Assembly (NCBI GenBank): GCA_031276295.1
Contig: JAISNI010000052.1
Span: 1-64,000 of the forward strand
DNA: 64,000 nt
Origin: Treponema sp.
GTDB taxonomy: Bacteria > Spirochaetota > Spirochaetia > Treponematales > Breznakiellaceae
Reading direction: 5' to 3'
Each line of letters opens with the position of its first letter. The stretch's first letter is position 1. This document shows positions 1 to 64,000 of the stretch, piece after piece. A program made the translations under genes and the position numbers. The notes under the pieces are model-generated. The model was not told the DNA's origin. It saw only the letters and a program-made list of their open reading frames with translations, and ran no database searches.

Positions 1-122
1 ACCCGGTAGATCAGGGTATCGGATTTCCGGTACCGGTCGTAGGGTTCTTCGGGGAGGAAGGTATAAAAGGCCTGATCATAACCGGGAAGGACCGTCAGGA
101 GGCGGCGCCTTTTTTCCGGCAC
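1..122 (-). CDS. Partial coding fragment at left edge, family uncertain
   Basis: Read on the minus strand, this stretch is an open frame with protein-like composition (LTVLPGYDQAFYTFLPEE, then an Arg/Tyr-rich stretch) that continues beyond position 1. An in-frame TAG lies at 132-134, and the first possible start is GTG at 120-122 with no clear ribosome site. It may be the C-terminal part of a longer gene broken upstream; the end of a RecF-like protein is one possibility. I cannot name the family with confidence. Confidence 0.3.
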   Translation of the reverse strand, partial: MPEKRRRLLTVLPGYDQAFYTFLPEEPYDRYRKSDTLIYR

Positions 123-237
123 AATACTTGACTAAAAGTGTTTTTTGCTGATAAGCTAAGATGATTTTAATATAACCTATTTTGAAATGAGCTCGCCTGT
201 CCGAATAGGCAGGGCCAAAAAAAGGGAGAGGGATAAG

Positions 238-266
238 TGAACATCGTACATAATTTCTTATATAAT
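238..266 (+). promoter_or_regulatory. Candidate sigma-70 promoter next to poly-C tract
   Basis: TGAACA at 238-243 and TATAAT at 261-266 are separated by 17 bp. The predicted start of transcription, near 273, is only a few bases before the 18-C tract at 277-294. It would read toward the lipoprotein gene at 534 with a leader of about 260 nt. Confidence 0.5.
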
Positions 267-276
267 AAAATTTATA

Positions 277-294
277 CCCCCCCCCCCCCCCCCC
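277..294. repeat. Homopolymer tract of 18 C
   Basis: Eighteen consecutive cytosines lie between a TATAAT box and the lipoprotein gene. Homopolymers of this length slip during replication. In Treponema pallidum, poly-G tracts upstream of tpr genes tune transcription. Here the tract falls at the start of the predicted transcript, so its length could affect initiation or the leader. This is inference; the tract itself is plain. Confidence 0.9.
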
Positions 295-533
295 GCGCGG
301 TTTAGCTTGTAAGCCTTTTATACAGTCCATTTATTTTCCTCTCGCTCGCACCCCGGTACATCCCGGGGCTTTCTTTTTTTCTATTTTTAATCCGCACACC
401 GTGATACCTGATTCTTCCTTCCGCGGAACGGTCGGCGCGCCGGTATGGCCGTACCCTATAACTTGGAGACCGCTGTTTCATCACCTCGCGTGTTGAAGCA
501 GGCTCATATATTTTTATTCTCAAGGAGATAACG

Positions 534-1364
534 ATGAAAAAGCACAGTGTGTTGATGGGGCTGTTAAGTGTTTTGCTTATGGCCGGATTGATGTTTAGCG
601 CCTGCCCCATGGACAATGACGACGACGATGATGATGGCGGACTATCCGCACCAAGTACGGAAGATTTGCCGGGCCTGCCGGAGAACACCGCATACGTTAC
701 TAAGGATGGGGCAGAGGCGTTGCTGGGTACGGTGAAGAACGTTTTTGAATCGGTGTCTTCGGCGTTTCAGGGAGTTATTGAGAAGGAGTTTGAGTCAGCG
801 GAACCACCGGAGGATGGAAAATATTTTTTTGAAGTTAAGGATGATACCAGCGTCGAGGGATTGAAGATAAATGTTACGGGCAACGGCAGTTTCTCATCCA
901 ATCCTCCCGACATGACTGAAAACCATGACTTCAAAGCGGGCGATTATTATGAGAAAATCTCTCACCTTTATGCTGCTGCCGATTTTACCAGCGATAAAGA
1001 GGAAGCGGGAGTGACCATTCGCAAGGGCAGCTCAATCCAGAACAAAGCGGACGAGTATCAGAAAGTCAGTAGTATAAAAGATGCTACTACGCAGCAGCAG
1101 GAATCAGAAAAGAGTTCTATGACCGGCGGCCTGACGGTATACAGCGACGGGAAGGGCGGAAAGATAATTCTTGAGGCCAACAAGGTCGAAGATTCGAAGC
1201 GGGAATCGGGCGAAGATAAACCGACAGTCAACTCCACCTATACCGGATTCTTGGCCGTGTACGGGCAGGATGACACAGAGGTGTATAAGTTGGTTATTGA
1301 AAATGAAGAAACGTACAAGAAAGCGCTCGCGTATTTTTATAGCGGGGAGGACGAGGACGACTAA
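534..1364 (+). CDS. Putative lipoprotein of unknown function
   Basis: 276 aa. The N-terminus is a classic lipoprotein signal: MKK, a hydrophobic stretch, then FSAC with the lipidated Cys at residue 24. A run of aspartates follows at about residues 27-34, typical of a flexible tether just outside the membrane. The remainder is soluble, acidic and rich in Ser/Thr/Lys, with no family I recognise. The acidic run could bind divalent cations, but nothing else supports that. The start is set by AAGGAG six bases before ATG. The gene is monocistronic and sits 240 bp downstream of a poly-C tract and promoter, so expression may be phase-variable, as suits a surface lipoprotein. The frame ends in a second acidic cluster. 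Confidence 0.75.
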   Translation: MKKHSVLMGLLSVLLMAGLMFSACPMDNDDDDDDGGLSAPSTEDLPGLPENTAYVTKDGAEALLGTVKNVFESVSSAFQGVIEKEFESAEPPEDGKYFFEVKDDTSVEGLKINVTGNGSFSSNPPDMTENHDFKAGDYYEKISHLYAAADFTSDKEEAGVTIRKGSSIQNKADEYQKVSSIKDATTQQQESEKSSMTGGLTVYSDGKGGKIILEANKVEDSKRESGEDKPTVNSTYTGFLAVYGQDDTEVYKLVIENEETYKKALAYFYSGEDEDD

Positions 1365-1375
1365 AACGCAGGGCT

Positions 1376-1390
1376 AACGCCGTAGGCGTT
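1376..1390. other. Small hairpin after lipoprotein gene
   Basis: AACGCC and GGCGTT flank a three-base loop just after the lipoprotein stop codon. There is no T-run, so it is not a classical terminator. The rest of 1391-1530 holds a degenerate short repeat built on TTCGTG/CACGAA words and no gene. Confidence 0.35.
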
Positions 1391-1534
1391 CACCTTGCAA
1401 ACAGCCGTAAAGGCATGGAAAAGATAATAGCCGCGAACGGCGCGAAAAGACACGAACTTTTGTGCTTCCCGAGTTCGTGAAATTTCGTGTAGTTCGTGGT
1501 TGTTTTTTCCCATTTGATGGGGCAACGCGCGCTA

Positions 1535-1563
1535 TTTACATTTTTTGATAAATTCGTTATAAT
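1535..1563 (+). promoter_or_regulatory. Strong promoter whose +1 falls on the ATG
   Basis: TTTACA (1535-1540), a 17-bp spacer and a perfect TATAAT (1558-1563) are followed by ATG at 1570, six bases after the -10 box. Transcription would begin at or within a base or two of the start codon, predicting a leaderless mRNA. No ribosome-binding site precedes the ATG, which agrees. Confidence 0.65.
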
Positions 1564-1569
1564 TTTGTT

Positions 1570-1965
1570 ATGCTGTTTTTTTTAGTACCCTTGTCGGTAG
1601 TTATCCTGACCGGTATTATCTATTTTGCGGTTTCCCTTAAATCCGAAACGGCGGTTCGGAGGACGGCAATTATAGCGCTTATTGTAATAGGTCTTGCCGT
1701 TATTGCCAGCCTTATCGTTATATTCTCCGAGCCGGTAAAGGCAACAGGTTCGGGTATTCCGGGGTTCCCGGCAGTTCCGGTAAAGCCTGTTAAGACAAAT
1801 TCTCCGTGGGTACTGTTATTTTCGATAATTTTCCTTATTTTTATCGCTTTAATACTATTTATCGCCTTTAGACAGCAGAAGAAACTGGAAAATGAGAAAG
1901 CAAAAAAAACGCACAATGCGGACGATGATTCCGGGGACCTGGATTTACCCTGGGAAAGGAAGTAA
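1570..1965 (+). CDS. Small membrane protein of unknown function
   Basis: 131 aa. Three hydrophobic segments are visible, at about residues 1-22, 34-54 and 77-100, followed by a charged cytoplasmic-looking tail (RQQKKLENEKAKK, then an acidic stretch). A Pro/Gly-rich loop joins the second and third segments. I recognise no enzymatic motif. The start ATG coincides with the predicted transcription start, suggesting leaderless translation. The gene is followed after three bases by a GNAT acetyltransferase whose ribosome site lies inside this gene's last codons, so the two are probably co-transcribed and translationally linked. Confidence 0.6.
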   Translation: MLFFLVPLSVVILTGIIYFAVSLKSETAVRRTAIIALIVIGLAVIASLIVIFSEPVKATGSGIPGFPAVPVKPVKTNSPWVLLFSIIFLIFIALILFIAFRQQKKLENEKAKKTHNADDDSGDLDLPWERK

Positions 1966-1968
1966 TAT

Positions 1969-2583
1969 ATGCAGATAAACATAAGGCCGCCGGCCGTACA
2001 GGATATACCGTATCTGTACGAAATATGCCTTAAAACCGGAAAGGCGGGGGAAGATGCCTCGGCTCTTTTTAAGGACCCCTATATGCTGGGCCAGTACTAT
2101 GCGGCGCCTTACGCATTTTATCCTGATTCGATATGCTTTATTGCCGCAGAGGACGGCATACCTCAGGGCTATATTGTCTGTGCGCCGGATACGGAAGATT
2201 ACGGGAAATGGCTGGAGAAAAGCTGGCTACCCCTGCTCCGTGAACGTTACCCCCAGCCCTATCCCGCAGAAAAAATCGCTTCCGAAACTGAAAGCCGTAT
2301 GGCGCTTGTCTTCCACAAACAGCACCCCGTTCCGCAGCCGGCTTGGTATGCCCTGTACCCGGCGCATCTGCACATAGATCTGCTCAAGACCATACAGGGC
2401 AAGGGCTGGGGCAGGCGTCTGATGGAAAGCCTGTGGTCTGCCCTGTCGGAACGGAAAGTTCCGGGTCTGCACCTCGGGGTAAATAGGACAAATACCGGCG
2501 CCCTTGCCTTCTACAAGAAAATGGGCTTTTCCAGTCTGGCAGAGGACGAGGGCGGTTTTACCCTGGGAAAGGCGCTTAGCTGA
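1969..2583 (+). CDS. GNAT-family N-acetyltransferase
   Basis: 204 aa. The Gcn5-related fold is shown by the acetyl-CoA pyrophosphate-binding motif QGKGWGRRLMESL at about residues 143-155, preceded by a beta-strand (HLHIDLLK), and by the C-terminal NTGALAFYKKMGF segment that closes the CoA site. GNAT enzymes transfer the acetyl group of acetyl-CoA to an amine. The acceptor (small molecule or protein) cannot be read from the sequence. The start has a purine-rich site (GGAAAGGAAG) inside the end of the upstream membrane-protein gene. The 3' end overlaps the convergent epimerase gene by 8 bases. Confidence 0.85.
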   Translation: MQINIRPPAVQDIPYLYEICLKTGKAGEDASALFKDPYMLGQYYAAPYAFYPDSICFIAAEDGIPQGYIVCAPDTEDYGKWLEKSWLPLLRERYPQPYPAEKIASETESRMALVFHKQHPVPQPAWYALYPAHLHIDLLKTIQGKGWGRRLMESLWSALSERKVPGLHLGVNRTNTGALAFYKKMGFSSLAEDEGGFTLGKALS

Positions 2584-3610
2584 TCCGCAGTTCCTCCAGA
2601 AGTCTGCCCCTGCCTTCGATAAGCCTGTCGCACCACGCGTCAAAATCTGGATCTTCCCGCTGGCATTCCTTATGGGTCAGCACGTAATTAACGGTTTCCC
2701 GTACCCCCTGATCAAAGCGGACCCCGGCAGTGAAGCCGGGAACCAGACGCAGAAGTTTTGTATTATCAAAGACCACGGAAGTGGCCTTGTCCCCGATAAG
2801 CCCTCCCAAAAAATTGTACGGACCGACAAGGCTGAGGAATTCGCTTGAAATATGCACCGCCTTGAGGTTCTTCCCCAGGGCAAGGGCTATAGATTCGTAT
2901 ATCTGATTCCAGGTAAGGGTTTCGCCGGAGGTGATCTGCACGGCCTCGCCTACGGCGCGTATATTCCCCATAAGTCCGATGAAGGCGTTGGCAAAATCGC
3001 TGTTATGCGTCATGGTCCACAGGCTCGATCCGTCCCCGTGGATAATCACCTTCTTCCCTTCAATAATCCGTTTAAGAACCTGCCAGCTTCCGTTTTTCCC
3101 GTGTACACCCAGCGGCACACTCCGCTCATCGTAGGTATGGCTTGGCCGTACTATAGTAACGGGGAAGCCCTTTTCCCGGTACAACTTCATAAGCAGGTCT
3201 TCCAGGGCAATCTTGTTCCGTGCGTATTCCCAGTAGGGGTTTGCAAGGGGGGTACTTTCGGTAACGCGGTAATCCGAAAGCGGTTTCTGGTAAACAGACG
3301 CGGAGCTTATACAGATATACTGGTTGGTCTTGCCGGAAAAAAGCCTGAAATCCCTTTCAACCTGATTGGGAGTAAAGGCGATAAAATCCGCAACCACATC
3401 AAATGTCTGCCCTGACAGCTTTGCGGCGATAACATTCTCCGATTCGGCATTGACATCGCACTGTATCTCAACAAGGTTCCCCTTGGTTCCCGCGATATCC
3501 CTGTTCCGGTTCCCCCGGTTAAGAAGCCAGAGCTCCCATCCCTGTTCCAGAACTTTCCGTGTAATAGCGGCGCTGATTGTACCTGACCCGCCTATGAATA
3601 ATGCTTTCAT
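2576..3610 (-). CDS. NAD-dependent epimerase/dehydratase (extended SDR)
   Basis: 344 aa. The N-terminal Rossmann motif GGSGTIS at residues 7-13 binds NAD(P), and the catalytic YxxxK is Tyr129-Lys133 (YARNK), with an SSASVY serine strand just before. The length fits extended short-chain dehydrogenases that act on nucleotide sugars or similar substrates. GGSGTIS rather than GxxGxxG, together with the TPNQVERD segment, resembles the mRNA-binding/CSP41-like and isoflavone-reductase-like branch, so the substrate is open. It is monocistronic and convergent with the GNAT gene. Nothing in the sequence indicates its regulation. Confidence 0.8.
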   Translation of the reverse strand: MKALFIGGSGTISAAITRKVLEQGWELWLLNRGNRNRDIAGTKGNLVEIQCDVNAESENVIAAKLSGQTFDVVADFIAFTPNQVERDFRLFSGKTNQYICISSASVYQKPLSDYRVTESTPLANPYWEYARNKIALEDLLMKLYREKGFPVTIVRPSHTYDERSVPLGVHGKNGSWQVLKRIIEGKKVIIHGDGSSLWTMTHNSDFANAFIGLMGNIRAVGEAVQITSGETLTWNQIYESIALALGKNLKAVHISSEFLSLVGPYNFLGGLIGDKATSVVFDNTKLLRLVPGFTAGVRFDQGVRETVNYVLTHKECQREDPDFDAWCDRLIEGRGRLLEELRIS

Positions 3611-3771
3611 AGTCTTAGTATATCATAGATTAGGAAGGAGAGGGAATAGGAGTGTGCGGGCATATTCATAGCCCCAACATTCCAACCGAACCGGCGCGGG
3701 GCTCCTTACATGGCAGATAGTGGAGCCTCCTATGTCGAAAAAACACGGTTTGCCCCCGGACGGTTTGTCCT

Positions 3772-4767
3772 TTATCCGTAAAAATTCCCTGCCCCGATGG
3801 TTGTTTCCAGCCCGTATTTAGCCGCCGTAACCGCGGCGTAATCGCCGATCTCGTCTCCCAGGATGCCCGGAACCACCCGGCAGGCTTCCCTCGATGCGGA
3901 GAGGGTTTCCTTTTTGATCACTTCTTCCGCATGGGGCCACAGTTCATTCCGGCTTCTGGCAAAGATGCTGCCTATGACGATCATTTCAGGATTGAGGGTG
4001 TCTATGATGATAGAAAGACCCTGCCCCAGCCTTCTGCCGGCCTCGGCATAGATCTGCCGGGCCAGAGGGTCTCCCTTTTCCGCAGCGCGGCCCACCGATT
4101 TGGCGCTCAGGTTTTCCAAATCCCCATAGCCCGGACAGATTGAAGGGCTTCTTCCCTGCTGAAGTTCCGCCTCCGCCATAGCCCGGGCCAGGCGGGCTAT
4201 GCCCCCGCCGGAACAGAAGCCTTCGAAGGAGCCTGTCTTACCGTAACCCGGCGGGCCGTACTCCGCAAGCCTGATGTGGCCTATCTCGCCGGCCATGCCG
4301 GATGCCCCGGAATAAAGCCGGCCGTTGAGGACCAGGCCGGCGCCGAGGCCCGTCCCGAAGGTGATAAAGACCAGGGAATCACAGCCTTTCCCCGCGCCGT
4401 ATTTCCATTCCGCCAGAGCGCCGGCGTCGGCGTCGTTTTGGAGGAAGGCGGGTATGCCCATAGCGGCCTGAAAATACGCGGTTACCCCGATCCTGTCCCA
4501 GCCGGGAAGGTTCGGCGGGGACAGGATGAGCCCCCGCTTCCGGTCAAGGGGGCCGCCGCAGCTTATCCCTATGGCGGCGGGTTTTTCCGCCGCGTCTTTG
4601 GCCAAGCGCTCCGCATCGTCAAGGAGCAGTTTCAGCATTGCGGTGGGAGCCCGTTCCCCCGCGGCGCGTTCATTCCCCCGGGAGACAAAGCGGAGTTCCC
4701 CGCCCTCGTCCCGCCCCAGGGATACCCGGCATTTGGTTCCCCCTATATCAACACCCAAAAGATACAT
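3772..4767 (-). CDS. ROK-family sugar kinase or regulator lacking the zinc cysteines
   Basis: 331 aa from the ATG at 4767, preceded by GGAGGG; an upstream in-frame ATG is less well placed. The N-terminal phosphate-1 motif GVDIGGTKCRVSLG and the ROK core GTGLGAGLVLNG followed by GEIGHIRL are clear. ROK proteins usually carry CGCGxxGCxE after the GHI motif. Here the matching segment reads GPPGYGKTGSFEGFC, with all three zinc-ligand cysteines replaced. No helix-turn-helix precedes the kinase domain, so a sugar kinase (glucokinase-like) is more likely than a repressor. Specificity is unknown, and loss of the zinc may alter folding or activity. Confidence 0.8.
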   Translation of the reverse strand: MYLLGVDIGGTKCRVSLGRDEGGELRFVSRGNERAAGERAPTAMLKLLLDDAERLAKDAAEKPAAIGISCGGPLDRKRGLILSPPNLPGWDRIGVTAYFQAAMGIPAFLQNDADAGALAEWKYGAGKGCDSLVFITFGTGLGAGLVLNGRLYSGASGMAGEIGHIRLAEYGPPGYGKTGSFEGFCSGGGIARLARAMAEAELQQGRSPSICPGYGDLENLSAKSVGRAAEKGDPLARQIYAEAGRRLGQGLSIIIDTLNPEMIVIGSIFARSRNELWPHAEEVIKKETLSASREACRVVPGILGDEIGDYAAVTAAKYGLETTIGAGNFYG

Positions 4768-4981
4768 GGCACCCTCCAAACAGCATTTGATCTATCAGTT
4801 CAATGCAACGGCTCCGGAAGGAATCGGTAATGATCCTCATAGCATACTTATAAACCCGAAATAAAAAATGGTCAACAAAAAGGAAAATGAGCCGAATTCA
4901 TAAATTATTGATAAGCCCAACCGTTGCGGGCGGAAAGCGGCAGGCGTATACTCACTTCGTTTAAAACCTCCGTAAAACCTC

Positions 4982-5012
4982 TTGACTTAACCTTAACGTT
5001 AAGATTTATAGT
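4982..5012 (+). promoter_or_regulatory. MerR-type promoter with palindromic operator
   Basis: TTGACT (4982-4987) and TATAGT (5007-5012) are separated by 19 bp instead of 17. A perfect 12-bp palindrome CTTAACGTTAAG (4992-5003) is centred in the spacer. Overlong spacers with a central palindrome are the hallmark of promoters untwisted by MerR-family activators. The target is the aldo-keto reductase at 5083. No merR gene is in the window. Confidence 0.75.
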
Positions 5013-5082
5013 TTTGCTGGTTGAATCGGTTATGAAAACCGATTTTAAAAGCATCATTTTAATACAAGAGAGGTATGAAAGA

Positions 5083-6234
5083 ATGCAATACCGGACCTAT
5101 GGAAAACTTGGGTTTAAGGTGTCGGCGCTGGGAATGGGCTGCATGAGGCTGCCCCGGATTATCAGGGGCAATGAGGCCATCGTAGATGTAGAGAGGGCCT
5201 TTGAAATGATCCGCTACGCGGCGGATCATGGGGTGAATTATTTTGATACGGCCTACGGTTACCACAACAAGACCAGTGAGGCCGTACTGGGAGAAGCCCT
5301 GGAAGGGGAACGCCGCGAAAAAGTTACGATTGTTACCAAGCAGCCTCTTGGCGCTATGGCTACCCAGGATGATATAAGAAAGAATCTGGAGAATACCCTT
5401 AAAAAGCTCAGGACCAGCTATATTGATGTGTACCTGATCCACAATATAGGGAAAGGCATCTGGGAAGAGATCAAGCAGCGGAAAATTATTGAAGAATACG
5501 AGAAATTCCGTGCGGAGGGTATGATAAAGGCTATAGGCTTCTCCTATCACGGCCAATTACCGGCCTTTCAGGAGGTTCTTGCGTACTACGATTGGGGTAT
5601 GTGCCAGATACAGCAGAACCTTATTGACGTGAAAAACGAGGCAACCGAGGAAGCCATACATCTGGCGGGCAAAAAAGGCTGCGCCCTTGTGATAATGGAA
5701 CCGCTGCGCGGCGGCTCCCTCGCAACGCCCCCTGATGCGGTTCAGGCTATCTACAATGAATATCCGGTTAAACGGAGCGGCGTTGAATGGGCTTTCCGTC
5801 ATGTTATAAACTACCCTGAAGTTAGTACCATCCTGTCGGGGGTGAGTACACTGGAACAGTTGAAAGAGGATATCGAGATATTTTCAAAAGAAGACGCGGT
5901 TCCGGGCTGTTTAAGCAAGGAAGAGGTATCCATTATCGCCAGGGTAAGGGAAAAGTACCTTTCTCTTAAATCCATCCCCTGTACGGCCTGCGAATACTGC
6001 CTGCCCTGTCCCAAGGGCGTCAATATTCCCGGCATATTCGGACGCTACAATGACGGGGTTATGTTCGGCAGTTACGATCAGCCCCGGCGCAGCTATATGT
6101 TTATGAGCCGCGGCAATTCCGACGCCTCCCTATGCGCGGCCTGCGGCGCCTGCGAGAAGAAATGCCCCCAGCATATAGACATTATCGACAAGCTCAAGAC
6201 CGCTCACGAAGCCTTGAAGGGCTGGATTGAGTAG
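5083..6234 (+). CDS. Aldo-keto reductase with C-terminal 4Fe-4S ferredoxin domain
   Basis: 383 aa from the ATG at 5083 (AGAGAGG upstream). An in-frame start farther upstream, at 4924, is excluded because the promoter lies inside that extension. The AKR catalytic tetrad is visible: Asp55 and Tyr58 (FDTAYGY), Lys86 (TKQPLG) and His120 (YLIHN). The C-terminal third carries two cysteine clusters, CTACEYCLPCPKG and CAACGACEKKCPQH, of the kind that bind two 4Fe-4S clusters. This is the common AKR/ferredoxin architecture of anaerobes. It probably reduces carbonyl compounds with electrons from NAD(P)H or a flavin/Fe-S chain. The MerR-type promoter implies induction by an electrophile, aldehyde or similar stress. 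Confidence 0.9.
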   Translation: MQYRTYGKLGFKVSALGMGCMRLPRIIRGNEAIVDVERAFEMIRYAADHGVNYFDTAYGYHNKTSEAVLGEALEGERREKVTIVTKQPLGAMATQDDIRKNLENTLKKLRTSYIDVYLIHNIGKGIWEEIKQRKIIEEYEKFRAEGMIKAIGFSYHGQLPAFQEVLAYYDWGMCQIQQNLIDVKNEATEEAIHLAGKKGCALVIMEPLRGGSLATPPDAVQAIYNEYPVKRSGVEWAFRHVINYPEVSTILSGVSTLEQLKEDIEIFSKEDAVPGCLSKEEVSIIARVREKYLSLKSIPCTACEYCLPCPKGVNIPGIFGRYNDGVMFGSYDQPRRSYMFMSRGNSDASLCAACGACEKKCPQHIDIIDKLKTAHEALKGWIE

Positions 6235-6303
6235 GCTCTGATAACACACATTTCACCAGGAGCCATGGGTTGAACCTGCGGCTTGACGGGTACAAAATTC
6301 TTA

Positions 6304-6332
6304 TTGCATGAATTTTTTGTCTGTGGTATACT
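6304..6332 (+). promoter_or_regulatory. Promoter of the TRAP operon
   Basis: TTGCAT (6304-6309), a 17-bp spacer and TATACT (6327-6332) would start transcription near 6339, giving a leader of about 95 nt before dctQ. Confidence 0.6.
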
Positions 6333-6347
6333 GTTTTTATTCGTGGG

Positions 6348-6376
6348 GATACCTCGTCGCGGAGCGGCGAGGTATC
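6348..6376 (+). promoter_or_regulatory. Stable hairpin in the TRAP operon leader
   Basis: GATACCTCG (6348-6356) and CGAGGTATC (6368-6376) pair perfectly, with a CGC/GCG continuation inside. It starts about 10 nt after the predicted transcription start. No U-run follows, so it is more likely a 5'-end stabiliser or protein/RNA-binding site than a terminator. Confidence 0.5.
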
Positions 6377-6434
6377 TTCGTTCCGAATTTTTATCGTTAA
6401 TCCTTGTCAAGCGCCTGGAACAGGAGGTAGTGTT

Positions 6435-6962
6435 TTGAATCTGTATAAAAAAATTGTTAATATGATTTGCTTTTTATTTGAGATCATAGGCGCTATTAGT
6501 CTGGGCGCTATGCTTGTGGTCGTTGCCATACAGGTGGTACTGCGGTATTTTTTCAATAACGCTCCGGGGTGGTCTGAAGAGATGGCCCGGCAATTCATGA
6601 TTCTTTTCTGTTTTATCGCAATGGCCCTGGGGGTACGGGATAAAATTCACATAGCTCTTACCATTATTGTAGAGAGGGCCCTTAAAAAAATTACTCTGCC
6701 CCTGGAGATACTCGGAAAGATTCTTATTTGTTTTATGGGGATTATGATGAGCGTTAATATGGGGCCCTATTTTACAAAACTAAGGTACAACCGCCTTCCG
6801 GGAACCGGAATACCGGTAGGTTACGAGTACCTTTTCCCTACAGCCGTGGGTATTCTTATAGCCCTCATTTCAGTTTACCAAATATACGATCACTTTAAGT
6901 ACGGTACGGATGAACAGCAGAGAAAACAGGATGATTTTACCAAGAAGGATGCCACACTATGA
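6435..6962 (+). CDS. dctQ: TRAP transporter small membrane subunit DctQ
   Basis: 175 aa starting at TTG (6435), chosen because AGGAGGTAG lies just upstream. Four transmembrane segments are visible, with the family-typical NNAPGWSEEMARQFMILFCFIAMALGVRD around residues 37-65 and PVGYEYLFP near the third helix. DctQ pairs with DctM to form the membrane part of a sodium- or proton-driven, binding-protein-dependent uptake system. It is the first gene of dctQ-dctM-dctP, and its end overlaps dctM by 4 bases (ATGA). Confidence 0.9.
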   Translation: MNLYKKIVNMICFLFEIIGAISLGAMLVVVAIQVVLRYFFNNAPGWSEEMARQFMILFCFIAMALGVRDKIHIALTIIVERALKKITLPLEILGKILICFMGIMMSVNMGPYFTKLRYNRLPGTGIPVGYEYLFPTAVGILIALISVYQIYDHFKYGTDEQQRKQDDFTKKDATL

Positions 6963-8263
6963 CCGTAGATTTAACAGCGATAACCTTGCTCATAGGGATT
7001 TTTGCGATCCTCATCATCATCAAATTTCCCATAGCCTTTGCGCTGGCGTTTTCCGCGTTTGTTACCGCGGCGTACAAGGGGATCTCGCTGGGGGCCATTA
7101 CGCAGAAGATGGTAAGCGGTGTGGATTCCTTTTCCCTCCTGGCGATTCCTTTTTTTATACTCGCCGGGGAAATCATGAGTGCCGGCGGTATTTCCGATAG
7201 AATTGTCAAACTTGCCGATGTGTTTGTCGGGCGTATGCGCGGCGGACTTGCCATGGTCAACATCATGGACAGTATGTTTTTCGGCGGTATTTCCGGTTCG
7301 GCGGTTGCCGATACTTCTTCTCTGGGGGCTATTGTCATTCCCATGATGAAAAAACAGGGCTACGATGCGGACTATTCGGTATGCGTTACCATTGCCAGCG
7401 CCTGCCAGGGGGTATTGATCCCCCCGAGTCATAATATGATTATCTATGCGGCGGCCATAGGAGGGCTTTCGGTAGGGAAACTGTTTATGGCCGGTCTTAT
7501 ACCGGGCATCCTTCTGGGGATAGCGCTTGGAATTACAACGTATGTGATAGCGGTCCGGCGTAACTATCCCAAGGGCGGGAAGTACACCATTAAAGAAGCG
7601 GTTAAAATCATTATTGACAGCGGTTTAGGAATGTTCACTGCCGTACTGATAATCGGCGGCGTATTTACCGGGATTGTTACCGCAAATGAATCGGCGGTAT
7701 TGGCCTGCATCTGGGGCCTTATTGTAGCATTATGCTTCTACAGGGAAATTTCCATAAAGGATCTGTGGCCGATACTGAAACGTACATTACATACCCTGGC
7801 AATGGTTATGACCCTGATCGCCGCTTCTTCGGCATTCGGTTACATGATGACGGTTCTTCGTATTCCCGCCCTTATTACCCAGGGCCTTCTTAGTATAAGC
7901 CATAACCGGGTGTTGCTGCTGTTGCTTATCAACTTTTCCCTTCTCATACTGGGCTGCGTTATGGACATGGCGCCCCTCATCCTCATCGCGGCGCCCATTC
8001 TGGTTCCGGTGGTAACTTCCCCTGCTATAGGTATGGACCCGGTCCAGTTCGGGATTGTCATGATGTTGAACCTTTCCATCGGCCTTTTAACACCACCGGT
8101 TGGGACCGTGCTGTTCGTGGGGAGCTCCATAGGAGGCATAAAGATTGAACAGACGGCAAAGGCGATGGTTCCGTTCTATTTAACCATGGTTGCCGTATTG
8201 ATGCTGTTAACCTTTGTGCCGGCTTTTTCTATGACTGTTCCGAATATGATGTTTGGGAAATAG
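6959..8263 (+). CDS. dctM: TRAP transporter large permease subunit DctM
   Basis: 434 aa, about 12 hydrophobic helices. Family segments include IPFFILAGEIMSAGGIS, FFGGISGSAVADTSSLG, IPPSHNMIIYA and GLLTPPVGTVLFVG. The last two are the re-entrant regions that bind the co-transported ion and substrate in DctM/SiaQM-type transporters. The start overlaps the dctQ stop, indicating translational coupling. The transported solute cannot be deduced; TRAP systems of this group commonly carry C4-dicarboxylates, sugar acids or related carboxylates. Confidence 0.93.
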   Translation: MTVDLTAITLLIGIFAILIIIKFPIAFALAFSAFVTAAYKGISLGAITQKMVSGVDSFSLLAIPFFILAGEIMSAGGISDRIVKLADVFVGRMRGGLAMVNIMDSMFFGGISGSAVADTSSLGAIVIPMMKKQGYDADYSVCVTIASACQGVLIPPSHNMIIYAAAIGGLSVGKLFMAGLIPGILLGIALGITTYVIAVRRNYPKGGKYTIKEAVKIIIDSGLGMFTAVLIIGGVFTGIVTANESAVLACIWGLIVALCFYREISIKDLWPILKRTLHTLAMVMTLIAASSAFGYMMTVLRIPALITQGLLSISHNRVLLLLLINFSLLILGCVMDMAPLILIAAPILVPVVTSPAIGMDPVQFGIVMMLNLSIGLLTPPVGTVLFVGSSIGGIKIEQTAKAMVPFYLTMVAVLMLLTFVPAFSMTVPNMMFGK

Positions 8264-8278
8264 CTTTGGTTTTAATAG

Positions 8279-8293
8279 CCGGCCTTGGGCCGG
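8279..8293 (+). promoter_or_regulatory. Intercistronic hairpin between dctM and dctP
   Basis: CCGGCC-TTG-GGCCGG lies between the dctM stop and the dctP ribosome site. Such hairpins often protect or separate the mRNA for the binding protein, which is needed in excess over the permease. No terminator U-run follows. Confidence 0.45.
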
Positions 8294-8328
8294 TAAGAAT
8301 ATATCGGTATTGTATGGAGGAGAGAAAG

Positions 8329-9345
8329 ATGAAGAAGTTGATGGTAGTGTTTTCAGTTTTTTTTGCCCTGGCCTTAGCCGTTACCCCGCTATTTGCCGCC
8401 GGCAATCAGCAAGGTTCCGGCGCCGCCGGTAAAACAAGGGTTTTCCGCCTTGCGGATAACCAGCCCGACGGGTATCCCACCGTCCTGGGCGACCTGGCAA
8501 TGGCAAAATATATAGAAGAAAAGACCAACGGGGCAATCAAAATTGAGGTGTATAACAATTCGGTGCTGGGGGATGAGAAAACCACGATTGAACAGACCCA
8601 GACCGGGGACATTCACTTTATCAGGGTAGGACTGAACCCCCTTTCTTCGATTAATCCGGTGATGAACGCCTTGGCTATGCCGTTTTTATTCCGCGATCGG
8701 TCCCACATGTTTAAGGTACTGGACGGTCCCATAGGCGATGAACTTATGAACTCCCTGCAGCAACAGAATCTTCTGGGGCTTTGCTGGCTTGACGCCGGTT
8801 TCCGTAATTTTTACAACTCCAAAAAGGCCATCAGAACTCCGGCGGATATGGCGGGGCTGAGGATACGGGTGCAGGAAAGCCCCCTTATGATGGATATGAT
8901 CCGTTATCTTGGCGCTTCGCCTACGCCTATGGCCTACGGCGAAGTTTACCCCGGCATCCAGAACGGCATCATCGACGGGGCGGAAAACAACTGGCCTTCC
9001 TACATTACCGCAGCTCACTTTGAAGTTGCAAAGCACTTCACCGTTGACGGCCACATGGCTTCCCCTGAAATGATCCTTATCAATGTCGGCGTGTGGAACA
9101 GCCTTTCCGACGCGGAAAAGAAGATCGTCAAGGAAGGCGCTATGGAGGGGGCAAAAGTGGAACGGGCCGCGTGGCTTGAGGCGGAAGTTAAATACGAAAA
9201 GCAGGCCAGGGATTCGGGTTCCATCATCACCGAACTGACGGCGGCGGAGCACAAGCTCTTTGAAGACGCCCTTGCGCCCCTGTATCAGCAGCCTGCCTAT
9301 GCCGCCTATGCCGATGTTATCAGGCGGACGCGGGAAACCCAGTAG
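8329..9345 (+). CDS. dctP: TRAP transporter periplasmic solute-binding protein DctP
   Basis: 338 aa from the ATG at 8329, which has TGGAGGAGAG upstream; an in-frame start at 8266 lacks a site and would bury the signal peptide. Residues 1-23 form a signal peptide ending LFAAGNQQ, a style common in treponemes. The mature protein shows DctP-family landmarks: FRLADNQPDGYPT, AMAKYIEEKTNGAIKIEVY, TPADMAGLRIRVQESP (with the arginine that binds the substrate carboxylate), and YGEVYPGIQNGIIDGAENN. It captures a carboxylate-bearing solute in the periplasm and delivers it to DctQM. Placing the binding protein last, after a hairpin, may allow separate dosage control. Confidence 0.93.
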   Translation: MKKLMVVFSVFFALALAVTPLFAAGNQQGSGAAGKTRVFRLADNQPDGYPTVLGDLAMAKYIEEKTNGAIKIEVYNNSVLGDEKTTIEQTQTGDIHFIRVGLNPLSSINPVMNALAMPFLFRDRSHMFKVLDGPIGDELMNSLQQQNLLGLCWLDAGFRNFYNSKKAIRTPADMAGLRIRVQESPLMMDMIRYLGASPTPMAYGEVYPGIQNGIIDGAENNWPSYITAAHFEVAKHFTVDGHMASPEMILINVGVWNSLSDAEKKIVKEGAMEGAKVERAAWLEAEVKYEKQARDSGSIITELTAAEHKLFEDALAPLYQQPAYAAYADVIRRTRETQ

Positions 9346-9358
9346 CCTTATAAAACAT

Positions 9359-9408
9359 ACTGCCGCAGTACCGCCGATACCGAATTTCGGGGGGCGGCGC
9401 GGCAGTCT
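9359..9408 (+). terminator. Putative terminator of the TRAP operon
   Basis: ACTGCCGC near 9359 pairs with GCGGCAGT near 9397-9404, with an inner CGCC/GGCG pairing, just after the dctP stop. Only a weak T-rich stretch (TCTTCATATT) follows. Confidence 0.4.
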
Positions 9409-9461
9409 TCATATTAAATCTTCCAAATTATATTGTATATATCCCGTCGCACAACAGTTAT

Positions 9462-9628
9462 TCAAAGACCGACAGCGATGCCACATTCATGAGGATGAAG
9501 GACGAGACGCTCAAAGCGGCGTACCACATGCAGGCGGCGGTAGAAGGGGAATACCTAACCGGGGGGTCTTTGCGAACCCCAACGACGGAACAAACTTCAA
9601 GCCGTTTTTGGAACGTCTGAAGGTGATG
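9462..9628 (+). pseudogene. Relic of an IS1182-type transposase
   Basis: Translation from 9462 gives SKTDSDATFMRMKDE, then LKAAYHMQAAVEGEYLTGG, close to the signature (S-K-T-D-x-D-A-T-F-M-R-M-K-(E/D), then KPGYNxQ) of IS1182-family DDE transposases. Past a run of G near 9560 the reading continues in another frame as VFANPNDGTNFKPFLERLK, the next conserved block. So a fragment of about 55 codons survives with a single frameshift and no start or end. It marks a past insertion between the TRAP operon and the isomerase gene. Confidence 0.7.
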
Positions 9629-9712
9629 CCAGCAGTTTGTTGCGCTTGTGGATTTTTTGTATCGGACCTTTGGTCCGCATTATGCAAAAAATCCCGATTA
9701 TCGGGGCTGCGC
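9629..9712. repeat. Intergenic repeat, copy A, with hairpin core
   Basis: It starts with CCAGCAGTTTGTTGCGCTT, which recurs at 33999 and in variant form at 57189 and 60282. Inside, GATTTTTTG and CAAAAAATC enclose a CGGACC-TTT-GGTCCG hairpin, and CGATTATCGGGGCTGC closes the unit. It may be an MITE- or REP-like element; it directly abuts the transposase relic. Confidence 0.55.
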
Positions 9713-9730
9713 GGACCTATGAAATTGGCG

Positions 9731-10570
9731 TTAAAAGTCTTTCCAAACTTTCATAGCCGAAGCGTATACGGCCTTGGCCGCCTCCTCAAAGCTCATCCTG
9801 GCCAGGGCCGGGTAGAAGGGTTCCACGACCGCGGGGCCCGTATAGCCGAGGGACTTGAGGCCGTCAAAGAATTCGGCAAAGCGCAGCGTACCGTAAGCAC
9901 CGGGAAGGCCCCGTACATTGTCAAGCTGCTCGTCCAGGGGGACGCCCGAGGGGGCATCGTTGAGGTGTACAAGGATAATATTCTTTTCCGTACCCAGTCT
10001 GGCAAAATCTTCGCGCTTCTGACGGGCGGTATCCCAGTGGAATATATCCATTACAATACCGGTATGGCCGGTCTTGATGGCAGATGAAAGTTCCAGCGCG
10101 CCGTCCAGGTTGTGGATAAACTCGTACTTCATGTCCTTACGTTTGGTATAGGGGCCTACAAACTCAAGGCCCAGCGAAATGCCGTTTGCGCCGAGAATAG
10201 CGGCAACTTCGGAGAGTCTTTTCCGGTGCAAATCGAAGTTTTCCCTGTATTCAAGGGTATCCGAGCCGGGCATAATCCAGGTCATACAGCGGCTTAATCC
10301 TACATTTTTGGCGAATTCAGCGTAACGTGGCAGTTTGGCAAGGTCCGCAGTGAAAACAGCTTCGTCGGTACGAAAATTGACCGGCAGGCCGAAACCTGCG
10401 GGAAGCAGTTTGAATTCCTCAAGCAGTTCCCTGGTCTCCGATACGGATAACTCGGCATCACGGTCTATGTTAAACCAGAATCCCTTGTAACCTGTTTTAG
10501 AAACAATCTTTGCGCATTCCCTGAATGACAGGGAAAACCCGATGACATCCGCTGCAAATGCTAAATACAT
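9731..10570 (-). CDS. Sugar phosphate isomerase/epimerase-like TIM barrel protein
   Basis: 279 aa. It belongs to the xylose-isomerase-like/AP-endonuclease-2 TIM barrel superfamily. The expected metal ligands are Glu136 (LGLEFVGPY), Asp175 (IVMDIFHWD), His202 (VHLNDAP) and Glu250 (VVEPFYP). Members interconvert ketoses and other sugars or inositol derivatives (IolE/IolI, tagatose epimerase) using a divalent metal. It may act on a product of the neighbouring TRAP uptake system, but the genes are convergent and the link is only positional. AAGGATAGG precedes the start. A TTGACA lies upstream on this strand near 10642-10647, and TTGATC words recur in the promoter region. Confidence 0.8.
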   Translation of the reverse strand: MYLAFAADVIGFSLSFRECAKIVSKTGYKGFWFNIDRDAELSVSETRELLEEFKLLPAGFGLPVNFRTDEAVFTADLAKLPRYAEFAKNVGLSRCMTWIMPGSDTLEYRENFDLHRKRLSEVAAILGANGISLGLEFVGPYTKRKDMKYEFIHNLDGALELSSAIKTGHTGIVMDIFHWDTARQKREDFARLGTEKNIILVHLNDAPSGVPLDEQLDNVRGLPGAYGTLRFAEFFDGLKSLGYTGPAVVEPFYPALARMSFEEAAKAVYASAMKVWKDF

Positions 10571-10671
10571 ATTGGCACCTATCCTTAAAATGTTTTTATC
10601 AGTATCTTTGATCGATATATTTTTGATCTATAAATAAATGTTGTCAATAATGCTGCTAATAAATGAAGGGC

Positions 10672-10868
10672 GAACGCACTTACTCACTGGGGCTTGAAAA
10701 ACATCAAAATATTGAAGAATTTTTACCACAAAGGCGAAAAATTCGAAGAAGGAAGGAGAAAATTAAGAAAAATTTACGCTTTTCCCTTACTTTTTCGCCT
10801 TTGCGGTCATTTTTTTCTTCAAAATGGTTTGCTGTTGAGGGAATTTTGGCGCACAAAAAGTAAGTGCT
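10672..10868. repeat. MITE-like element with terminal and internal inverted repeats
   Basis: GCACTTACT near 10677 is matched by AGTAAGTGC near 10859. Inside, ACCACAAAGGCGAAAAA and TTTTTCGCCTTTGCGGT pair with one mismatch, so nearly the whole 190-bp unit can fold on itself. It carries no real reading frame. Related ends (GGCACTTACTTTT) occur at 39905-39927, suggesting a dispersed family. Confidence 0.5.
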
Positions 10869-10895
10869 GTTGTCCTGGAAAAAACCGGGATACGC

Positions 10896-10924
10896 TTAAC
10901 AAAGGGTTTTTCTTGTGATATGCT
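10896..10924 (+). promoter_or_regulatory. Promoter of the six-gene accessory operon
   Basis: TTAACA (10896-10901), a 17-bp spacer and TATGCT (10919-10924) predict a start near 10931 and a leader of about 170 nt before the radical SAM gene at 11103. Confidence 0.5.
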
Positions 10925-10938
10925 TTGACTATTAAGAA

Positions 10939-11009
10939 GGGGGAGCAAACAGGTCATGTCCGGGGCTTTTTCCGGCTCTATGCCGTATATGACGGCGGGC
11001 TGCTCCCCC
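10939..11009 (+). promoter_or_regulatory. Structured leader RNA of the accessory operon
   Basis: GGGGGAGCA (10939-10947) and TGCTCCCCC (11001-11009) pair perfectly over 9 bp. They enclose smaller pairings (GTCAT/ATGAC, GCCGT/ACGGC, CCGG/CCGG). The structure begins about 8 nt after the predicted transcript start. A further hairpin, GAAGCC-TGC-GGCTTC, follows near 11017-11031. No U-run follows. The structure could be a regulatory leader or a protein-binding site. Confidence 0.45.
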
Positions 11010-11102
11010 TCGCTCCGAAGCCTGCGGCTTCTCCGCTACCCCCACTATGAGTTTGCAGGTATATGGTATATGTCTGTATTGAACTTTTGAGGAGGAGCAG
11101 CT

Positions 11103-11942
11103 ATGGATCATACAAAAGCAATTGAGATTAATGATGTTTCCGCTTCATTCCTCAGCCGTAAAAATATGGCGGATACGCTCCTCACCTATCCGCAGCGGGA
11201 TTTTTTGCGCTTGCATTTCCGGCGTAGCGATGTTACCAACCTTGGACCAGGCATCCGTTACGGTCTCTGGGTGCAGGGCTGTCTCAGACATTGCGAGGGC
11301 TGTGTTGCGCCGGAATCCCGCATAATGGACGGCGGCAGCGTAATAGCCTTCGACATACTTATCCGTGAAATTTCTCATGCGATCAATAAGCAGCCCCCTG
11401 TCTCCGGTATAACCATCAGCGGCGGCGAGCCCATGTTACAATGGAAAGAATTATTTTATGTCATAAAAAACATAAAACAGGCGTATCCTGATCTTACCAT
11501 ATTGCTCTATACCGGATACTCATGGGAGCAGGATATAGCGCCCTGCCTGCTTGATGATGGTAATGGATGTGTAGAACGGGCCGAGTTTAGCGCATTCTTC
11601 GATGCCCTTGATTGGTGGATAGACGGAGAATATCAGGCGCAAAATGATGACGGACGCGGCTTGCGCGGATCATCGAACCAGAAACTTTACGGGAATATCC
11701 CTATGGGAAACGGAGAAAAAACCCGGTGTTACCAGGGAGACGACGGCCATTGGGTACGGTTGGCGGACAATACGGTTGTTGATTTTCCCGCACCGGAGGA
11801 TGACTCCATGCGGGGATTTGCGCAGAAACCGCGTTTCCCTCAATTTAAGTCAGAACAAGACGGCTTCTATTTGGTTGGTATTCCTACGAAAGAAGCCCTT
11901 GAAACATTCAATAAGCTGGTGGCTTGTAAAGGCTGCATATAA
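11103..11942 (+). CDS. NrdG-like radical SAM protein, first gene of accessory operon
   Basis: 279 aa, with GAGGAGGAGCAGCT before the ATG. The radical-SAM cluster motif is Cys60-x3-Cys64-x2-Cys67 in VQGCLRHCEGC, preceded by TNLGPGIRYGLW. ISGGEPMLQW (the GGEP SAM-binding motif) and LLYTGYSW follow. This is the activase type that installs glycyl radicals (NrdG, PflA), yet no glycyl-radical enzyme gene is nearby. Conserved with its paralogue at 22223-23857 is a C-terminal block, WIDGEYQAQNDDGRGLRGSS and IPTKEALETFN. The reaction is therefore unknown: it may modify a protein of this island or generate a radical in it. Context points to an accessory or conflict role rather than nucleotide metabolism. 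Confidence 0.8.
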   Translation: MDHTKAIEINDVSASFLSRKNMADTLLTYPQRDFLRLHFRRSDVTNLGPGIRYGLWVQGCLRHCEGCVAPESRIMDGGSVIAFDILIREISHAINKQPPVSGITISGGEPMLQWKELFYVIKNIKQAYPDLTILLYTGYSWEQDIAPCLLDDGNGCVERAEFSAFFDALDWWIDGEYQAQNDDGRGLRGSSNQKLYGNIPMGNGEKTRCYQGDDGHWVRLADNTVVDFPAPEDDSMRGFAQKPRFPQFKSEQDGFYLVGIPTKEALETFNKLVACKGCI

Positions 11943-11996
11943 AATCAACCTATTAGTAAAATAACTGAAAGGGTTGAAAAAACAAGGAGAGGAATT

Positions 11997-13466
11997 ATGA
12001 GCGGAAGAAAAGAATACAACATTTCAATTACTAATGTGCAATGGGAAAGTATGCAGCGGGCGGTTCAGACGGCGCAGCATGAAGCTCAAAACGCGGAAAA
12101 AAACCGTCGACAAACCGAAGCTGCGGCGGCGCAGCGTATGCGGGATTTACAGAACCGCTGTAATCAGGAGATACAGGGGCTTACCCAAGAATTGCAAAAT
12201 CAGGCGCGGAACGGAGCGGTAGTTTTGCAGCAAACCCAGGATGCCTTCAATGCCCATATACGCCAACAAGAGCAGGAACAGGCCCAGGCATTGCAGCGGG
12301 CTCAGGAGACCTTCAACCGCCGTATCCACGAACAGGGGATGAAGGAGGCGGAAGCCCGCAGGCTCCTGGCGCAGGAACAGGAGGAAGCCCGCCGGCGTAT
12401 GGAGGAAAGGTTCGTGCGGGAACTGCAAAACCAGAAAGCCGAACTTGAACGAGAGTTGGAAGAAACCCGCAGGGAGATACAAAACCAGGTTACCGATATC
12501 ATCCAGAACATGGAGGCGGAGCGCAGGAGTAAAGCCGAGATCGCCGCATTATGGATAAATCAGGCGCGTCTCCTCCTGAACGATATAGACGAGAAGTACC
12601 GGCACCGGCTCTTTGCTTCTGGGGAGTGGGATAGGCTCACTCGCCGTTTGGAACAAGCGGAAGGTAATAACACCGGTACCGTTGCAATGAGCGAAGCGGC
12701 GCTCAGTACCGCACAGGATGTTTGCAACGATGCGATAGAGCTTCGTGAGCGGGTCATAATCGCCGAGGCCGAGTGGACCGAGGTGTTCAATCACATCAAC
12801 CGGCTTTTGGTGGAGGCGGACAGCCGGATAGCAGCGCTTGAGGGCTTGGAATATACCCTTCAGGAAGATGGTAGAGAGGTCAGGGTTGCCGCAGAAATCG
12901 ACCACTGGTCTCACGGCAGACTTTCCGGGGTGAAAGACGAGATGGCGGTTCTGCAAAGCGCCATTAATAAGCCGGACATCACCTTGGCGCGGTTGCAGGA
13001 TACGGTAGCCCAGATAAATCACCTGGATGAAAAAATAACGGCGGTTGAGTCCGAGGGACGGAATAATTTTCTTGCATCGGAGCTGCGGCGTGAAATAGGC
13101 GCGGAAATGCGGGAAAAACTTCCGGGCTGGAATTTGGAGGAAGCATTTTTTCGCGGCGAGGATGAACGGAATGACCTTCACCTGTTACTTCGGCACAAGA
13201 ATGGCGAAGACCAGCTCTCTTTGACTATCGCGGGCGGACAGGAGGGCAAAGATTCAACCATGGTTACTTCTGACCTCCGCTGCACATCCACACACAGTAT
13301 GGAGACCCGTGACGGCTGGGTTGAAGAAATTACAGGCGCTATTCATGGTTTTGCCCCGGATGCGAGGCGCGTAGCACCCCAGGAATACGCCAACCGTCTG
13401 AACGGCGACCTCCGCGCCTTCGATGTCGAAACACTCAAGCAACCGATTACGGCTCCCAATAAATGA
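11997..13466 (+). CDS. Coiled-coil protein of accessory operon
   Basis: 489 aa. Residues about 20-190 form an almost uninterrupted, Gln/Glu/Arg-rich coiled coil. A helical middle section follows, then a C-terminal globular part (about 365-489) with GWNLEEAFFRGEDERNDLHLL and SLTIAGGQEG. I recognise no catalytic motif. Long coiled coils next to AAA+ and Hsp70 partners suggest a scaffold or a polymerising component. AAGGAGAGGAATT precedes the ATG. It is the second gene of the operon, 54 bases after the radical SAM gene and 12 before the AAA+ gene. Confidence 0.65.
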   Translation: MSGRKEYNISITNVQWESMQRAVQTAQHEAQNAEKNRRQTEAAAAQRMRDLQNRCNQEIQGLTQELQNQARNGAVVLQQTQDAFNAHIRQQEQEQAQALQRAQETFNRRIHEQGMKEAEARRLLAQEQEEARRRMEERFVRELQNQKAELERELEETRREIQNQVTDIIQNMEAERRSKAEIAALWINQARLLLNDIDEKYRHRLFASGEWDRLTRRLEQAEGNNTGTVAMSEAALSTAQDVCNDAIELRERVIIAEAEWTEVFNHINRLLVEADSRIAALEGLEYTLQEDGREVRVAAEIDHWSHGRLSGVKDEMAVLQSAINKPDITLARLQDTVAQINHLDEKITAVESEGRNNFLASELRREIGAEMREKLPGWNLEEAFFRGEDERNDLHLLLRHKNGEDQLSLTIAGGQEGKDSTMVTSDLRCTSTHSMETRDGWVEEITGAIHGFAPDARRVAPQEYANRLNGDLRAFDVETLKQPITAPNK

Positions 13467-13478
13467 AAAGAGGAATAT

Positions 13479-16400
13479 ATGAGCAAGTTTAAGCGCTATG
13501 ATGAACACGGTTTTATCTATGTCTTTGGAAAAGAGAGCCTGTTTTGTGATGATAGGCTTCGGGAGCAAAATCTGGAACAGCATATCGCGCAGGCTCTTCT
13601 TGACGACCAAATCTACGAGTTTATCCTCTTCTATGACCGAAAAGGCGGGATACGTTATGCCAAACCCGAGATGCGGCGGCTTTATTACGAGATGACAGAA
13701 TTGCAGGTTCCGCAGGAGGGAAGATCGAAACAGAGAGCATTACCGATACCGAGACGGAAAGTTCTATCCTCAACACCTAAGCCGGAAACAACGCCGGAAG
13801 CTCAATCAACGGCAGCCGAACCGGAAAGCGAACTGGTGAGTAACCGGGATGCCCTAAAGATATTTGAAGCCGTATTGGAGCGCAAGCGCAGAACCGAGGT
13901 GGGGGCAGCGATTGTCGTCATGGATATGGCGAACTGGCTGGATAATAACGACCTTCAAGACCTGAACTTTTTTTTGGACACCTACAAAAATCACGCGGGA
14001 AACGACCTGATTGTCTTCTGTTTCAAAGGTTTTACCCCGCAGGAAGCCTACCGGAAATATGAACACTCCCCCCTCGCCGGTTATTTAACCGAATGGCGCA
14101 ACTATCTGGATGAAAAGGAGGATATGGGTAAATACCCGAACCTTATTCTTATCGAACCGCCTTCCCGCGCTGAAGTACGCAACCTCCTTCAAAAGAAGCA
14201 TATACTGGGGGAGCTCACCATTCCCCCGTCTCAGTTGGACGCGGTTACCGAAGAAGTATTCCGGGCCGCCCGCAAGGAAAATCTCCCGCTCGCCGGTGTG
14301 CGTGTCAGAATAGAAACGAATTGCAAAGGTAAAACACCTCCGGTTCCCTTTGACCAAGACACCTGTAATGCCGTTTTCGGGGTACAGAAGCCGTCAAAAA
14401 CAAGCAAGGAACTGTTCAATGAACTGGTCGGCATGAATACTCTTCGTTCGGTGTTAGACGGTATTGAAAACGAGGTAAAAAACGCGGGTATTGGTAAAGG
14501 CATACCCGCCTACCGTTCCCGCTTTTCTGAAGTGCGTAATGATGAGTATGAGAAAAAAAAGAACCTGAAACTGCACTTCGCTCTTAAAGGCGCGCCGGGA
14601 ACCGGCAAAACTACAGTTGCCAAGTTGCTGGGCCAGTATCTCTATGAGATTGGCGCACTTTCGAGCGGCCATGTGATCACATGCGTTGCGGATGCCATAA
14701 TGGACAATGTTGTTGGCGGTACGGCGATCAAGACCGATAAAAAGGTACAGGAGGCGTTGGGCGGCGTACTTCTCATTGATGAAATCAGCGGGATAGTGGG
14801 CGATACAAAAGACGAGTCCCGGCGGCAACCACACGCTTTTGCTAAAGAGTTAAACAGTGTATTGCTTAACGCCATGACCATGTATTCTGACCTGTCGGTG
14901 GTCATCGTAGGATATCCCAGGGATGTCGAGGCTTTCATCGCTCTTGACGACGGGTTTGGAAGGCGGTTCAGAAATCACATCCTTCTGCCGGACTACACCG
15001 GTGCGGAACTGGCGGAGATCTTTCGCAGGATGGCGCACAAAGAAAGATATACCGTCGCGCCGGAACTGGAAGACATTCTGGTAGATTTTATGGAGAATTG
15101 GCTGAGGCAAAAAGCCGCCGGCGGATCCTGGGGAAACGCGGGTCTCGTGGAGAATCTAATGCTCGACATAGGGAGAACCGTAGGGAAAGACCGCTGCATC
15201 AGAAAAAAAGACATACCGGATACCATGACAGTCGGCGATACTACCTACGACCTGAAAAAATGTCTGGTCGCCGGTGATAAAACACGCTCACCAACCGAAA
15301 AATTAGACGCCCTCATCGGATTACAGGGAGTCAAGAACAAGATCAGGCTGCTTGCCAAGCAAATCAAAGTAAAAAAAAAGCAGGGCAAAGAAGCCAAGCC
15401 GCCGTTAAACTTCGTATTTACCGGAAATCCTGGAACCGGCAAAACCACGGTGGCGGGAATATTAGGGGAAATCCTGGTAAACATAGGAATCCTGCCTTTT
15501 AGCGAAGTTATCGCACCCGGGAGCGCGGAGTTAATCGGGGCTCATGAGGGGGACACGGAGAGGAAACTCAAAGAGGTATTTGAACGGGCCCGGCACAGAG
15601 TCCTGGTGATTGACGAGGCATATCAGTACATAGGCAAGGGGGAAGTGGATTACGGCAAAAAGGTTATTCAGTATCTGGTAGACTTCACGGGCAACAAGAA
15701 GAACCAGGGGGAAATTTGCATTATTTTGGTGGGATACCCGAAAGAGATGGAGGCGTTTTTAAGTCAAAATCCCGGATTGGGGGGGCGCTTTCCCCCTGAG
15801 AATGAAATTAAGTTTGAGGATTATTCCAATAGTGAGTTGCTTTTAATCTTTAAGCGGCTCTGTGAGCAGGAACAATACACATATACGGCAGAATTCGAGG
15901 AATTGCTGAAACAGTGTATTCCTGTAATCAGGAGGTCCGCCAAAAATTTTAGCAACGCAAGAGAGATGGATAACCTTTTTAAACTCTGCGATCAGATATT
16001 CACATCAAGGGTGTGCGACCTCGAAGAAATCGTCAATGAATTTACCGCCGATGATTTGCGCGGCGCCATGAAGGAAAAGGGTCTTATGATTCCGGGCGAA
16101 CAGGAATCGGTTAAGGAGACCGCAAAGATCCCCTGCCCGCCCAGGGCGCATCTGGAAAAAATTAGCGCCGCCTTGACCGGCTACAATGCCCAGCGCGTGG
16201 AAGAGACGCTCATACGCATACATACAGAATCCGGCGTGGGAAGCGGTTTTCTTATTGCTGAAGACGGGTATGCCGTAACCTGCGCCCATGTGATAAACGG
16301 CCCGGTTTCTATCAAGGCGCGGGTCAGGGTCAAAGACAGTCAGGGCAACCACATCTGCACGGAACACCAGTGCACCGTGGCTGCCGTGAACCAGGCTGCC

Positions 16401-16829
16401 GACATTGCCGTTATAAAGCTTGACGCCGGAACACGGAAGCTGCCCTGCGCCGGACTGTTTCCTGACAAAGGCAAAGGCCTTGAACCGGGGCATACGATAA
16501 AGCTTTGGAGCTATCCCTTCGGAGACCGGTATGACGAACCTTCTCTTTATTCGGGGGCCATTGCCTCACATCAGAAGATAGAAGGGGCGGAAAAAATACT
16601 GCTCAACATAGAAGGGAAGAGCGGCAGTTCCGGCGGCATGTGCATAGACCCGGAGAGCGGTTATGTTGTCGGCGTTTTCTGCGGTTCCGATACGGTGTCG
16701 CGGGAAGGCCTAACAGAGGAAATAAACTTCGCCCGTCCCGTGCAGTATGTCTGGGATATGTTGCCGGAAGCGGACCAAAAGTCAAATCAAGAATCAAAGG
16801 GATTAAGTAATGAAGAAAATAGGAATTGA
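13479..16829 (+). CDS. CbxX/CfqX-type tandem AAA+ ATPase with C-terminal trypsin-like protease
   Basis: 1116 aa multidomain protein. Residues about 120-290 look like a degraded AAA+ module (AAIVVMDMANWL where a Walker B would be, and no P-loop). Two intact CbxX-type AAA+ modules follow: Walker A GAPGTGKTT at 371-379 with Walker B VLLIDE (Asp434-Glu435), and Walker A GNPGTGKTT at 649-657 with Walker B VLVIDE (Asp712-Glu713). Residues about 895-1100 form a chymotrypsin-fold serine protease with His937 (TCAHV), Asp975 (ADIAVIKL) and Ser1051 (GSSGG), so the triad is complete. An ATP-driven remodelling ring joined to a protease suggests conditional proteolysis on sensing a signal. The 3' end overlaps the Hsp70-like gene by 20 bases. 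Confidence 0.85.
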   Translation: MSKFKRYDEHGFIYVFGKESLFCDDRLREQNLEQHIAQALLDDQIYEFILFYDRKGGIRYAKPEMRRLYYEMTELQVPQEGRSKQRALPIPRRKVLSSTPKPETTPEAQSTAAEPESELVSNRDALKIFEAVLERKRRTEVGAAIVVMDMANWLDNNDLQDLNFFLDTYKNHAGNDLIVFCFKGFTPQEAYRKYEHSPLAGYLTEWRNYLDEKEDMGKYPNLILIEPPSRAEVRNLLQKKHILGELTIPPSQLDAVTEEVFRAARKENLPLAGVRVRIETNCKGKTPPVPFDQDTCNAVFGVQKPSKTSKELFNELVGMNTLRSVLDGIENEVKNAGIGKGIPAYRSRFSEVRNDEYEKKKNLKLHFALKGAPGTGKTTVAKLLGQYLYEIGALSSGHVITCVADAIMDNVVGGTAIKTDKKVQEALGGVLLIDEISGIVGDTKDESRRQPHAFAKELNSVLLNAMTMYSDLSVVIVGYPRDVEAFIALDDGFGRRFRNHILLPDYTGAELAEIFRRMAHKERYTVAPELEDILVDFMENWLRQKAAGGSWGNAGLVENLMLDIGRTVGKDRCIRKKDIPDTMTVGDTTYDLKKCLVAGDKTRSPTEKLDALIGLQGVKNKIRLLAKQIKVKKKQGKEAKPPLNFVFTGNPGTGKTTVAGILGEILVNIGILPFSEVIAPGSAELIGAHEGDTERKLKEVFERARHRVLVIDEAYQYIGKGEVDYGKKVIQYLVDFTGNKKNQGEICIILVGYPKEMEAFLSQNPGLGGRFPPENEIKFEDYSNSELLLIFKRLCEQEQYTYTAEFEELLKQCIPVIRRSAKNFSNAREMDNLFKLCDQIFTSRVCDLEEIVNEFTADDLRGAMKEKGLMIPGEQESVKETAKIPCPPRAHLEKISAALTGYNAQRVEETLIRIHTESGVGSGFLIAEDGYAVTCAHVINGPVSIKARVRVKDSQGNHICTEHQCTVAAVNQAADIAVIKLDAGTRKLPCAGLFPDKGKGLEPGHTIKLWSYPFGDRYDEPSLYSGAIASHQKIEGAEKILLNIEGKSGSSGGMCIDPESGYVVGVFCGSDTVSREGLTEEINFARPVQYVWDMLPEADQKSNQESKGLSNEENRN

Positions 16830-18390
16830 TTTCGGAACGACCAACAGCACAATCGCATATCGTAATGAGCAGGGGAATATCAGCGGTTACAGGTTCGGTG
16901 GGGGCGGGGGAAAAGAGTATATTCCCAGCGCAATAGCCTATCCAAAGGACTCCAGGGATTCTGAGGAGGTACGGATTGGGGAGGCAGCCCAAACGGTTCA
17001 CCGGACAGATCCCGATGACTACTACTATTACGAGTTCTACAAGCTGGCGCTTTGCAATTCCTATACACGGATTCTCAACGCCGAACACGGCAAGCGGGTG
17101 ATCGACGTGGTGAAGGATTATCTTCATCTTTTGATAGTCCGGTACAAGTGGGAACAGTTTGTCGCCGAGACCGATAGGAGTGCCAAGCTGGAACACATTG
17201 TCCTTGCATTACCGAATGTCATCAGCGATGACCTTATCGCTGACGCGGAAGCCGTCAAGGACGAACTGCAAGACTTTCTTGATACCGAAGCTGAAGAAAG
17301 CCAGTTTAGGGGAGAGGCAAGTTGTGCCTGTGAATTCTATGTCAGCCGTCCGAAAAACCAGGGTTTTACCGGTACCATCATCGTTGTTGACTACGGCGGG
17401 GGGACACTGGACATCTCGAACTGCCGTATCACGCGAAGCGGTAGCGAGGCGAATATAGCTATTGTGGTTCAAAAAGGCACGAGTGTGGATGATCGGAATA
17501 CTTTTGGGTTCGCGGGGGTGGCTTTTGATCAGGGGGTCGTGAGGTCAATTCCTGAAATAGCCATGCGGAACTTATCAAAGCCGGAATTGGCGGAATATGC
17601 CGTAGCGTTTGAACGCTATAAAATAGAGAATCATGATGAAATCAGGAACAGGCTAAACAAATACTATAGCGAAGGCGGCGACATAAAACCCCTGAATTGC
17701 GAACTAAAAGGGCAGCGTTATACCCTGGATATTCCGTTTCTGCACGATATTTTTGAGCAGGTCAACCAGCCGCTTCTTAAAAAGTATTTTGACGAAGTTG
17801 TTCCTGAAGATGAGCGGCGGAACGGCGCGGCGGCGGAGCAGGATACCTTTAGGGTGCTCTTGATAGGAGGCTTTAGCCAACTGCCCTGTGTGGAAAAAGC
17901 CGTTAAAGACTTTCTGAACATTGATTTAGCGGAACTATACGATAAGCGCATCGCCCACGTAAATGTAAACGAGAAGTTCATCGCGGTTGCCCACGGTGCG
18001 GCAATATATGGGGAAAAAGCAGGGGATGCCCCGGAAATCTGTCTGTTTGAAATCGGCGTCAAAGCCTTTGACGGGCAAGAAACCTATAATGACGTTATGG
18101 TACGGGAAAACACCGAATTGAAAGCGCTGCGAGAGGTTCAGTGGAGCGCTCCCTACTATATTGTCGATCCGGCAAAGGGAAACGTAACCGTTTATTGCCG
18201 GACTTCCGCGGGAGGTGAACAGACTGTCCGCCTGGACATTGCTGAAGTTTGTACCGCAAGCTGCCGCGTGCGGCTTGGCGTTATCACACGGGGCAGGCGC
18301 TACACGCTCCACATCCAAAACATCGATACCAACACGGAATGTATGCGGGACATTTCGGCGCTGATTGCGGACTACAGGAATCGTAATTAA
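16810..18390 (+). CDS. Hsp70-like ATPase of accessory operon
   Basis: 526 aa. The actin/Hsp70 nucleotide-binding fold shows phosphate-1 IDFGTTNSTIAYR at residues 5-17, phosphate-2 VVDYGGGTLDIS near 194-205 and the adenosine motif LLIGGFSQLPCVEKA near 347-361. The remaining 150 or so C-terminal residues do not resemble a canonical DnaK substrate-binding domain. The lid is absent and DnaJ/GrpE genes are not nearby, so this is a divergent Hsp70 probably acting as a nucleotide switch or specialised chaperone within the island. A second Hsp70-like protein lies in the convergent operon. The gene starts within the end of the AAA+/protease gene. Confidence 0.85.
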   Translation: MKKIGIDFGTTNSTIAYRNEQGNISGYRFGGGGGKEYIPSAIAYPKDSRDSEEVRIGEAAQTVHRTDPDDYYYYEFYKLALCNSYTRILNAEHGKRVIDVVKDYLHLLIVRYKWEQFVAETDRSAKLEHIVLALPNVISDDLIADAEAVKDELQDFLDTEAEESQFRGEASCACEFYVSRPKNQGFTGTIIVVDYGGGTLDISNCRITRSGSEANIAIVVQKGTSVDDRNTFGFAGVAFDQGVVRSIPEIAMRNLSKPELAEYAVAFERYKIENHDEIRNRLNKYYSEGGDIKPLNCELKGQRYTLDIPFLHDIFEQVNQPLLKKYFDEVVPEDERRNGAAAEQDTFRVLLIGGFSQLPCVEKAVKDFLNIDLAELYDKRIAHVNVNEKFIAVAHGAAIYGEKAGDAPEICLFEIGVKAFDGQETYNDVMVRENTELKALREVQWSAPYYIVDPAKGNVTVYCRTSAGGEQTVRLDIAEVCTASCRVRLGVITRGRRYTLHIQNIDTNTECMRDISALIADYRNRN

Positions 18391-18400
18391 GGGGAAGCAG

Positions 18401-19285
18401 ATGCTGGATAAAAATACCATTAATAAGGTTACAAACGCGCTGATTGAGGCAGGCAAGAGCAGTACCCCGGAACTGGAAGATCGCCTGAATATCTGTGAAT
18501 CCGTACTCGGCGCCTACATCCCCGCCGATAGGGATTTGGAGAGCCTTCAGGATGCCGATGCCCTTACGAAGTTTTTTGGCAAATATCTTTTCCGTGCTCC
18601 GGATAAACTGTTCAAGCAGGGCAGGGGTGTAATTATCGCCTTGAATCATATTCTGGACGCCCTTGATGAGCGGCGGCGGAGTCTGAACCTGACCGTGGAA
18701 GCACTTGACAGGGTCAAGTCGGAGCTTGCCATGCAGCAGGCACGGATAGAATCTTTTAACGCCTTGCAGGAGGAGTTTGACCATGACAAGGCTGCCTTAT
18801 CGAACCTGACCAAAGAGGCGGCCCGCCTGGAGGCGCGGCAGGATGCCCAGCGGGAAGAACATGGCAAGATACAGAAAGGTATTGATGATGTCAACGAGCT
18901 TATTAAGCAAAAACAGGCGTTCATTGATGACCAAAATCAGGAAATTGCGAAATGTGAAACAGATTTTGAGGAACTACGGCGGCAATTCAATGATGAATTA
19001 ACTGACGGGCAAGTCATAGAGATTATCAGGCTTTGTTCCGGTATGGGCCTGCTTGCCAAAGCCAATCTTGACCTTTTCTGCGAGTATGTTACTGACCATG
19101 CCCTCTGCGAGCGCTTAAAAGCGGCTGCCCTGATTACCACGGAAAGGCTAAAACCTTTACAAGAATATGAGGCGCGGTTGGATTCGGCGTTTGCGGGCTA
19201 CCGGGAATGTCTCCGGGAGATAATCCGGGGCTTACCGCAGTATGCGGGTACCGGCGGCCTTATACATACGGAGGCGAAACAATGA
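18401..19285 (+). CDS. Coiled-coil protein preceding the FGE-fold gene
   Basis: 294 aa from the ATG at 18401, with AGGGGAAGC upstream. An N-terminal helical segment (about 1-90) is followed by a long coiled coil (about 90-210, for example RLEARQDAQREEHGKIQKGI) and a C-terminal helical part. No enzymatic motif is seen. Its stop overlaps the next start by 4 bases, so it is translationally tied to the FGE-fold protein, which itself carries a coiled coil. A physical partnership between the two is a reasonable inference. Confidence 0.6.
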   Translation: MLDKNTINKVTNALIEAGKSSTPELEDRLNICESVLGAYIPADRDLESLQDADALTKFFGKYLFRAPDKLFKQGRGVIIALNHILDALDERRRSLNLTVEALDRVKSELAMQQARIESFNALQEEFDHDKAALSNLTKEAARLEARQDAQREEHGKIQKGIDDVNELIKQKQAFIDDQNQEIAKCETDFEELRRQFNDELTDGQVIEIIRLCSGMGLLAKANLDLFCEYVTDHALCERLKAAALITTERLKPLQEYEARLDSAFAGYRECLREIIRGLPQYAGTGGLIHTEAKQ

Positions 19286-20502
19286 AATGCGGCGTGTGCG
19301 GAAAGCGCGTTACCGGCGCCCAAACTGCTATCTGTGAAGTCTGCGGCACGGCCGTTTTACCCGCACCCTTACTATCGGAAGCGGATATCAAGCAATACCA
19401 GCGGACCTGCGCAATAGGTAAAGCCGCATGGGAGCACGTGTTACGCCTGCGGGAAGAGGCTGAAAAGCTGGCCCTGGATATTGAAAACATGAAAGGTGTC
19501 TCTAAACGGCTGACGCAGGAAGTCATAGAGAAGAAAACAGAAGCCGAGCGGCTGATAAAGGACGCTGAAGACAGGAAGGCGGCATCCGAACATTTGAAAA
19601 AGGAAATTAACAGCAGGAAAGATGAATACGCCGATTTGGAGCAGAAAATTAAACAGGCACAACAGGAGCTTTCTACTCTACGAGCACAGGTAAAAGAAGA
19701 AAGCAAAAGAAAGCTCGCGGCACCGCAGGCCGCGCCCACACAACAGCCGCCGGTTAATTTTGTGTATGTGGAGGGCGGGACATTTTCCATGGGGAGCACT
19801 AACGGGGACGATGATGAGAAGCCCGTGCATACGGTAACGGTGAAGGGCTTTTACATGAGCAAGTACGAGGTAACGCAGAAGGAATGGGCGGAGGTGATGG
19901 GGAATAATCCCAGCTACTTTAAGGGTGATAATCTGCCGGTGGAGAACGTAAGCTGGTACGATGCGATAGAGTACTGCAACCGGCGGAGCGTAAATGAAGG
20001 GTTGACGCCCGCGTACACGATGGACAAAACGCGCGGCGATCCAAACAACCGGAGTCAATATGATACAGTAAAGTGGGTGGTAACATGGAACCGCGGGGCG
20101 AACGGGTACCGGTTGCCGACCGAGGCGGAATGGGAGTACGCGGCCAAGGGAGGGTGCAAGGACTACCCTGTGTATGAGTACAGCGGGAGCAACAATGTGG
20201 CTAGTGTCGGCTGGTATTACGGGACCAGCGGGGGGAGTACGCATCCGGTGGGGACCAAGACGCCGAACAGCCTGGGGTTGTACGATATGAGCGGGAACGT
20301 GTGGGAATGGTGCTGGGACTGGTATGGCGATTATACCGGCGGCGCCCAGACTGATCCAGTGGGCGCGTCCTCGGGTTCGTACCGCCTTCTTCGCGGCGGT
20401 AGCTGGGACTACACCGCGCAGTACGCGCGTTCTGCCGGCCGGAACTGCGACGCCCCGTCTTATCGGTACGACCTTCTGGGCTTCCGGCTCGTGCGCCCTT
20501 AG
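19282..20502 (+). CDS. Zinc-ribbon/coiled-coil protein with C-terminal FGE-sulfatase (C-type lectin) fold, putative DGR target
   Basis: 406 aa from the ATG at 19282 (GGAGGCG upstream). Residues 1-25 hold a zinc ribbon (Cys3, Cys6, Cys18, Cys21). The segment PLLSEADIKQY is shared with the minus-strand protein at 23870-24454. A coiled coil spans about 55-145, then the FGE-sulfatase domain from about 160 to the end (GGTFSMGS, KYEVTQKEWAEVMG, YRLPTEAEWEYAA, GNVWEWCWDWY, RGGSW, GFRLVRP). The catalytic cysteines of true formylglycine-generating enzymes are absent after RGGSW, so it should bind rather than oxidise. The C-terminal residues match the layout of DGR-diversified lectin folds such as TvpA of Treponema denticola. 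Confidence 0.85.
   Translation: MKCGVCGKRVTGAQTAICEVCGTAVLPAPLLSEADIKQYQRTCAIGKAAWEHVLRLREEAEKLALDIENMKGVSKRLTQEVIEKKTEAERLIKDAEDRKAASEHLKKEINSRKDEYADLEQKIKQAQQELSTLRAQVKEESKRKLAAPQAAPTQQPPVNFVYVEGGTFSMGSTNGDDDEKPVHTVTVKGFYMSKYEVTQKEWAEVMGNNPSYFKGDNLPVENVSWYDAIEYCNRRSVNEGLTPAYTMDKTRGDPNNRSQYDTVKWVVTWNRGANGYRLPTEAEWEYAAKGGCKDYPVYEYSGSNNVASVGWYYGTSGGSTHPVGTKTPNSLGLYDMSGNVWEWCWDWYGDYTGGAQTDPVGASSGSYRLLRGGSWDYTAQYARSAGRNCDAPSYRYDLLGFRLVRP
20384..20502 (+). other. Putative DGR variable region (VR) at the end of the FGE-fold gene
   Basis: Between GGTAGCTGG and CTGGGCTTCCGG, the 13 codons at lectin-surface positions are GAC TAC ACC TAC GGC AAC TGC GAC GCC TAT TAC GAC CTT. All end in a pyrimidine, while the intervening framework codons (GCG, CAG, CGT, TCT, CCG, CGG) do not share this bias. 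This is what adenine-specific mutagenesis of AAC/AAT template codons produces. I see no template repeat or reverse transcriptase gene in the window. Confidence 0.6.
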
Positions 20503-20522
20503 TTTAAAGGCTCAAGTTAGGA

Positions 20523-20610
20523 CGAAGCGGCGAAATGCCCGCCCCCGCCGGGCGGCGGGGGTACGAAGGGGCCGGGACGGCCCCGAAGTAGAGGGCATTG
20601 AGCCGCTTCG
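20523..20610 (+). ncRNA. Highly structured 88-nt element downstream of the variable region
   Basis: Outer stem CGAAGCGGC/GCCGCTTCG (20523-20531, 20602-20610) is joined through a symmetric GA/GA internal loop to stem AATGCCC/GGGCATT (20534-20540, 20593-20599). Inside are a hairpin CCCCCGCC-GGGC-GGCGGGGG (20542-20561) and a second one with TAC/GTA, a GAA/GAA loop and GGGGCC/GGCCCC (20562-20590). Tandem G.A internal loops between perfect helices argue for a selected RNA fold. It begins 21 nt after the stop. It may be a DGR target-side structure, a 3' mRNA element or a separate RNA. Confidence 0.55.
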
Positions 20611-20624
20611 GACGGTCGGAGCAG

Positions 20625-20705
20625 GCGGCATGGACACTCCCCGGCGTAACGCTTTTAGATCGCACGCCTCGGTTCTCGCTGTCTGAACAGCCCGATTCAT
20701 GCCGC
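20625..20705. other. Second inverted repeat between the convergent operons
   Basis: GCGGCATG (20625-20632) pairs with CATGCCGC (20698-20705) around a 65-nt interior. Together with the preceding 88-nt fold, it fills nearly the whole gap between the two convergent operons. There is no gene here and no obvious T-run for termination in either direction. Confidence 0.4.
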
Positions 20706-20721
20706 TCATTGCTTTTGCCTC

Positions 20722-22239
20722 CTAAAAAATATCTGTTTTAGCAAATCCAACTTCGATGCTGTTCTGGTCATTATCGTAAATATGCAACTCCAAAATTCCG
20801 TCCTGCAAAAGCCTGAATTCAGCGGCAAAGGAACGCTTTGTTGTCTCAATGCCGTCTACGGGAGTTACGGGAACTTCAACACCAAACATCGGCTCGCGCC
20901 CGTTAAAAGGCGTCCAATCAACGCCCTTGGGCTCATCCGTCTCATAAACATCAAAATGAATGGCTGTTTGCGTTTTATGAAGTGGCACATAATATTTCCG
21001 TGCACTGATATATTTTCCGTTGTCATGAATCTCCATTTCAGAATCCCGAAATAATATATTGCTAATTTGGTTTGTATCATCATCCCGTTTGTGACTATCA
21101 ACCCCGTAAGTATGAGTCGCTGTAGAAACCAGCCAATCGAACGTCGCATAAATCGCGGCCCCAAAAGCAATCGCCCGTTCGGGCTTGTCCAGCACTATCT
21201 CCTTATTGGGAAACTCCTGCCTGAGTCTGTTTATTACCTGCGGCATTTTACTGGCTCCACCAACCAACACTATCGTGTTTATGTTCGATTCATTTTCCCC
21301 GGTTCCTTCTTTATAACGGGCGATCACATCTTTAACCACGCTGACTGTCATATCAAGCAAATAACGGGTCATGTGCTCAAACTGCTGCCTGGAAATTTTA
21401 AGTCTATATGAATCTTCGCCACTGTCGGGGAAAAAGCCCCGCTTGACTTCATCCTCTGTGGAAAGCATGTGCTTAATCTGAATAATCTCTCTCTCGAATT
21501 GCTCCTCATCTATACTGCCTTGAAGCCGTATATCATTCTCCCGGATAAAATAATCCCGTAATACCTTATCCCAGTCTGTCCCCCCGACTTTTGTATCCCC
21601 GCTTTGAATACGGGTTTTAAATTTCTGCGGTAGCGCCGTGTCATAGCGGACAATAGCGGTGTCGAAGGTACCACCCCCTAAATCGTAAGTCAGTATCGTC
21701 GTTCCATTGTTAATATTTTGATGTGTGGAAAAATAACTTAACGCGGCGGCAACCGGTTCATCAATGATCTTAACTGATGTACGGGACAGGCCGGATGCTT
21801 CACAGGCGGCTTCCAGAATTGTCTGCCGGTATATATTGGAACCCGACATCGCCGGGACGGCTATTACTATGTTTTCAAGTTTAGGGGAAATTGGTATATC
21901 AGTAGCCTTCTGCTGCGCAAGCTCAATAATATGCCTGATGATCTTGACGATAATTTCTTTCGCTGAAAATTTACGTCCGTCAAGGTTGTAAATAATTTTG
22001 GAAATAGGCTTCCCACTGCGCATCTCTTTCTTGATATATTTAACACCGTAAGACGGATGCGCTTGACACCGTCTCTTGGCCTCAACACCTGTCCTTTCTC
22101 CGATTTCCGCCTCATAATAAAAAATCGAAGGAATCCCGTCCCGGTAGTCATCATCATTTGATAAAAGCGATTCAGGCGCATTGCCGCGTACCGCCGCCGG
22201 AAAAGAAAAACATGTGCCAAAGTCAATCCCAAGCTTCAT
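20722..22239 (-). CDS. Hsp70-like protein of convergent operon
   Basis: 505 aa from the ATG at 22239 (AAAAAGGAC upstream). A longer in-frame extension lies inside the preceding gene and is rejected. Motifs: MKLGIDFGTCFS at residues 1-12, IDEPVAAALSYF, LTYDLGGGTFDTAIV and VLVGGASKMPQVINRL, in the canonical Hsp70 order. The ATPase domain is closer to DnaK than that of the plus-strand paralogue. The C-terminal 120 residues are short of a full substrate-binding domain and contain an unusual HKTQTAIHFDVYETDEPKG strand region, which may be a minimal beta sandwich. The start overlaps the radical-SAM/coiled-coil gene by 17 bases. Likely role: nucleotide-dependent chaperone or switch of the same island. 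Confidence 0.85.
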   Translation of the reverse strand: MKLGIDFGTCFSFPAAVRGNAPESLLSNDDDYRDGIPSIFYYEAEIGERTGVEAKRRCQAHPSYGVKYIKKEMRSGKPISKIIYNLDGRKFSAKEIIVKIIRHIIELAQQKATDIPISPKLENIVIAVPAMSGSNIYRQTILEAACEASGLSRTSVKIIDEPVAAALSYFSTHQNINNGTTILTYDLGGGTFDTAIVRYDTALPQKFKTRIQSGDTKVGGTDWDKVLRDYFIRENDIRLQGSIDEEQFEREIIQIKHMLSTEDEVKRGFFPDSGEDSYRLKISRQQFEHMTRYLLDMTVSVVKDVIARYKEGTGENESNINTIVLVGGASKMPQVINRLRQEFPNKEIVLDKPERAIAFGAAIYATFDWLVSTATHTYGVDSHKRDDDTNQISNILFRDSEMEIHDNGKYISARKYYVPLHKTQTAIHFDVYETDEPKGVDWTPFNGREPMFGVEVPVTPVDGIETTKRSFAAEFRLLQDGILELHIYDNDQNSIEVGFAKTDIF

Positions 22240-23857
22240 AATTGTGTCCTTTTTGCTGCCGGCTTTCTGCCTTTTCCAGGAGTCGAACGACCGCCTGTTT
22301 AATAACAATACCGTCTGCCTTATACCCTTCGGATACAAGTTCTTTTATAACATTTGTTGTAGAAGATGATGAATTATCTACATGATCTTCATCGGGGTTA
22401 TATGTATCGCCGCTTTGTGGGCGGACCGGCGTAAAGCCCCATTGTTTTATAAAATCGTCGATTTTGAGTATGATTGATTCCCACACACTGGAAAGTTTAT
22501 TTAATTCTTTTTTTCTTTCTTCCGGTATTTTCGGCAAAAGCAACTGTTTTTCAATTTCAATTGATTGTTTTCCAGCAATTTTTTTAAGGCTGATACAAAA
22601 ATCAATAAGAAATTTTAAATTATCTTTATTTTTATTCCGGTACTTTACTAATTCCTCCTGTTCTCTGCGTGAACTATCAAGGGCTGTCTTGTTTTGTCTC
22701 AATTCTGCATCGAGCTTGTCTATCTGTTCCTGTAAACGCACATTCTCTGAAGATAAGACTTCATAGGTATTCTTGGCATCAGCAAGCTGGCTCTGTAAAT
22801 GACTATTAGTCCAATTTAATGTACTATTGGTATGCTGAACGTCAGCAAGCTGAATCCGTAAATCATTATTAGTCCGATTTAATGTACTATTAGTACAGTT
22901 GGTTTCATCAAGCACTGTTTGCATATCCTGAACTTGTTGTTGTAAGTCCTGGCAGCGTTTAACTAGTTTATTATACTCATTTTGCTGTAAATCAAATTCA
23001 GCCTTATTTATTTCGGCTTTCGCGGCCGGCTGTGGCTCCAAAGTTGACTGATCACTTGTTGTATTTACCGATGAGCTACGTTTGTCTTTGTTATCTTCAA
23101 TAGGCTTGTTAAAAACATCAAGTGTTTCTTTAGTAGGAATTCCGATAATACAAGTAATGTCCTCTCTAACTTGGATACTTCCGATTCTCGGCGATGTACT
23201 AAAATTATACATAGGATCCGAATCTGTAGGGTTATAAGAAATTCTGTCATTATCATTTAACCTTATCCATACACCCCCTTCTTGTTGGTGGCATAAAACT
23301 TTTTTCCCATAGTAAGAAAGGTTTCCATATAACTGCTGATTTGAAGAACCGCGCAGTCCTTTCCCGTCATCTCTCTTAGCCTGGTAGTCGCCGTCAATCC
23401 AATAATCAAGACAATTCCAAAAATCATGGAACTCATTTACATCTGTATTATAGGTGTCGGGATGATAATAACCGCGTATTGGTTCTATATCAGCCCCCCA
23501 TGAGTAACCTGTATAGAGTAATACGTTAATATTTGGATTTCTCTTTTTTACTTTTCCCATAATATAGTACAATTCTTTCCACTGTAAAACTGGTTCGCCG
23601 CCGCTGATTGTTATACCGTCTATATTCTTCGAGCCAATAATTTCAGCAATGATGTCATCACATGGAACAAGATTGCCTCCGTCTTTCGGCTGGGCATTCG
23701 GAGCCAGGCAGCCTTCGCAGCGTTTATTACAGCCCTGTACCCAGATACCATAACGGCGGCCTGGTCCCAGATTTGTTATACCATTGCAGATAAAATGCAG
23801 CCTGAGCGTTTTTTCCCGTTTATAAGTGAGAATTTCATTGATTTCCTTACCTTCCAT
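22223..23857 (-). CDS. Radical SAM protein fused to a coiled coil
   Basis: 544 aa, with AAAGAGGTG before the ATG. Residues 1-250 are a clear paralogue of the 279-aa radical SAM protein at 11103: TNLGPGRRYGIWVQGC with cluster cysteines 43, 47 and 50, then ISGGEPVLQWKELYYI, LLYTGYSWGADIEP, WIDGDYQAKRDDGKGLRGSS and IPTKETLDVFN. A low-complexity linker and a long coiled coil at about 280-420 follow, containing a 21-residue repeat (NSTLN-x-TN). In the plus-strand operon these two functions are on separate genes, so this may be a fusion of radical SAM and coiled-coil partners. The substrate is unknown; no glycyl-radical enzyme is nearby. Confidence 0.8.
   Translation of the reverse strand: MEGKEINEILTYKREKTLRLHFICNGITNLGPGRRYGIWVQGCNKRCEGCLAPNAQPKDGGNLVPCDDIIAEIIGSKNIDGITISGGEPVLQWKELYYIMGKVKKRNPNINVLLYTGYSWGADIEPIRGYYHPDTYNTDVNEFHDFWNCLDYWIDGDYQAKRDDGKGLRGSSNQQLYGNLSYYGKKVLCHQQEGGVWIRLNDNDRISYNPTDSDPMYNFSTSPRIGSIQVREDITCIIGIPTKETLDVFNKPIEDNKDKRSSSVNTTSDQSTLEPQPAAKAEINKAEFDLQQNEYNKLVKRCQDLQQQVQDMQTVLDETNCTNSTLNRTNNDLRIQLADVQHTNSTLNWTNSHLQSQLADAKNTYEVLSSENVRLQEQIDKLDAELRQNKTALDSSRREQEELVKYRNKNKDNLKFLIDFCISLKKIAGKQSIEIEKQLLLPKIPEERKKELNKLSSVWESIILKIDDFIKQWGFTPVRPQSGDTYNPDEDHVDNSSSSTTNVIKELVSEGYKADGIVIKQAVVRLLEKAESRQQKGHNYEAWD
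22781..22906. repeat. 63-bp tandem duplication inside the coiled-coil coding region
   Basis: AGCAAGCTG recurs at 22781 and 22844, and the flanking sequence (ATTAGTCC, ATTTAATGTACTATT) repeats with it at a period of 63 bp, or 21 codons and three heptads. The two units have diverged at several bases, so the coiled coil grew by whole-heptad duplication. Confidence 0.7.
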
Positions 23858-23869
23858 TAGACACCTCTT

Positions 23870-24454
23870 TCATTTATCATTCCAGTTTTCCGCAATATCC
23901 AAAGTTACTGATTTAATGTTCCTAATCGTTTCAGCATCCAGATTACAGTCAGAAAAAGCATGGGCTTTAATTTTTTTTATTCTATCAGGGATTCCTTTTA
24001 TTGAACATAACTTTATACATTGAAAAAAAGCATAGTTGCCGATTGTACCAAGGCGCGATTTTCCTTCAATAAATACCTGTTCCAACTCTCGGCACGCCCA
24101 AAACGCCCCGTTATTATCCTCATCCTTGCTCTCATCCGGGTTATTGCCGATAAACTCAACGGAAGAGGGTATCAATACTTTTTTTATCCGGCTGCGCGCA
24201 AAACAATGGCCGGCAATCACACGGATATTCCCCGGCACAACGGCAATCTCTGAGTTGCCCTTATACTTTACTATAACATCCCCATCTATCTCAAATTGGG
24301 CAGGATCAAACAGTTTTTGCCGGAATTGATTGAGTTTCTGTTTGTATTGCTCTATATCGAATTCAGAAATCAAAGGGAATTGTAAGACTGAATTACCACA
24401 AAATTCACAGGTATCGCTATTTTCAGTATTAATACCGCAGACACCGCATTTCAT
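23870..24454 (-). CDS. Zinc-ribbon protein with BspA-type leucine-rich repeats
   Basis: 194 aa from the ATG at 24454; a GTG three codons earlier sits too close to GAGGTG. Residues 1-20 form a zinc ribbon (Cys3, Cys6, Cys16, Cys19), followed by FPLISEFDIEQYKQKL, near-identical in layout to the N-terminus of the FGE-fold protein at 19282. Residues about 60-190 carry LRR_5/BspA-like repeats (IRVIAGHCFARSRIKKVLIP, GTIGNYAFFQCIKL, IKKIKAHAFSDCNL). LRRs of this type bind proteins. So it looks like an alternative recognition protein built on the same adaptor head. It is the first gene of the three-gene minus-strand operon, 12 bases before the radical SAM gene. Confidence 0.75.
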   Translation of the reverse strand: MKCGVCGINTENSDTCEFCGNSVLQFPLISEFDIEQYKQKLNQFRQKLFDPAQFEIDGDVIVKYKGNSEIAVVPGNIRVIAGHCFARSRIKKVLIPSSVEFIGNNPDESKDEDNNGAFWACRELEQVFIEGKSRLGTIGNYAFFQCIKLCSIKGIPDRIKKIKAHAFSDCNLDAETIRNIKSVTLDIAENWNDK

Positions 24455-24512
24455 TGTAATCACCTCATTTAGACTTCGTTTTATAGAGTAATACCAAGAA
24501 TACTAACGATAG

Positions 24513-24541
24513 ATTATTGACAAGAAACCAAAAAGCGTCAA
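24513..24541 (-). promoter_or_regulatory. Promoter of the convergent three-gene operon
   Basis: On the minus strand TTGACG (24536-24541), a 17-bp spacer and AATAAT (24513-24518) predict a start near 24506 and a leader of about 50 nt before the zinc-ribbon/LRR gene. Confidence 0.55.
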
Positions 24542-24544
24542 CTT

Positions 24545-24578
24545 GGTAGGGGAAGCGGCTTGAACCTCTTCCCCTGCC
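24545..24578 (-). terminator. Hairpin between iorA and the accessory operon
   Basis: An 11-bp stem (AGGGGAAG/CTTCCCCT extended by three pairs, one a wobble) with a 12-nt loop lies immediately upstream of the operon promoter. It could end transcripts coming from iorA; the T-rich stretch on that strand is some 15 nt downstream, so termination is uncertain. The rest of 24579-24830 contains no gene I can support. Confidence 0.4.
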
Positions 24579-24830
24579 TTCCTGTTCGTATCTTCCGCCT
24601 TTTGGGCATTTTGTGTCAATCCCCCGTTGCATATTGGGTATTTGTACTATTCTTTCGGGGCTAGTATCCGGACACTAATGAAACGGTGAATTGATTTTTT
24701 CTTATTTCCTTTTTGCCCGCCCTCGCAATGTTACGCATTGCTTTATAAGGGACGGTCAACGTCATATCCGGCCAGAACGTTATATGCAATGCGCCCTAAA
24801 TTGCTTCCGATCAACCCGCTGTCTCCGTAC

Positions 24831-26510
24831 TTACCCCCTCTTCAACCGCTTCCGCGCCGCTTCCAGACATTCCCGTTTGAAGATAACAACGGAAACGCCG
24901 CGGTATTCCATTTCTTTTTTCAGAAGCGCGGCGTTTTCTTCAACAAACTGCTTCTTCGCCTCCAATTCTACAAGATGCTCCGGCGCTACGCCCAGGCCCA
25001 GGATAAGGCTCCGCAGTTTTGCGGACGGAATGATGGTTTCCTGGCAGCCGGTCATGGCGACAATAGAGTTGTCCAGGATGATGAGGGTCATAGGGGTATT
25101 GGCAGAAACCGCGTCGAGGAGGCCGGTCATACCTGAATGGAGGAAGGTTGAATCGCCTATGACGGCGGCGGCATAGGGAATGCCGGCTTCGGCTGCGCCC
25201 CGCGCCATACCGATGGACGCGCCCATGCAGACAATGGACTCTATGATCTGCCAGGGCGGGCTTGCACCCAGCGAGTAACATCCAATGTCGCTCGTCAGGG
25301 CCACCGAGGGATGATTCGGCGCGGGGTCCAGTTCTTCGGTAACTTTTTTGATAACCGTATAGCTGTCTCCATGAGGGCAGCCCGCGCAAAGCTGAGGGGG
25401 CCGGTTGGGTAGCCGCGGCGGTATTGATAGGGAGGAAAGAACAGTAGGCAGCGGAGGAAGCCCCAGGGCGGCGCGTACATTATCGGGATCAAGCTCTCCG
25501 GTACGGACAACAGGGCCAGGGCTTTTTCCGTCAAAATCTTTAAGTTTCCCGGCAATTTTGACGGTAAGGGGCAGTATCCCCCGGAGCTTCTCCTCGATAA
25601 AGGGCTGGCCTTCCTCAAGCAGCAATACTTTTTCCGCCTTTTCGCAGAGATTCCTGACGGCGTTAAGCGGCAGGGGATAGGCCCCGATGTGGAGCCGGGC
25701 CGGCGCTTTGCCGTGCAAGGCCGTGAGGTCTTCAAGATTCTCCTCGTAGTAGTTCCCGCCAAGGCCGGAAGTGATCACCGCAAAACTGGTATCACGGCCT
25801 TCCATTTCGAGCCTGTTTACCGGATGCGCATCCGACCATGCGGAGAGGCTTTCCTGTTTTTCTATAAGACGCGCGTAATTACGCCGCGCAAAAACAGGCA
25901 GAAGCATCCATTCGGTTTTATCCTTGATCTTGATACAGGGATTCTGTTCCCGTACCGGTTTCAGCACCACCGCCGCGCGGGCATGGGCAAGACGTGTCGT
26001 AAGCCGGATCATCACCGGTACATGGAAACGCTCGGAAATATCAAAGGCGTCCCTGGTCATGTCGTAGGCTTCCTGCTGATTGCGCGGTTCCAGGCACGGG
26101 ATCATGGCAAAGGATGCATAAAAGCGGGAATCCTGCTCATTCTGGGAACTGTGCATACCGGGATCATCGGCCGCCGCAATAACAAGGCCGCCGTGAATAC
26201 CAAGAAGGCTGCCGTTGATAAAGGGATCGGCGGCAACGTTAAGCCCCACGTGTTTCATGGTAACAAGGGCACGGTGTCCGGCAAAGGATGTTCCCAGCGC
26301 AGCTTCCGCCGCGGTCTTTTCGTTGGCGCACCAGCGCGCGCAAACCTCACCGTATTGCCCGCATTGGGCGATAAGGTATTCCATAATTTCGGTTGACGGC
26401 GTTCCAGGATACCCGTAAGCGGCGCTGAGCCCCGCGTGGAGGGCGCCTGCGGCAACCGCCTCGTCTCCCAGGTAGGCTTCGGTTTGTCCCGTGGAATTCG
26501 AATCGCTCAT
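24831..26510 (-). CDS. iorA: Indolepyruvate ferredoxin oxidoreductase alpha subunit, lacking its ferredoxin domain
   Basis: 559 aa from the ATG at 26510 (GGGGGGAGCT upstream). It has the 2-oxoacid oxidoreductase domain order: pyrimidine-binding domain (YLGDEAVAAGALHAGLSAAYGYPGTPSTEI), central domain, and TPP-binding domain (CAGCPHGDSY, GCYSLG, VIGDSTFLHSGMTGLLDA, DNSIVAMTGCQ). IorA normally ends in a two-4Fe-4S ferredoxin domain. Here the protein stops after VVIFKRECLEAARKRLKRG with no such cysteines, and no iorB gene is adjacent. The enzyme oxidatively decarboxylates aryl pyruvates to aryl-acetyl-CoA and reduced ferredoxin. Without the Fe-S domain, electrons must leave by another protein. 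Its start overlaps the Uma2-family gene by 4 bases. Confidence 0.85.
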   Translation of the reverse strand: MSDSNSTGQTEAYLGDEAVAAGALHAGLSAAYGYPGTPSTEIMEYLIAQCGQYGEVCARWCANEKTAAEAALGTSFAGHRALVTMKHVGLNVAADPFINGSLLGIHGGLVIAAADDPGMHSSQNEQDSRFYASFAMIPCLEPRNQQEAYDMTRDAFDISERFHVPVMIRLTTRLAHARAAVVLKPVREQNPCIKIKDKTEWMLLPVFARRNYARLIEKQESLSAWSDAHPVNRLEMEGRDTSFAVITSGLGGNYYEENLEDLTALHGKAPARLHIGAYPLPLNAVRNLCEKAEKVLLLEEGQPFIEEKLRGILPLTVKIAGKLKDFDGKSPGPVVRTGELDPDNVRAALGLPPLPTVLSSLSIPPRLPNRPPQLCAGCPHGDSYTVIKKVTEELDPAPNHPSVALTSDIGCYSLGASPPWQIIESIVCMGASIGMARGAAEAGIPYAAAVIGDSTFLHSGMTGLLDAVSANTPMTLIILDNSIVAMTGCQETIIPSAKLRSLILGLGVAPEHLVELEAKKQFVEENAALLKKEMEYRGVSVVIFKRECLEAARKRLKRG

Positions 26511-27097
26511 AGCTCCCCCCAAATGCTGTCAAAATCGATCCTCAATCCCGGTAGAATAGAGACATCCAGGGCCTGCGGATTTTCGTATACGGTAGAGATA
26601 TAATGGCCGCCCAGCGCCCCGTCCGCCTTTTCCAGAATATGCACCTGGATTATCCGTGTTTCCGTATCGATAAGCCAGTATTCCCGTACCCCCGCCTTGA
26701 GGTATTTATGGAACTTCAGGAGCATAACATTGCCGCTATTTGACGGAGAGAGTATCTCGATAACCATATCCGGCGCGCCGCGGCAGGAACGATTATCGGC
26801 AAGTTTGGATCTATCGCAGACCACCAGTATATCAGGCTGAACAATGGTGTCGTCGCTTTCATCTTCCTTTGGGAAAAGCCTTACGTCAAGGGGGGCCGCA
26901 AAGACCCGGCAGAGTTTTCCCTTGAGAAACATCCAAAATTGTCCGGACAGTTCCCTGCTGACGGTGTGATACGGTATCGTAGGGGCGGACATCATGTATG
27001 CCTCGCCGTCTATGATCTCATACCGTTCACCGGTATCCCATTCAAGATAATCCGCGTAGGAATAGTGGATATCCTCTTTTTCAAACGCTGTTGACAT
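26507..27097 (-). CDS. Uma2-family (DUF820) putative PD-(D/E)xK nuclease
   Basis: 196 aa. Typical Uma2 landmarks are YEIIDGEAYMMSAPT, VQPDILVVCD (the metal-binding Asp), DMVIEILSPSN (the acidic ExL pair) and KFHKYLKAGVREYWLID (the basic residue region). The fold is a restriction-endonuclease-like core. The family is abundant in cyanobacteria and other environmental bacteria, but its biological role is not established. It is not linked to a methyltransferase here. A 4-base overlap with iorA suggests co-transcription, which is odd for a nuclease-like protein. Confidence 0.8.
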   Translation of the reverse strand: MSTAFEKEDIHYSYADYLEWDTGERYEIIDGEAYMMSAPTIPYHTVSRELSGQFWMFLKGKLCRVFAAPLDVRLFPKEDESDDTIVQPDILVVCDRSKLADNRSCRGAPDMVIEILSPSNSGNVMLLKFHKYLKAGVREYWLIDTETRIIQVHILEKADGALGGHYISTVYENPQALDVSILPGLRIDFDSIWGEL

Positions 27098-27138
27098 ATA
27101 ATCTCCTCTATAAATAGTATACTCGGTTAGAGCGCCTC

Positions 27139-28629
27139 TTAAATTCCCTCAAACGCTTTATTCAACAACGCCTTTTCCGGCGGAAGGGTAAAGCGTGAGA
27201 CAAGAGGGATCACGATAAAGGGTACGACTATAGCAATGGATGCCGCAAGCGGAGAGCGGGACGCGCCCAGGATGAAGAAGAGGCTTATGTCGGTGATCAT
27301 GCCGGCAAGGAGTCCCGCGTAAGCGCCGGTTTTGGTAACCCGTTTGCTGTAGAGCCCCAGAATATAGGGCGCCGCAAACGAGCCTGATACAACACCCCAG
27401 CTTAAAGACATAAGCGTTACGATAAAGCCTATCTGAAAGCGTGATATAAAGTAGGAAACAATGACAAAAATTGCCGAAAGGAAGCGCATCATGGCTACCG
27501 ACCTGTCCTTACCGCTCTTTGCTTCCAGGCGCGACGGGTACAGGTCTATGGCAACGGAGGATGAAGATACCAGCACCAGGGAGGAAAGCGTGGACATTGA
27601 TGCGGAGAGTACCAGGAGAAGGATGAGGGCCAGGAGTACCTGTAGATTACCGGTGAACTGCTGGGTCAGAAGCGTTGGTACTATAGAATCGTAGAAGATG
27701 GTACTGCCCTCTTTAAGGCGGTTTGCGATCAGGGATGCCTCGTCGGGGAAGAACACATGGGCGTAAGTACCGGTAAGGTATGCAGAGACCCCTATCACCA
27801 GCGCGAAAACCGTCGTAACAATGGCGGCGCGGGGAATGACCTTCTCGCTTTTTATTGCGTAAAATTTCTGCGTCATCTGGGGAAGGCCCCAGGTACCGAA
27901 GCTGGTCATAAACACCAGGGAGACGACGGTCAACAGGGAAGGCTGCATTTCAGGCGGAACATGCACCTGGTAGTTGGCGCTTATCTTGTTTATCATCGAC
28001 GTAAGCCCGCCGCCCTGTCCGGTAAGAATGGCAATCATGGCTATGGCCCCGCAGAACATGATGATGCCCTGTATAAAATCGGTAACGGCTATAGCGAAAT
28101 AGCCCCCCAGGATAAGGTAAACGCCGGTAAAGCCTATCATAATAAGGAGGGCAATATCGTAATCTATATTGAAAACCGCTTCAAAGAGGTGCCCCAAGCC
28201 CTTAAATACCGAAGCGGAATAGGGGAGGAGAAAGAAGAAGATGATGGACGCTGCTATCGGTTTAAGATGCGTCGCGCCGTAACGTTCCTGAAGGAATTCC
28301 GGCATAGTCATGGCATCCAGGTTCTGGGTCATACGCCGTGTTCTCCGCGCCAGCAGTAACCAGGCCGCGCAGGCGCCGATGAAAGCGTTCCCCAAGGCTA
28401 TCCAAAGCGCGTTAAGGCCGAACTGCCAGCCCTGCGCACCGGCAAAACCGATAAAAATAACCGCGGAAAAGTAAGAAGTACCGTAAGCCACCGCAGAAAC
28501 CCAAGGCCCCATGGACCTGCCGCCCAGAAAAAAATCGCCCAAGGTCTTTGTTTTCCTCATGCCCCATATTCCCACGCCCGTCATAAGGGCCAGGAAAAGT
28601 ACCAGAAAAACAATTCCAATTCCTACCAT
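27139..28629 (-). CDS. Sodium:solute symporter (SSS family, PutP-like)
   Basis: 496 aa with about 13 hydrophobic helices. N-terminal GDFFLGGRSMGPWVSAVAYGTSYFSAVIFIGFAG is the characteristic first-helix pair that coordinates sodium in this family. The segment LLVLSASMSTLSSLVLVSSSSVAIDLY matches the conserved TM8-9 region containing the second sodium site serines. PutP carries proline, while relatives carry other amino acids, sugars or organic acids, so the solute is undetermined. It is a separate transcription unit upstream of Uma2 on the same strand with a 41-bp gap. Confidence 0.88.
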   Translation of the reverse strand: MVGIGIVFLVLFLALMTGVGIWGMRKTKTLGDFFLGGRSMGPWVSAVAYGTSYFSAVIFIGFAGAQGWQFGLNALWIALGNAFIGACAAWLLLARRTRRMTQNLDAMTMPEFLQERYGATHLKPIAASIIFFFLLPYSASVFKGLGHLFEAVFNIDYDIALLIMIGFTGVYLILGGYFAIAVTDFIQGIIMFCGAIAMIAILTGQGGGLTSMINKISANYQVHVPPEMQPSLLTVVSLVFMTSFGTWGLPQMTQKFYAIKSEKVIPRAAIVTTVFALVIGVSAYLTGTYAHVFFPDEASLIANRLKEGSTIFYDSIVPTLLTQQFTGNLQVLLALILLLVLSASMSTLSSLVLVSSSSVAIDLYPSRLEAKSGKDRSVAMMRFLSAIFVIVSYFISRFQIGFIVTLMSLSWGVVSGSFAAPYILGLYSKRVTKTGAYAGLLAGMITDISLFFILGASRSPLAASIAIVVPFIVIPLVSRFTLPPEKALLNKAFEGI

Positions 28630-28885
28630 AAATACAATCCTTATCTTATAAATTAGTCCACTATCCTAGCATGAGATACGAAAACTACTCAAGATAGTTG
28701 TTGGAGCGTTAGCGCGTCCTCTTAGCTATTCTGTAAGGATTTTGGGTAGTGGACAGGCTGCTCCCGCTCCGCTCCGGCTCGGCCCCAAACTCTGGACGGA
28801 ACCGGCGGTTTCTCAACATTTTTTTATAATAAACGCACATAGGGGACATTTCTATTGGTCGTTGACAAATCTTCCCCCCGGCCGA

Positions 28886-28914
28886 TTGACAAGCCGCGTT
28901 ATTTTTGCTAAGAT
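28886..28914 (+). promoter_or_regulatory. Promoter of tRNA-Met
   Basis: A perfect TTGACA (28886-28891), 17 bp and TAAGAT (28909-28914) place the start near 28921, seven bases before the mature tRNA. Confidence 0.8.
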
Positions 28915-28927
28915 AAAAACAGTTTAG

Positions 28928-29000
28928 GGCGGCATAGCTCAGTTGGTAGAGCAAACGGCTCATATCCGTTCGGTCATAGGTCCGAGTCCTATTGCCGCTA
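28928..29000 (+). tRNA. tRNA-Met (CAT)
   Basis: 73 nt cloverleaf. The acceptor GGCGGCA pairs with TGCCGCT, with A as discriminator. The D-arm is GCTCAGTTGGTAGAGC. The anticodon stem AACGG/CCGTT encloses loop CTCATAT with anticodon CAT, and the T-arm contains GGTCCGAGTCC. A mature initiator tRNA would have three G-C pairs at the base of the anticodon stem, so this is an elongator Met or a CAT-reading Ile tRNA. CCA is not encoded. Confidence 0.92.
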
Positions 29001-29006
29001 AACAGC

Positions 29007-29036
29007 AAGGCCCCGTTGCATGACGGGGCCTTTTCA
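29007..29036 (+). terminator. Rho-independent terminator of tRNA-Met
   Basis: AAGGCCCCGT and ACGGGGCCTT form a perfect 10-bp stem with a 6-nt loop followed by TTTTCATTTT. It overlaps the 3' end of the convergent adenylate cyclase gene and may serve both strands. Confidence 0.88.
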
Positions 29037-30197
29037 TTTTGAAACAGATTCGGATCCTGTCTGCGCTTCGGCGTGAGGGGCTATTTCTTCCCTGCTGGCA
29101 TTGAGTCCATAGATCAGAATAGATCCTTCCCTGCCCCGGAGTTTGCCGGAAAAAACTTTGCGGCAGGGGTAATCATCTTTAACCTCGCGGTAAGTTTCTT
29201 CGTCCATCAGGACTTTTTCAGGGGCGGACTTGGTGAGTATTTGAAGCCGGCTTGCGATATTTACCGCATCCCCCAGTACGGTATATTCCTGGCGGTGTAC
29301 CGAGCCTATGACCCCGGCAAAGACCGTTCCGGTGGCAAGGCCTATACCTGCTCTGAGCGGCTCTTTAAGGTAATCGGGCCTTACGTCGTTGAATGTCTTG
29401 AGGTAATTGTACATTTCCCCGGCTGCCTGCACCGCGTTGAGCGCATCGTTCTTCGTGGAGATTGGCGCGCCGAAGGTAGCCATAAGGCCGTCTCCTATAA
29501 GTTTGTTCACCGAGCCCCGGCAACCGTAAACCAGGTCCATAATATCGGTAAGTACATCGTTAAGTAAGCCCGCAAATGCGTCCGGCGTAAGACTTTCGCC
29601 TAAAAGGGTGGATCTCCGTATATCAAAAAAGAGAATGGTAACTCTGCGCTTGGCGGTTTCCAGGGGATTGTTACCGGTCCGCTTAACGTACTCCACCACG
29701 TCATCGCTCATATAGCGGGAAAGGAGCATGGTATCGGAGATAAGATTCTTCCGCTCCTCTTTGAGCTGCTGCCGTTCGGTTTTAAGCTGATTAAAAAAAT
29801 TTTTAAAGGATTCGATTACATCACTGCGGGACCGGATGATCCCGTGGTAGCCTGAAATGGTTCCATTCTGCTTCCAGACTATTGCATCAAGGAGGCAGGG
29901 GAGAGGGCTTCCGTCCTTGCGTTTGAGTACCAGGGGATACTGGTGAACCACGCCCTTTTCTCCGATTATTTTCTGATATACGGCCCGGTCTTCGCTTACG
30001 TGAAAGGTATCAATTACCCCTATGGTAAAGATTTCTTCCCTGGTATAACCGAGCAGAGTCTCAAAAGAATGGTTGAATTCCAAAAATTTTCCGCCAACGG
30101 AAGTGATAAACATAGCTTCCTGGGAATAACGGAAAAATGTCTCAAAAAGACGATAATTCCAGCTCGCTTCTCCTATATCGGGGTATTCATTCATCAA
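29034..30197 (-). CDS. PAS-domain adenylate cyclase (class III)
   Basis: 387 aa. Residues about 20-135 form a PAS sensor domain (FFRYSQEAMFITSVGGKFLEFN, LLGYTREEIF), then a short coiled linker and a class III cyclase domain from about 180. Catalytic features are visible: FFDIRRST with the first metal Asp, KLIGDGLMATFG with the second metal Asp and the adenine-selecting Lys, and LGDAVNIASRLQ with the adenine-contacting Asp and the transition-state Asn/Arg. It should make cAMP from ATP under control of the PAS ligand or an upstream signal. Its start overlaps the Amt/kinase gene by 4 bases (ATGA), so it is the last gene of a four-gene signalling operon. Confidence 0.9.
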   Translation of the reverse strand: MMNEYPDIGEASWNYRLFETFFRYSQEAMFITSVGGKFLEFNHSFETLLGYTREEIFTIGVIDTFHVSEDRAVYQKIIGEKGVVHQYPLVLKRKDGSPLPCLLDAIVWKQNGTISGYHGIIRSRSDVIESFKNFFNQLKTERQQLKEERKNLISDTMLLSRYMSDDVVEYVKRTGNNPLETAKRRVTILFFDIRRSTLLGESLTPDAFAGLLNDVLTDIMDLVYGCRGSVNKLIGDGLMATFGAPISTKNDALNAVQAAGEMYNYLKTFNDVRPDYLKEPLRAGIGLATGTVFAGVIGSVHRQEYTVLGDAVNIASRLQILTKSAPEKVLMDEETYREVKDDYPCRKVFSGKLRGREGSILIYGLNASREEIAPHAEAQTGSESVSK

Positions 30198-33004
30198 AAT
30201 TGTTCATCCGTCCCTTTTATCGGTAAAATTTTTTCATCCGCCAAACCGGAAAGAGGGAATTGCAGGCTGAATTCACAGAACAAACCGGGCTGCGATTTAA
30301 CCGACAGTCTGCCGCCCAACTCTTTGACCCGCGTCATAACCAGCCCCATACCGACCCCTTTGCCTGCCACCGTATCCGCTTTTTCCGCCGTAGAAAAACC
30401 TGCCCTGAAAATATAACGGATAAGGTCTTTTTCCGAAAGCGCGCGCGCCCCTTCACCCGGTACATTTCCGTCCGCTCTTATCTTTTGCCGTACCTTTTCC
30501 TTGTCAATACCGCCGCCGTCATCGCGGTAAACGATTCTCAAATTCCTCCCTTCGGGATTTTCCACTTCTTCCGCGGTGATGCTGATGTTCCCGCATTCGG
30601 GTTTACCCAGCATACGACGTTTCCACGGTTCTTCGATACCATGATACACTGAATTGCGGATAAGCTGCACAAAAATATCGCGCAGCGCTTTACGCATACC
30701 GCCTTCAAGTCGGATATTTTTAAAACCCGGCATTTCAAGCCTAATGACTTTGCCGTATTGTTCCGCCAAACGTCTGGCCATAGCCTCAAGGCTGTCCCCG
30801 AGGCTATGGCTCTTTTCAGCCACACCGCCGCGCACCGAATCTGAAAGTTTAAGCCATTTGTTGATAATGGTTTCAAGTTTTTCAATAACCTGCATTAATT
30901 CAGAACAGGAAATGGTAAGGGGAAGGAAATCTTCGGTAGAAATATCGTCCCTGCCGCGGAGTTCGGCGATCCGCTGTTCCATATCCTCCGCCCGGTCGGC
31001 GAGGAAGTCCAGGGAGAGAAGCTGGGCGTCCCCCTTAACGGCATGGGAATAATGGAAGATTGTGTTTATCCGGGTAGAAAAATCCTCGCTCCCCGATCGC
31101 AGTTCGTTGTTGATAGCTTCGGCATCATTCCTGACGCTCTCAAGGAAGTCCAACAGTACTTCCGGTTCTACATGGAGGATACGCTGGAGCATCTCCATTT
31201 CCTCACGGGTCTCGTTCCTGGTTTTTTCGATCTCACCGGCCAGTTCCTTTTGTTCGGTAATATCCCGTACTACCACGAACAGGCGATCCACCGTATCGGG
31301 GCCGCCCAGACGGGCAAAGCTGAACTCCATATTCCGCTCTATAAAGCCGCCTGCATTGTCATTAAAAAAGGCTTCCACATCCCTCAGGGGATTGAGCCTT
31401 TCCAGATGACGCCAGGCAATGGACGGATCAAAGGCAGCGTCTAAAAATTCATGGGCTGCGGAGGCCGTGTTTGCATCAAAAAAAGAGTTGAAGATTTCCT
31501 TGATATTCTGGCCCGCTATATCCTCCCGCATAAAAAGACGTTCAAGGGATGCCGAATGGTAGGGGCCTATCTTCCATTCTTTATCCAGCAGGAAAAGGCC
31601 GTCCTTGACATTGGCCAGTATATTGAGGTACTCACCTTTCTCCACGGTACTGTCCTGGAGTTTATCCAAGACGGAATTGTACAGAACGGCAATCTGTCCC
31701 GCTTCGGTAAAGGGTTCCACCGGTGCGCGGGCGCTTATATCGCCGGTTTTGGCATGGCTGTCCATAACCGTAAAGAGATCGTTTATCTCCGTCGTAACCC
31801 CGTGTTCGGATTTGTTAAGTCCGCCTGCTTCCTGCTGAAGGTTGATCCGTAGGGGAATAAACCGGTTGATAAGCAGCATAGCGGGTATCCCTACGGCTAC
31901 GCAGAGCGCGCCGCAGGACAGGATACCCAGAACCTGAATACCTGTCTGCTGCATACGGCCAAGTCCCGTTCCCAGAAGTTCCGGATCGCCGAAGATCCCG
32001 ACCGCCAGGGTACCCCAGATTCCCGCGGCCAAGTGTACGGGGATAGCGTCTACCGCATCGTCTATCCGTAGCCGGAGGAGGAGCCGCGATGCCCCCAGGG
32101 TAACAAGCCCGCCTATACCGCCGATAATAACGCTTTCCGTTTCGGTTGTCGCATGGCAGTTGGCGGTTACCGCCACAAGCCCTGCCAGCGCGCCGTTCAG
32201 CATTAGGCTGATCTCCGGCTTTTTGTAGAGCGGCCAGCCTACAACCATAGAAAAGATCATTCCCGCGCTGCCCCCCAGCATGGTACGCAGGATTATCCCC
32301 GGTACATTATCGCCGACGGCAAGCGTACTTGCGCCGTTGAAGCCTATCCAGCCGAACCAAAGCAGGAAGACCCCCAGCACCGCCAGGGGGATAGACGAAC
32401 CGTTGATCGTGATGACGGAGCCGTCTTCCCTGAAACGGCCGGTCCGGGGGCCGAGGACGATGAGGAGCACCAGGCTTATCCAGCCGCCTACACTGTGTAC
32501 CGCGGTAGAGCCGGCAAAATCCACAAAGCCCAGTTTGGCCAGCCAGCCTGAAGGGTGCCCCTCAAAACCACCGCCCCATATCCAGTGCCCGGCGGCAGGA
32601 TAGATGATCGCGGAGAGAACTATGGTGGAAGCAATGTACGCGCTGAACCGCATACGCTCGGCCACGGCGCCGGAAACAATAGTGGCCGCGGTGCTGCAAA
32701 ACATAGCCTGGAACAGGAAGAAGGCCGCAGGCCACAGGCCCCGGGGGTTAAGGAAAAAATAGCCGGAACCGATAAGGCCCGCCAAAGAAGCGCCGAACAT
32801 CAGGCCGAATCCGATCATCCAGTAACACAGGGTTGAGATGCCGAAGTCGGTCAGATTCTTGATGGCTACATTGATGCTGTTCTTGGATCTGGTAAGCCCG
32901 GACTCTACCATTGCAAAACCGGCCTGCATCATAAACACGAGGCCGCTTCCTACAATGATCCAAACGAGGTCGGCGGCGCTTTTTTCCATATAATTATTAC
33001 TCAA
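30194..33004 (-). CDS. Ammonium transporter (Amt) fused to PAS and CheA-like kinase domains
   Basis: 936 aa. Residues about 1-395 are a full Amt/Rh channel: ERMRFSAYIASTIV, DFAGSTAVHSVGGW (first pore His) and DAIPVHLAAGIWGTLAVGIFG (second pore His). A short HAMP-like helix pair, then a PAS domain (about 465-580) and a coiled linker follow. Residues near 625-740 form an Hpt-like helix bundle with YSHAVKGDAQLLSLDFLADRAEDME, where the His resembles the CheA phosphorylation site. A CheA-type HATPase domain comes last (LIRNSVYHGIEEPWKRRMLG, DDGGGIDKEKVR, GKGVGMGL). It probably reports ammonium transport or binding to the CheY and CheX proteins encoded just upstream. The response-regulator coupling domain of CheA is absent. 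Confidence 0.88.
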   Translation of the reverse strand: MSNNYMEKSAADLVWIIVGSGLVFMMQAGFAMVESGLTRSKNSINVAIKNLTDFGISTLCYWMIGFGLMFGASLAGLIGSGYFFLNPRGLWPAAFFLFQAMFCSTAATIVSGAVAERMRFSAYIASTIVLSAIIYPAAGHWIWGGGFEGHPSGWLAKLGFVDFAGSTAVHSVGGWISLVLLIVLGPRTGRFREDGSVITINGSSIPLAVLGVFLLWFGWIGFNGASTLAVGDNVPGIILRTMLGGSAGMIFSMVVGWPLYKKPEISLMLNGALAGLVAVTANCHATTETESVIIGGIGGLVTLGASRLLLRLRIDDAVDAIPVHLAAGIWGTLAVGIFGDPELLGTGLGRMQQTGIQVLGILSCGALCVAVGIPAMLLINRFIPLRINLQQEAGGLNKSEHGVTTEINDLFTVMDSHAKTGDISARAPVEPFTEAGQIAVLYNSVLDKLQDSTVEKGEYLNILANVKDGLFLLDKEWKIGPYHSASLERLFMREDIAGQNIKEIFNSFFDANTASAAHEFLDAAFDPSIAWRHLERLNPLRDVEAFFNDNAGGFIERNMEFSFARLGGPDTVDRLFVVVRDITEQKELAGEIEKTRNETREEMEMLQRILHVEPEVLLDFLESVRNDAEAINNELRSGSEDFSTRINTIFHYSHAVKGDAQLLSLDFLADRAEDMEQRIAELRGRDDISTEDFLPLTISCSELMQVIEKLETIINKWLKLSDSVRGGVAEKSHSLGDSLEAMARRLAEQYGKVIRLEMPGFKNIRLEGGMRKALRDIFVQLIRNSVYHGIEEPWKRRMLGKPECGNISITAEEVENPEGRNLRIVYRDDGGGIDKEKVRQKIRADGNVPGEGARALSEKDLIRYIFRAGFSTAEKADTVAGKGVGMGLVMTRVKELGGRLSVKSQPGLFCEFSLQFPLSGLADEKILPIKGTDEQF

Positions 33005-33443
33005 GCCCTACCGCAAGGTGGGACGGGTATCCTTTCCATTCTATAGGGATGATAAAAACCGGCGGTTTGAGCCTCATGCTGATATTGTTCACGCTGCCCT
33101 TCATCACTATAGGAACGGAAATAAGGAAGGAAGAACCGAAGATCTCCCGCATATTCCCCGCAATGGTGTTGGTCATCTCCCCCGCCAAGTCTACAAGGGA
33201 TTCTTCGTCCAGCTCGCCTTCCCCCAGTATGCACTTGCCGAACTCCCGCAAGAGTTCTTTCCCCGCGGTATAGTAGACCCCGCCGCGGCGGGAACCGGAA
33301 ATGCCGATGATGCCGGTATACTCAAAGGTGTTGTCATCCCCCCGTTTAATATAGGGCAGGCTCATTCTGGCCGGATCGCTTGAAATGCTGTAAAAATAAT
33401 CGGTAACAACCCTGATCAGTGTTTTTAATTCGGCTTCGGTCAT
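32997..33443 (-). CDS. cheX: CheX-like CheY phosphatase
   Basis: 148 aa. It shows the CheC/CheX/FliY family ExxN phosphatase motif in DLAGEMTNTIAGNMREIFG (Glu and Asn three residues apart) and the surrounding alpha/beta scaffold, including ISVPIVMKG and RLKPPVFIIPI strands. CheX dephosphorylates CheY-P. Position between a CheY-like regulator and an Amt/CheA-like kinase, with start/stop overlaps on both sides, implies that it resets that specific pathway rather than the flagellar one. Confidence 0.85.
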   Translation of the reverse strand: MTEAELKTLIRVVTDYFYSISSDPARMSLPYIKRGDDNTFEYTGIIGISGSRRGGVYYTAGKELLREFGKCILGEGELDEESLVDLAGEMTNTIAGNMREIFGSSFLISVPIVMKGSVNNISMRLKPPVFIIPIEWKGYPSHLAVGLE

Positions 33444-33805
33444 TTGGCATCCCCCAAGATTTCATCTATCTCAGCCTGAAGTTGAACGGCGGTAAAAGGC
33501 TTGGGCAGAAACCCTTTGGCGCCTTTTTTCAGGGCCGAGAGGCCGGTAACCGGATCCTTGAGCGCCGATATGATAAGAATTTTGGTGTTGGGTTTTATCT
33601 TCAGCATCTGTTCCAGACAGGCAATGCCGTCCATTTTAGGCATAGTAATATCCAGGGTAACAATATCCGGCAAGTGTTTTTTAAAGAGAACCATAGCGAT
33701 TTCGCCGTCGGAAGCCGTACCCACCAGGGTAAACTTTTTGTTCGCCAGGTACTTTTCTATTGCCTGCCGCATGATGTTTGAATCATCCACAATCATAAGT
33801 TTCAT
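33440..33805 (-). CDS. CheY-like single-domain response regulator
   Basis: 121 aa, receiver domain only. It has the acidic pair (IVDDSN), phospho-acceptor Asp in TLDITMPKMDG, conserved Thr/Ser in ILIISAL and Lys in GAKGFLPKPF. With no output domain it acts by protein contact. It is the first gene of the operon with cheX, the Amt/CheA-like kinase and the adenylate cyclase, and is the obvious acceptor of the kinase phosphoryl group. It may act on the cyclase or, more remotely, on the flagellar motor. A GGAGCGGAAC site precedes its start. Confidence 0.88.
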   Translation of the reverse strand: MKLMIVDDSNIMRQAIEKYLANKKFTLVGTASDGEIAMVLFKKHLPDIVTLDITMPKMDGIACLEQMLKIKPNTKILIISALKDPVTGLSALKKGAKGFLPKPFTAVQLQAEIDEILGDAK

Positions 33806-33873
33806 GTTCCGCTCCCTTGTTCAATCCATATTTGAAGAGAAGCCTCTGAACTGCAGGGCATACACTTGTATAA

Positions 33874-33896
33874 AAATACGGAAAATTCGCGTATTT
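33874..33896. promoter_or_regulatory. A+T-rich inverted repeat in the leader of the Amt operon
   Basis: AAATACG (33874-33880) and CGTATTT (33890-33896), flanked by TATAA/TTATA, sit just downstream of the operon promoter. They could be an operator or a leader hairpin. Confidence 0.4.
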
Positions 33897-33900
33897 ATAC

Positions 33901-33929
33901 ATTTTAAAGAATTACTCAAAAAATGTCAA
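33901..33929 (-). promoter_or_regulatory. Promoter of the cheY-cheX-amt-cyclase operon
   Basis: On the minus strand TTGACA (33924-33929), 17 bp and TAAAAT (33901-33906) form a near-consensus promoter about 90 bp before the first gene. Confidence 0.75.
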
Positions 33930-33945
33930 TAGTGCGGAAGGGCAA

Positions 33946-33965
33946 CAGGGGCATCGGCGTTTACT
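33946..33965. repeat. Short repeat CAGGGCATCGGC-xy-TTACT, copy 1
   Basis: CAGGGGCATCGGCGTTTACT here matches GCAGGGCATCGGCACTTACT at 39905-39924 except for a few bases. Both lie in intergenic DNA; a related end occurs near 10859-10875 on the other strand. Confidence 0.5.
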
Positions 33966-33998
33966 CTGAGAACAGGGCCTCATACAGAAAATCCGAAT

Positions 33999-34143
33999 CC
34001 AGCAGTTTGTTGCGCTTCAGCGCAAAATCGTATAAAAATTCACGAAAGTGAATTTTTATACCTTGCAAACTGCATAAGCAACTCCGATTATCGGGATTTT
34101 TTGCATGAATATGAAAAAAATTCACAAGCGCAACAACCTGCTA
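33999..34143. repeat. MITE-like intergenic repeat, copy B, with terminal inverted repeats
   Basis: The left end CCAGCAGTTTGTTGCGCTT and right end ACAAGCGCAACAACCTGCT are inverted copies with one or two mismatches. The 145-bp unit carries an internal perfect hairpin TATAAAAATTCAC-GAAA-GTGAATTTTTATA (34031-34060) and a CGATTATCGGG core shared with copies A and C. It has no coding capacity. Confidence 0.65.
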
Positions 34144-34183
34144 GAGAATCATATTCAGAATGGCCGGCCGGATGTTAAATCGT

Positions 34184-36385
34184 TTAACACCCCTCTTTTC
34201 GCAGCAATTCAGCCGCCCTTTCCTGCGAAGATGCGTTTACCACCTGCTCGCGCATATTCTCGTCCTTAAGGACGGTGCCTATGGCCGCAAGGAACTGTAT
34301 GTGCGGCCCCGAAACCTTTCGGGGCGAGACCACGAGAATAAAGAGCCGCGACTTTTCGCCGTCCACAGCCTCAAAGTCTATACCCTCTTTTTTAATGCCC
34401 ACGGCAACCGCTATAGCCGAAACCCCGTCGGTCTTGCCGTGGGGCAGGGCTATACCGTGCTGCATACCGGTACTCATGGTCTGTTCCCGCTGCATGACGG
34501 CGGCAAGGGCCGCGTCCCGATCTTCCAGTTTGCCCTGAGCTGCAAGCAGGTCTACCAGTTCCGTTATGACCTCTTCCTTGGTATTCCCTTTCAGGTTCAG
34601 AATGATGCTTTCGGCCCTTATCAGGGAGAGCAGATCCTCCCTGGTTCTGCCGTTTTTGTCCAGCAGTTCCAGCTTCATGGATTTGGGGTCGGAGGAATCC
34701 TTGAGATTCTGAATTGCCTCATATAGATCAAGAAGAACCTCGTATACGGCTGTTTTCACAAAAGGCATATCGGCATGGGATGTTACGATGGTTACCTTGC
34801 TCTCCTCTTCGGTAATTGAAAGGGCTATATCATCCTTCCGTGCCTGGGAAAGCCCCTCGTCTATGTTCATCATCTGCACATAAAAGCCTTCTTTTTTAAG
34901 GTTATTGAGGAGGGTGTCGATCACAAGATCGGCTATTTCATCCAACTTGAATTCCCAGACCATACTTGCGGAGTTATCGTCCTTGACAGGCTTTTTGGTT
35001 CCCGAACCGGGAAGTTTCAGCGCGGCATTGAGGAGGGGAGGCGCTGCCAGGGTAGTGATAAGAGTCATCAGGATGACCACGCCGAAAAGCTGCTCGTTAA
35101 GTATACCCGATGCAAGACCTATACCCGCGATGATAAGGGCTACCTCGCCGCGGGGGATCATGCCCGTTCCTATACGGATACAGCCTCTCAGGTTAAAACC
35201 GAGAAGCAGGCCGGAGCCGCCGCAACCTACGATCTTGGCCGCTATTGCCATCGCCGTATAAACAACGCCGAAGATGAGCACCGGCCCCGAAAATATCTCT
35301 TTTATATTTACCATCATGCCCATTACCGCAAAGAACAGCGGGACAAAAAATTCGTACAGTCCGTGTATGCGTTCCTGAATAACGGCGGCAATATCCGTTT
35401 TAGAGAGGGAAAGGCCGGCAATATAGGCCCCAATGATCATGGCAAGGCCCTGTTTTTCAAAAATTCCCGCCAGAATCAAGGCTAAACCCAGGGCCAGAAT
35501 AGAAAAATCGAAGGTTGATTTAAATAATTTGAGAAATAACGCGATTTTTTTTGAAAAGATAAGCCCCAAAACGGTAAATCCAAGCCATATCCCCAGGGCT
35601 TTTCCTGCAATACCGAGTATCGTACCGGCACTAAGGCTCCCTCCATCTGCATTTCCGGTAAGAAGCGATACTATACCCAGCACGACGGCCAGGGCTATGA
35701 TCCCCAGCACATCGTCGAATACCGCTGCGGCCAGTATCGTTACCCCTTCAGGCGAATCCATCTTCTTCTGGTCCGAAAGTATACGCGCGGTAATACCGAC
35801 GGAGGTAGCTGTGGAGAGTATGCCGAGAAAGAGACAGCGCGGGTCCATAAACGGAACGCCGAGCAGTACAACCCCCACCAGGGCGCCCGTACCAAAGGAA
35901 AAAATCACCCCGCCTATGCCGATTATGCCTCCGGCCGCCGAATAGCGGAGGAAAAGCTCTAGGTCGGTTTCCAGACCCGATGCAAAGAGCAGGATGATGG
36001 AAGCTACCGCAGCAAACGAGTAGAGTTCGGTGCTGACCGCAAGGGAACCGCCGGTCAGCGGAAAAATACCCTGGGGAAAACCCGGAAACCATAACCCGCC
36101 CAGCGCATACGGCCCTATAACCACACCGGCTAAAAGTTCCCCCAGTACCGAAGGAATGCCTAGCTTTTTCACCAGGCCGCCGCCCGCACGTACCGCAAAG
36201 AGGATGATCCCTATTTGCAGTACAAGATGCGCCATAGTTTCGGTCAGAGGCTCTGAAGCCCCGGCAGCTTCCGCACCTTCCTGGGCTGCCGCCTGAAATA
36301 CCGGCCCCAATGCCAGAAGGATTATCGTTACAAGAAGAAGTCTTACAGTTTTAGTAACCTTACCGGTACCGTTCGATTTTTTCAT
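34184..36385 (-). CDS. CPA2-type Na+(K+)/H+ antiporter with C-terminal PTS EIIA domain
   Basis: 733 aa from the ATG at 36385 (TAAGGCGG upstream); earlier in-frame starts would add an A+T-rich, unlikely N-terminus. A signal-like first helix ends at FQAAAQEG. Twelve or so transmembrane helices follow with CPA2 landmarks (GIPSVLGELLAGVVIGP, ILSTATSVGITARIL, FDDVLGIIALA, GMIPRGEVALIIAGIG). After a linker, a fructose/nitrogen-type EIIA domain occupies about residues 590-733, with its phosphorylatable His in ALPHGKTDG. A cation/proton exchanger would thus be gated by PTS phosphorylation state. Nothing in the sequence says which cation moves. Confidence 0.9.
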   Translation of the reverse strand: MKKSNGTGKVTKTVRLLLVTIILLALGPVFQAAAQEGAEAAGASEPLTETMAHLVLQIGIILFAVRAGGGLVKKLGIPSVLGELLAGVVIGPYALGGLWFPGFPQGIFPLTGGSLAVSTELYSFAAVASIILLFASGLETDLELFLRYSAAGGIIGIGGVIFSFGTGALVGVVLLGVPFMDPRCLFLGILSTATSVGITARILSDQKKMDSPEGVTILAAAVFDDVLGIIALAVVLGIVSLLTGNADGGSLSAGTILGIAGKALGIWLGFTVLGLIFSKKIALFLKLFKSTFDFSILALGLALILAGIFEKQGLAMIIGAYIAGLSLSKTDIAAVIQERIHGLYEFFVPLFFAVMGMMVNIKEIFSGPVLIFGVVYTAMAIAAKIVGCGGSGLLLGFNLRGCIRIGTGMIPRGEVALIIAGIGLASGILNEQLFGVVILMTLITTLAAPPLLNAALKLPGSGTKKPVKDDNSASMVWEFKLDEIADLVIDTLLNNLKKEGFYVQMMNIDEGLSQARKDDIALSITEEESKVTIVTSHADMPFVKTAVYEVLLDLYEAIQNLKDSSDPKSMKLELLDKNGRTREDLLSLIRAESIILNLKGNTKEEVITELVDLLAAQGKLEDRDAALAAVMQREQTMSTGMQHGIALPHGKTDGVSAIAVAVGIKKEGIDFEAVDGEKSRLFILVVSPRKVSGPHIQFLAAIGTVLKDENMREQVVNASSQERAAELLRKEGC

Positions 36386-36591
36386 AAGAATCCGCCTTAT
36401 AGAAATAATATGAAAACCTTGGAAAAGCATTACATATATTAGAAAAATTATCAAGAGAAAAGGCGGATATTCACAAATAGGCGCGGGACTTTGACCGTAA
36501 ACAGTCCTGTCCTGCGATAGATATTGGCTACATTTACTATTATGATTTATAATATCCCCTGCGGGAAAAACAAGGTGCGTTGAAATTTTCT

Positions 36592-37329
36592 TTAGTTATT
36601 TTTAGACGGTTCCATAATAAGAAGATGCCGTTCTTCGTCAAGAAACGGTACTTCAAGCGGGATAAGTTCCCAGCGGGCAGTACGATTTTCAACAAGGCGG
36701 AGTTCCTCCAGGGCTTTGTCCTTGAGTCCCTTGTATGCGGCAAGTATACCGCCGGGAGCAAGCAGGCGGACAAGTTCTGTGAACAGATTGTTGTCCAGGG
36801 GCTTAACGGCGCGAAAAACAATAACGTCAAAACGGCCCGGCGCAGCCTGTTCCAGTTCGATTTCCTCAAGCTGAACATTGGGCAGACCCAGTACCGCAAG
36901 GGTATTGAGGAGAAAGCCTGCCCGCCGCCCCATCCTTTCAATAAGGGTAAAACGGTAACCGGGCAAGGCGATTGCCAGGGGTATGCCGGGGAGACCCGCC
37001 CCGGAACCGACATCGGCAATGGCGGGATAATCCAAAGCACGCCCCGCTTCTGCGCCTCCTTTCCCCATGCACCGCTCTTCGGCGATGCGCCCTATGATGT
37101 CCACCGGGGCAAGCGAATCGAGAATGTGCTTAACAACAATTTCACAGGAGCCCGCGGCCTTCACCAGCCCGTAAGCCCTGTTAAAAAGTTCTATCTCTGC
37201 AAGGTATCTGTTGAGCAATCCTGCAATACGACCGCTATCCTTTAAAGGGCCGCAGGCAGGGTATAACTCCTGTAAACGGATAAGACCCTGCTCCAGGAAA
37301 TAATCGGGGGACTTATGACGATCTACCAT
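36592..37329 (-). CDS. rsmG: 16S rRNA (guanine-527 N7)-methyltransferase RsmG
   Basis: 245 aa. SAM-binding motif IADVGSGAGLPGIPLAIALP, then FTLIERMGRRAGFL, and the family block FDVIVFRAVKPLDNNLFTELVRLLAPGGILAAYKG are diagnostic of RsmG (GidB). It methylates G527 in the 530 loop of 16S rRNA, and its loss gives low-level streptomycin resistance in other bacteria. The start is preceded by A+T-rich DNA with a TATATT nine bases before the ATG and no clear ribosome site, so the leader is very short or the start is leaderless. 36386-36591 shows no other gene. Confidence 0.93.
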   Translation of the reverse strand: MVDRHKSPDYFLEQGLIRLQELYPACGPLKDSGRIAGLLNRYLAEIELFNRAYGLVKAAGSCEIVVKHILDSLAPVDIIGRIAEERCMGKGGAEAGRALDYPAIADVGSGAGLPGIPLAIALPGYRFTLIERMGRRAGFLLNTLAVLGLPNVQLEEIELEQAAPGRFDVIVFRAVKPLDNNLFTELVRLLAPGGILAAYKGLKDKALEELRLVENRTARWELIPLEVPFLDEERHLLIMEPSKNN

Positions 37330-37370
37330 AATAATTACAATATATAATGAAATTATTACAAGACCACCGC

Positions 37371-39848
37371 TTATTTACGGTTTTTTTCGGGTTTCTTTTC
37401 CTGACGTTTTTTCAGCAACTCCGCAAAGGGGTTATACATGGTCCCGTCATCATCGCGGTCCGGCCTGGAGTAAGGCGGCGGCGAAGGGTGCGTATTCTGC
37501 GGCGCAGACCCATCGCCTCTGCCGGCGGGTTTTACGTTGCGGGATTGCGGGCCTGGCGGCGCGGGATGCTGGGCCGGCGCGTGTTCCGGCGTTTCATGCC
37601 TTTTCACCACAACTTTCTTCTTGCCATCGGCCTTCTCAGGCAAAGACGCCGCCTGTTTTACCGTTTCTGTTTGAGTCTTCCGCGACAGGCTGATCCGCCT
37701 CCGGTCAAGGTCAAGACCGATCACCCTGAATTCCAATACATCCCCGACTTTTACCGCTTCCAGGGGATCCTTAATATACCGATCACTCATCTCGGAAATA
37801 TGCACCAAGGCTGTTTCTTTAATTCCCAGATCAACAAAAGCGCCGAAATCAACCACATTCTTGATCTTGCCGGTTATCATCATACCTTCTTTAAGGTCCT
37901 CAAAAGTAACAACTCCCTTTTGCATAATAGGCTTGGGGTATCCATCGCGGGGATCGCGGTTCGGTTTTCGCAGTTCCTCCGCAATATCGTTGATGGTTGT
38001 ATCCCCTATCCCGTGCTCTTTCTTTAACTGCTCGATAAGCCCGGCGGAAAGGTTCCCCGTTACCGTAGCCGTACCGGACGTGGACATTCCTGCCCCCAGC
38101 TTTTCGCGGATAACACGGGCCACCGTGTAGTTTTCAGGGTGAACCCACGTATTATCCAGCGGATCATCACTTTCAGGTATCTTGAGGAAGCCGGCGCACT
38201 GTTCAAAGCTCTTGGGCCCCATGCCGGGGATAGCGTTCAGTTCTTCCCTTGAAGCTATCTTCCCTTTCTCCTCGCGGTACTTGACAATCTTCCTGGCAAG
38301 GGAACTGTTGATCCCCGATACATAACGGAGGAGGGAAGCGCTTGCCGTATTGAGGTTGACCCCTACGTTGTTCACCACGGAAGAAACCACCTCGTCAAGC
38401 ATCTCTGAAAGCCGTTTTTGGTTTACATCGTGCTGGTAAAGTCCAACCCCAATGGACTTGGGGTCTATCTTGACCAGTTCCGCAAGCGGGTCTTGCAGGC
38501 GGCGGCCTATGGAGATAGCCCCGCGTATGGTCAGGTCCAGTTCAGGGAATTCCTCACGGGCAATGTCGCTGGCGGAATACACCGAAGCGCCGTCCTCGTC
38601 AACCACGGTGTAAAGTACCTCCAGGTTGTTTTCTGCTATCACCGCGCTGACAATTTCCTGAACCTCCCGTGTGCCGGTGCCGTTTCCCACCGCGATAAGC
38701 TGGACATCGTAGGTCTTGATTCCCGTGAGGAGGCGATGTTTGGCGTCTTCAACCTTGTGGTTGTAGATAACCGTACTATCCAGATATTTCCCCGTATCGT
38801 CAAGGAAGGCGCATTTGGTTCCGGTGCGTATACCGGGGTCTATACCCAGTACCCTGGTACTTTTGATAGGCTGCTGCATGAGGAGATTCCTGAGATTCTG
38901 GCTGAATATTGAAATACCGTGATCATCGGCGGCATCGCTCTGATCCCCCCGTATCTCGCGGAGTACCGCCGGGGAAAGCAGGCGTTTAAGGCCGTCTTCA
39001 ATGGCCGTGCGGTGATAATCGTTATGGATTTCGTACTTGTTCTGCAGCATCTGCGCCGCGGTGTTTTCGTCAACATCAAGGGTTATTTCAAGAATTTTTT
39101 CCCGCTCGCCCCTGTTTATGGCAAGTATCCGGTGCGCTTTAATCTGGGAGAGCGGTTCGTTGTAGTCCCAGTACATCTGGTAGGTGGAGGTCTTCTTTGC
39201 TTCTTCATCGCCTACGCCTTTAACTATGACCCTTCCGTCCTTCAGGTAGAAACTCTTTACCGCGCCCCGGTTCTCCGTATCCTGGGAAACCCGCTCGGCT
39301 ATGATGTCCATAGCTCCCTGCAAGGCCTCTTCGACGCTTGTAACCGAAAGCTCAGGCTGTTCGGCATTCTCTCTGATAAATTCAGCAGCCTTTATCTTGA
39401 GGGCTTCGGCATCCAGCTTCAACATTGCTTCTGCAAGCGGTTCAAGCCCCTTTTCAACGGCTATCATGCCCCTGGTTTTCTTTTTCCGCTTGTAGGGGGC
39501 GTAGATATCCTCAAGCTCCGTAAGCGTCGCCGCCTTCCTGATGTTGTCGAAAAGCTCCTCATTCAGCTTACCTTGGTCAAAGATACCCCGAATTATTTCC
39601 AGACGCCGTCCTTCCAGGTTCTTGCCCGCGGCAAACAGGTGATCCACATCCCGTACCTGAACCTCGTCGAGGGTCCCCGTCATCTCCTTGCGGTAACGGG
39701 CAATAAAAGGTACGGTGCAACCTTCGGCAATGAGGCTTGTTACCGCCTCAACCTGCCCCTGCCGTATGCCAAGTTGCTCTGCGATACGCTTCCTCAAATC
39801 CGCTTCGTCTATAACAAGACCGTCAATAAATTCCTTTGTTAATTCCAT
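37371..39848 (-). CDS. tex: Transcription accessory protein Tex
   Basis: 825 aa. It has the full Tex order: N-terminal helical region (QLGIRQGQVEAVTSLIAEGCTVPFIARYRKEMTG), the YqgF/RuvC-like domain (VLGIDPGIRTGTKCAFLD), helix-hairpin-helix segments (NAIPGMGPKSFEQCAGFLKI) and an S1 RNA-binding domain at about residues 650-725 (GMMITGKIKNVVDFGAFVDLG). The C-terminal 90 residues are a basic, Pro/Gln-rich tail longer than in many homologues. Tex binds nucleic acids and influences transcription; its exact job is still unclear. Monocistronic. Confidence 0.95.
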   Translation of the reverse strand: MELTKEFIDGLVIDEADLRKRIAEQLGIRQGQVEAVTSLIAEGCTVPFIARYRKEMTGTLDEVQVRDVDHLFAAGKNLEGRRLEIIRGIFDQGKLNEELFDNIRKAATLTELEDIYAPYKRKKKTRGMIAVEKGLEPLAEAMLKLDAEALKIKAAEFIRENAEQPELSVTSVEEALQGAMDIIAERVSQDTENRGAVKSFYLKDGRVIVKGVGDEEAKKTSTYQMYWDYNEPLSQIKAHRILAINRGEREKILEITLDVDENTAAQMLQNKYEIHNDYHRTAIEDGLKRLLSPAVLREIRGDQSDAADDHGISIFSQNLRNLLMQQPIKSTRVLGIDPGIRTGTKCAFLDDTGKYLDSTVIYNHKVEDAKHRLLTGIKTYDVQLIAVGNGTGTREVQEIVSAVIAENNLEVLYTVVDEDGASVYSASDIAREEFPELDLTIRGAISIGRRLQDPLAELVKIDPKSIGVGLYQHDVNQKRLSEMLDEVVSSVVNNVGVNLNTASASLLRYVSGINSSLARKIVKYREEKGKIASREELNAIPGMGPKSFEQCAGFLKIPESDDPLDNTWVHPENYTVARVIREKLGAGMSTSGTATVTGNLSAGLIEQLKKEHGIGDTTINDIAEELRKPNRDPRDGYPKPIMQKGVVTFEDLKEGMMITGKIKNVVDFGAFVDLGIKETALVHISEMSDRYIKDPLEAVKVGDVLEFRVIGLDLDRRRISLSRKTQTETVKQAASLPEKADGKKKVVVKRHETPEHAPAQHPAPPGPQSRNVKPAGRGDGSAPQNTHPSPPPYSRPDRDDDGTMYNPFAELLKKRQEKKPEKNRK

Positions 39849-39904
39849 AGATTGTTATTTTACCAAGAGAAAGGGGCGCTGGGCAAGAGGAGTTTGCTTG
39901 ACAA

Positions 39905-39924
39905 GCAGGGCATCGGCACTTACT
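39905..39924. repeat. Short repeat CAGGGCATCGGC-xy-TTACT, copy 2
   Basis: See the copy at 33946. This one is followed by TTTTTTG and lies between tex and dnaE. The rest of 39925-40164 contains a degenerate stretch of TTCGTG/CACGAA words similar to 1430-1500, and no gene. Confidence 0.5.
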
Positions 39925-40164
39925 TTTTTGAATTTAATATATCCTAAACATCGCCATCTTTTTGAAGAAGAATTAGCCGCGAACCTGCCGAACTATCACG
40001 AACATAAGAGAAAATCGTAAATATTGAACAATAAATTCGTGTTGTTGGTGTGGTTCCTGGTAAAATTCTTGAATTTCTTGGTGATTTCCCGATGTTGGAA
40101 AGTCGGTACTGCTGTCCTAACCCGATACTTGCGCGAAAAGACGTTTGGCGCTATAGTATGGAAC

Positions 40165-43100
40165 ATGACGGATTTTGTTCACCTGCATGTACATTCGGAT
40201 TTTTCCCTGCTTGACGGCGCCGCTTCGGTTGAAAACCTCGCTGATAAGGCGGCTTCTCTGGGGATGAAGCATTTGGCCATTACTGACCACGGAAATATGT
40301 TCGGGGTGCTGGATTTTATCACGGCCTGCCGGGAGGACCGGGATCACAAGCCGCGGGAGAATCCTATTCACCCCATCATAGGCTGCGAATTCTACATGGC
40401 TTCCGGATTGCGGTTTGAAAAGAAAGGCTCGGAATCGGGGAATAAGTACTACCATCTGGTGCTCCTCGCGGCTTCCAGAGAGGGCTACCTCAACCTGGTG
40501 AAGCTCTCCTCCTATGCCTATACCGAGGGCTTTTACTTTAAACCCCGCATTGACGAGGAATTGCTCGTTAAATACCACACCGGTCTTATCGGGCTTTCGG
40601 CCTGTATAGCCGGCGAGATACCCAACCTGCTTCTTGAGGGGAAGGCTGAAGAGGCCGAAAAGCGGGCGCTCTGGTTCCGCGATCTTCTGGGGCAGGATAA
40701 TTTCTATCTGGAACTTCAGGATCACCGCCTGGACGCCCAGAAAAAGGTCAACCCGCTTATCGCGGGTATTTCCCGGCGCACGGGCATACCCCTCGTTGCC
40801 ACCAACGACATACATTACCTGGAACGGGACGATTCCGTTGCCCAGGACATACTTCTGTGCATATCCACCAACAAGAAACGTTCCGATGTAAAGCGGATGC
40901 GCTTTGACTCCGATGAATTCTACTTTAAAACCGGCGACGAGATGGCCGCCCTCTTCAAGGAATACCCGGAAGCCGTCAGCAATACCGTTAAAATAGCCGA
41001 ACGCTGCATTACCGACGTGCCCAAGCCCGGCCCCCTGTTGCCCGACTTTGTTATTCCCGCGGATTTCGCCGGCAACGCGCCGCCCTTTGAGGACAAGGTG
41101 CGCTCCGTACTGGCGTCGCGCCCGCGGAAAAAAGGCGATCCGTCGGATAAGGCGCTTTACGGTGAAGATGAAATTCCTGCCGGGCAGTACCTGTGGCACT
41201 TGACCATGAAGGGCCTTGAGGAACGTTACGGCAGCCGTTTTGAGGATGTAAAGGAAAGGGCCGAATACGAACTGCGCGTCATTATCCAGATGGGCTTTAC
41301 CGGTTACTTTCTGATTGTGGCGGATTTTATCAACTGGGCAAAGGAGAACGCCATACCGGTAGGGCCGGGGCGCGGTTCCGGGGCGGGATCCATTGTGGCC
41401 TATTCCCTGCGGATAACCGATATAGACCCGCTCAAGTACAACCTGCTCTTTGAACGCTTCCTCAACCCCGAACGTATCTCCATGCCGGACTTTGACGTGG
41501 ACTTCTGCTTCGAACGGCGTGAAGAGGTTATCAAATACGTTACCGAAAAATACGGCAAGGACAGGGTTGGGCAGATCATAACCTTTGGGACGCTCAAGGC
41601 CAAGGCTGTCATCAAGGATGTGGCGCGGGCGCTGGGCATTAGCCTCAATGACTCCAACATGATAGCCAAACTCATCCCCGATGATCCCAAGATGACGCTG
41701 AAAAAGGCTTTTACGGCTAACCCCGCGCTCCGCGAATTGGAACAGGATGCAAAATACAGGGAACTTTTCGCTATTGCCGGCAAACTTGAAGGTAAAAAAC
41801 GGCATTCCAGCCTCCACGCGGCGGGAATAGTGATAGGCAAATCGGAACTTTCCGACTACGTGCCCCTCTACCGCGACGCCAAGACCGGCATTGTGGCAAC
41901 CCAGTTCACAATGGGCCTTATCGAGGACAGGGGCCTTGTCAAAATGGACTTCCTCGGTCTTAAAACCCTTACCCTCATAAAGCATACCGAGGATCTTATA
42001 CGGCTACGGGGCGGAAAGTACGCCGGTTTCAATATTACGGATATTGACGAACACGACGAGGCCACGTTCCGTATGCTGGGAGAGGGGAAAAGCGCCGGGG
42101 TCTTCCAGTTTGAATCTGATGGTATGCAGAAGATACTGAAAGACGCGCGGCCTTCAAGCATCGAGGATCTTATCGCCTTAAACGCTCTCTACCGGCCCGG
42201 GCCTATGGACAACATCCCCCAGTTCATCAATTCAAAATGGGGTAGGCAGGCGATCAAGTACCCCGATCCAAGCCTTGAGGGGATACTGAAGGAAACTTAC
42301 GGGGTCATAGTCTACCAGGAACAGGTAATGCAGGTAGCGCAGATCATAGCCGGTTACAGCCTGGGCCAGGCCGACCTTCTGCGGCGGGCTATGGGGAAGA
42401 AAAAGATGGAGGTTATGGTCAAGGAGAAGGCGAAATTCATCGCGGGCGCGGTAAAACGCGGCTACCGGGAAAGCGACGCCGACCGTATCTTTGAAATACT
42501 TATCCCCTTTGCCGGTTACGGCTTTAACAAGAGCCATGCCGCGGCCTATTCGGTGCTGGCCTACCAGACGGCCTATCTCAAGGCCAACTTCCCCGCGGAA
42601 TTTATGGCGGCAAACCTTACCAACGAAATCAACAATACCGACAAGCTGCCCGAATATATTGACGAGGCGCGGCAGATGGGTATCACGATAGCGTCGCCTG
42701 ATGTCAACCGGTCGGACAAACTCTTTACCGTTGTTGACGGTCGTATTATCTACGGCTTTCTGGGGATTAAAGGCATAGGGACAAAGCCCGCCGAGGAAAT
42801 TGTTTCATGCCGCAGAAACGGGCCCTACCGGGACTTTATCGACTTTCTAAACCGCGTGGATATTCACAAGGTAGGCAAGAAGGTGATTGAGCTTCTCATT
42901 CAGACCGGCGCCTTCGACTCGTTGGGACAAACCAGGGAATGTCTGATCGGTAATCTGGAAAAAGCCGTTGAATATACGGAAAATATCAAGGATGATAAAA
43001 AATTCGGCCAAACCAGCCTCTTTGGCGATACCGAGGAAAAGGAATATCCTGATTTTCAGTTTGAGGAATACCCCGCGGACAGCCGTGAAAACTGGCTTAA

Positions 43101-43995
43101 AGTAGAAAAAGATCTTATCGGCTTTTATTTTTCGGGCCACCCTATGGATAACTACAAGGACGTGTGGAAGTACGCCTGTACCCTGAACCTTGCCGAAATC
43201 GAAAAGGCTGAAGACGGCGAGTATACCCTTGTAGGGATCATCAAGAGCCTGCGTACTCTCATGGATAAGAATAAAAACGAGATGGCCTTTGTGTCCATCG
43301 CGGATTACCGGGGGGAAGCGGATCTGGTATTCTTCTCAAAGGCATGGGAAAAATGCAAGGCGGAGATCGAAGCGGAAAAGATCGTCGCCCTTAAAGGGAG
43401 GATACGCCGCTCCGCCGACAAGAAACGGGATAAACCTTCGGTCGAAATTACAGCCGTTCTGGACATGGACCGCCTTGAACGCGCCGCCGCCCGCGCTTTG
43501 GCAAAAAACCAGGGGAATGACAAAACCAATACGGCTCCATCCGCCGTACCCTCCGGCAGCAGCCAGCAAGCCCCCGGAGCGGCAAAAAGCGGCGCTTCCG
43601 AACTCGGCACGGGCGGAAATGCGGGTTCACTCGGAGCTTATAGCTCCGATCCATACCGGCAGCTCAGGGACCCGGCGGCCCGTACCGCGGAAGGGGCAGG
43701 CATGATGCATCCGCTGATGGAGGAGGAGCCTCCGCAGACAGACAGTGGCACGGCGGCCTACCGCGAATTGCACATACGATTGAACAGCAACGCGGTACAA
43801 TCCGATGAAAACCTCTACCCAATCCGCAACTACCTTACCGGCAATCCCGGTTCCTGCACCGTCTTTATCCACGTACCGCTTAAAGAGGGTGAAGCTATTA
43901 TCCGCACGCTGCCTGAGTTTAAAGCGGCGGCAGGCGCCGATCAGATCGGTAGCTTACGGCGTTACACCGGCGTCGCAATGGTCTGGGGTGAATAG
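40165..43995 (+). CDS. dnaE: DNA polymerase III alpha subunit DnaE
   Basis: 1276 aa from the ATG at 40165. The PHP domain opens at once (FVHLHVHSDFSLLDGAASVENLA), so the longer in-frame extension to 40024 is rejected. The catalytic aspartates are in ISMPDFDVDFCFERR, and GRGSGAGSIVAYSL, VYQEQVMQVAQIIAGYSLG and NKSHAAAYSVLAYQTAYLKANFPAEF mark the polymerase core. An OB-fold follows (EYTLVGIIKSLRT). It replicates the chromosome and belongs to the DnaE1 type. A TATAGT box six bases before the ATG, with no ribosome site, suggests a leaderless or very short-leader message. The C-terminus includes an Ala/Gly/Ser-rich linker near residues 1115-1180. Confidence 0.96.
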   Translation: MTDFVHLHVHSDFSLLDGAASVENLADKAASLGMKHLAITDHGNMFGVLDFITACREDRDHKPRENPIHPIIGCEFYMASGLRFEKKGSESGNKYYHLVLLAASREGYLNLVKLSSYAYTEGFYFKPRIDEELLVKYHTGLIGLSACIAGEIPNLLLEGKAEEAEKRALWFRDLLGQDNFYLELQDHRLDAQKKVNPLIAGISRRTGIPLVATNDIHYLERDDSVAQDILLCISTNKKRSDVKRMRFDSDEFYFKTGDEMAALFKEYPEAVSNTVKIAERCITDVPKPGPLLPDFVIPADFAGNAPPFEDKVRSVLASRPRKKGDPSDKALYGEDEIPAGQYLWHLTMKGLEERYGSRFEDVKERAEYELRVIIQMGFTGYFLIVADFINWAKENAIPVGPGRGSGAGSIVAYSLRITDIDPLKYNLLFERFLNPERISMPDFDVDFCFERREEVIKYVTEKYGKDRVGQIITFGTLKAKAVIKDVARALGISLNDSNMIAKLIPDDPKMTLKKAFTANPALRELEQDAKYRELFAIAGKLEGKKRHSSLHAAGIVIGKSELSDYVPLYRDAKTGIVATQFTMGLIEDRGLVKMDFLGLKTLTLIKHTEDLIRLRGGKYAGFNITDIDEHDEATFRMLGEGKSAGVFQFESDGMQKILKDARPSSIEDLIALNALYRPGPMDNIPQFINSKWGRQAIKYPDPSLEGILKETYGVIVYQEQVMQVAQIIAGYSLGQADLLRRAMGKKKMEVMVKEKAKFIAGAVKRGYRESDADRIFEILIPFAGYGFNKSHAAAYSVLAYQTAYLKANFPAEFMAANLTNEINNTDKLPEYIDEARQMGITIASPDVNRSDKLFTVVDGRIIYGFLGIKGIGTKPAEEIVSCRRNGPYRDFIDFLNRVDIHKVGKKVIELLIQTGAFDSLGQTRECLIGNLEKAVEYTENIKDDKKFGQTSLFGDTEEKEYPDFQFEEYPADSRENWLKVEKDLIGFYFSGHPMDNYKDVWKYACTLNLAEIEKAEDGEYTLVGIIKSLRTLMDKNKNEMAFVSIADYRGEADLVFFSKAWEKCKAEIEAEKIVALKGRIRRSADKKRDKPSVEITAVLDMDRLERAAARALAKNQGNDKTNTAPSAVPSGSSQQAPGAAKSGASELGTGGNAGSLGAYSSDPYRQLRDPAARTAEGAGMMHPLMEEEPPQTDSGTAAYRELHIRLNSNAVQSDENLYPIRNYLTGNPGSCTVFIHVPLKEGEAIIRTLPEFKAAAGADQIGSLRRYTGVAMVWGE

Positions 43996-44035
43996 GCCCT
44001 CCGGCCATACCGTCAAACCTGACTGCCAAGAGGGC

Positions 44036-44057
44036 CCCCAGGAGCAAGCTCCTGGGG
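44036..44057. other. Perfect hairpin between dnaE and the immunophilin gene
   Basis: CCCCAGGAG and CTCCTGGGG surround a short loop between two convergent genes. Without a T-run on either side, factor-independent termination is doubtful; it may act as a bidirectional 3'-end stabiliser. Confidence 0.5.
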
Positions 44058-44085
44058 ATGATGGTCCGCCCCTCCAATCAAGCCC

Positions 44086-45150
44086 TTACCGTATCCCGAC
44101 CAGTTCCATCTCGAATACCAGAAAGCTGTTTTCGGGAATGGCGCCCCCGCCCGCGCCCCTTTCGCCGTAGGCAAGTTCCGGTGGGATAACCACAAGGCGT
44201 TTTTCACCCAGCTTCATGTCCAGAACCGTTTCTTCCCAACCGGGGATAATAAGGCCTACACCGGCCTGAAATTCCAAAGGGCCGCCCTGAATATCGGAGG
44301 AGTCAAAGACCTCGCCCGAAAGGAACATACCCTTGTAGTTCACTCGGACAATTTTCCCCCGCGCGGGTTTCGTGCCCGTCCCCTGCTTCTGAATGATATA
44401 GCGCAGGCCGGAAACTGTTTCTACCGCATTGGGGTATTTTGTCTTTATCTGGGTCAGATCGGCATCCCGTTTTGCCTTGACGCGGTTTGACCGGGCCGCG
44501 TTTGCCCCTTTGAGGAGGGCGTCAAACGCAGCCTGATCGGTCTTAAAGGCATTTGCCATAGGGCCGTTACGGATTATCGTAATTTTTTCTATTTTATCGC
44601 CCTGCTGAATGGCATTGACCACCTTTTGACCCTCTACCACCCTGCCGAAAACCGTATGCCTGCCGTCAAGGTGGGGGGTCGCCGTATGGGTTATGAAGAA
44701 CTGGCTGCCGTTGGTTCCCGGCCCCGCGTTGGCCATAGACAGTATGCCTGCCCGGTCGTGCTTGAGGGTATAGTCAATCTCATCGGGGAAGCCGTACCCC
44801 GGACCGCCCGTACCGTTACCAAGCGGATCGCCGCCCTGGATCATAAAGCCGGCGATAACACGGTGAAATTTCAGGCCGTCGTAGAAGGGTTTACCGCCGG
44901 TTACGGCCATTTTCCCTTCGGCAAGGGCTACGAAATTACAAACGGTAAGGGGCGCCTTCTGGTATTCAAGACGGAGCACGATATCGCCGCGGGATGTCGC
45001 TATCCAGGCGAAGAGTCCGTCCCCCAAGGCCGCATCATTCGGAGCGGGAAAAGCCGTATTGGCTATAAGAAACAGCAAAAAAACGGCTATACCGGCCCAT
45101 CGAGGCTGTTTACCCGAAAAAAAATTCCTGCAATATTTATGGATATTCAT
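44086..45150 (-). CDS. Dual peptidyl-prolyl isomerase: cyclophilin-FKBP fusion
   Basis: 354 aa. An N-terminal hydrophobic segment ([19 protein letters not shown]) is a probable signal peptide, placing the protein in the periplasm. The cyclophilin domain (about 45-215) shows [71 protein letters not shown]. After a linker, an FKBP domain (about 255-354) shows [49 protein letters not shown]. Both catalytic pockets look intact. The cyclophilin-then-FKBP order is known from a few bacteria including treponemes. It should fold exported proteins. An upstream start at 45165 is possible; neither has a clear ribosome site. Confidence 0.93.
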
Positions 45151-45369
45151 ACCATATAATATCATAAAAAGATGAAAAAGTTACAAGAAGTTTAGAATTA
45201 TACGGGCCTGTTTATTGGCCGATACTGGGTATATGTAAGTAGTGTCTTATCGGTAATGGAGATACATTATTAGTCAAAACTGCGGATCCGCGGCTCCCTT
45301 AAAAAGTATACCGGTTCGTTTGAGGTAAATATTGATACTATACCGGTATGATTGTATGATTGATTTATT

Positions 45370-47007
45370 ATGAATATAAATGAAATTCGAGAAGAACTGT
45401 TCCGCCGGGACTATCCTGCCTTGCGGCCCAATTCGGATCCTGATATCGAACGATACTGCTACCTCCGTACCTCGGGTTTCCCCAGAGAAGCCCTTAACCT
45501 TTACGAATCCCGGTTAAGGCCCCGCTATCCCAACGATGAATTCCGTACAGCCTTGCTGCGTACCTACCGCAACAGGGACCCTGTCTTTTTACAGCTTTTG
45601 TCCGCCGCATACCGGCGGCTGGCTGAAATTTCTTTGGATAGAACCAGGAAGATCATAGATTTTATTGCAAAAAAGATCGAAACCTATAACCCCAAGGATG
45701 TGTATTCAACCTTAAAAACGGTGGAGGATATTTTAAAGGTACTCCCCCAGGAGAGATACGCCGCAATGTCGGGGATAGACCGATACTACGAATACGCGCG
45801 CGCGCTGAAGTTCCAGGTCAAACTTACCGGCAAAGCCGCCAACCTGGTACACGCCTATCTTGATCAGTCCCTCGGTGTGATTGGGAACGAACTGCGCCGC
45901 CGCGAGAATAAAAAACGGCAGGAAGCCGAGCGTGAACGGCAACGCCGCCTCATGGAGGACTGGAATGATTATGAATGGCAAAAAAAACACGGCATCCAGG
46001 CGGAATCGATTCCGTTTCTGGATATGTCTTCGATTGTTTTTTCGCCCCAGGACCTTGCCCGCATTGAAATTCCCTCCACTTTTACCCGCCTTGAAGATAA
46101 GACGCTTGCCTACTGCCTGAAGTACTGGCATCTTGTCCATGACGACGCATTTGAACGGGTACTCTACCTCTATTCAAAGAAGTACGGCGTCAAAAATTAT
46201 GACGCTTATAAAATTATCCGCGTAGGCCGATTCAGGAATATGCGGGATGACGAGATACTTACCCAGGTTATGTCGTCCCTGATGACCGGCTACTATTATT
46301 CCGTTCAGGGGGATAGATACCTCCAGCAGCAGTGGAATGTCATGAAGGGCTATCTCAGCAAGCCTTCCACCGCCGTAACGGCGGGAATGCCCAGGCAAAA
46401 AAAGGTAAAACAGGACAAAAAAGCCGCCGATGTAAAGAGTAAACCGAAAAAGGCGGAACAGGGCAGAAAAATTACCGTTCCTTCCAAAACAGATGCGGGC
46501 CGTACCGCCAAGAAAGTACGGCAGCCTGTTCATACCGCTTTACCCCGAAAACGGGGAAAACCTGCCGCGATCCCCGCGGCGCCGACGATCAGGGGAGAGA
46601 TTCCTTTGCAGGCACAGGACAAGAAAAACAAGGCGGGGCCCCTGCCGGCGGAAAAAGGAGGAAGCATCTATACCATAAAAACCCATCTTCCAAAACCGGA
46701 GATAAAGGCCGGAGGCTCCGTCGCAGACCGGCTCCGCGAGCTATCAGGGCGTTCCTACGATATTTACCAGGATCGCTTCCTTGCCAACGCGCTCTCCGCC
46801 ATCCGCAAAGTATTGGGCGCCAAAAAGGGGATTTTCTTTACCCTGCCGGAACGGGTTGAAACGCTTATCTTTACGTTTTTTAAAGAACACTATTCGGACC
46901 CCTATATGAACTGGGCCGAGAGCAGGGAAAGGGCAGAAGCAGCCTCATTGGGGTTTGACATTCCCTCCCTGGACCCCATTATCAGGGAATGTTTCAGGAA
47001 GCTGTAG
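45370..47007 (+). CDS. Conserved spirochetal protein of unknown function
   Basis: 545 aa. The N-terminal 350 residues are alpha-helical, with a charged coiled segment (RRRENKKRQEAERERQRRLMEDW) near 175-200, and no motif I recognise. Residues about 340-435 are a Lys/Ala/Pro-rich low-complexity linker, followed by a compact C-terminal domain (about 450-545, SVADRLRELSGRSYDIYQDRF). The N- and C-terminal domains joined by a basic linker recall nucleic-acid-binding or scaffold proteins, but that is a guess. It stands alone between dnaE/immunophilin and recR. Two TATACCGGT words lie at about 45307 and 45341, upstream of the start. Confidence 0.6.
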   Translation: MNINEIREELFRRDYPALRPNSDPDIERYCYLRTSGFPREALNLYESRLRPRYPNDEFRTALLRTYRNRDPVFLQLLSAAYRRLAEISLDRTRKIIDFIAKKIETYNPKDVYSTLKTVEDILKVLPQERYAAMSGIDRYYEYARALKFQVKLTGKAANLVHAYLDQSLGVIGNELRRRENKKRQEAERERQRRLMEDWNDYEWQKKHGIQAESIPFLDMSSIVFSPQDLARIEIPSTFTRLEDKTLAYCLKYWHLVHDDAFERVLYLYSKKYGVKNYDAYKIIRVGRFRNMRDDEILTQVMSSLMTGYYYSVQGDRYLQQQWNVMKGYLSKPSTAVTAGMPRQKKVKQDKKAADVKSKPKKAEQGRKITVPSKTDAGRTAKKVRQPVHTALPRKRGKPAAIPAAPTIRGEIPLQAQDKKNKAGPLPAEKGGSIYTIKTHLPKPEIKAGGSVADRLRELSGRSYDIYQDRFLANALSAIRKVLGAKKGIFFTLPERVETLIFTFFKEHYSDPYMNWAESRERAEAASLGFDIPSLDPIIRECFRKL

Positions 47008-47210
47008 CGAACTAACCCCGCATCTAAAAAGCGATGCCTCCTGTTTTAAGCGCCGCGTTATTGAGCCGGAGCAGAACTTCGGGATAGTAAACCCCGAAGC
47101 GCGAATAAAACCGCGTAAATGTTTTCATCCCGCTACGCCCTTCTTCAGGGAACAAGTCCCCTGTACTTTCAACGATTTTGTATAGGAAAAACAAGTTCTA
47201 CCCCAAACCG

Positions 47211-47798
47211 CTACAGTTTTACCCGTCCGCGGAAGCTACGCGATAAGGTAAGGCGATCCGTGTACTCAAGATCCCCGCCTACGGGCAGGCCCGAAGCCAG
47301 ACGGCTGATTTCGACGGGGACGCCGGTAAGCATTTTTTGCAGGTAGAGGGCCGTTGTGTCCCCTTCTACGGTAGGGTTCATGGCAAGGATAAGTTCGCGT
47401 ATACCCTCGCCGCGAACCCGGTCTATAAGCCGGTTTATACCGAGATCGCCGGGGCCTATGCCTTCCAGTGGGGCAATAAGGCCGCCCAATACGAAAAAAA
47501 GGCCGCGGAATTCCCTGGCTTCCTCAATGATCCTCACGTCCTGGGCTTTTTCTACCACGCAGATAAGACTCCGATCGCGGTCCGGATCGGTGCAGATGGG
47601 ACAGGGGTCGGTTTCGGTATAGTTGCCGCAGAGCGAACACTGATGGATAGCGTCGCGGAGGCCGCCGAGTTCGTGTACCAGGGCCGCGGTGTAGGCGGGA
47701 TCGGCATCCAGCATATAGTAGGAAAGTCGGGCGGCAGTTTTTTTGCCTATTCCCGGCAGTCGTGCAAGAAGGGCTGTAAGCCGGTCAAGGGCATTCAT
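47211..47798 (-). CDS. recR: Recombination mediator RecR
   Basis: 195 aa. It has the helix-hairpin-helix N-terminus (LARLPGIGKKTAARLSYYML), the Cys4 zinc motif (CSLCGNYTETDPCPIC), a Toprim domain beginning LICVVEKAQDV, and the conserved C-terminal LASGLPVGGDLEYTD Walker-B-like strand. RecR with RecO loads RecA on gapped DNA. Its start overlaps ebfC by 4 bases, the usual dnaX-ebfC-recR arrangement. Confidence 0.96.
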   Translation of the reverse strand: MNALDRLTALLARLPGIGKKTAARLSYYMLDADPAYTAALVHELGGLRDAIHQCSLCGNYTETDPCPICTDPDRDRSLICVVEKAQDVRIIEEAREFRGLFFVLGGLIAPLEGIGPGDLGINRLIDRVRGEGIRELILAMNPTVEGDTTALYLQKMLTGVPVEISRLASGLPVGGDLEYTDRLTLSRSFRGRVKL

Positions 47799-48109
47799 AA
47801 TTTCCCCATGAGATTAGGGAATCCCCCCGCCTTACTTATTTCCTGCGTTGCCAGCACACGGGCTTTATCGTAGGCCTGACTATGGGCCGCCTTGATCAGA
47901 TCCTGAAGCATATTCTTATCCTGCATATCTATCATTTCCTGGCTTATTCTCACGGCGGTAAGCTCCAGCTTCCCGTTCATGTCTACTTCGACGAGACCGC
48001 CGCCAGCCGTTCCCGTAACAACCGTATTGGCAAGCTGTTGCTGCACCGAACCCATCTCTTCCTGTAGTTTCTGGATATTTTTAAGCATATCCAAAGGATT
48101 GAAATTCAT
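47795..48109 (-). CDS. ebfC: YbaB/EbfC nucleoid-associated protein
   Basis: 104 aa. Family hallmarks are MLKNIQKLQEEMGSVQQQLANTVVTGTAGGGLVEVDMNG, the helix-then-strand layout of YbaB/EbfC dimers, and IDMQDKNMLQDLIKAAHSQA. EbfC of Borrelia binds DNA broadly and acts as a nucleoid protein. It lies between dnaX and recR, with a 4-base overlap into recR. Confidence 0.93.
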   Translation of the reverse strand: MNFNPLDMLKNIQKLQEEMGSVQQQLANTVVTGTAGGGLVEVDMNGKLELTAVRISQEMIDMQDKNMLQDLIKAAHSQAYDKARVLATQEISKAGGFPNLMGKL

Positions 48110-48149
48110 ATCCTCATTCCTTATCGTCCAATTTAGTGGAACGCGGGGT

Positions 48150-48176
48150 ATACTGCCTTGCCCTGTAGGGTGAGGC
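48150..48176. other. Hairpin between dnaX and ebfC
   Basis: ACTGCCT and AGGCAGT enclose an inner GCCCT/GGGT pairing; TTCATTTTT follows on the plus strand only. On the minus strand, where both genes are read, no T-run follows, so it may modulate rather than end the dnaX transcript. Confidence 0.4.
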
Positions 48177-48179
48177 AGT

Positions 48180-49685
48180 TCATTTTTCTATTAGAGTTCC
48201 GGGGAATATGCGGAGCACCCTTTCAAGTTCCGGCGCAATTCCCGGCGCGGCGGATTTGGTTAAACCGCCGCCTTGTATCGACGGTACAAAACCGCTATCC
48301 TGTACGGCATGGGGCCGGCGATCTTCAGTCGTCAATCCGCTGTTTTCCGCACTCCGCTGAGTTGCCATGTACCGGTCAAACCCTTCTACCAGCCCCCCTG
48401 CCCCGGCCTCGGGTACGTTCCGCGCCGGCTCTTCCGGAGGCTCAGGCTGCTTTCCCCCAAGCCGCGCCGTTTCGGCATAAACCGGCTGCGGCGGATCGGC
48501 ATAACCTGGAGGCGGCAAATCGGCGCCCGCCGGGGAACGGCCTTTCCCCAGGGCTTCCCTGGCTGCGGTTATTGCGTTCCGCAATTCCAGCGGGGAAACC
48601 CACTGCGTAAGGGCGCAGAGCCTGGCGATAACGAGTTCAAGCTCAAAACGCGGCGACAGGGAAATTTTTATATCGCGGTAGAGTCTGAGAAGCATATCCA
48701 GAGCCTCCTCGATACGGACAGAGTCAAGGGATCCCACAACCTTTGCCGAGAAACGGCCGGGACTGTAACCAAGTATCGACTCGCGGGTGATGCCTGCTTT
48801 GATGAAGAGGATATTATGGTAATACTCGGCAAAGTCGATAACGAACTGTTCGATAGACACACCGTTTGAAAGTATATCCCCTGCCTGGTTAAAAGCCGCC
48901 GCCGTATCGCCTAAAATACAGGCTTCGGCCAGGCTGTTCAGCATGTCAAGACCGACAAGGCCGAGCTTCTCCCGAATCAGGGCGGAACTGATATGCCCGT
49001 CGGAAAAGGACGCCACCTGGTCAAAGAGGGTATACGCATCCCGCATACTGCCCGTCGATTCCTTGGCTATCCAGACCAGGGCTTCTTCTTCGGCGTCTAT
49101 CCCCATTTCCGCGCAGGTGTCCCTCAGAATAGCGGCAATAGTTTCCAGCGCAATAAGGCGGAAATTGAACTGCTGACAACGGCTCTTGATGGTGGCAGGC
49201 ACCTTGTGCAGTTCGGTAGTGGCGAAGATAAAGACAATGTAGGGCGGCGGCTCTTCAATGGTTTTAAGGAGCGCGTTGAAGGCGTTTGTGGAGAGCATGT
49301 GCACTTCGTCGATGATGTATACCTTGTAGCGCCCCGAATTGGGAGGAAAGAGAACCTCATCCTTGATCTGCCGGACATCGTTGACACCGGTATTGGAAGC
49401 CCCGTCTATTTCTATAACATCAAGGCCGGCCCCCCTGCTGATCTCGATACAGTTTGAGCATACCCCGCAGGGAATTGCGGTGGGCCCCTTTTCACAGTTA
49501 AGGGAACGAGCGAGAATACGGGCGGCGCTGGTTTTGCCGCAGCCGCGGGGACCTGAAAAAAGGTAGGCATGGGCTATACGCCCGGTTTCCAGGGAATTTT
49601 TCAACGTAGCCGCAACGAATTCCTGTCCTGCCAGTTCATCAAAGGTTTTTGGACGCCGCCTTGTAGCGGTAACTTCATAGGCCAT
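48180..49685 (-). CDS. dnaX: DNA polymerase III tau/gamma subunit DnaX
   Basis: 501 aa from the ATG at 49685; the open frame extends farther, but that extension is the SRP RNA gene. It has Walker A FSGPRGCGKTSAARIL, a zinc module of cysteines (CEKGPTAIPCGVCSNC), Walker B YIIDEVHML, and sensor-2 GSMRDAYTLFDQ. DnaX is the clamp-loader ATPase. The C-terminal part is Pro/Ala-rich and short, so it resembles gamma with a partial tau extension. A TATATT box six bases before the ATG and no ribosome site suggest another leaderless start. Confidence 0.95.
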   Translation of the reverse strand: MAYEVTATRRRPKTFDELAGQEFVAATLKNSLETGRIAHAYLFSGPRGCGKTSAARILARSLNCEKGPTAIPCGVCSNCIEISRGAGLDVIEIDGASNTGVNDVRQIKDEVLFPPNSGRYKVYIIDEVHMLSTNAFNALLKTIEEPPPYIVFIFATTELHKVPATIKSRCQQFNFRLIALETIAAILRDTCAEMGIDAEEEALVWIAKESTGSMRDAYTLFDQVASFSDGHISSALIREKLGLVGLDMLNSLAEACILGDTAAAFNQAGDILSNGVSIEQFVIDFAEYYHNILFIKAGITRESILGYSPGRFSAKVVGSLDSVRIEEALDMLLRLYRDIKISLSPRFELELVIARLCALTQWVSPLELRNAITAAREALGKGRSPAGADLPPPGYADPPQPVYAETARLGGKQPEPPEEPARNVPEAGAGGLVEGFDRYMATQRSAENSGLTTEDRRPHAVQDSGFVPSIQGGGLTKSAAPGIAPELERVLRIFPGTLIEK

Positions 49686-49712
49686 AATCGTAATATACAC
49701 CCTAGCGTAAAC

Positions 49713-49720
49713 AAAAAAAA
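49713..49720 (-). terminator. U-run ending the SRP RNA
   Basis: On the minus strand the closing helix of the SRP RNA (GGTTACGGGG) is followed directly by eight T, which would end transcription without a separate hairpin. Confidence 0.7.
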
Positions 49721-49828
49721 CCCCGTAACCAGAGAATTCACGGCGCAGCAACCAACCGCTTACCGTTGCTTCCTTCCGGACCTGGCGGGGTTGGGCGGCG
49801 GTTACTCGCATGGTTCCTGGCTACAGGG
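49721..49828 (-). ncRNA. ffs: Signal recognition particle RNA, small bacterial type
   Basis: About 108 nt on the minus strand. The invariant SRP54-binding tip GCCAGGTCCGGAAGGAAGCA is present. The ends CCCTGTAGCCAG and CTGGTTACGGGG pair to close a single long hairpin with no Alu domain. The RNA pairs with Ffh in co-translational targeting. It is followed by dnaX on the same strand, about 35 bp downstream. Confidence 0.93.
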
Positions 49829-49836
49829 ATATAAAT

Positions 49837-49865
49837 ACCATACAATACTTGTAAAAAATGATCAA
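49837..49865 (-). promoter_or_regulatory. Promoter of the SRP RNA
   Basis: On the minus strand TTGATC (49860-49865), 17 bp and TATGGT (49837-49842) set a start seven to eight bases on, matching the 5' end of the RNA helix at 49828. Confidence 0.55.
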
Positions 49866-49981
49866 TACGGAATGCGCGCCGCCTCATAATTATTCCAGCC
49901 GAAAAGGGGCGGCTGCCCGGTAACATACCCCGCCTGTGGGAGTTGTAAAAAAACAATTTTAGTTATATTCTCCATTCTAAC

Positions 49982-50794
49982 ATGGAACAGGAATTGATAA
50001 ATACGATTGTTCTTCTTTTAAAAGAAGAACTTACCAAACTGCATCTACACTGGAAGCAGGAAGCAGGCGATCTCTTTGAAATTTACGCACGGGAGTATCT
50101 GCTGAACCTGCCGGAAGAAATCGACAGGGATACGATGGTAAAGGAAATGGCCGGGGCTATACGGAACAGGCAGATAGAAAGGTTGAGCCGTACCGATGCC
50201 CTTTCATCCCTGAATTTAGGGGAGATCCTGCAAGAGGATATTCTCTTTCAGGATAGTCCCCGTTCAACAGAAGATATTCTTGATGAACTTGAGAATCTGG
50301 AGGGGCTTTCCCGGGTAAAGCACCGTATCCGCAACATAGCCCAGGCAATAGAAATGCAGAAATTCCGCGAGAAGCGGGGCTCAACGGAGCCGCTTGCGCT
50401 TCACCTTATCCTTAAAGGAGCTTCCCCTGAAAAAAGAATGCTTACGGTACGCCTTTTGGGGGAACTTTTCTTCTCTATGGGCTATCTCTCCAGGACAGGT
50501 TTTACGGAGTTCCCTCCCGCGGCCTCTGAAACATCCGCCGCCGGAGACCCCGCGCCGGGTTCAGGGGAAGCGTTGAACCGCAGGCCGGGAGGTATACTCC
50601 TCGTTGATGCGGATACGATACTGCGCGGGGATACGGCTTCCCTCTCCGGGGAACTTACCGAACAGGCTTCAGCCGCCGGGGGAAAACTAACGATGATCCT
50701 CTACGGGGAAGAGATGTCCATAGAGAAACTACTTGGAATAAGCCCCGTTTTAAAGAAATGTTTCGCCTTTACCCTGGATTTTGATCCGCATTGA
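49982..50794 (+). CDS. Degenerate CbxX-like AAA+ protein
   Basis: 270 aa. The segment LENLEGLSRVKHRIRNIAQ, then LHLILKGASPEKRMLTVRLLGELFFSMGYL, aligns by eye with the CbxX AAA+ module of the 1116-aa protein in this window (LQGVKNKIRLLAKQ, FTGNPGTGKTTVAGILGEIL). The Walker A GxxGxGKT is replaced by KGASPEKRM, so ATP binding is probably lost. GGILLVDADTILRG stands where Walker B GGVLLIDE would be, keeping one Asp but not the Glu. The N-terminal 100 residues are helical. It is probably a regulatory or structural pseudo-ATPase. It stands alone, with no ribosome site that I can see clearly. Confidence 0.55.
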   Translation: MEQELINTIVLLLKEELTKLHLHWKQEAGDLFEIYAREYLLNLPEEIDRDTMVKEMAGAIRNRQIERLSRTDALSSLNLGEILQEDILFQDSPRSTEDILDELENLEGLSRVKHRIRNIAQAIEMQKFREKRGSTEPLALHLILKGASPEKRMLTVRLLGELFFSMGYLSRTGFTEFPPAASETSAAGDPAPGSGEALNRRPGGILLVDADTILRGDTASLSGELTEQASAAGGKLTMILYGEEMSIEKLLGISPVLKKCFAFTLDFDPH

Positions 50795-50821
50795 GGCATT
50801 TGACCACCGCGGATCCGGACT

Positions 50822-52069
50822 TCAGCCTCTGGTTTCCAGATAGGATCGCGCGACGGGATCGTCGGGGGCAAGTTCCAGGACGGTACGGAAAAAACCCGCG
50901 GCCTCGTCGTCATCGCCGTTTTTCAGGGCCAGGACTCCCAGGTTGGAGATGATCTTGACGCTATCGGGGTCTTTCCAGAGGGCCTTTTCCAGTTCACGGC
51001 GGGCATTTTTCAGATCGCCGCCTTCCATCAGACAGATGGCAAGTTCATTCAGGGTATCGCTGTTATCGGCCCCCAACTCAAGGGCCTTACGGAAGGCCGC
51101 CGCACCGTCCTCCCAGCGACCCAGCCTGCGTAGCGCCCAGCCCAGGAGGAACCACGCATTCCAGACCGTACTTTGGATCGTGAGGAATTCCCGAATCTTA
51201 AGGAGGCCCTCCTGTTCCCTTCCCATACGGATGCAATCGTAGGCTTCTTTAAAAAGGGCGTCATCCAGGCCGGATTTGCTTATCTCCCCTATCGCGGCCT
51301 CCGCTTCCGCTTTTCTTTCGGTATCATTGGACAAGGAGACAAACGAGGTAAAACATTCCCTGGCCCTTGCAAAATTCCGGCGGTACATAAAGAACTTACC
51401 CGCGTTAAAAAATGCAAGATCAAAGGGAGTATCCGCCTTGAGAAGGTCCTCCCAGGCTGTCTGAGCAAGCTCGAACCGGCTTTCGGCATCAGCTTCCCGC
51501 CCGGACGATTCCAGGGCCTTAGCCTGATTTTCAAGGATCACGGCGCGGTTAAAGCGCGGAAACGGGGATTCGGGGAAGAGTCCCGCAAGGGCGCTGCATA
51601 TCTCCAGTGCCAAGTCATACTCGCCGTTCTCCGCTTTCAGGATAGCGGCGTCGGTAAACTCCCGGTCTATGTTCGGCTTGAGGGCAAGGACAAAACGGCG
51701 GTAATACTCTATATCCCCCCAATTCAGCTTTCTTTTGTTCCCCGTCCCGGCGCCTTCAAGGCTGAATTCCAGATCAAGGGGAGGATCGCAGATAACCCGA
51801 ATCATACCCGAAAGTATTTGCTCGGACGAGAGGGTTTCCGCTTTCAGCATAGTTTTACCAGCGGGCAGTTCTACCGGAATAGGAATAGAGGGATCGAGGG
51901 AAAAATCTTCCACCGGAGGTTTTTCCGCCGCATCTTCAGGACCGCCCCCGCCGTGAACATGGGAACGGCCCGCATGGGAACGGCGGCGCTTCTTCCAAAA
52001 GCTATCCAGACGATCCTTCAGAGCCCCGGATAGCGCGATATAGACAATACGGTTTGGTTCGTCAATCAT
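50822..52069 (-). CDS. TPR-repeat protein
   Basis: 415 aa. Several tetratricopeptide repeats are visible in the C-terminal half (WNAWFLLGWALRRLGRWEDGAAAFRKAL, DTLNELAICLMEGGDLKNARRELEKAL, VKIISNLGVLALKNGDDDEAAGFF) and looser ones earlier (FFNAGKFFMYRRNFARARECF). An N-terminal region of about 120 residues, with a His/Gly-rich patch near 35-45, has no family I recognise. TPRs mediate protein contacts. It is the last gene of the regulator/kinase/PilZ operon, 14 bases after PilZ, and may link that pathway to a target complex. Confidence 0.8.
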   Translation of the reverse strand: MIDEPNRIVYIALSGALKDRLDSFWKKRRRSHAGRSHVHGGGGPEDAAEKPPVEDFSLDPSIPIPVELPAGKTMLKAETLSSEQILSGMIRVICDPPLDLEFSLEGAGTGNKRKLNWGDIEYYRRFVLALKPNIDREFTDAAILKAENGEYDLALEICSALAGLFPESPFPRFNRAVILENQAKALESSGREADAESRFELAQTAWEDLLKADTPFDLAFFNAGKFFMYRRNFARARECFTSFVSLSNDTERKAEAEAAIGEISKSGLDDALFKEAYDCIRMGREQEGLLKIREFLTIQSTVWNAWFLLGWALRRLGRWEDGAAAFRKALELGADNSDTLNELAICLMEGGDLKNARRELEKALWKDPDSVKIISNLGVLALKNGDDDEAAGFFRTVLELAPDDPVARSYLETRG

Positions 52070-52083
52070 ATTATCTCCGGAAA

Positions 52084-53028
52084 TCAGATGCCGGATACAG
52101 AGCTTACACCGGAACCGTCTTCAGGCTGAATATCCAATCGTGCCGAACTTAAATAATCGTTGATGCGTATCTTATACCCCATAGGGATCGAAGCCTCGTC
52201 AAAATCTATGGCAAGGGCTACCAGTTCCTTTCGGCCTTCAACGCTTTCAGCGCGGACAAACTTACCTTTAACAAGGAAACTCTTCCTCGGTTCTTCAAAA
52301 TCGAAGCGCATACTGACTTCCTTGTTCAGAAGAAATTTTGAAACCCCCATCATAATGAGCTTTGCCCCTGAAAACGATATATCCCGCAGTATACAGCGCC
52401 GGGGCACTCCCTGAATAAAAACCGCACATTCCTTGGACAGAAGGTTAAGACGGCGCAGGGAATCGGACGTAATTAAAATCCGTTCGGACCGCCGTTTTGC
52501 CGAATTTACATTGGCGTCAAGAAGCCGCCCCATAATCTCAATGAGATCATCCGGCGGTCTCTGGGTAAACTGGAGGGTAAAAAGGGCTACCTCTTCAGAC
52601 CCCCCATAAGGATTGTAACCCATGATACGCGCCGATACAAAAAAAGTAACCGGATTTCCCGTGTCAGGGTTCATAAAACTTAAACGCAGACTTATGGAGT
52701 TATTTGCATCTTTAAGTTTCTGAATTAACCCCGATTTGGTATTTGCAACTATCTTTGCACCTTGAAAAGAAGCAGAGTACAGCACACAGGGCCAAAAATC
52801 ACCTATACATTTAATGTATACCTGCTGAGTAATGAGCCCGGTAACCTGAATTATTTCCTTGGTAAAGGTAACTTCAATTCCCTTATAGCGCTCATAGTAA
52901 GTATTTATTTTCTGACTGGTTAAAATCCCCATTATACATAATATAAGAAGGATATCCATGAAGATCAAGACAATAAAATCAAATCTCTCCTGTTTACCGA
53001 CAAGCTCCCGGGTATCTTCATCTTTCAA
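52084..53028 (-). CDS. Membrane-anchored protein with two PilZ-like domains
   Basis: 314 aa if it starts at the TTG at 53028, whose TTGA overlaps the kinase stop. Longer in-frame starts up to 53124 lie inside the kinase gene and are possible. One transmembrane helix (FIVLIFMDILLILCIMGIL) is followed by a PilZ-N-like domain (CVLYSASFQGAKIV) with a degraded motif, then a PilZ domain with RRSERI and RDISFSGAKL, the RxxxR and DxSxxG signatures that bind cyclic di-GMP. It is therefore likely to respond to c-di-GMP at the inner membrane. It is encoded between a sensor kinase and a TPR protein, suggesting a link between phosphorelay and c-di-GMP signals. Confidence 0.8.
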   Translation of the reverse strand: MKDEDTRELVGKQERFDFIVLIFMDILLILCIMGILTSQKINTYYERYKGIEVTFTKEIIQVTGLITQQVYIKCIGDFWPCVLYSASFQGAKIVANTKSGLIQKLKDANNSISLRLSFMNPDTGNPVTFFVSARIMGYNPYGGSEEVALFTLQFTQRPPDDLIEIMGRLLDANVNSAKRRSERILITSDSLRRLNLLSKECAVFIQGVPRRCILRDISFSGAKLIMMGVSKFLLNKEVSMRFDFEEPRKSFLVKGKFVRAESVEGRKELVALAIDFDEASIPMGYKIRINDYLSSARLDIQPEDGSGVSSVSGI

Positions 53029-54749
53029 TTCCGGGCGGAACCTGCCGGTACGGCCGGTAAGACAAGCAGGAACCGGCAGCCGCCGCTGCATGAAGGTTCG
53101 GGGTGGCGGTTGGTAAGGCTGCAATATCCGCCGTAACCCTGGACGATGGCGCGGACTATGGCAAGGCCAATGCCGGAATGATCCTGCTTTTCCTCCTGGG
53201 GCCGTTCGGAATAAAAACGCTCAAAATACCGGCCGCCGCTTTCCTCACGTATACCCGGTCCCTGGTCATCCACGGTGATGAGCCAGCCTTTTATTCCGCC
53301 CGCTTCTCCCCGGCTCAGGGTAAGGGTTACTTGGCTTGCAGGCGGCGCAAAGGAAAGGGCGTTATCCAGGGGATTGAGCAGGGCCTGGCCAAGCCGGTCC
53401 GGGTTGATAAGGACAAGGACCTTTTCCGCCGGAGCCTGTTCATCAGTACATTCATTTTTAAAAACAATAGAAACGCCGGAAGCATCCGGTGCCAGGTTCT
53501 GATTCCGGTACGGTTCCAGAAGCAGCGGAATAAACTGCGCAAGATCGACAAACTCGCTTGCTTCCTGTTCCAGGGAATTGTCAATACCGCTTAGTTCACG
53601 CAGACGTGCCAGGAGGCGTTCCATGCGGTTTTCTTCCCGGGCAATTCTTGACAAGAGCTGTTCTTCGCGGACGGGGGAACTGAGGGAAAGTTCCACAAGG
53701 CCGCGGATAGCGGCAAGCGGGTTTTTAAGCTCGTGGAGCAGGTCGGCGGTAAAGGTATCAATAAAGGAAATACGTTTTTCCAATTTAAGGGAAAGCGCGG
53801 AAAGACTACGGGAAAGATCGCCGATTTCGTCCTTGCGTCTCAGGCCCCGGAAACGGGAACGGAAATGCCCGGACTTATCAAGCATCCCTTCAGCTTGCTC
53901 CTTGAGCTTTTTAATGGGAATCGTAATGGTGAATGAAAGCCCCAGGGAAAGGACAAGGGAAACCAGCAGTGAAACAAAAAATATTCTAATAATATCCAGG
54001 CGTATCCGGTAGAGGTTGAGGAGTATGCCGTAAGAAGATCGGGATACAAGAACCGCTCCGGTGATCTTGCCGGGATCGCCGCCCCATACAGGAATTGCCG
54101 AGTAGAGGTTGAGCGAAACCTGTCCGCCTGAAGAGTACCGTGTCGCCGCACCGTATCGTCCTTCCAGAGCCGCGCGTATTTCCGGGCCGAGCAGCATCTT
54201 CTGCCCCGAATAGAATTCGCCGGCTGTGAACTGAATCCCCGGCGGGAAAAACAGCCGCTTAAAAACATTGACCGGATACACCGCCATACGGTACAGAAAC
54301 GAATCGTTGGGGCTGGCATCTTTCCTTGTTTCATCCGCCGCCGTCTGCATCTCCGCCCCGGCTTCAGCGGAACCCTCTGTTTCCGCCGGAACTGCGGGTT
54401 CATCTTCATCCTGTCCGGGCTGATACTGCACGGAATTTTCTACCGGGGAACCGGCGGAAATCACGGCGGAATCGGCAACCAGATTTCCCCGAGTATCCAC
54501 AACACGTAGCCGCGAATCAACCCGTCCGCCTAAATTGACAAGAATACGGAGCGCTTCGGCTGCAAGCTCCGCGCCGGAAAAGTCCCGGCCGGAAAGCGCG
54601 GAACTGAGGAGCCGCCCCTGCTGTATCATGGAATTTTCCTGGGAGGCAAGAAGCTGATTTTCGTAGGTATCCAGATAGAGCAGGCTTCCCAAGGGCAGGA
54701 AAAGGAGCAGGATATTAAAGAGGAGCAGCCTGACCGAAAGGCTTTTCAT
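53025..54749 (-). CDS. Sensor histidine kinase (CreC/BaeS-like)
   Basis: 574 aa. N-terminal transmembrane helix (LLLFNILLLFLPLGSLLYLD), an extracytoplasmic sensor of about 200 residues with a Glu/Ala-rich insert, a second helix (IIRIFFVSLLVSLVLSLGLSFTI), then HAMP, the HisKA dimer with phospho-His in ADLLHELKNPLAAIRGLVEL, and HATPase boxes (DNALSFAPP, DDQGPGIREESG, GIGLAIVRAIVQGYGG). Its start overlaps the response regulator by 4 bases. The extracytoplasmic insert is unusually long and acidic, which may be involved in sensing cations or surface stress; this is inference. Confidence 0.9.
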   Translation of the reverse strand: MKSLSVRLLLFNILLLFLPLGSLLYLDTYENQLLASQENSMIQQGRLLSSALSGRDFSGAELAAEALRILVNLGGRVDSRLRVVDTRGNLVADSAVISAGSPVENSVQYQPGQDEDEPAVPAETEGSAEAGAEMQTAADETRKDASPNDSFLYRMAVYPVNVFKRLFFPPGIQFTAGEFYSGQKMLLGPEIRAALEGRYGAATRYSSGGQVSLNLYSAIPVWGGDPGKITGAVLVSRSSYGILLNLYRIRLDIIRIFFVSLLVSLVLSLGLSFTITIPIKKLKEQAEGMLDKSGHFRSRFRGLRRKDEIGDLSRSLSALSLKLEKRISFIDTFTADLLHELKNPLAAIRGLVELSLSSPVREEQLLSRIAREENRMERLLARLRELSGIDNSLEQEASEFVDLAQFIPLLLEPYRNQNLAPDASGVSIVFKNECTDEQAPAEKVLVLINPDRLGQALLNPLDNALSFAPPASQVTLTLSRGEAGGIKGWLITVDDQGPGIREESGGRYFERFYSERPQEEKQDHSGIGLAIVRAIVQGYGGYCSLTNRHPEPSCSGGCRFLLVLPAVPAGSARN

Positions 54750-55456
54750 TGCTCCGCTCTGCGCCAGCGGTAGCCCAGACCGTAGACCGCTTCCAGCGCG
54801 TTGAAATTTTCATCACATTCCAGGAATTTTTTCCGTATGCGTTTAATGTGGCTATCCGCGGCGCGCTCGTTCGGAAAATTATCTTCGGGGAATGCCGCCG
54901 CCATAAGCTGTCCGCGGGTTTTGATAAAACCGGGATTCGCGGCAAGGTTTATGATAATTCTGAATTCGGTAACGGTAAATTCCAGGGGGGTATTCTTCCA
55001 AAAAACAGCATAGCGGTTTTCATCAAGCAAGAGTTCGCCGCAGTGCGCCGTACCTGTATGACGGCTTGCCCCGTTGTCTTCCCGGTTTTCAATTCTCCGC
55101 AGGGCGGATCGTATACGCGCCGTCAATTCCCGTATGCTGAAGGGCTTGGTAACATAATCATCCGCGCCCGATTCAAGCCCCAGCACCTTATCGATTTCTT
55201 CATCGCGGGATGAAAGAAATATAAGGGGCACCTTTTTCCCCGCGGGAATGTTCCGTATATTTTTGCACAATTCTATGCCGTCCATCTTCGGCATCAGAAT
55301 ATCCAGGATGATGAGATCGGGCATCTCCCGCCGAAAAAAATTCCAGGCTTCAAGGCCGTCAGGGTATTCAAGGATATCGTAGTATTCCCGTTCCAGAGCG
55401 ATACGGATTAACTCGCGTATGTTTTTTTCATCATCGACTACGGCAATACGGCTCAT
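54746..55456 (-). CDS. OmpR/PhoB-family response regulator
   Basis: 236 aa from the ATG at 55456; a GTG lies one codon before. Receiver domain: acidic pair VVDDEKN, phospho-acceptor Asp in LIILDILMPKMDG, Thr/Ser in LIFLSSRD, Lys in YVTKPFS. C-terminal winged helix: FTVTEFRIIINLAANPG, RAADSHIKRIRKKF, VYGLGYRWR. It binds DNA when phosphorylated by the kinase encoded next. It heads an operon with the kinase, PilZ and TPR genes, and most likely regulates genes outside the window or its own promoter. Confidence 0.92.
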   Translation of the reverse strand: MSRIAVVDDEKNIRELIRIALEREYYDILEYPDGLEAWNFFRREMPDLIILDILMPKMDGIELCKNIRNIPAGKKVPLIFLSSRDEEIDKVLGLESGADDYVTKPFSIRELTARIRSALRRIENREDNGASRHTGTAHCGELLLDENRYAVFWKNTPLEFTVTEFRIIINLAANPGFIKTRGQLMAAAFPEDNFPNERAADSHIKRIRKKFLECDENFNALEAVYGLGYRWRRAEQ

Positions 55457-55533
55457 CACGGGAAATATAGCGCAATTATTCCATTCTGTACAGGCTGCTT
55501 TATCCCTTCATCATTTTGAAATATCTTGAAAAA

Positions 55534-57105
55534 TCATCCCCGGCTGTACAGGGTAATGAGCGCTGCCAGTTTTTCCGCAATACCGGCGGGCAGAACGGAA
55601 AGCCTCCATGACCAGTTCTCGCTTCTGCATGTTGAGGGGAGGTTCATGCGGCACTCCCCGCCCAGGCCGAGTATGTCCTGCATGGGGAAGACGGCATATT
55701 CGGCGTGGGAGGCCGTTACCGCGCGGATCATTGCCCAGGCTATGTCCCTGCCTTCACAGTTAAAATACTCGCAGACCTTTTTTCTGTCGGCGCTGCCAAG
55801 CGCATTGAACCAGCCGACCGTCGTGTTGTTGTCGTGGGTACCGGTATAGGCGGCACAGCGGTAAGGATAGTTATGCGGCAGGAAGAGATGGCGGCTGTCG
55901 AGTTTGCCGTCCTTCATGTCTTCAAAACCGAACTGGCATACCTTCATGCCCGGAAAGCCCGCTTCGTCCCTAAGCCGTATGACGGACTCCGTAAGGAAGC
56001 CCAAGTCCTCGGCTATGATGGGAAGTTTACCGAATTGCGCGTGCAGGCTTTTGAAGAAATCCATACCCGGCCCTTTTTCCCATACGCCGTGTTCGGCGGT
56101 TGTATTTTCCGCGGGAATAGCCCAGTAGGTGTCGAAGCCGCGGAAATGATCGATGCGGAAAATGTCGGTTTGTCTTAAAAGCGCTTTGATGCGCAATTTC
56201 CACCAGGCATAATCTGTTTGTTTAAGTTTTTCCCAATCGTAGACCGGATTACCCCAAAGCTGGCCTGTAGCGGAGAAATAATCAGGCGGGACGCCCGACA
56301 CGGTTGAATAGGAGCCGCCGCTCTTTGTTTTAAAAAGCTCAAGATTAGCCCAGGCATCAACGCTGTCAGGCGCAACAAATATCGGTATATCCCCGATAAT
56401 TTTAATACCTTTTGAACGGGCATAATCATGCAGGTTGTTCCATTGCCTGAAGAAAAAATATTGAAGCATCTTCCATTGCCGTATTCTCTTTGCATGATCC
56501 CGCCGTGTTTTATCCAGGGCCTCGTTTTTCCGCGCGCCCAGGTCCTTATCCCAGACCGTATGCCAGCGGCTGTCGCGGTAGTGTTCGTAGATCACCATGA
56601 AAAGGGCATAGTCGTCAAGCCAGAAAGCCTCTTCCGCACAGAAAGCCTCGAAGGAAGCGGCCAGGGAAGGATTGTTCCCCAGGCAGCCGAGGCAATGCTC
56701 CGCGGCGCGGTGAAGCAGGGGGAGCTTTTCCTCTTCAACCTTGCCGTAATCAATGCGGTTGACAACCGAAACCGGCATATCGGGGCACTCTGAATCCGTA
56801 TCTGCCCGCCGGTCGCCGTCTTGCCAAGCGCCGGGTGCTTCCAGCCAGCCGTCGCGGATAAGCAGGCCGGGGCTTATAAGGTACTCGTTACCGGCAAAAC
56901 TGGACCTGGCGGCATAGGGCGAATTGCCGTAGCCGGTAGGCCCAAGGGGGAGTATCTGCCAGAGGGAGACTTTTGCCTCCGCAAGAAAATCCACAAACCG
57001 GTAAGCTGCGTCCCCCAGATCGCCTATACCCCAGGGACCGGGAAGACTGGTTGGATGCAGCAGAATACCGCAATAGCGCGGGTCAACCGCATAATTACTG
57101 TTCAT
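55534..57105 (-). CDS. malQ: 4-alpha-glucanotransferase (amylomaltase) MalQ
   Basis: 523 aa. GH77 signatures are GILLHPTSLPGPWGIGDLG, LWQILPLGPTGYGNSPYA, the nucleophile in DIFRIDHFRGFDTYWAIP, the acid/base in PIIAEDLGFLT, and TGTHDNNTTVGWF. It moves glucan segments between maltodextrins, feeding glycogen/maltose use. It is monocistronic. ATG at 57105 has no strong ribosome site. Confidence 0.95.
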   Translation of the reverse strand: MNSNYAVDPRYCGILLHPTSLPGPWGIGDLGDAAYRFVDFLAEAKVSLWQILPLGPTGYGNSPYAARSSFAGNEYLISPGLLIRDGWLEAPGAWQDGDRRADTDSECPDMPVSVVNRIDYGKVEEEKLPLLHRAAEHCLGCLGNNPSLAASFEAFCAEEAFWLDDYALFMVIYEHYRDSRWHTVWDKDLGARKNEALDKTRRDHAKRIRQWKMLQYFFFRQWNNLHDYARSKGIKIIGDIPIFVAPDSVDAWANLELFKTKSGGSYSTVSGVPPDYFSATGQLWGNPVYDWEKLKQTDYAWWKLRIKALLRQTDIFRIDHFRGFDTYWAIPAENTTAEHGVWEKGPGMDFFKSLHAQFGKLPIIAEDLGFLTESVIRLRDEAGFPGMKVCQFGFEDMKDGKLDSRHLFLPHNYPYRCAAYTGTHDNNTTVGWFNALGSADRKKVCEYFNCEGRDIAWAMIRAVTASHAEYAVFPMQDILGLGGECRMNLPSTCRSENWSWRLSVLPAGIAEKLAALITLYSRG

Positions 57106-57188
57106 GGTTTAAGTATAGACGGCTTTACAGGGGACTGCAAATAAAAAAGGAGGGTAAAACAATACGGCAACAAATGAAGATATAGCGG

Positions 57189-57232
57189 AACGCAACAAAC
57201 TGCCAAAGCAGCCTCGATAATCGGGGCTGCTA
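57189..57232. repeat. Intergenic repeat, copy C (partial)
   Basis: AACGCAACAAACTGCC (57189-57204) is the reverse complement of the left end of copies A and B. GCAGCC and GGCTGC around CGATAATCGG (57209-57230) form a hairpin like that at the end of copy A. It overlaps the last bases of the PSP1 gene. Confidence 0.55.
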
Positions 57233-58192
57233 ACCTACCACTTCCTTCCGGGCCGATTCGGAAATTCGCCAGCGGTTGTCCACCTTTTCAAAACAGGCGG
57301 AGGGTATCTGGATCATACGGCCGTCTTCGGATGCCATGCGTATCTTCCCCATTACTACGTTGACTTCCACTACTCTCCAGGCCGTATTGTCGTAAAGTAT
57401 CTTGCAGCCTTCCTGCGGAATAATACGGCGCTGTTCATTGTAGAAATTAAATTCATACGCAAGGCAGCACAACAGGCGTCCGCAGGGGCCGGATATCTTC
57501 ATGGAATTAAGGGATAGGTTCTGATCCTTTGCCATTTTAATTGAAACGGGTTTGAGCTTATCCGATATTGTATGGCAACAGTATCCGCGGCCGCAGACAC
57601 CCAACCCTCCCACAACACGGGATTCATCCCTGACGCCTATCTGCCGCAGTTCTATCCGTGTCTTAAAGATGCTCACGAGGTCCTTAACCAGGTCACGGAA
57701 GTCTACACGGCTTTCTGCGGTAAAGAAAAAGAGAACCTTTGGTTCATCAAGCAGGTAATGAACCGATACCAGTTTCATATCAAGTTTATGAAGGGCAATC
57801 TTCTCTTTACAGATATTGAAGGCTTCCTTTTCCTGCTCGTGATTATATCTGGCTTTATCCAGGTCTTCAGGGCCTGCAAGCCGATCTATACGGGCAATCT
57901 CCGAAGGCAACGCGGGCGCGGCGGCGTTACGTTCAATACGGCTGATAATCTGGGCCAGATCGCGGCCATAACGGGTAGGTACCAGTACCATGCTCTTCGG
58001 ACTTAAAGGTTCCCCGTGAAAGGCCGCAAAGAATGTCTCGTGCGAGTAAAAAAGTCTAAGCCGATAGACCGGCGTATCGGGAGCAAGAGATTCAAGACCT
58101 TCACCAACAATAATGGTGGTTCCCCCCATGTCGGCTTCTGCCGGGTTATCCTCCAACGAAGAAATATCTTCCATCTCATCTGAATCGTTCAT
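57230..58192 (-). CDS. PSP1-domain protein (YaaT-like)
   Basis: 320 aa. The PSP1 C-terminal conserved region is marked by VHYLLDEPKVLFFFTAESRVDFRDLVKDLVS, RIELRQIGVRDESRVVGGLGVCGRGYCCHT and ISGPCGRLLCCLAYEF, with the two C-x4-CC cysteine clusters. YaaT of Bacillus takes part in an RNA-decay/regulatory complex with YlbF and YmcA. In spirochetes the role is unknown. An acidic N-terminal tail (residues 1-25) is specific to this protein or its clade. It stands alone between malQ and the STAS-like gene. Confidence 0.88.
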   Translation of the reverse strand: MNDSDEMEDISSLEDNPAEADMGGTTIIVGEGLESLAPDTPVYRLRLFYSHETFFAAFHGEPLSPKSMVLVPTRYGRDLAQIISRIERNAAAPALPSEIARIDRLAGPEDLDKARYNHEQEKEAFNICKEKIALHKLDMKLVSVHYLLDEPKVLFFFTAESRVDFRDLVKDLVSIFKTRIELRQIGVRDESRVVGGLGVCGRGYCCHTISDKLKPVSIKMAKDQNLSLNSMKISGPCGRLLCCLAYEFNFYNEQRRIIPQEGCKILYDNTAWRVVEVNVVMGKIRMASEDGRMIQIPSACFEKVDNRWRISESARKEVVG

Positions 58193-58342
58193 GTGTTTCC
58201 TCTAAGGTTCCGGCTGTTTACGACGGTTTGACTGGGCGGATAAACATTTGCGCAGCAAACGCGGGACCAAATCGCCGTTAGGCGGCGGCGCGTAAACAGT
58301 CCGCGGCAGCAAAACTGCCGGGTTATGCGCAGTACGCCCTTT

Positions 58343-58609
58343 TTATATGAGCACAGTTCTTAATGACGCACTGACCGATGGATTATCTGTATTTATATAC
58401 TTTATTTTGTTATTAAATTCTGCTCTTATTCCTGTTATAAATTCATCCAGCCAAGATGGAGTCATTACTTTTATGTCATCAAAATCCAGAATTATTTCTT
58501 CCGATGGCGTAATGTCCTTAAATATATATGCCTTTACCATTAAAAAGGCTTCCCGTCCGGTGGGCCGATTAAGAAGATTTTCTCCAAAATTATCTATTTT
58601 TATATTCAT
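58343..58609 (-). CDS. STAS-like DUF4325 domain protein
   Basis: 88 aa. The pattern ILDFDDIKVMTPSWLDEFITGI followed by NPSVSASLRTVLI is the DUF4325 signature, a short STAS-like fold. Such proteins are often partners of GHKL-type ATPases in anti-sigma-like switches. No ATPase partner is adjacent here, so it is an orphan or a remnant. It is visibly A+T-rich compared with neighbours, which hints at transfer. Confidence 0.7.
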   Translation of the reverse strand: MNIKIDNFGENLLNRPTGREAFLMVKAYIFKDITPSEEIILDFDDIKVMTPSWLDEFITGIRAEFNNKIKYINTDNPSVSASLRTVLI

Positions 58610-58690
58610 ATTTCTGTATCCTATAGTATATATTATATCATTCTTTAGTTTTTATCAAGTACCCGCGTTGCCTCATCGAAAATGTAACCC

Positions 58691-59124
58691 AAAAGCCCCG
58701 ATGCCTCATTTTGAACATATAATCACGGAGACTATCTGATAGCAACAACTCGGAGGTCAAAATGGGGTTAACCATAACGAAAAAAAAGCCGTTACCAGGC
58801 AGATCCGTTCCCCCTACCCAAGCACAACGGAAAGAAAAATCAGACATCCTGAACGAATTTATCCAGATCACCGGTTACAACCGGAAGGGCAAAAAAATCT
58901 ATACCGATAAGGTCATCGCATCCTGGCCTGCCTTCGCCATCACCCCGGCTGTCAGGGAGAAACTCATGGTCGTACCTCACCGGCGCGGAAATTCCCCGGC
59001 TTTATCCACCTTTAGTCAGTTTGCGGTAAATACATATAGGGGATGGGCTTCAACGGTCGCGTAATACCGCATCCCCCGAAGCATCACGGTATCAATGTAC
59101 CTTGCGGTGTGCATCGGGGCTTTT
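58691..59124. mobile_element. Decayed insertion sequence with terminal inverted repeats
   Basis: AAAAGCCCCGATGC (58691-58704) and GCATCGGGGCTTTT (59111-59124) are perfect 14-bp inverted repeats around a 100-codon transposase-like fragment. Just outside, similarity between the two ends continues weakly. At 434 bp it is far shorter than an active element, so it is an internally deleted, non-autonomous copy. It lies directly beside tRNA-Val. Confidence 0.65.
58762..59064 (+). pseudogene. Transposase/integrase relic inside the decayed IS
   Basis: The 100-aa frame has a good ribosome site (CGGAGGTCAAA) and begins like an integrase-core transposase: RKEKSDILNEFIQITGYNRK resembles the N-terminal helix-turn-helix region. 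It then jumps to a segment ending ITPAVREKLMVVPHRRGNSP, with no DDE catalytic core. The central part has evidently been deleted with the frame retained. Whether the peptide is still made or useful (for example as a repressor) is unknown. Confidence 0.55.
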
Positions 59125-59185
59125 CGTGTGGCACAGCTTCCGGTATTCGGTCAGACAATTCTTTGCTATACAAGCACATACGTTT

Positions 59186-59259
59186 TGGGCGCTGGGGGAT
59201 TCGAACCTCCGACTTCCACGGTGTAAACGTGGCGCTCTAACCAGCTGAGTTAAGCGCCC
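59186..59259 (-). tRNA. tRNA-Val (TAC)
   Basis: 74 nt on the minus strand. The acceptor GGGCGCT pairs with AGCGCCC plus A73. The D-arm includes CTCAGCTGGTTAGAG. The anticodon stem CCACG/CGTGG encloses loop TTTACAC with anticodon TAC, and the T-arm contains GGTTCGAATCC. CCA is not encoded. Confidence 0.93.
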
Positions 59260-59291
59260 ATACAGGCTTCTGAATGAACCTGTATTCTCTT

Positions 59292-59321
59292 ACCATAGCA
59301 AATAACGGGCTTTTACGTCAA
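59292..59321 (-). promoter_or_regulatory. Promoter of tRNA-Val
   Basis: On the minus strand TTGACG (59316-59321), 18 bp and TATGGT (59292-59297) give a start near 59285. It is back to back with the Rrf2 promoter at 59329. Confidence 0.55.
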
Positions 59322-59328
59322 TACACCC

Positions 59329-59369
59329 TTGAATAAAATTTTTTTATATCCTATAATTTTAATAGGATA
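59329..59369 (+). promoter_or_regulatory. Rrf2 operon promoter with the -10 box inside an inverted-repeat operator
   Basis: TTGAAT (59329-59334), 17 bp and TATAAT (59352-59357) form the promoter. TATCCTAT-AATTTTA-ATAGGATA (59347-59369) is a perfect 8-bp inverted repeat that covers the -10 box. A bound regulator would block polymerase, and the adjacent Rrf2 proteins are the natural candidates, so autorepression is likely. Confidence 0.7.
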
Positions 59370-59411
59370 AATCATCTAATCAATTTATAGGAAATAGGGT
59401 AAGAAGAAAGT

Positions 59412-59843
59412 ATGAGAATTTCCACCAAGGGCCGTTATTCCCTGGAGGCCTTACTTTATATGGCCTTGCTTCCCCATGATCAGTATTCCAGTACCCGTTC
59501 CATTGCAGAGAATACAGGTATTTCCGACGGATACCTCGAACAGCTTTTTATCCCCCTGCGCAGGGCGGGGATAGTGCATGGGATACGGGGTCCGCAAGGC
59601 GGCTATATACCGGGCAGAAGTCTGGACAAGATCACCGTAGGGGAAATACTCAGATCGGTGGAAGGCGCGCTGGAGCCGGTAGACTGTGTAAATACCAAGT
59701 TCTGTCCCATAAAGGAAAGCTGCATGTCCCTGCACACTTGGGAGGAGCTTTACCGTGAAATCAATGATTGCGTGGATTCTATTACCCTTCAGGATCTGGT
59801 TGAAGCCTACGAATCTATGGATAAAGAGGAGTATGCAATATGA
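59412..59843 (+). CDS. IscR-like Rrf2-family regulator with a putative Fe-S site
   Basis: 143 aa. An N-terminal winged helix (MRISTKGRYSLEALLYMAL, ISDGYLEQLFIPLRRAGIVHGIRGPQGGY) is followed by Cys92, Cys98 and Cys104 in CVNTKFCPIKESC. This C-x5-C-x5-C spacing matches the cluster-binding cysteines of E. coli IscR. It probably senses iron-sulfur, oxidative or nitrosative state and represses its own promoter. AAGAAAGT precedes the ATG. The end overlaps a second Rrf2 gene by 4 bases. Confidence 0.88.
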   Translation: MRISTKGRYSLEALLYMALLPHDQYSSTRSIAENTGISDGYLEQLFIPLRRAGIVHGIRGPQGGYIPGRSLDKITVGEILRSVEGALEPVDCVNTKFCPIKESCMSLHTWEELYREINDCVDSITLQDLVEAYESMDKEEYAI

Positions 59844-60274
59844 AGATATCAACCCGGGGACGTTACGGTGTGCGCCTCCTTATAGACCTTGCAGAGCATA
59901 CCGGGGAAGACCATGTATCCCTTGCCAGCGCGGCGGAACGTCAGCATATATCCATACGTTACCTGGAGCAGGTGGCGGTGATACTCCGCCGTTCCGGTTT
60001 TATCCGTTCGGTCAAAGGCGCATCCGGCGGTTACGCTCTTGCCCGCGCCCCTCAGGACATCATTATAGGCGATGCCTTGAGGGTTCTTGAAGGCGATATG
60101 TTCGTGATCGATCCTCCCTGGCCCGGTAACGACGAAACCTCTCTCCAGCGGTGTATCAGGCTTACCGTTTTTAACCGGCTTAATGAACGTATCGCCTCGG
60201 TCATAGACAGGAAAACCCTCGCATCACTTATCGGGACGGTTGATCCCAACGAATCGTATATGTACTTTATTTAA
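59840..60274 (+). CDS. Second Rrf2-family regulator, without the cluster cysteines
   Basis: 144 aa. Same winged-helix start (MKISTRGRYGVRLLIDLAEH, ISIRYLEQVAVILRRSGFIRSVKGASGGYALAR), but only one cysteine in the whole protein, so no Fe-S cluster can be bound in the IscR way. It may sense a small molecule or a partner, like CymR, or form heterodimers with the first Rrf2 protein. Expression is coupled to it by the ATGA overlap. Confidence 0.85.
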   Translation: MKISTRGRYGVRLLIDLAEHTGEDHVSLASAAERQHISIRYLEQVAVILRRSGFIRSVKGASGGYALARAPQDIIIGDALRVLEGDMFVIDPPWPGNDETSLQRCIRLTVFNRLNERIASVIDRKTLASLIGTVDPNESYMYFI

Positions 60275-60281
60275 CTATGCC

Positions 60282-60302
60282 GAGCAGTTTGTTGTGCTTC
60301 AT
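60282..60302. repeat. Intergenic repeat, copy D (short)
   Basis: GAGCAGTTTGTTGTGCTTC is a variant of the left end of copies A and B, found just after the second Rrf2 gene. No right end is seen nearby. Confidence 0.45.
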
Positions 60303-60322
60303 CACAGAATCTGCGGGACGCG

Positions 60323-61708
60323 CTATAAAGGTTCGCTTATCAGCTTTCCACTTGATTTTTCCAGCCGTATCCGTACTTTTTTGAGGGGCTCCGAAACAAA
60401 AAGCGCAACCTGGCATATCTCGATGAGGGTGCCGGGGGCGATTTCCCCCAGAACTTCCACCACGGCATCCTGGTTTACGTCTATACGGCCCATAAGCTCC
60501 GCTACCTTGGCGCTTGCCTTCTGCCGTTCATCCTCAAGACGGTGCAGCAGTTCTTCAAGTTTTGCCCGTTTTTCCTGAATAAGTTCGGACCGTTCCAAAA
60601 CCTCATGGATGCCGGCAATTTTTATTGCAAGGATGCGCATCATGCTGTTGTTCTTTTGCTTTTCCTGCTGGGCCGTAAAGTCTATACCGCAGTGTATATG
60701 GGTTCTTTTACCCGATTTTTTGCCTATGCCGCCGGCCTTCAGTCCCTGTACCGCGTAGATATCCCCCCCAAGGATGCGTCCTTTTTCCCCAACGTCAAGG
60801 CGCTCCATAGTAAAAACATTGGAATTGATTATGAGCGTATCCACCGAGATGCTCTTGCGGGCCGCCACATGGCAGTTTTCGATAAACTTGGTTTTCAGGC
60901 ATCCGCCTACTTTTACCAGGGCAGGCCCCCTGCCTATAATACCGCCTCCTACAATAAGGTCCTCTTTGGTAACCACATCGGTAACATCAAAAGTCTGCTT
61001 TATGGTAACCGAACCGCCCGAGTATATTTTGAAGCCGTCCGACACCGGCCCGTCAATGAAGACATTACCGGGAAAGATGATGTTCCCCGTAGAATAGCCC
61101 ACCGCCCCCTTGATAACCAGGGAGTCCTGCACGTCAAGGACATTTCCATTTACCGCAAGCTGGCCGTTAATATTTGAAAGTATAAGCCGTTCCTCAATAT
61201 GCGTATTGGCACCCGGCTGCACACCTTCGGGACGCTTTATACCGTAGGGAATCTCCTCGCCGTGGACGTTCTTACCGGTCTTGCCCTCTTTGCGGTAACG
61301 AAATTTTGCCAATGCCTGACCCTTTTTTACAATTACAAAAGGCGAATAGGTGTGGTAGTCAATATTACCATTCTTCACATTGGGCGGCGGCGGCATCTTT
61401 AAATGAGGATTCATCTGGTAGTATTCGCTTACCTCCTCAACCGGCAGATCGCCTTTGGCAATCAGCACATCCCTAAACTGCTTGCCCTCCAAATTACATT
61501 GCATAGCGGTATCCTGGATTATATCCATCCGAATACCGTAAACAATATTAAATTTTTCCAGTACCAAGCTGATATACGTAGGACTAATATGCTTACCGTT
61601 GCCAATAGGCGGCGTAAAATCCGCCCAGACTTCAATATCTTTTTCAGAAAAGGCAATACTTATGGTTCCGTCGTTCTTATCTTCCTGAAATACCGTCTGT
61701 TTTTCCAT
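60323..61708 (-). CDS. FapA family (DUF342) polymer-forming protein
   Basis: 461 aa from the ATG at 61708 (AGAAGGATT upstream); a longer frame adds a poor N-terminus. N-terminal DUF342 domain (YISLVLEKFNIVYGI, VLIAKGDLPVEEVSEYY, FRYRKEGKTGKNVHGEEIPY), then right-handed beta-helix repeats (SLVIKGAVGYSTGNIIFPGNVFIDGPVSDGF, INSNVFTMERLDVGEKGRILGGDIYAV), and a C-terminal coiled coil (LEELLHRLEDERQKASAKVAELMGRIDV). FapA proteins form filaments or flagellar-associated polymers in other bacteria; in spirochetes the role is unclear. It stands alone, convergent to the Rrf2 pair. Confidence 0.85.
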   Translation of the reverse strand: MEKQTVFQEDKNDGTISIAFSEKDIEVWADFTPPIGNGKHISPTYISLVLEKFNIVYGIRMDIIQDTAMQCNLEGKQFRDVLIAKGDLPVEEVSEYYQMNPHLKMPPPPNVKNGNIDYHTYSPFVIVKKGQALAKFRYRKEGKTGKNVHGEEIPYGIKRPEGVQPGANTHIEERLILSNINGQLAVNGNVLDVQDSLVIKGAVGYSTGNIIFPGNVFIDGPVSDGFKIYSGGSVTIKQTFDVTDVVTKEDLIVGGGIIGRGPALVKVGGCLKTKFIENCHVAARKSISVDTLIINSNVFTMERLDVGEKGRILGGDIYAVQGLKAGGIGKKSGKRTHIHCGIDFTAQQEKQKNNSMMRILAIKIAGIHEVLERSELIQEKRAKLEELLHRLEDERQKASAKVAELMGRIDVNQDAVVEVLGEIAPGTLIEICQVALFVSEPLKKVRIRLEKSSGKLISEPL

Positions 61709-61894
61709 TAAATCCTTCTCTTTATATAATATCGGAAAAATAGCCATTAAAAGCAATCCTTCTCCATAACAGATATGATCTCCATAAGATGCTTTTTCTT
61801 TATTTTCCCTGTTCTGTTGTTTTGAGGAAAAGAATAAGAGGATTAAACATGAAAATGATATGTAGAGGGTACTTGACAGGAATGACAAATTTGT

Positions 61895-61910
61895 GTTAGT
61901 TTATACTAAC
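61895..61910 (+). promoter_or_regulatory. Operator-like inverted repeat over the -10 box of the ABC operon
   Basis: GTTAGT-TTAT-ACTAAC is a perfect inverted repeat that contains TATACT (61902-61907). Its size and place suit a TetR-type repressor site. TTGACA occurs at 61873, but 23 bp from TATACT, too far for a standard promoter. The regulator is not in the window. Confidence 0.5.
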
Positions 61911-61930
61911 TAAATTTAAGGAATAATACT

Positions 61931-62344
61931 ATGAAAGAACGTTTGTTTACGGGAATTCCCTTCGTTTTGGCTGGTTTGCTTATCGCTTTTGGACCGATCA
62001 CCATTTTTCCGGTCTGCGCGATCACGCACGATATGATCATGAAATGCCATTGGACGGCCCGTGCGGAACACGGCGTTGGCCTGGTAATCGCCGCGTTGGG
62101 GCTTTTAACGGTTTTGGTGAAACTTCCGGCGTTCCGCCTGGGGCTTTCGGCGGCGGTCATTCTGAGCGCCGTTACCGCGTTGCTGCTTCCTACCGTGTTG
62201 ATTGGCGTATGTTCCAGCCATAACATGGCCTGCCGGATATTGACCCTTCCCGCGCTGACCGTCATATCTACCCTGACAATAATCGGCGCGGCAGTAAACT
62301 CAGGTTTACTTGTAAAAAAAATCAAGAAAGGAGAGACGGAATGA
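61931..62344 (+). CDS. DUF4418 membrane protein
   Basis: 137 aa with four hydrophobic segments (about 5-30, 45-65, 70-90, 105-130). Conserved small features include FPVCAITHDMIMKCHWTARAEHGVG and GVCSSHNMACRI, with cysteines and histidines that could bind a metal. DUF4418 proteins are usually encoded beside an FtsX-type permease and an ABC ATPase, as here. Their function is unknown. AAGGAATAATACT precedes the ATG, and the end overlaps the permease by 4 bases. Confidence 0.8.
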   Translation: MKERLFTGIPFVLAGLLIAFGPITIFPVCAITHDMIMKCHWTARAEHGVGLVIAALGLLTVLVKLPAFRLGLSAAVILSAVTALLLPTVLIGVCSSHNMACRILTLPALTVISTLTIIGAAVNSGLLVKKIKKGETE

Positions 62345-63552
62345 ACCGGAAGCCGTTATCGACGGGTGCTTTATCGCTCAAAAACCTAAAAAACAAAAGA
62401 GAGCGAACCCTTTACCTGGCGGCGGTTGTGTCGATACTGGCCTTTATCCTGTTTGGCGGCGCGATTCTAGCGGCAAGCCTTCAGACCGGAATGGAAAGTA
62501 TGAACAAACGCCTTGGGGCCGATATATTGGTTGTTCCTGACGGATATGCGGCAAAGGCGCGGGCGGTACTGTTGCGGGGAGAGCCGAACTATTTCTATTT
62601 TGATAAAGCGGTTGCCGAAAAAGTCTCGCAGACAGACGGCGTGGCCTGCGCTTCGCCGCAATTCTTTCTCAGCTCGCTTTCGGAGGCTTGTTGCGACAGC
62701 CAGGTACAGTTAATTGGTTTTGACCCCGAAACTGATTTTGTCATCCAGCCGTGGATTGCCGAAAGTTCCCAAAAAAAGATTGGGGACGGCGAAATTGTGA
62801 TAGGCAGCGCGATCAACGCGCGTTCCAACAATACCGTGCGGCTTTTGGGGCATGAATACCCTGTGGCGGCGAGACTTTCACCTTCCGCGACAGGGTTTGA
62901 TACTTCAATCTTTATGAATATGAATACCATGCAATTTACCGTATATCTCATGCAGGAAAAGGGTTACAACCTGCTCTCGGATCAACAGAACCCGGATGCC
63001 ATATCTTCAGTATTGGTTCGGCTGCAACCCGGCGCAAGCACCAATTCAACCGCTTTCAGTCTGCGAAAGGCAATTCCGGGGGTTGAAGTTGTTACTACCG
63101 ACCGGATAATGGAAAACATAACCGGAACTATAACCAAGCTCATTTCTTCCGTGCTTTTTTTTGCCCTGTTGTTTTGGATTTTAGCGGCGGCAATTCTTCA
63201 GGCGGTATTTTCGGGCATTATGAATGAACGGAAAAAAGAATTCGCCGTTCTGCGTATTCTCGGGGCAAGCCGGAAAAAGCTCATTGCACTCGTTCTCTCC
63301 GAATCGTTGGTAGTGAGCGTTGCCGGGGGCCTTGCCGGAACCGTACTTGCCGCGATTGTCGTATTTCCGTTTTCCAGCTATATTGGACACCGCCTAAATT
63401 TGCCGTATCTGTTTCCAAACGCCGCTTCTCTGCTGATTGCGCTTTTTTCAAACCTTGCCCTGTCTTTTATCATAGGGCCTTTGGCTTCATTCCGTTCCGC
63501 GCTGAAAATCAGCAGGGCGGAAACCTGGTACACCATGCGCGAGGGGGAATAA
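62341..63552 (+). CDS. FtsX/MacB-like ABC transporter permease
   Basis: 403 aa. One N-terminal helix (LYLAAVVSILAFILFGGAILAASLQ), a large extracytoplasmic domain (about 45-260), then three C-terminal helices (LISSVLFFALLFWILAAAILQAVFS, LVLSESLVVSVAGGLAGTVLAAIVV, LLIALFSNLALSFIIGPLASF) with the NERKKEFAVLRILGASRKKL coupling region. This is the FtsX/MacB topology used by exporters and mechanotransmission complexes. The extracytoplasmic domain begins ADILVVPDGYAAKARAVLL, as in hemin/macrolide-type exporters. It works with the ATPase at 63554. Confidence 0.88.
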   Translation: MNRKPLSTGALSLKNLKNKRERTLYLAAVVSILAFILFGGAILAASLQTGMESMNKRLGADILVVPDGYAAKARAVLLRGEPNYFYFDKAVAEKVSQTDGVACASPQFFLSSLSEACCDSQVQLIGFDPETDFVIQPWIAESSQKKIGDGEIVIGSAINARSNNTVRLLGHEYPVAARLSPSATGFDTSIFMNMNTMQFTVYLMQEKGYNLLSDQQNPDAISSVLVRLQPGASTNSTAFSLRKAIPGVEVVTTDRIMENITGTITKLISSVLFFALLFWILAAAILQAVFSGIMNERKKEFAVLRILGASRKKLIALVLSESLVVSVAGGLAGTVLAAIVVFPFSSYIGHRLNLPYLFPNAASLLIALFSNLALSFIIGPLASFRSALKISRAETWYTMREGE

Positions 63553-63553
63553 T

Positions 63554-64000
63554 ATGGCGGAACAAAAACTTTTGGAAATAAATGAGCTTACAAAAGAATA
63601 TGTCCGTAATACGGTTACGTTTTCCGCCGTAAAAAATGTGAATCTTTCCGTCAAGCGCGGGGAATTTATCAGCATAATCGGGCGTTCGGGAAGCGGGAAA
63701 AGCACGCTTCTCAATATGACAGCGGGACTTTTACGGCCCAGCTCCGGCTTCATCAACTTTGAGGGTGTGGATATAGCTTTCTTTAATGATGAGGAGGCTT
63801 CGCATTTTAGAAATACAAAAATTGGGTTTATTCCGCAGGGCAGAAGCCTGCTATCGCATCTTACGGTATTGGAAAACATTACGCTGCCCTGTTACCTGGC
63901 GGTGCAAAAAAACAACGCTGAGGATATTACGGCAAAAGCCTTGTCATTCATGGAAGAAACTGGCATCACTCATCTTGCGGCGTCCCTTCCAAAAGAGCTT
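63554..64000 (+). CDS. ABC transporter ATP-binding protein (partial, cut by window edge)
   Basis: The first 149 codons are in the window. Walker A is GRSGSGKSTLLNMTAGLL, the Q-loop is FIPQGRSLLSHLTVLENI, and ASLPKEL at the edge is about to lead into the signature motif. The LolD/MacB subfamily is indicated by GEFISIIGRSGSGKSTLL and the pattern around TVLENITLPCYLAV. It energises the FtsX-like permease encoded immediately before. The window ends before the Walker B region. Confidence 0.9.
   Translation, partial: MAEQKLLEINELTKEYVRNTVTFSAVKNVNLSVKRGEFISIIGRSGSGKSTLLNMTAGLLRPSSGFINFEGVDIAFFNDEEASHFRNTKIGFIPQGRSLLSHLTVLENITLPCYLAVQKNNAEDITAKALSFMEETGITHLAASLPKEL

What the first reader, a model, noticed from the sequence alone, without database searches (positions are those of the whole stretch)
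11103..24454. Two convergent operons forming a possible undescribed sensor/AAA+/protease/Hsp70/radical-SAM system
Six plus-strand genes (radical SAM, coiled coil, tandem AAA+ with trypsin-like protease, Hsp70-like, coiled coil, zinc-ribbon/FGE-fold) meet three minus-strand genes (zinc-ribbon/LRR, radical SAM/coiled coil, Hsp70). The two operons are paralogous in pieces: both radical SAM proteins share the same long blocks, both have an Hsp70, and both recognition proteins share an N-terminal zinc ribbon plus a PL-S-E-x-D-I-x-Q-Y motif. FGE-fold, trypsin and NTPase domains recur in bacterial conflict systems, but I know of no described system with this composition. My inference: interchangeable recognition proteins plug into one core that remodels and cleaves targets.
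Basis: partly seen in the sequence, partly recalled or inferred. Interest (0 to 1): 0.93.

Follow-up and report, generated by a model that had tools for sequence, protein, structure and literature searches.

The report
Chaperone-protease machine with swappable receptors
Two facing gene clusters in a likely spirochaete genome carry genes for a radical enzyme, a coiled-coil protein, an AAA-type ATPase with a protease-like domain, and Hsp70-type chaperones, and the core gene trio recurs, combined with other parts, in bacteria of several phyla; together they likely form an undescribed, possibly anti-invader, machine with exchangeable recognition proteins.

Summary
All nine genes are real and as described, with one addition: the minus-strand radical-SAM protein ends in a GrpE-like domain (GrpE is Hsp70's nucleotide-exchange partner). 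The two outside relatives of that part have the same rSAM-GrpE fusion; one is from a MAG named Tannerella, another phylum. A core of radical SAM, coiled-coil protein (p2 family) and multi-AAA+ protein recurs: p2 is in 13 of 80 rSAM loci from named genomes, and the AAA+ protein in 11 of those 13; the other two contigs end right after p2. Three of those AAA+ proteins carry the same trypsin-like domain. Around the core, parts are exchanged: Hsp70s in 5 of 6 loci of one type, TerD proteins in 6 of 7 of the other. Zinc-ribbon proteins with RCC1, MORN or unrecognised tails occur in 4 of the 6, where the window has FGE-fold and LRR tails. This supports the modular picture, but a common zinc-ribbon family across phyla is not shown. 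The nearest published kind is the NTP-dependent conflict systems of Kaur et al. 2020; the window lacks the GTPase, GAP1, MoxR and vWA parts that define their classes. It is a rare, patchy, probably undescribed variant. Function is untested; defence is inferred.

The parts
11103..11942 (+). p1: radical SAM protein (NrdG/PFL-activase-like, CxxxCxxC at residue 60)
   Evidence: Pfam PF13353 97.8 bits; CLRHCEGC; only solved chains matched are PFL-activating enzyme
11997..13466 (+). p2: long coiled coil + helical bundle + C-terminal alpha/beta part; hallmark family of the core
   Evidence: No Pfam family; family in 13 of 80 rSAM loci; AlphaFold2 pLDDT 78.1
13479..16829 (+). p3: N-terminal module without Walker A + two SpoVK/CbbX-type AAA+ domains (Walker A at 371 and 649) + C-terminal trypsin-like domain (about 915-1095)
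   Evidence: Pfam AAA, Trypsin_2; NCBIfam SpoVK 287.6 bits, below its cut-off; His/Asp/Ser positions aligned in 4 of 4 related domains
16810..18390 (+). p4: divergent Hsp70-like ATPase (nucleotide-binding half only recognisable)
   Evidence: PF00012 43.2 bits, best stretch profile positions 186-372 of 599; relatives in L045 and L050
18401..19285 (+). p5: coiled-coil protein, no recognised family
   Evidence: no homologue detected in the related loci
19282..20502 (+). p6: zinc ribbon + PLLSEADIKQY + coiled coil + FGE/C-type-lectin-fold module (TvpA-like)
   Evidence: PF03781 190 bits; Treponema denticola TvpA 2y3c 165.8 bits; aligned FGE cysteines absent
20722..22239 (-). [quoted passage not shown]
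   Evidence: PF00012 146 bits, profile 2-372 of 599
22223..23857 (-). p8: radical SAM (CNKRCEGC) + long coiled coil + GrpE-like C-terminus (residues about 366-525)
   Evidence: PF13353 91.9 bits, GrpE 21.1 bits below cut-off, 24.8/26.3 bits and over the cut-off in the genome search; homologues P0131 and P0132 with GrpE over cut-off
23870..24454 (-). p9: zinc ribbon + PLISEFDIEQY + BspA-type leucine-rich repeat
   Evidence: LRR_5 56.7 bits; N-terminus matches p6

Best explanation
The two facing operons likely encode one modular, predicted cytosolic, ATP-driven protein-handling machine that would use exchangeable zinc-ribbon receptors to recognise a molecule, and then unfold, cut and radical-modify target proteins, most likely as an anti-invader (conflict) system. 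Proposed working, step by step. (1) Receptors p6 and p9 would bind ligands through a C-type-lectin/FGE-fold or leucine-rich module (inferred) and dock through the zinc ribbon and the PLxSExDIxQY helix that they share (sharing shown, docking inferred). (2) Hsp70s p4 and p7, with the GrpE-like end of p8 as exchange factor, would hold receptor or client in a resting state and set the threshold (domains shown, role inferred). (3) p2 would scaffold p1 and the p3 ring (constant gene neighbours shown, contact inferred). (4) The p3 AAA+ ring would thread the released client to its fused trypsin-like domain (catalytic residues shown, ring and activity inferred). (5) p1 and p8 would carry out radical chemistry on a protein or peptide, probably the chaperone-held client, as suggested by the rSAM-GrpE fusion and the closest solved relative, a protein-activating enzyme (inferred).
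For: Trypsin-like domain on the AAA+ protein in L046 Bacteroidaceae, L050 Ruminococcus and L073 Deltaproteobacteria, triad positions aligned in 4 of 4 including the window. Hsp70 in 5 of 6 non-TerD core loci against 10 of 67 loci without p2 (Fisher p 0.001). rSAM-GrpE fusion in P0131 and in P0132 of a Tannerella MAG; a separate GrpE-like protein beside Hsp70s in L050. Zinc-ribbon proteins with different tails beside the core in 4 of 6 non-TerD loci against 8 of 67 others (p 0.006). Rare and patchy: p2 in 1 of 296 genomes of the window's phylum (itself) and 1 of 291 of L050's class (L050's own genome). Hsp70+GrpE+FGE also sit together in a GAP1-N2 conflict-type system of this same genome. No transmembrane-like stretch in any of the nine by hydropathy.
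Against: No defence system matched as a whole; PADLOC hits are single domains (trypsin-like RT-Protease 46.9 bits, IetA 43.8, LmuA 36.9 and weaker) or coiled coil. No homologue was confirmed in viral contigs. In 4 of 5 leave-one-locus-out tests an unrelated zinc ribbon outscored the left-out receptors; only the L045 receptors beat all 23 controls. p5 has no detectable counterpart. L048 has the core without Hsp70, L050 and L073 have no zinc-ribbon protein in the stretch held, and the TerD-type loci have neither. The p2 match of L073 is partial (profile 25-252 of 477, 52.6 bits). The Hsp70 excess over control loci is weak once two dropped control loci are counted: 15 of 80 against 2 of 44, p 0.02. 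GrpE assignment in p8 is near the cut-off and its model is unreliable there. No toxin, nuclease or pore domain was found among the nine. Linkage of the two operons rests on this locus and one inferred contig.
Confidence: 0.45

Rival explanations
1. A dedicated protein-repair or activation system of anaerobes: the NrdG/PFL-activase-like rSAM would make or restore a glycyl-radical or other radical-modified enzyme, and the CbbX/SpoVK-like ring with Hsp70/GrpE would remodel and remove damaged copies.
For: Best NCBIfam model is NrdG (94.8 bits, below its cut-off of 126.1) and the closest solved relative is the PFL activase; CbbX-type AAA+ proteins are enzyme activases (recalled).
Against: No glycyl-radical enzyme among the nine proteins or the ten flanking ORFs scanned (other window ORFs were not scanned); distribution is very patchy; exchangeable repeat-domain proteins fit sensing better than repair of one enzyme.
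Confidence: 0.2
2. A stress-response relative of TerD systems: the core serves general metal or oxidative stress, the Hsp70 version handling misfolded protein, with the FGE and LRR proteins as adaptors.
For: The same rSAM-p2-AAA+ core sits beside 2-4 TerD genes in 6 of 7 loci of the other type.
Against: No TerD domain among the nine proteins; the trypsin profile and the zinc-ribbon pattern find nothing in the TerD-type loci.
Confidence: 0.2
3. Two unrelated operons that happen to face each other: p7-p9 is a separately acquired, lower-G+C unit with its own function.
For: Clear G+C difference; rSAMs p1 and p8 fall in two sister clades, the p8 clade including a Tannerella protein; convergent rather than co-transcribed.
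Against: p6 and p9 share their N-terminal ribbon and motif; in one other contig p2 and p8 homologues probably lie together; Hsp70 is part of 5 of 6 non-TerD core loci.
Confidence: 0.15

Closest known systems
GAP1-N2-type GTPase-centric conflict systems (Kaur et al. 2020, PMC7159879, section 29 read)
   Same: Described with Hsp70 and GrpE, with a second Hsp70 lacking the peptide-binding part, with FGS(FGE)-fold effectors and with zinc-ribbon GTPases, in different lineages; a GAP1-N2 locus with GrpE, two Hsp70s and an FGE-fold protein is in this same genome. L048 joins the rSAM-p2-AAA+ core to a DO-GTPase2 protein.
   Different: No GAP1 and no GTPase among the nine proteins; the engine is a SpoVK/CbbX-type AAA+ protein with a fused trypsin-like domain, plus rSAM and p2.
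FtsH ternary MoxR-vWA systems (Kaur et al. 2020, section 21 read)
   Same: An inactive AAA+ domain before an active one and an associated radical SAM protein.
   Different: No MoxR, vWA, FtsH-type AAA+ or ubiquitin-like parts recognised among the nine.
[quoted passage not shown]
   Same: Hsp70-like proteins, coiled coils, SpoVK-family AAA+ protein, LRR.
   Different: No McrB GTPase, McrC/DUF2357, nuclease or vWA among the nine; the words 'radical SAM' do not occur in that paper's main text.
Treponema denticola TvpA, a diversity-generating-retroelement variable protein
   Same: Best solved match of the p6 C-terminal module, 165.8 bits.
   Different: p6 shows no near-copy in the neighbourhoods of the two retroelement RTs tested in this genome, and has a zinc-ribbon/coiled-coil front.

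Membership tests
GAP1-N2 GTPase-centric conflict system | GAP1-N2/GAP1-M protein in the operon | tested here: not met
   No GAP1 domain in the nine proteins; the same test is positive at L196 in this genome
GAP1-N2 GTPase-centric conflict system | TRAFAC-type GTPase with zinc ribbons | tested here: not met
   No GTPase family among the nine (for p3 the best 25 of 31 families were shown)
GAP1-N2 GTPase-centric conflict system | Hsp70 plus GrpE (the theme of about 14% of them) | tested here: met
   p4, p7 HSP70; p8 GrpE-like near the cut-off
MoxR-vWA ternary systems (FtsH class) | MoxR AAA+ and vWA domain pair | tested here: not met
   Neither domain listed for the nine proteins
CoCoNuT | McrB-type GTPase and McrC N-terminal domain (DUF2357) | tested here: not met
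   Neither listed among the nine
Formylglycine-generating enzyme | Two catalytic copper-binding cysteines (identity recalled) | tested here: not met
   p6 has Y and A where the aligned FGE 6s07 has the two cysteines
DGR variable protein | Variable region paired with a template repeat near a retroelement RT | tested here: not met
   Against the contigs of two RTs, every ungapped 70-base window of the p6 region had more than 12 non-A mismatches; the genome is 83% complete and a third, partial RT was not tested
Hsp70/DnaK | Actin-like nucleotide-binding domain | tested here: met
   PF00012 over its cut-off for p4 and p7
Hsp70/DnaK | Canonical substrate-binding domain | tested here: not met
   Best stretches stop at profile position 372 of 599 in both
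GrpE | GrpE profile over its curated cut-off | tested here: inconclusive
   p8 21.1 bits (cut-off 25.8), 24.8/26.3; homologues P0131 26.1 and P0132 34.9
GrpE | Nucleotide exchange on the partner Hsp70 | not testable with these tools
   needs biochemistry
NrdG (anaerobic ribonucleotide reductase activase) | Curated NrdG score | tested here: not met
   TIGR02491 94.8 (p1) and 77.1 (p8) bits against a cut-off of 126.1
Radical SAM superfamily | CxxxCxxC cluster motif | tested here: met
   p1 residue 60, p8 residue 43
Known defence systems (PADLOC-DB 2.0.0) | A complete set of system proteins | tested here: not met
   Only single-domain or coiled-coil matches

The most novel reading that the evidence does not exclude
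The machine performs radical chemistry on proteins while Hsp70 holds them: the rSAM-GrpE fusion p8 modifies a client at the moment of nucleotide exchange, and the mark decides whether the AAA+/trypsin ring p3 destroys it. That would be a chaperone-coupled, proteolytic radical-SAM immune engine with plug-in receptors, a kind of protein surveillance that I know of in no bacterium.
Probability: 0.22. Interest if true: 0.9.

Novelty: new variant of a known kind. Interest (0 to 1): 0.66.

Why it matters
If it works as proposed, it adds a further engine (a SpoVK/CbbX-type AAA+ protein with fused protease) to the MoxR- and GTPase-driven conflict systems. It would show the same chaperone and receptor parts being re-used between engines, and it links radical-SAM chemistry to Hsp70 through a direct fusion with a GrpE-like domain. 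That fusion turns a vague association into a single testable protein.

Tried and rejected
p3 as the genome-contig query found nothing, so the rSAM alignment was used. p3 in 147 relatives: 49 matched, and 20 neighbourhoods that I chose and fetched had no hit to the other eight proteins. A viral-contig scan with the rSAM alignment confirmed nothing. p5 could not be matched to the coiled-coil genes upstream of rSAM elsewhere.

Control rows dropped before a count: the 42 control loci left out L186 and L196, fetched together with the others but chosen wide because they hold Hsp70 genes; with them Hsp70 is in 2 of 44 controls and p is 0.02 instead of 0.001. Leaving out L073 changes the two Fisher tests to p 0.004 (Hsp70) and 0.002 (zinc ribbon).
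Full report
What is there. Six plus-strand and three minus-strand genes converge at about 20.5-20.7 kb. Pfam identifies two radical SAM proteins, a protein with two AAA+ domains and a trypsin-like domain, two Hsp70-type ATPases, an FGE-fold protein and a BspA-type LRR protein; p2 has no match and p5 only coiled-coil matches below the cut-offs. The cluster motif is intact in both rSAMs and both AAA+ domains have Walker A and B motifs. By hydropathy none of the nine has a transmembrane-like stretch (highest 19-residue mean 1.75); two membrane proteins of the window, used as controls, reach 2.65 and 2.74. The host is likely a spirochaete: the closest named p2 homologue (P0122, 83% identical) is from a 'Spirochaetaceae bacterium'.

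The C-terminus of p8 matches the GrpE profile over almost its whole length: 21.1 bits, below the cut-off; 24.8 bits, or 26.3 with neighbours in frame and over the cut-off of 25.8. Apart from the window's own protein, two proteins match p8 residues 240-544 at E 0.001 or better: P0131 (62% identical) and P0132 from a Tannerella MAG (54%), and both carry rSAM plus GrpE over the cut-off. L050 has a separate GrpE-like protein (35.2 bits) beside its Hsp70s. The AlphaFold2 model of p8 is good for the rSAM part, which matches pyruvate formate-lyase activating enzyme (Foldseek E 1e-7). It is unreliable over most of the GrpE-like end (pLDDT under 70 from about residue 401, under 50 from 480), so structure neither supports nor contradicts that assignment.

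Recurrence elsewhere. In these 80, profiles find p2 in 13 loci (in L073 only half of the profile matches) and p3-like AAA+ proteins over 100 bits in 11, all among the 13. The two exceptions, L054 and L061, have contigs that end 50 and 399 bases after p2. Two types appear. In six loci (L044, L045, L046, L048, L050, L073), five have Hsp70 and four have zinc-ribbon proteins; their tails are RCC1-like repeats (L044 and three in L045, one of these weak), MORN repeats (L046) and an unrecognised region (L048). In the other seven (L054, L057, L061, L062, L064, L066, L068), TerD genes are present in six (none in L062), with no Hsp70 and no zinc ribbon found. Among the 67 loci without p2, Hsp70 occurs in 10 and an N-terminal zinc ribbon in 8; Fisher p is 0.001 and 0.006 against the first type. 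Against stretches picked for other reasons, Hsp70 occurs in 15 of 80 rSAM loci and 0 of 42 controls, but 2 of 44 when two control loci that I had left out are counted (p 0.02). The controls hold 12 zinc-ribbon ORFs, all in four AAA+ loci of relatives. These tests treat loci as independent, and the types were named after seeing the data.

The trypsin-like domain. L046, L050 and L073 carry it at the end of the AAA+ protein, as in the window; the trypsin profile does not match the other related AAA+ proteins. The histidine, aspartate and serine positions align in all four. The N-terminal module of p3 lacks a Walker A motif and aligns loosely with the same region in eight relatives.

Receptors. 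p6 and p9 share their zinc ribbon and the motif PL[LI]SExDIxQY. The p6 tail is closest, among solved structures, to Treponema denticola TvpA, a retroelement-diversified protein (165.8 bits), and lacks the cysteines aligned with those of formylglycine-generating enzyme. The p6 tail also matches 16 places on 14 other contigs of the genome, one 78% identical, so this module is probably shuffled within the genome. Against a single receptor family across phyla: in 4 of 5 tests, profiles built without a locus scored an unrelated zinc ribbon above that locus's receptors; only the three L045 receptors beat all 23 controls.

History. p1 and p8 belong to two sister clades, the p8 clade including the Tannerella protein (support 99/97; their union 95/93). 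p7-p9 are poorer in G+C than p1-p6. The p2 profile finds only the window's own genome among 296 of its phylum and only L050's own genome among 291 of its class, within the limits of that search's word-based first look. This patchiness suggests horizontal spread, which is inferred.

Comparison with what is known. Searches of the held paper library with combinations of the component names (one search returned none; on TerD systems) returned two works that bear on it: Kaur et al. 2020 (PMC7159879; passages, sections 21 and 29 read) and the CoCoNuT paper (PMC11090510; passages, section 10 read). PMC8195603 was seen only as a listing. Kaur et al. describe Hsp70 with GrpE, and FGS-fold effectors, in GAP1-N2 GTPase systems, and a radical SAM protein in FtsH ternary systems. 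Contig C166 of this genome encodes GAP1-N2/GAP1-M, an FGE-fold protein, Hsp70-vWA, Hsp70, GrpE and DO-GTPase2, a system of that kind. The window shares the chaperone and FGE parts, but none of GAP1, GTPase, MoxR, vWA or McrBC is listed for its nine proteins. L048 in Kordia, with the rSAM-p2-AAA+ core next to a DO-GTPase2 protein, links the two worlds. I therefore file it as a new variant of a known kind; most subscription papers are not in the library, so a description elsewhere is possible.

Mechanism. The most likely reading is a receptor-triggered, chaperone-gated AAA+ protease with radical-SAM modification, serving defence. Shown here: gene content, intact catalytic motifs, conserved neighbours, the rSAM-GrpE-like fusion. 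Inferred: that the parts form one complex, what the receptors bind, the order of steps, and defence as the purpose. Radical-SAM repair or activation of an enzyme and a TerD-like stress role are live rivals.

Noticed in passing
L196 (own genome C166:44000-62000), 841-16712: A GAP1-N2 GTPase-centric system with FGE-fold protein, Hsp70-vWA fusion, Hsp70, GrpE and DO-GTPase2 (Pfam).
   Followed up: partly
L182 (own genome C177), about 4344-6646: A prophage-like diversity-generating retroelement: RT with GSQVSQ and YMDD, an Avd-like ORF (by eye) and a template/variable pair 51 of 60 identical, 8 of the 9 differences at template A. A second such RT lies at L162 (C187).
   Followed up: partly
L024, L025, L027, L028 (relatives G044, G079, G030, G033): Tandem SpoVK-like AAA+ genes with N-terminal zinc ribbons, beside kinase-, PP2C- and FHA-like and zinc-ribbon ORFs (labels by eye), without a match to the window's rSAM or Hsp70: apparently another AAA+ system.
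   Followed up: partly
L099, L112, L114: An NrdG-like rSAM gene directly followed by a gene for an 808-928 aa protein with an internal Hsp70 nucleotide-binding domain: a minimal rSAM-Hsp70 pair in other bacteria.
   Followed up: partly
window 30194-33004 and 29034-30197, minus strand: Ammonium transporter fused to Hpt and histidine-kinase ATPase domains, next to a PAS-guanylate-cyclase protein.
   Followed up: no
own genome, 16 places on 14 other contigs: Many FGE-domain genes, several with export-like N-termini (by eye), with tails 43-78% identical to that of p6; module shuffling is likely.
   Followed up: no
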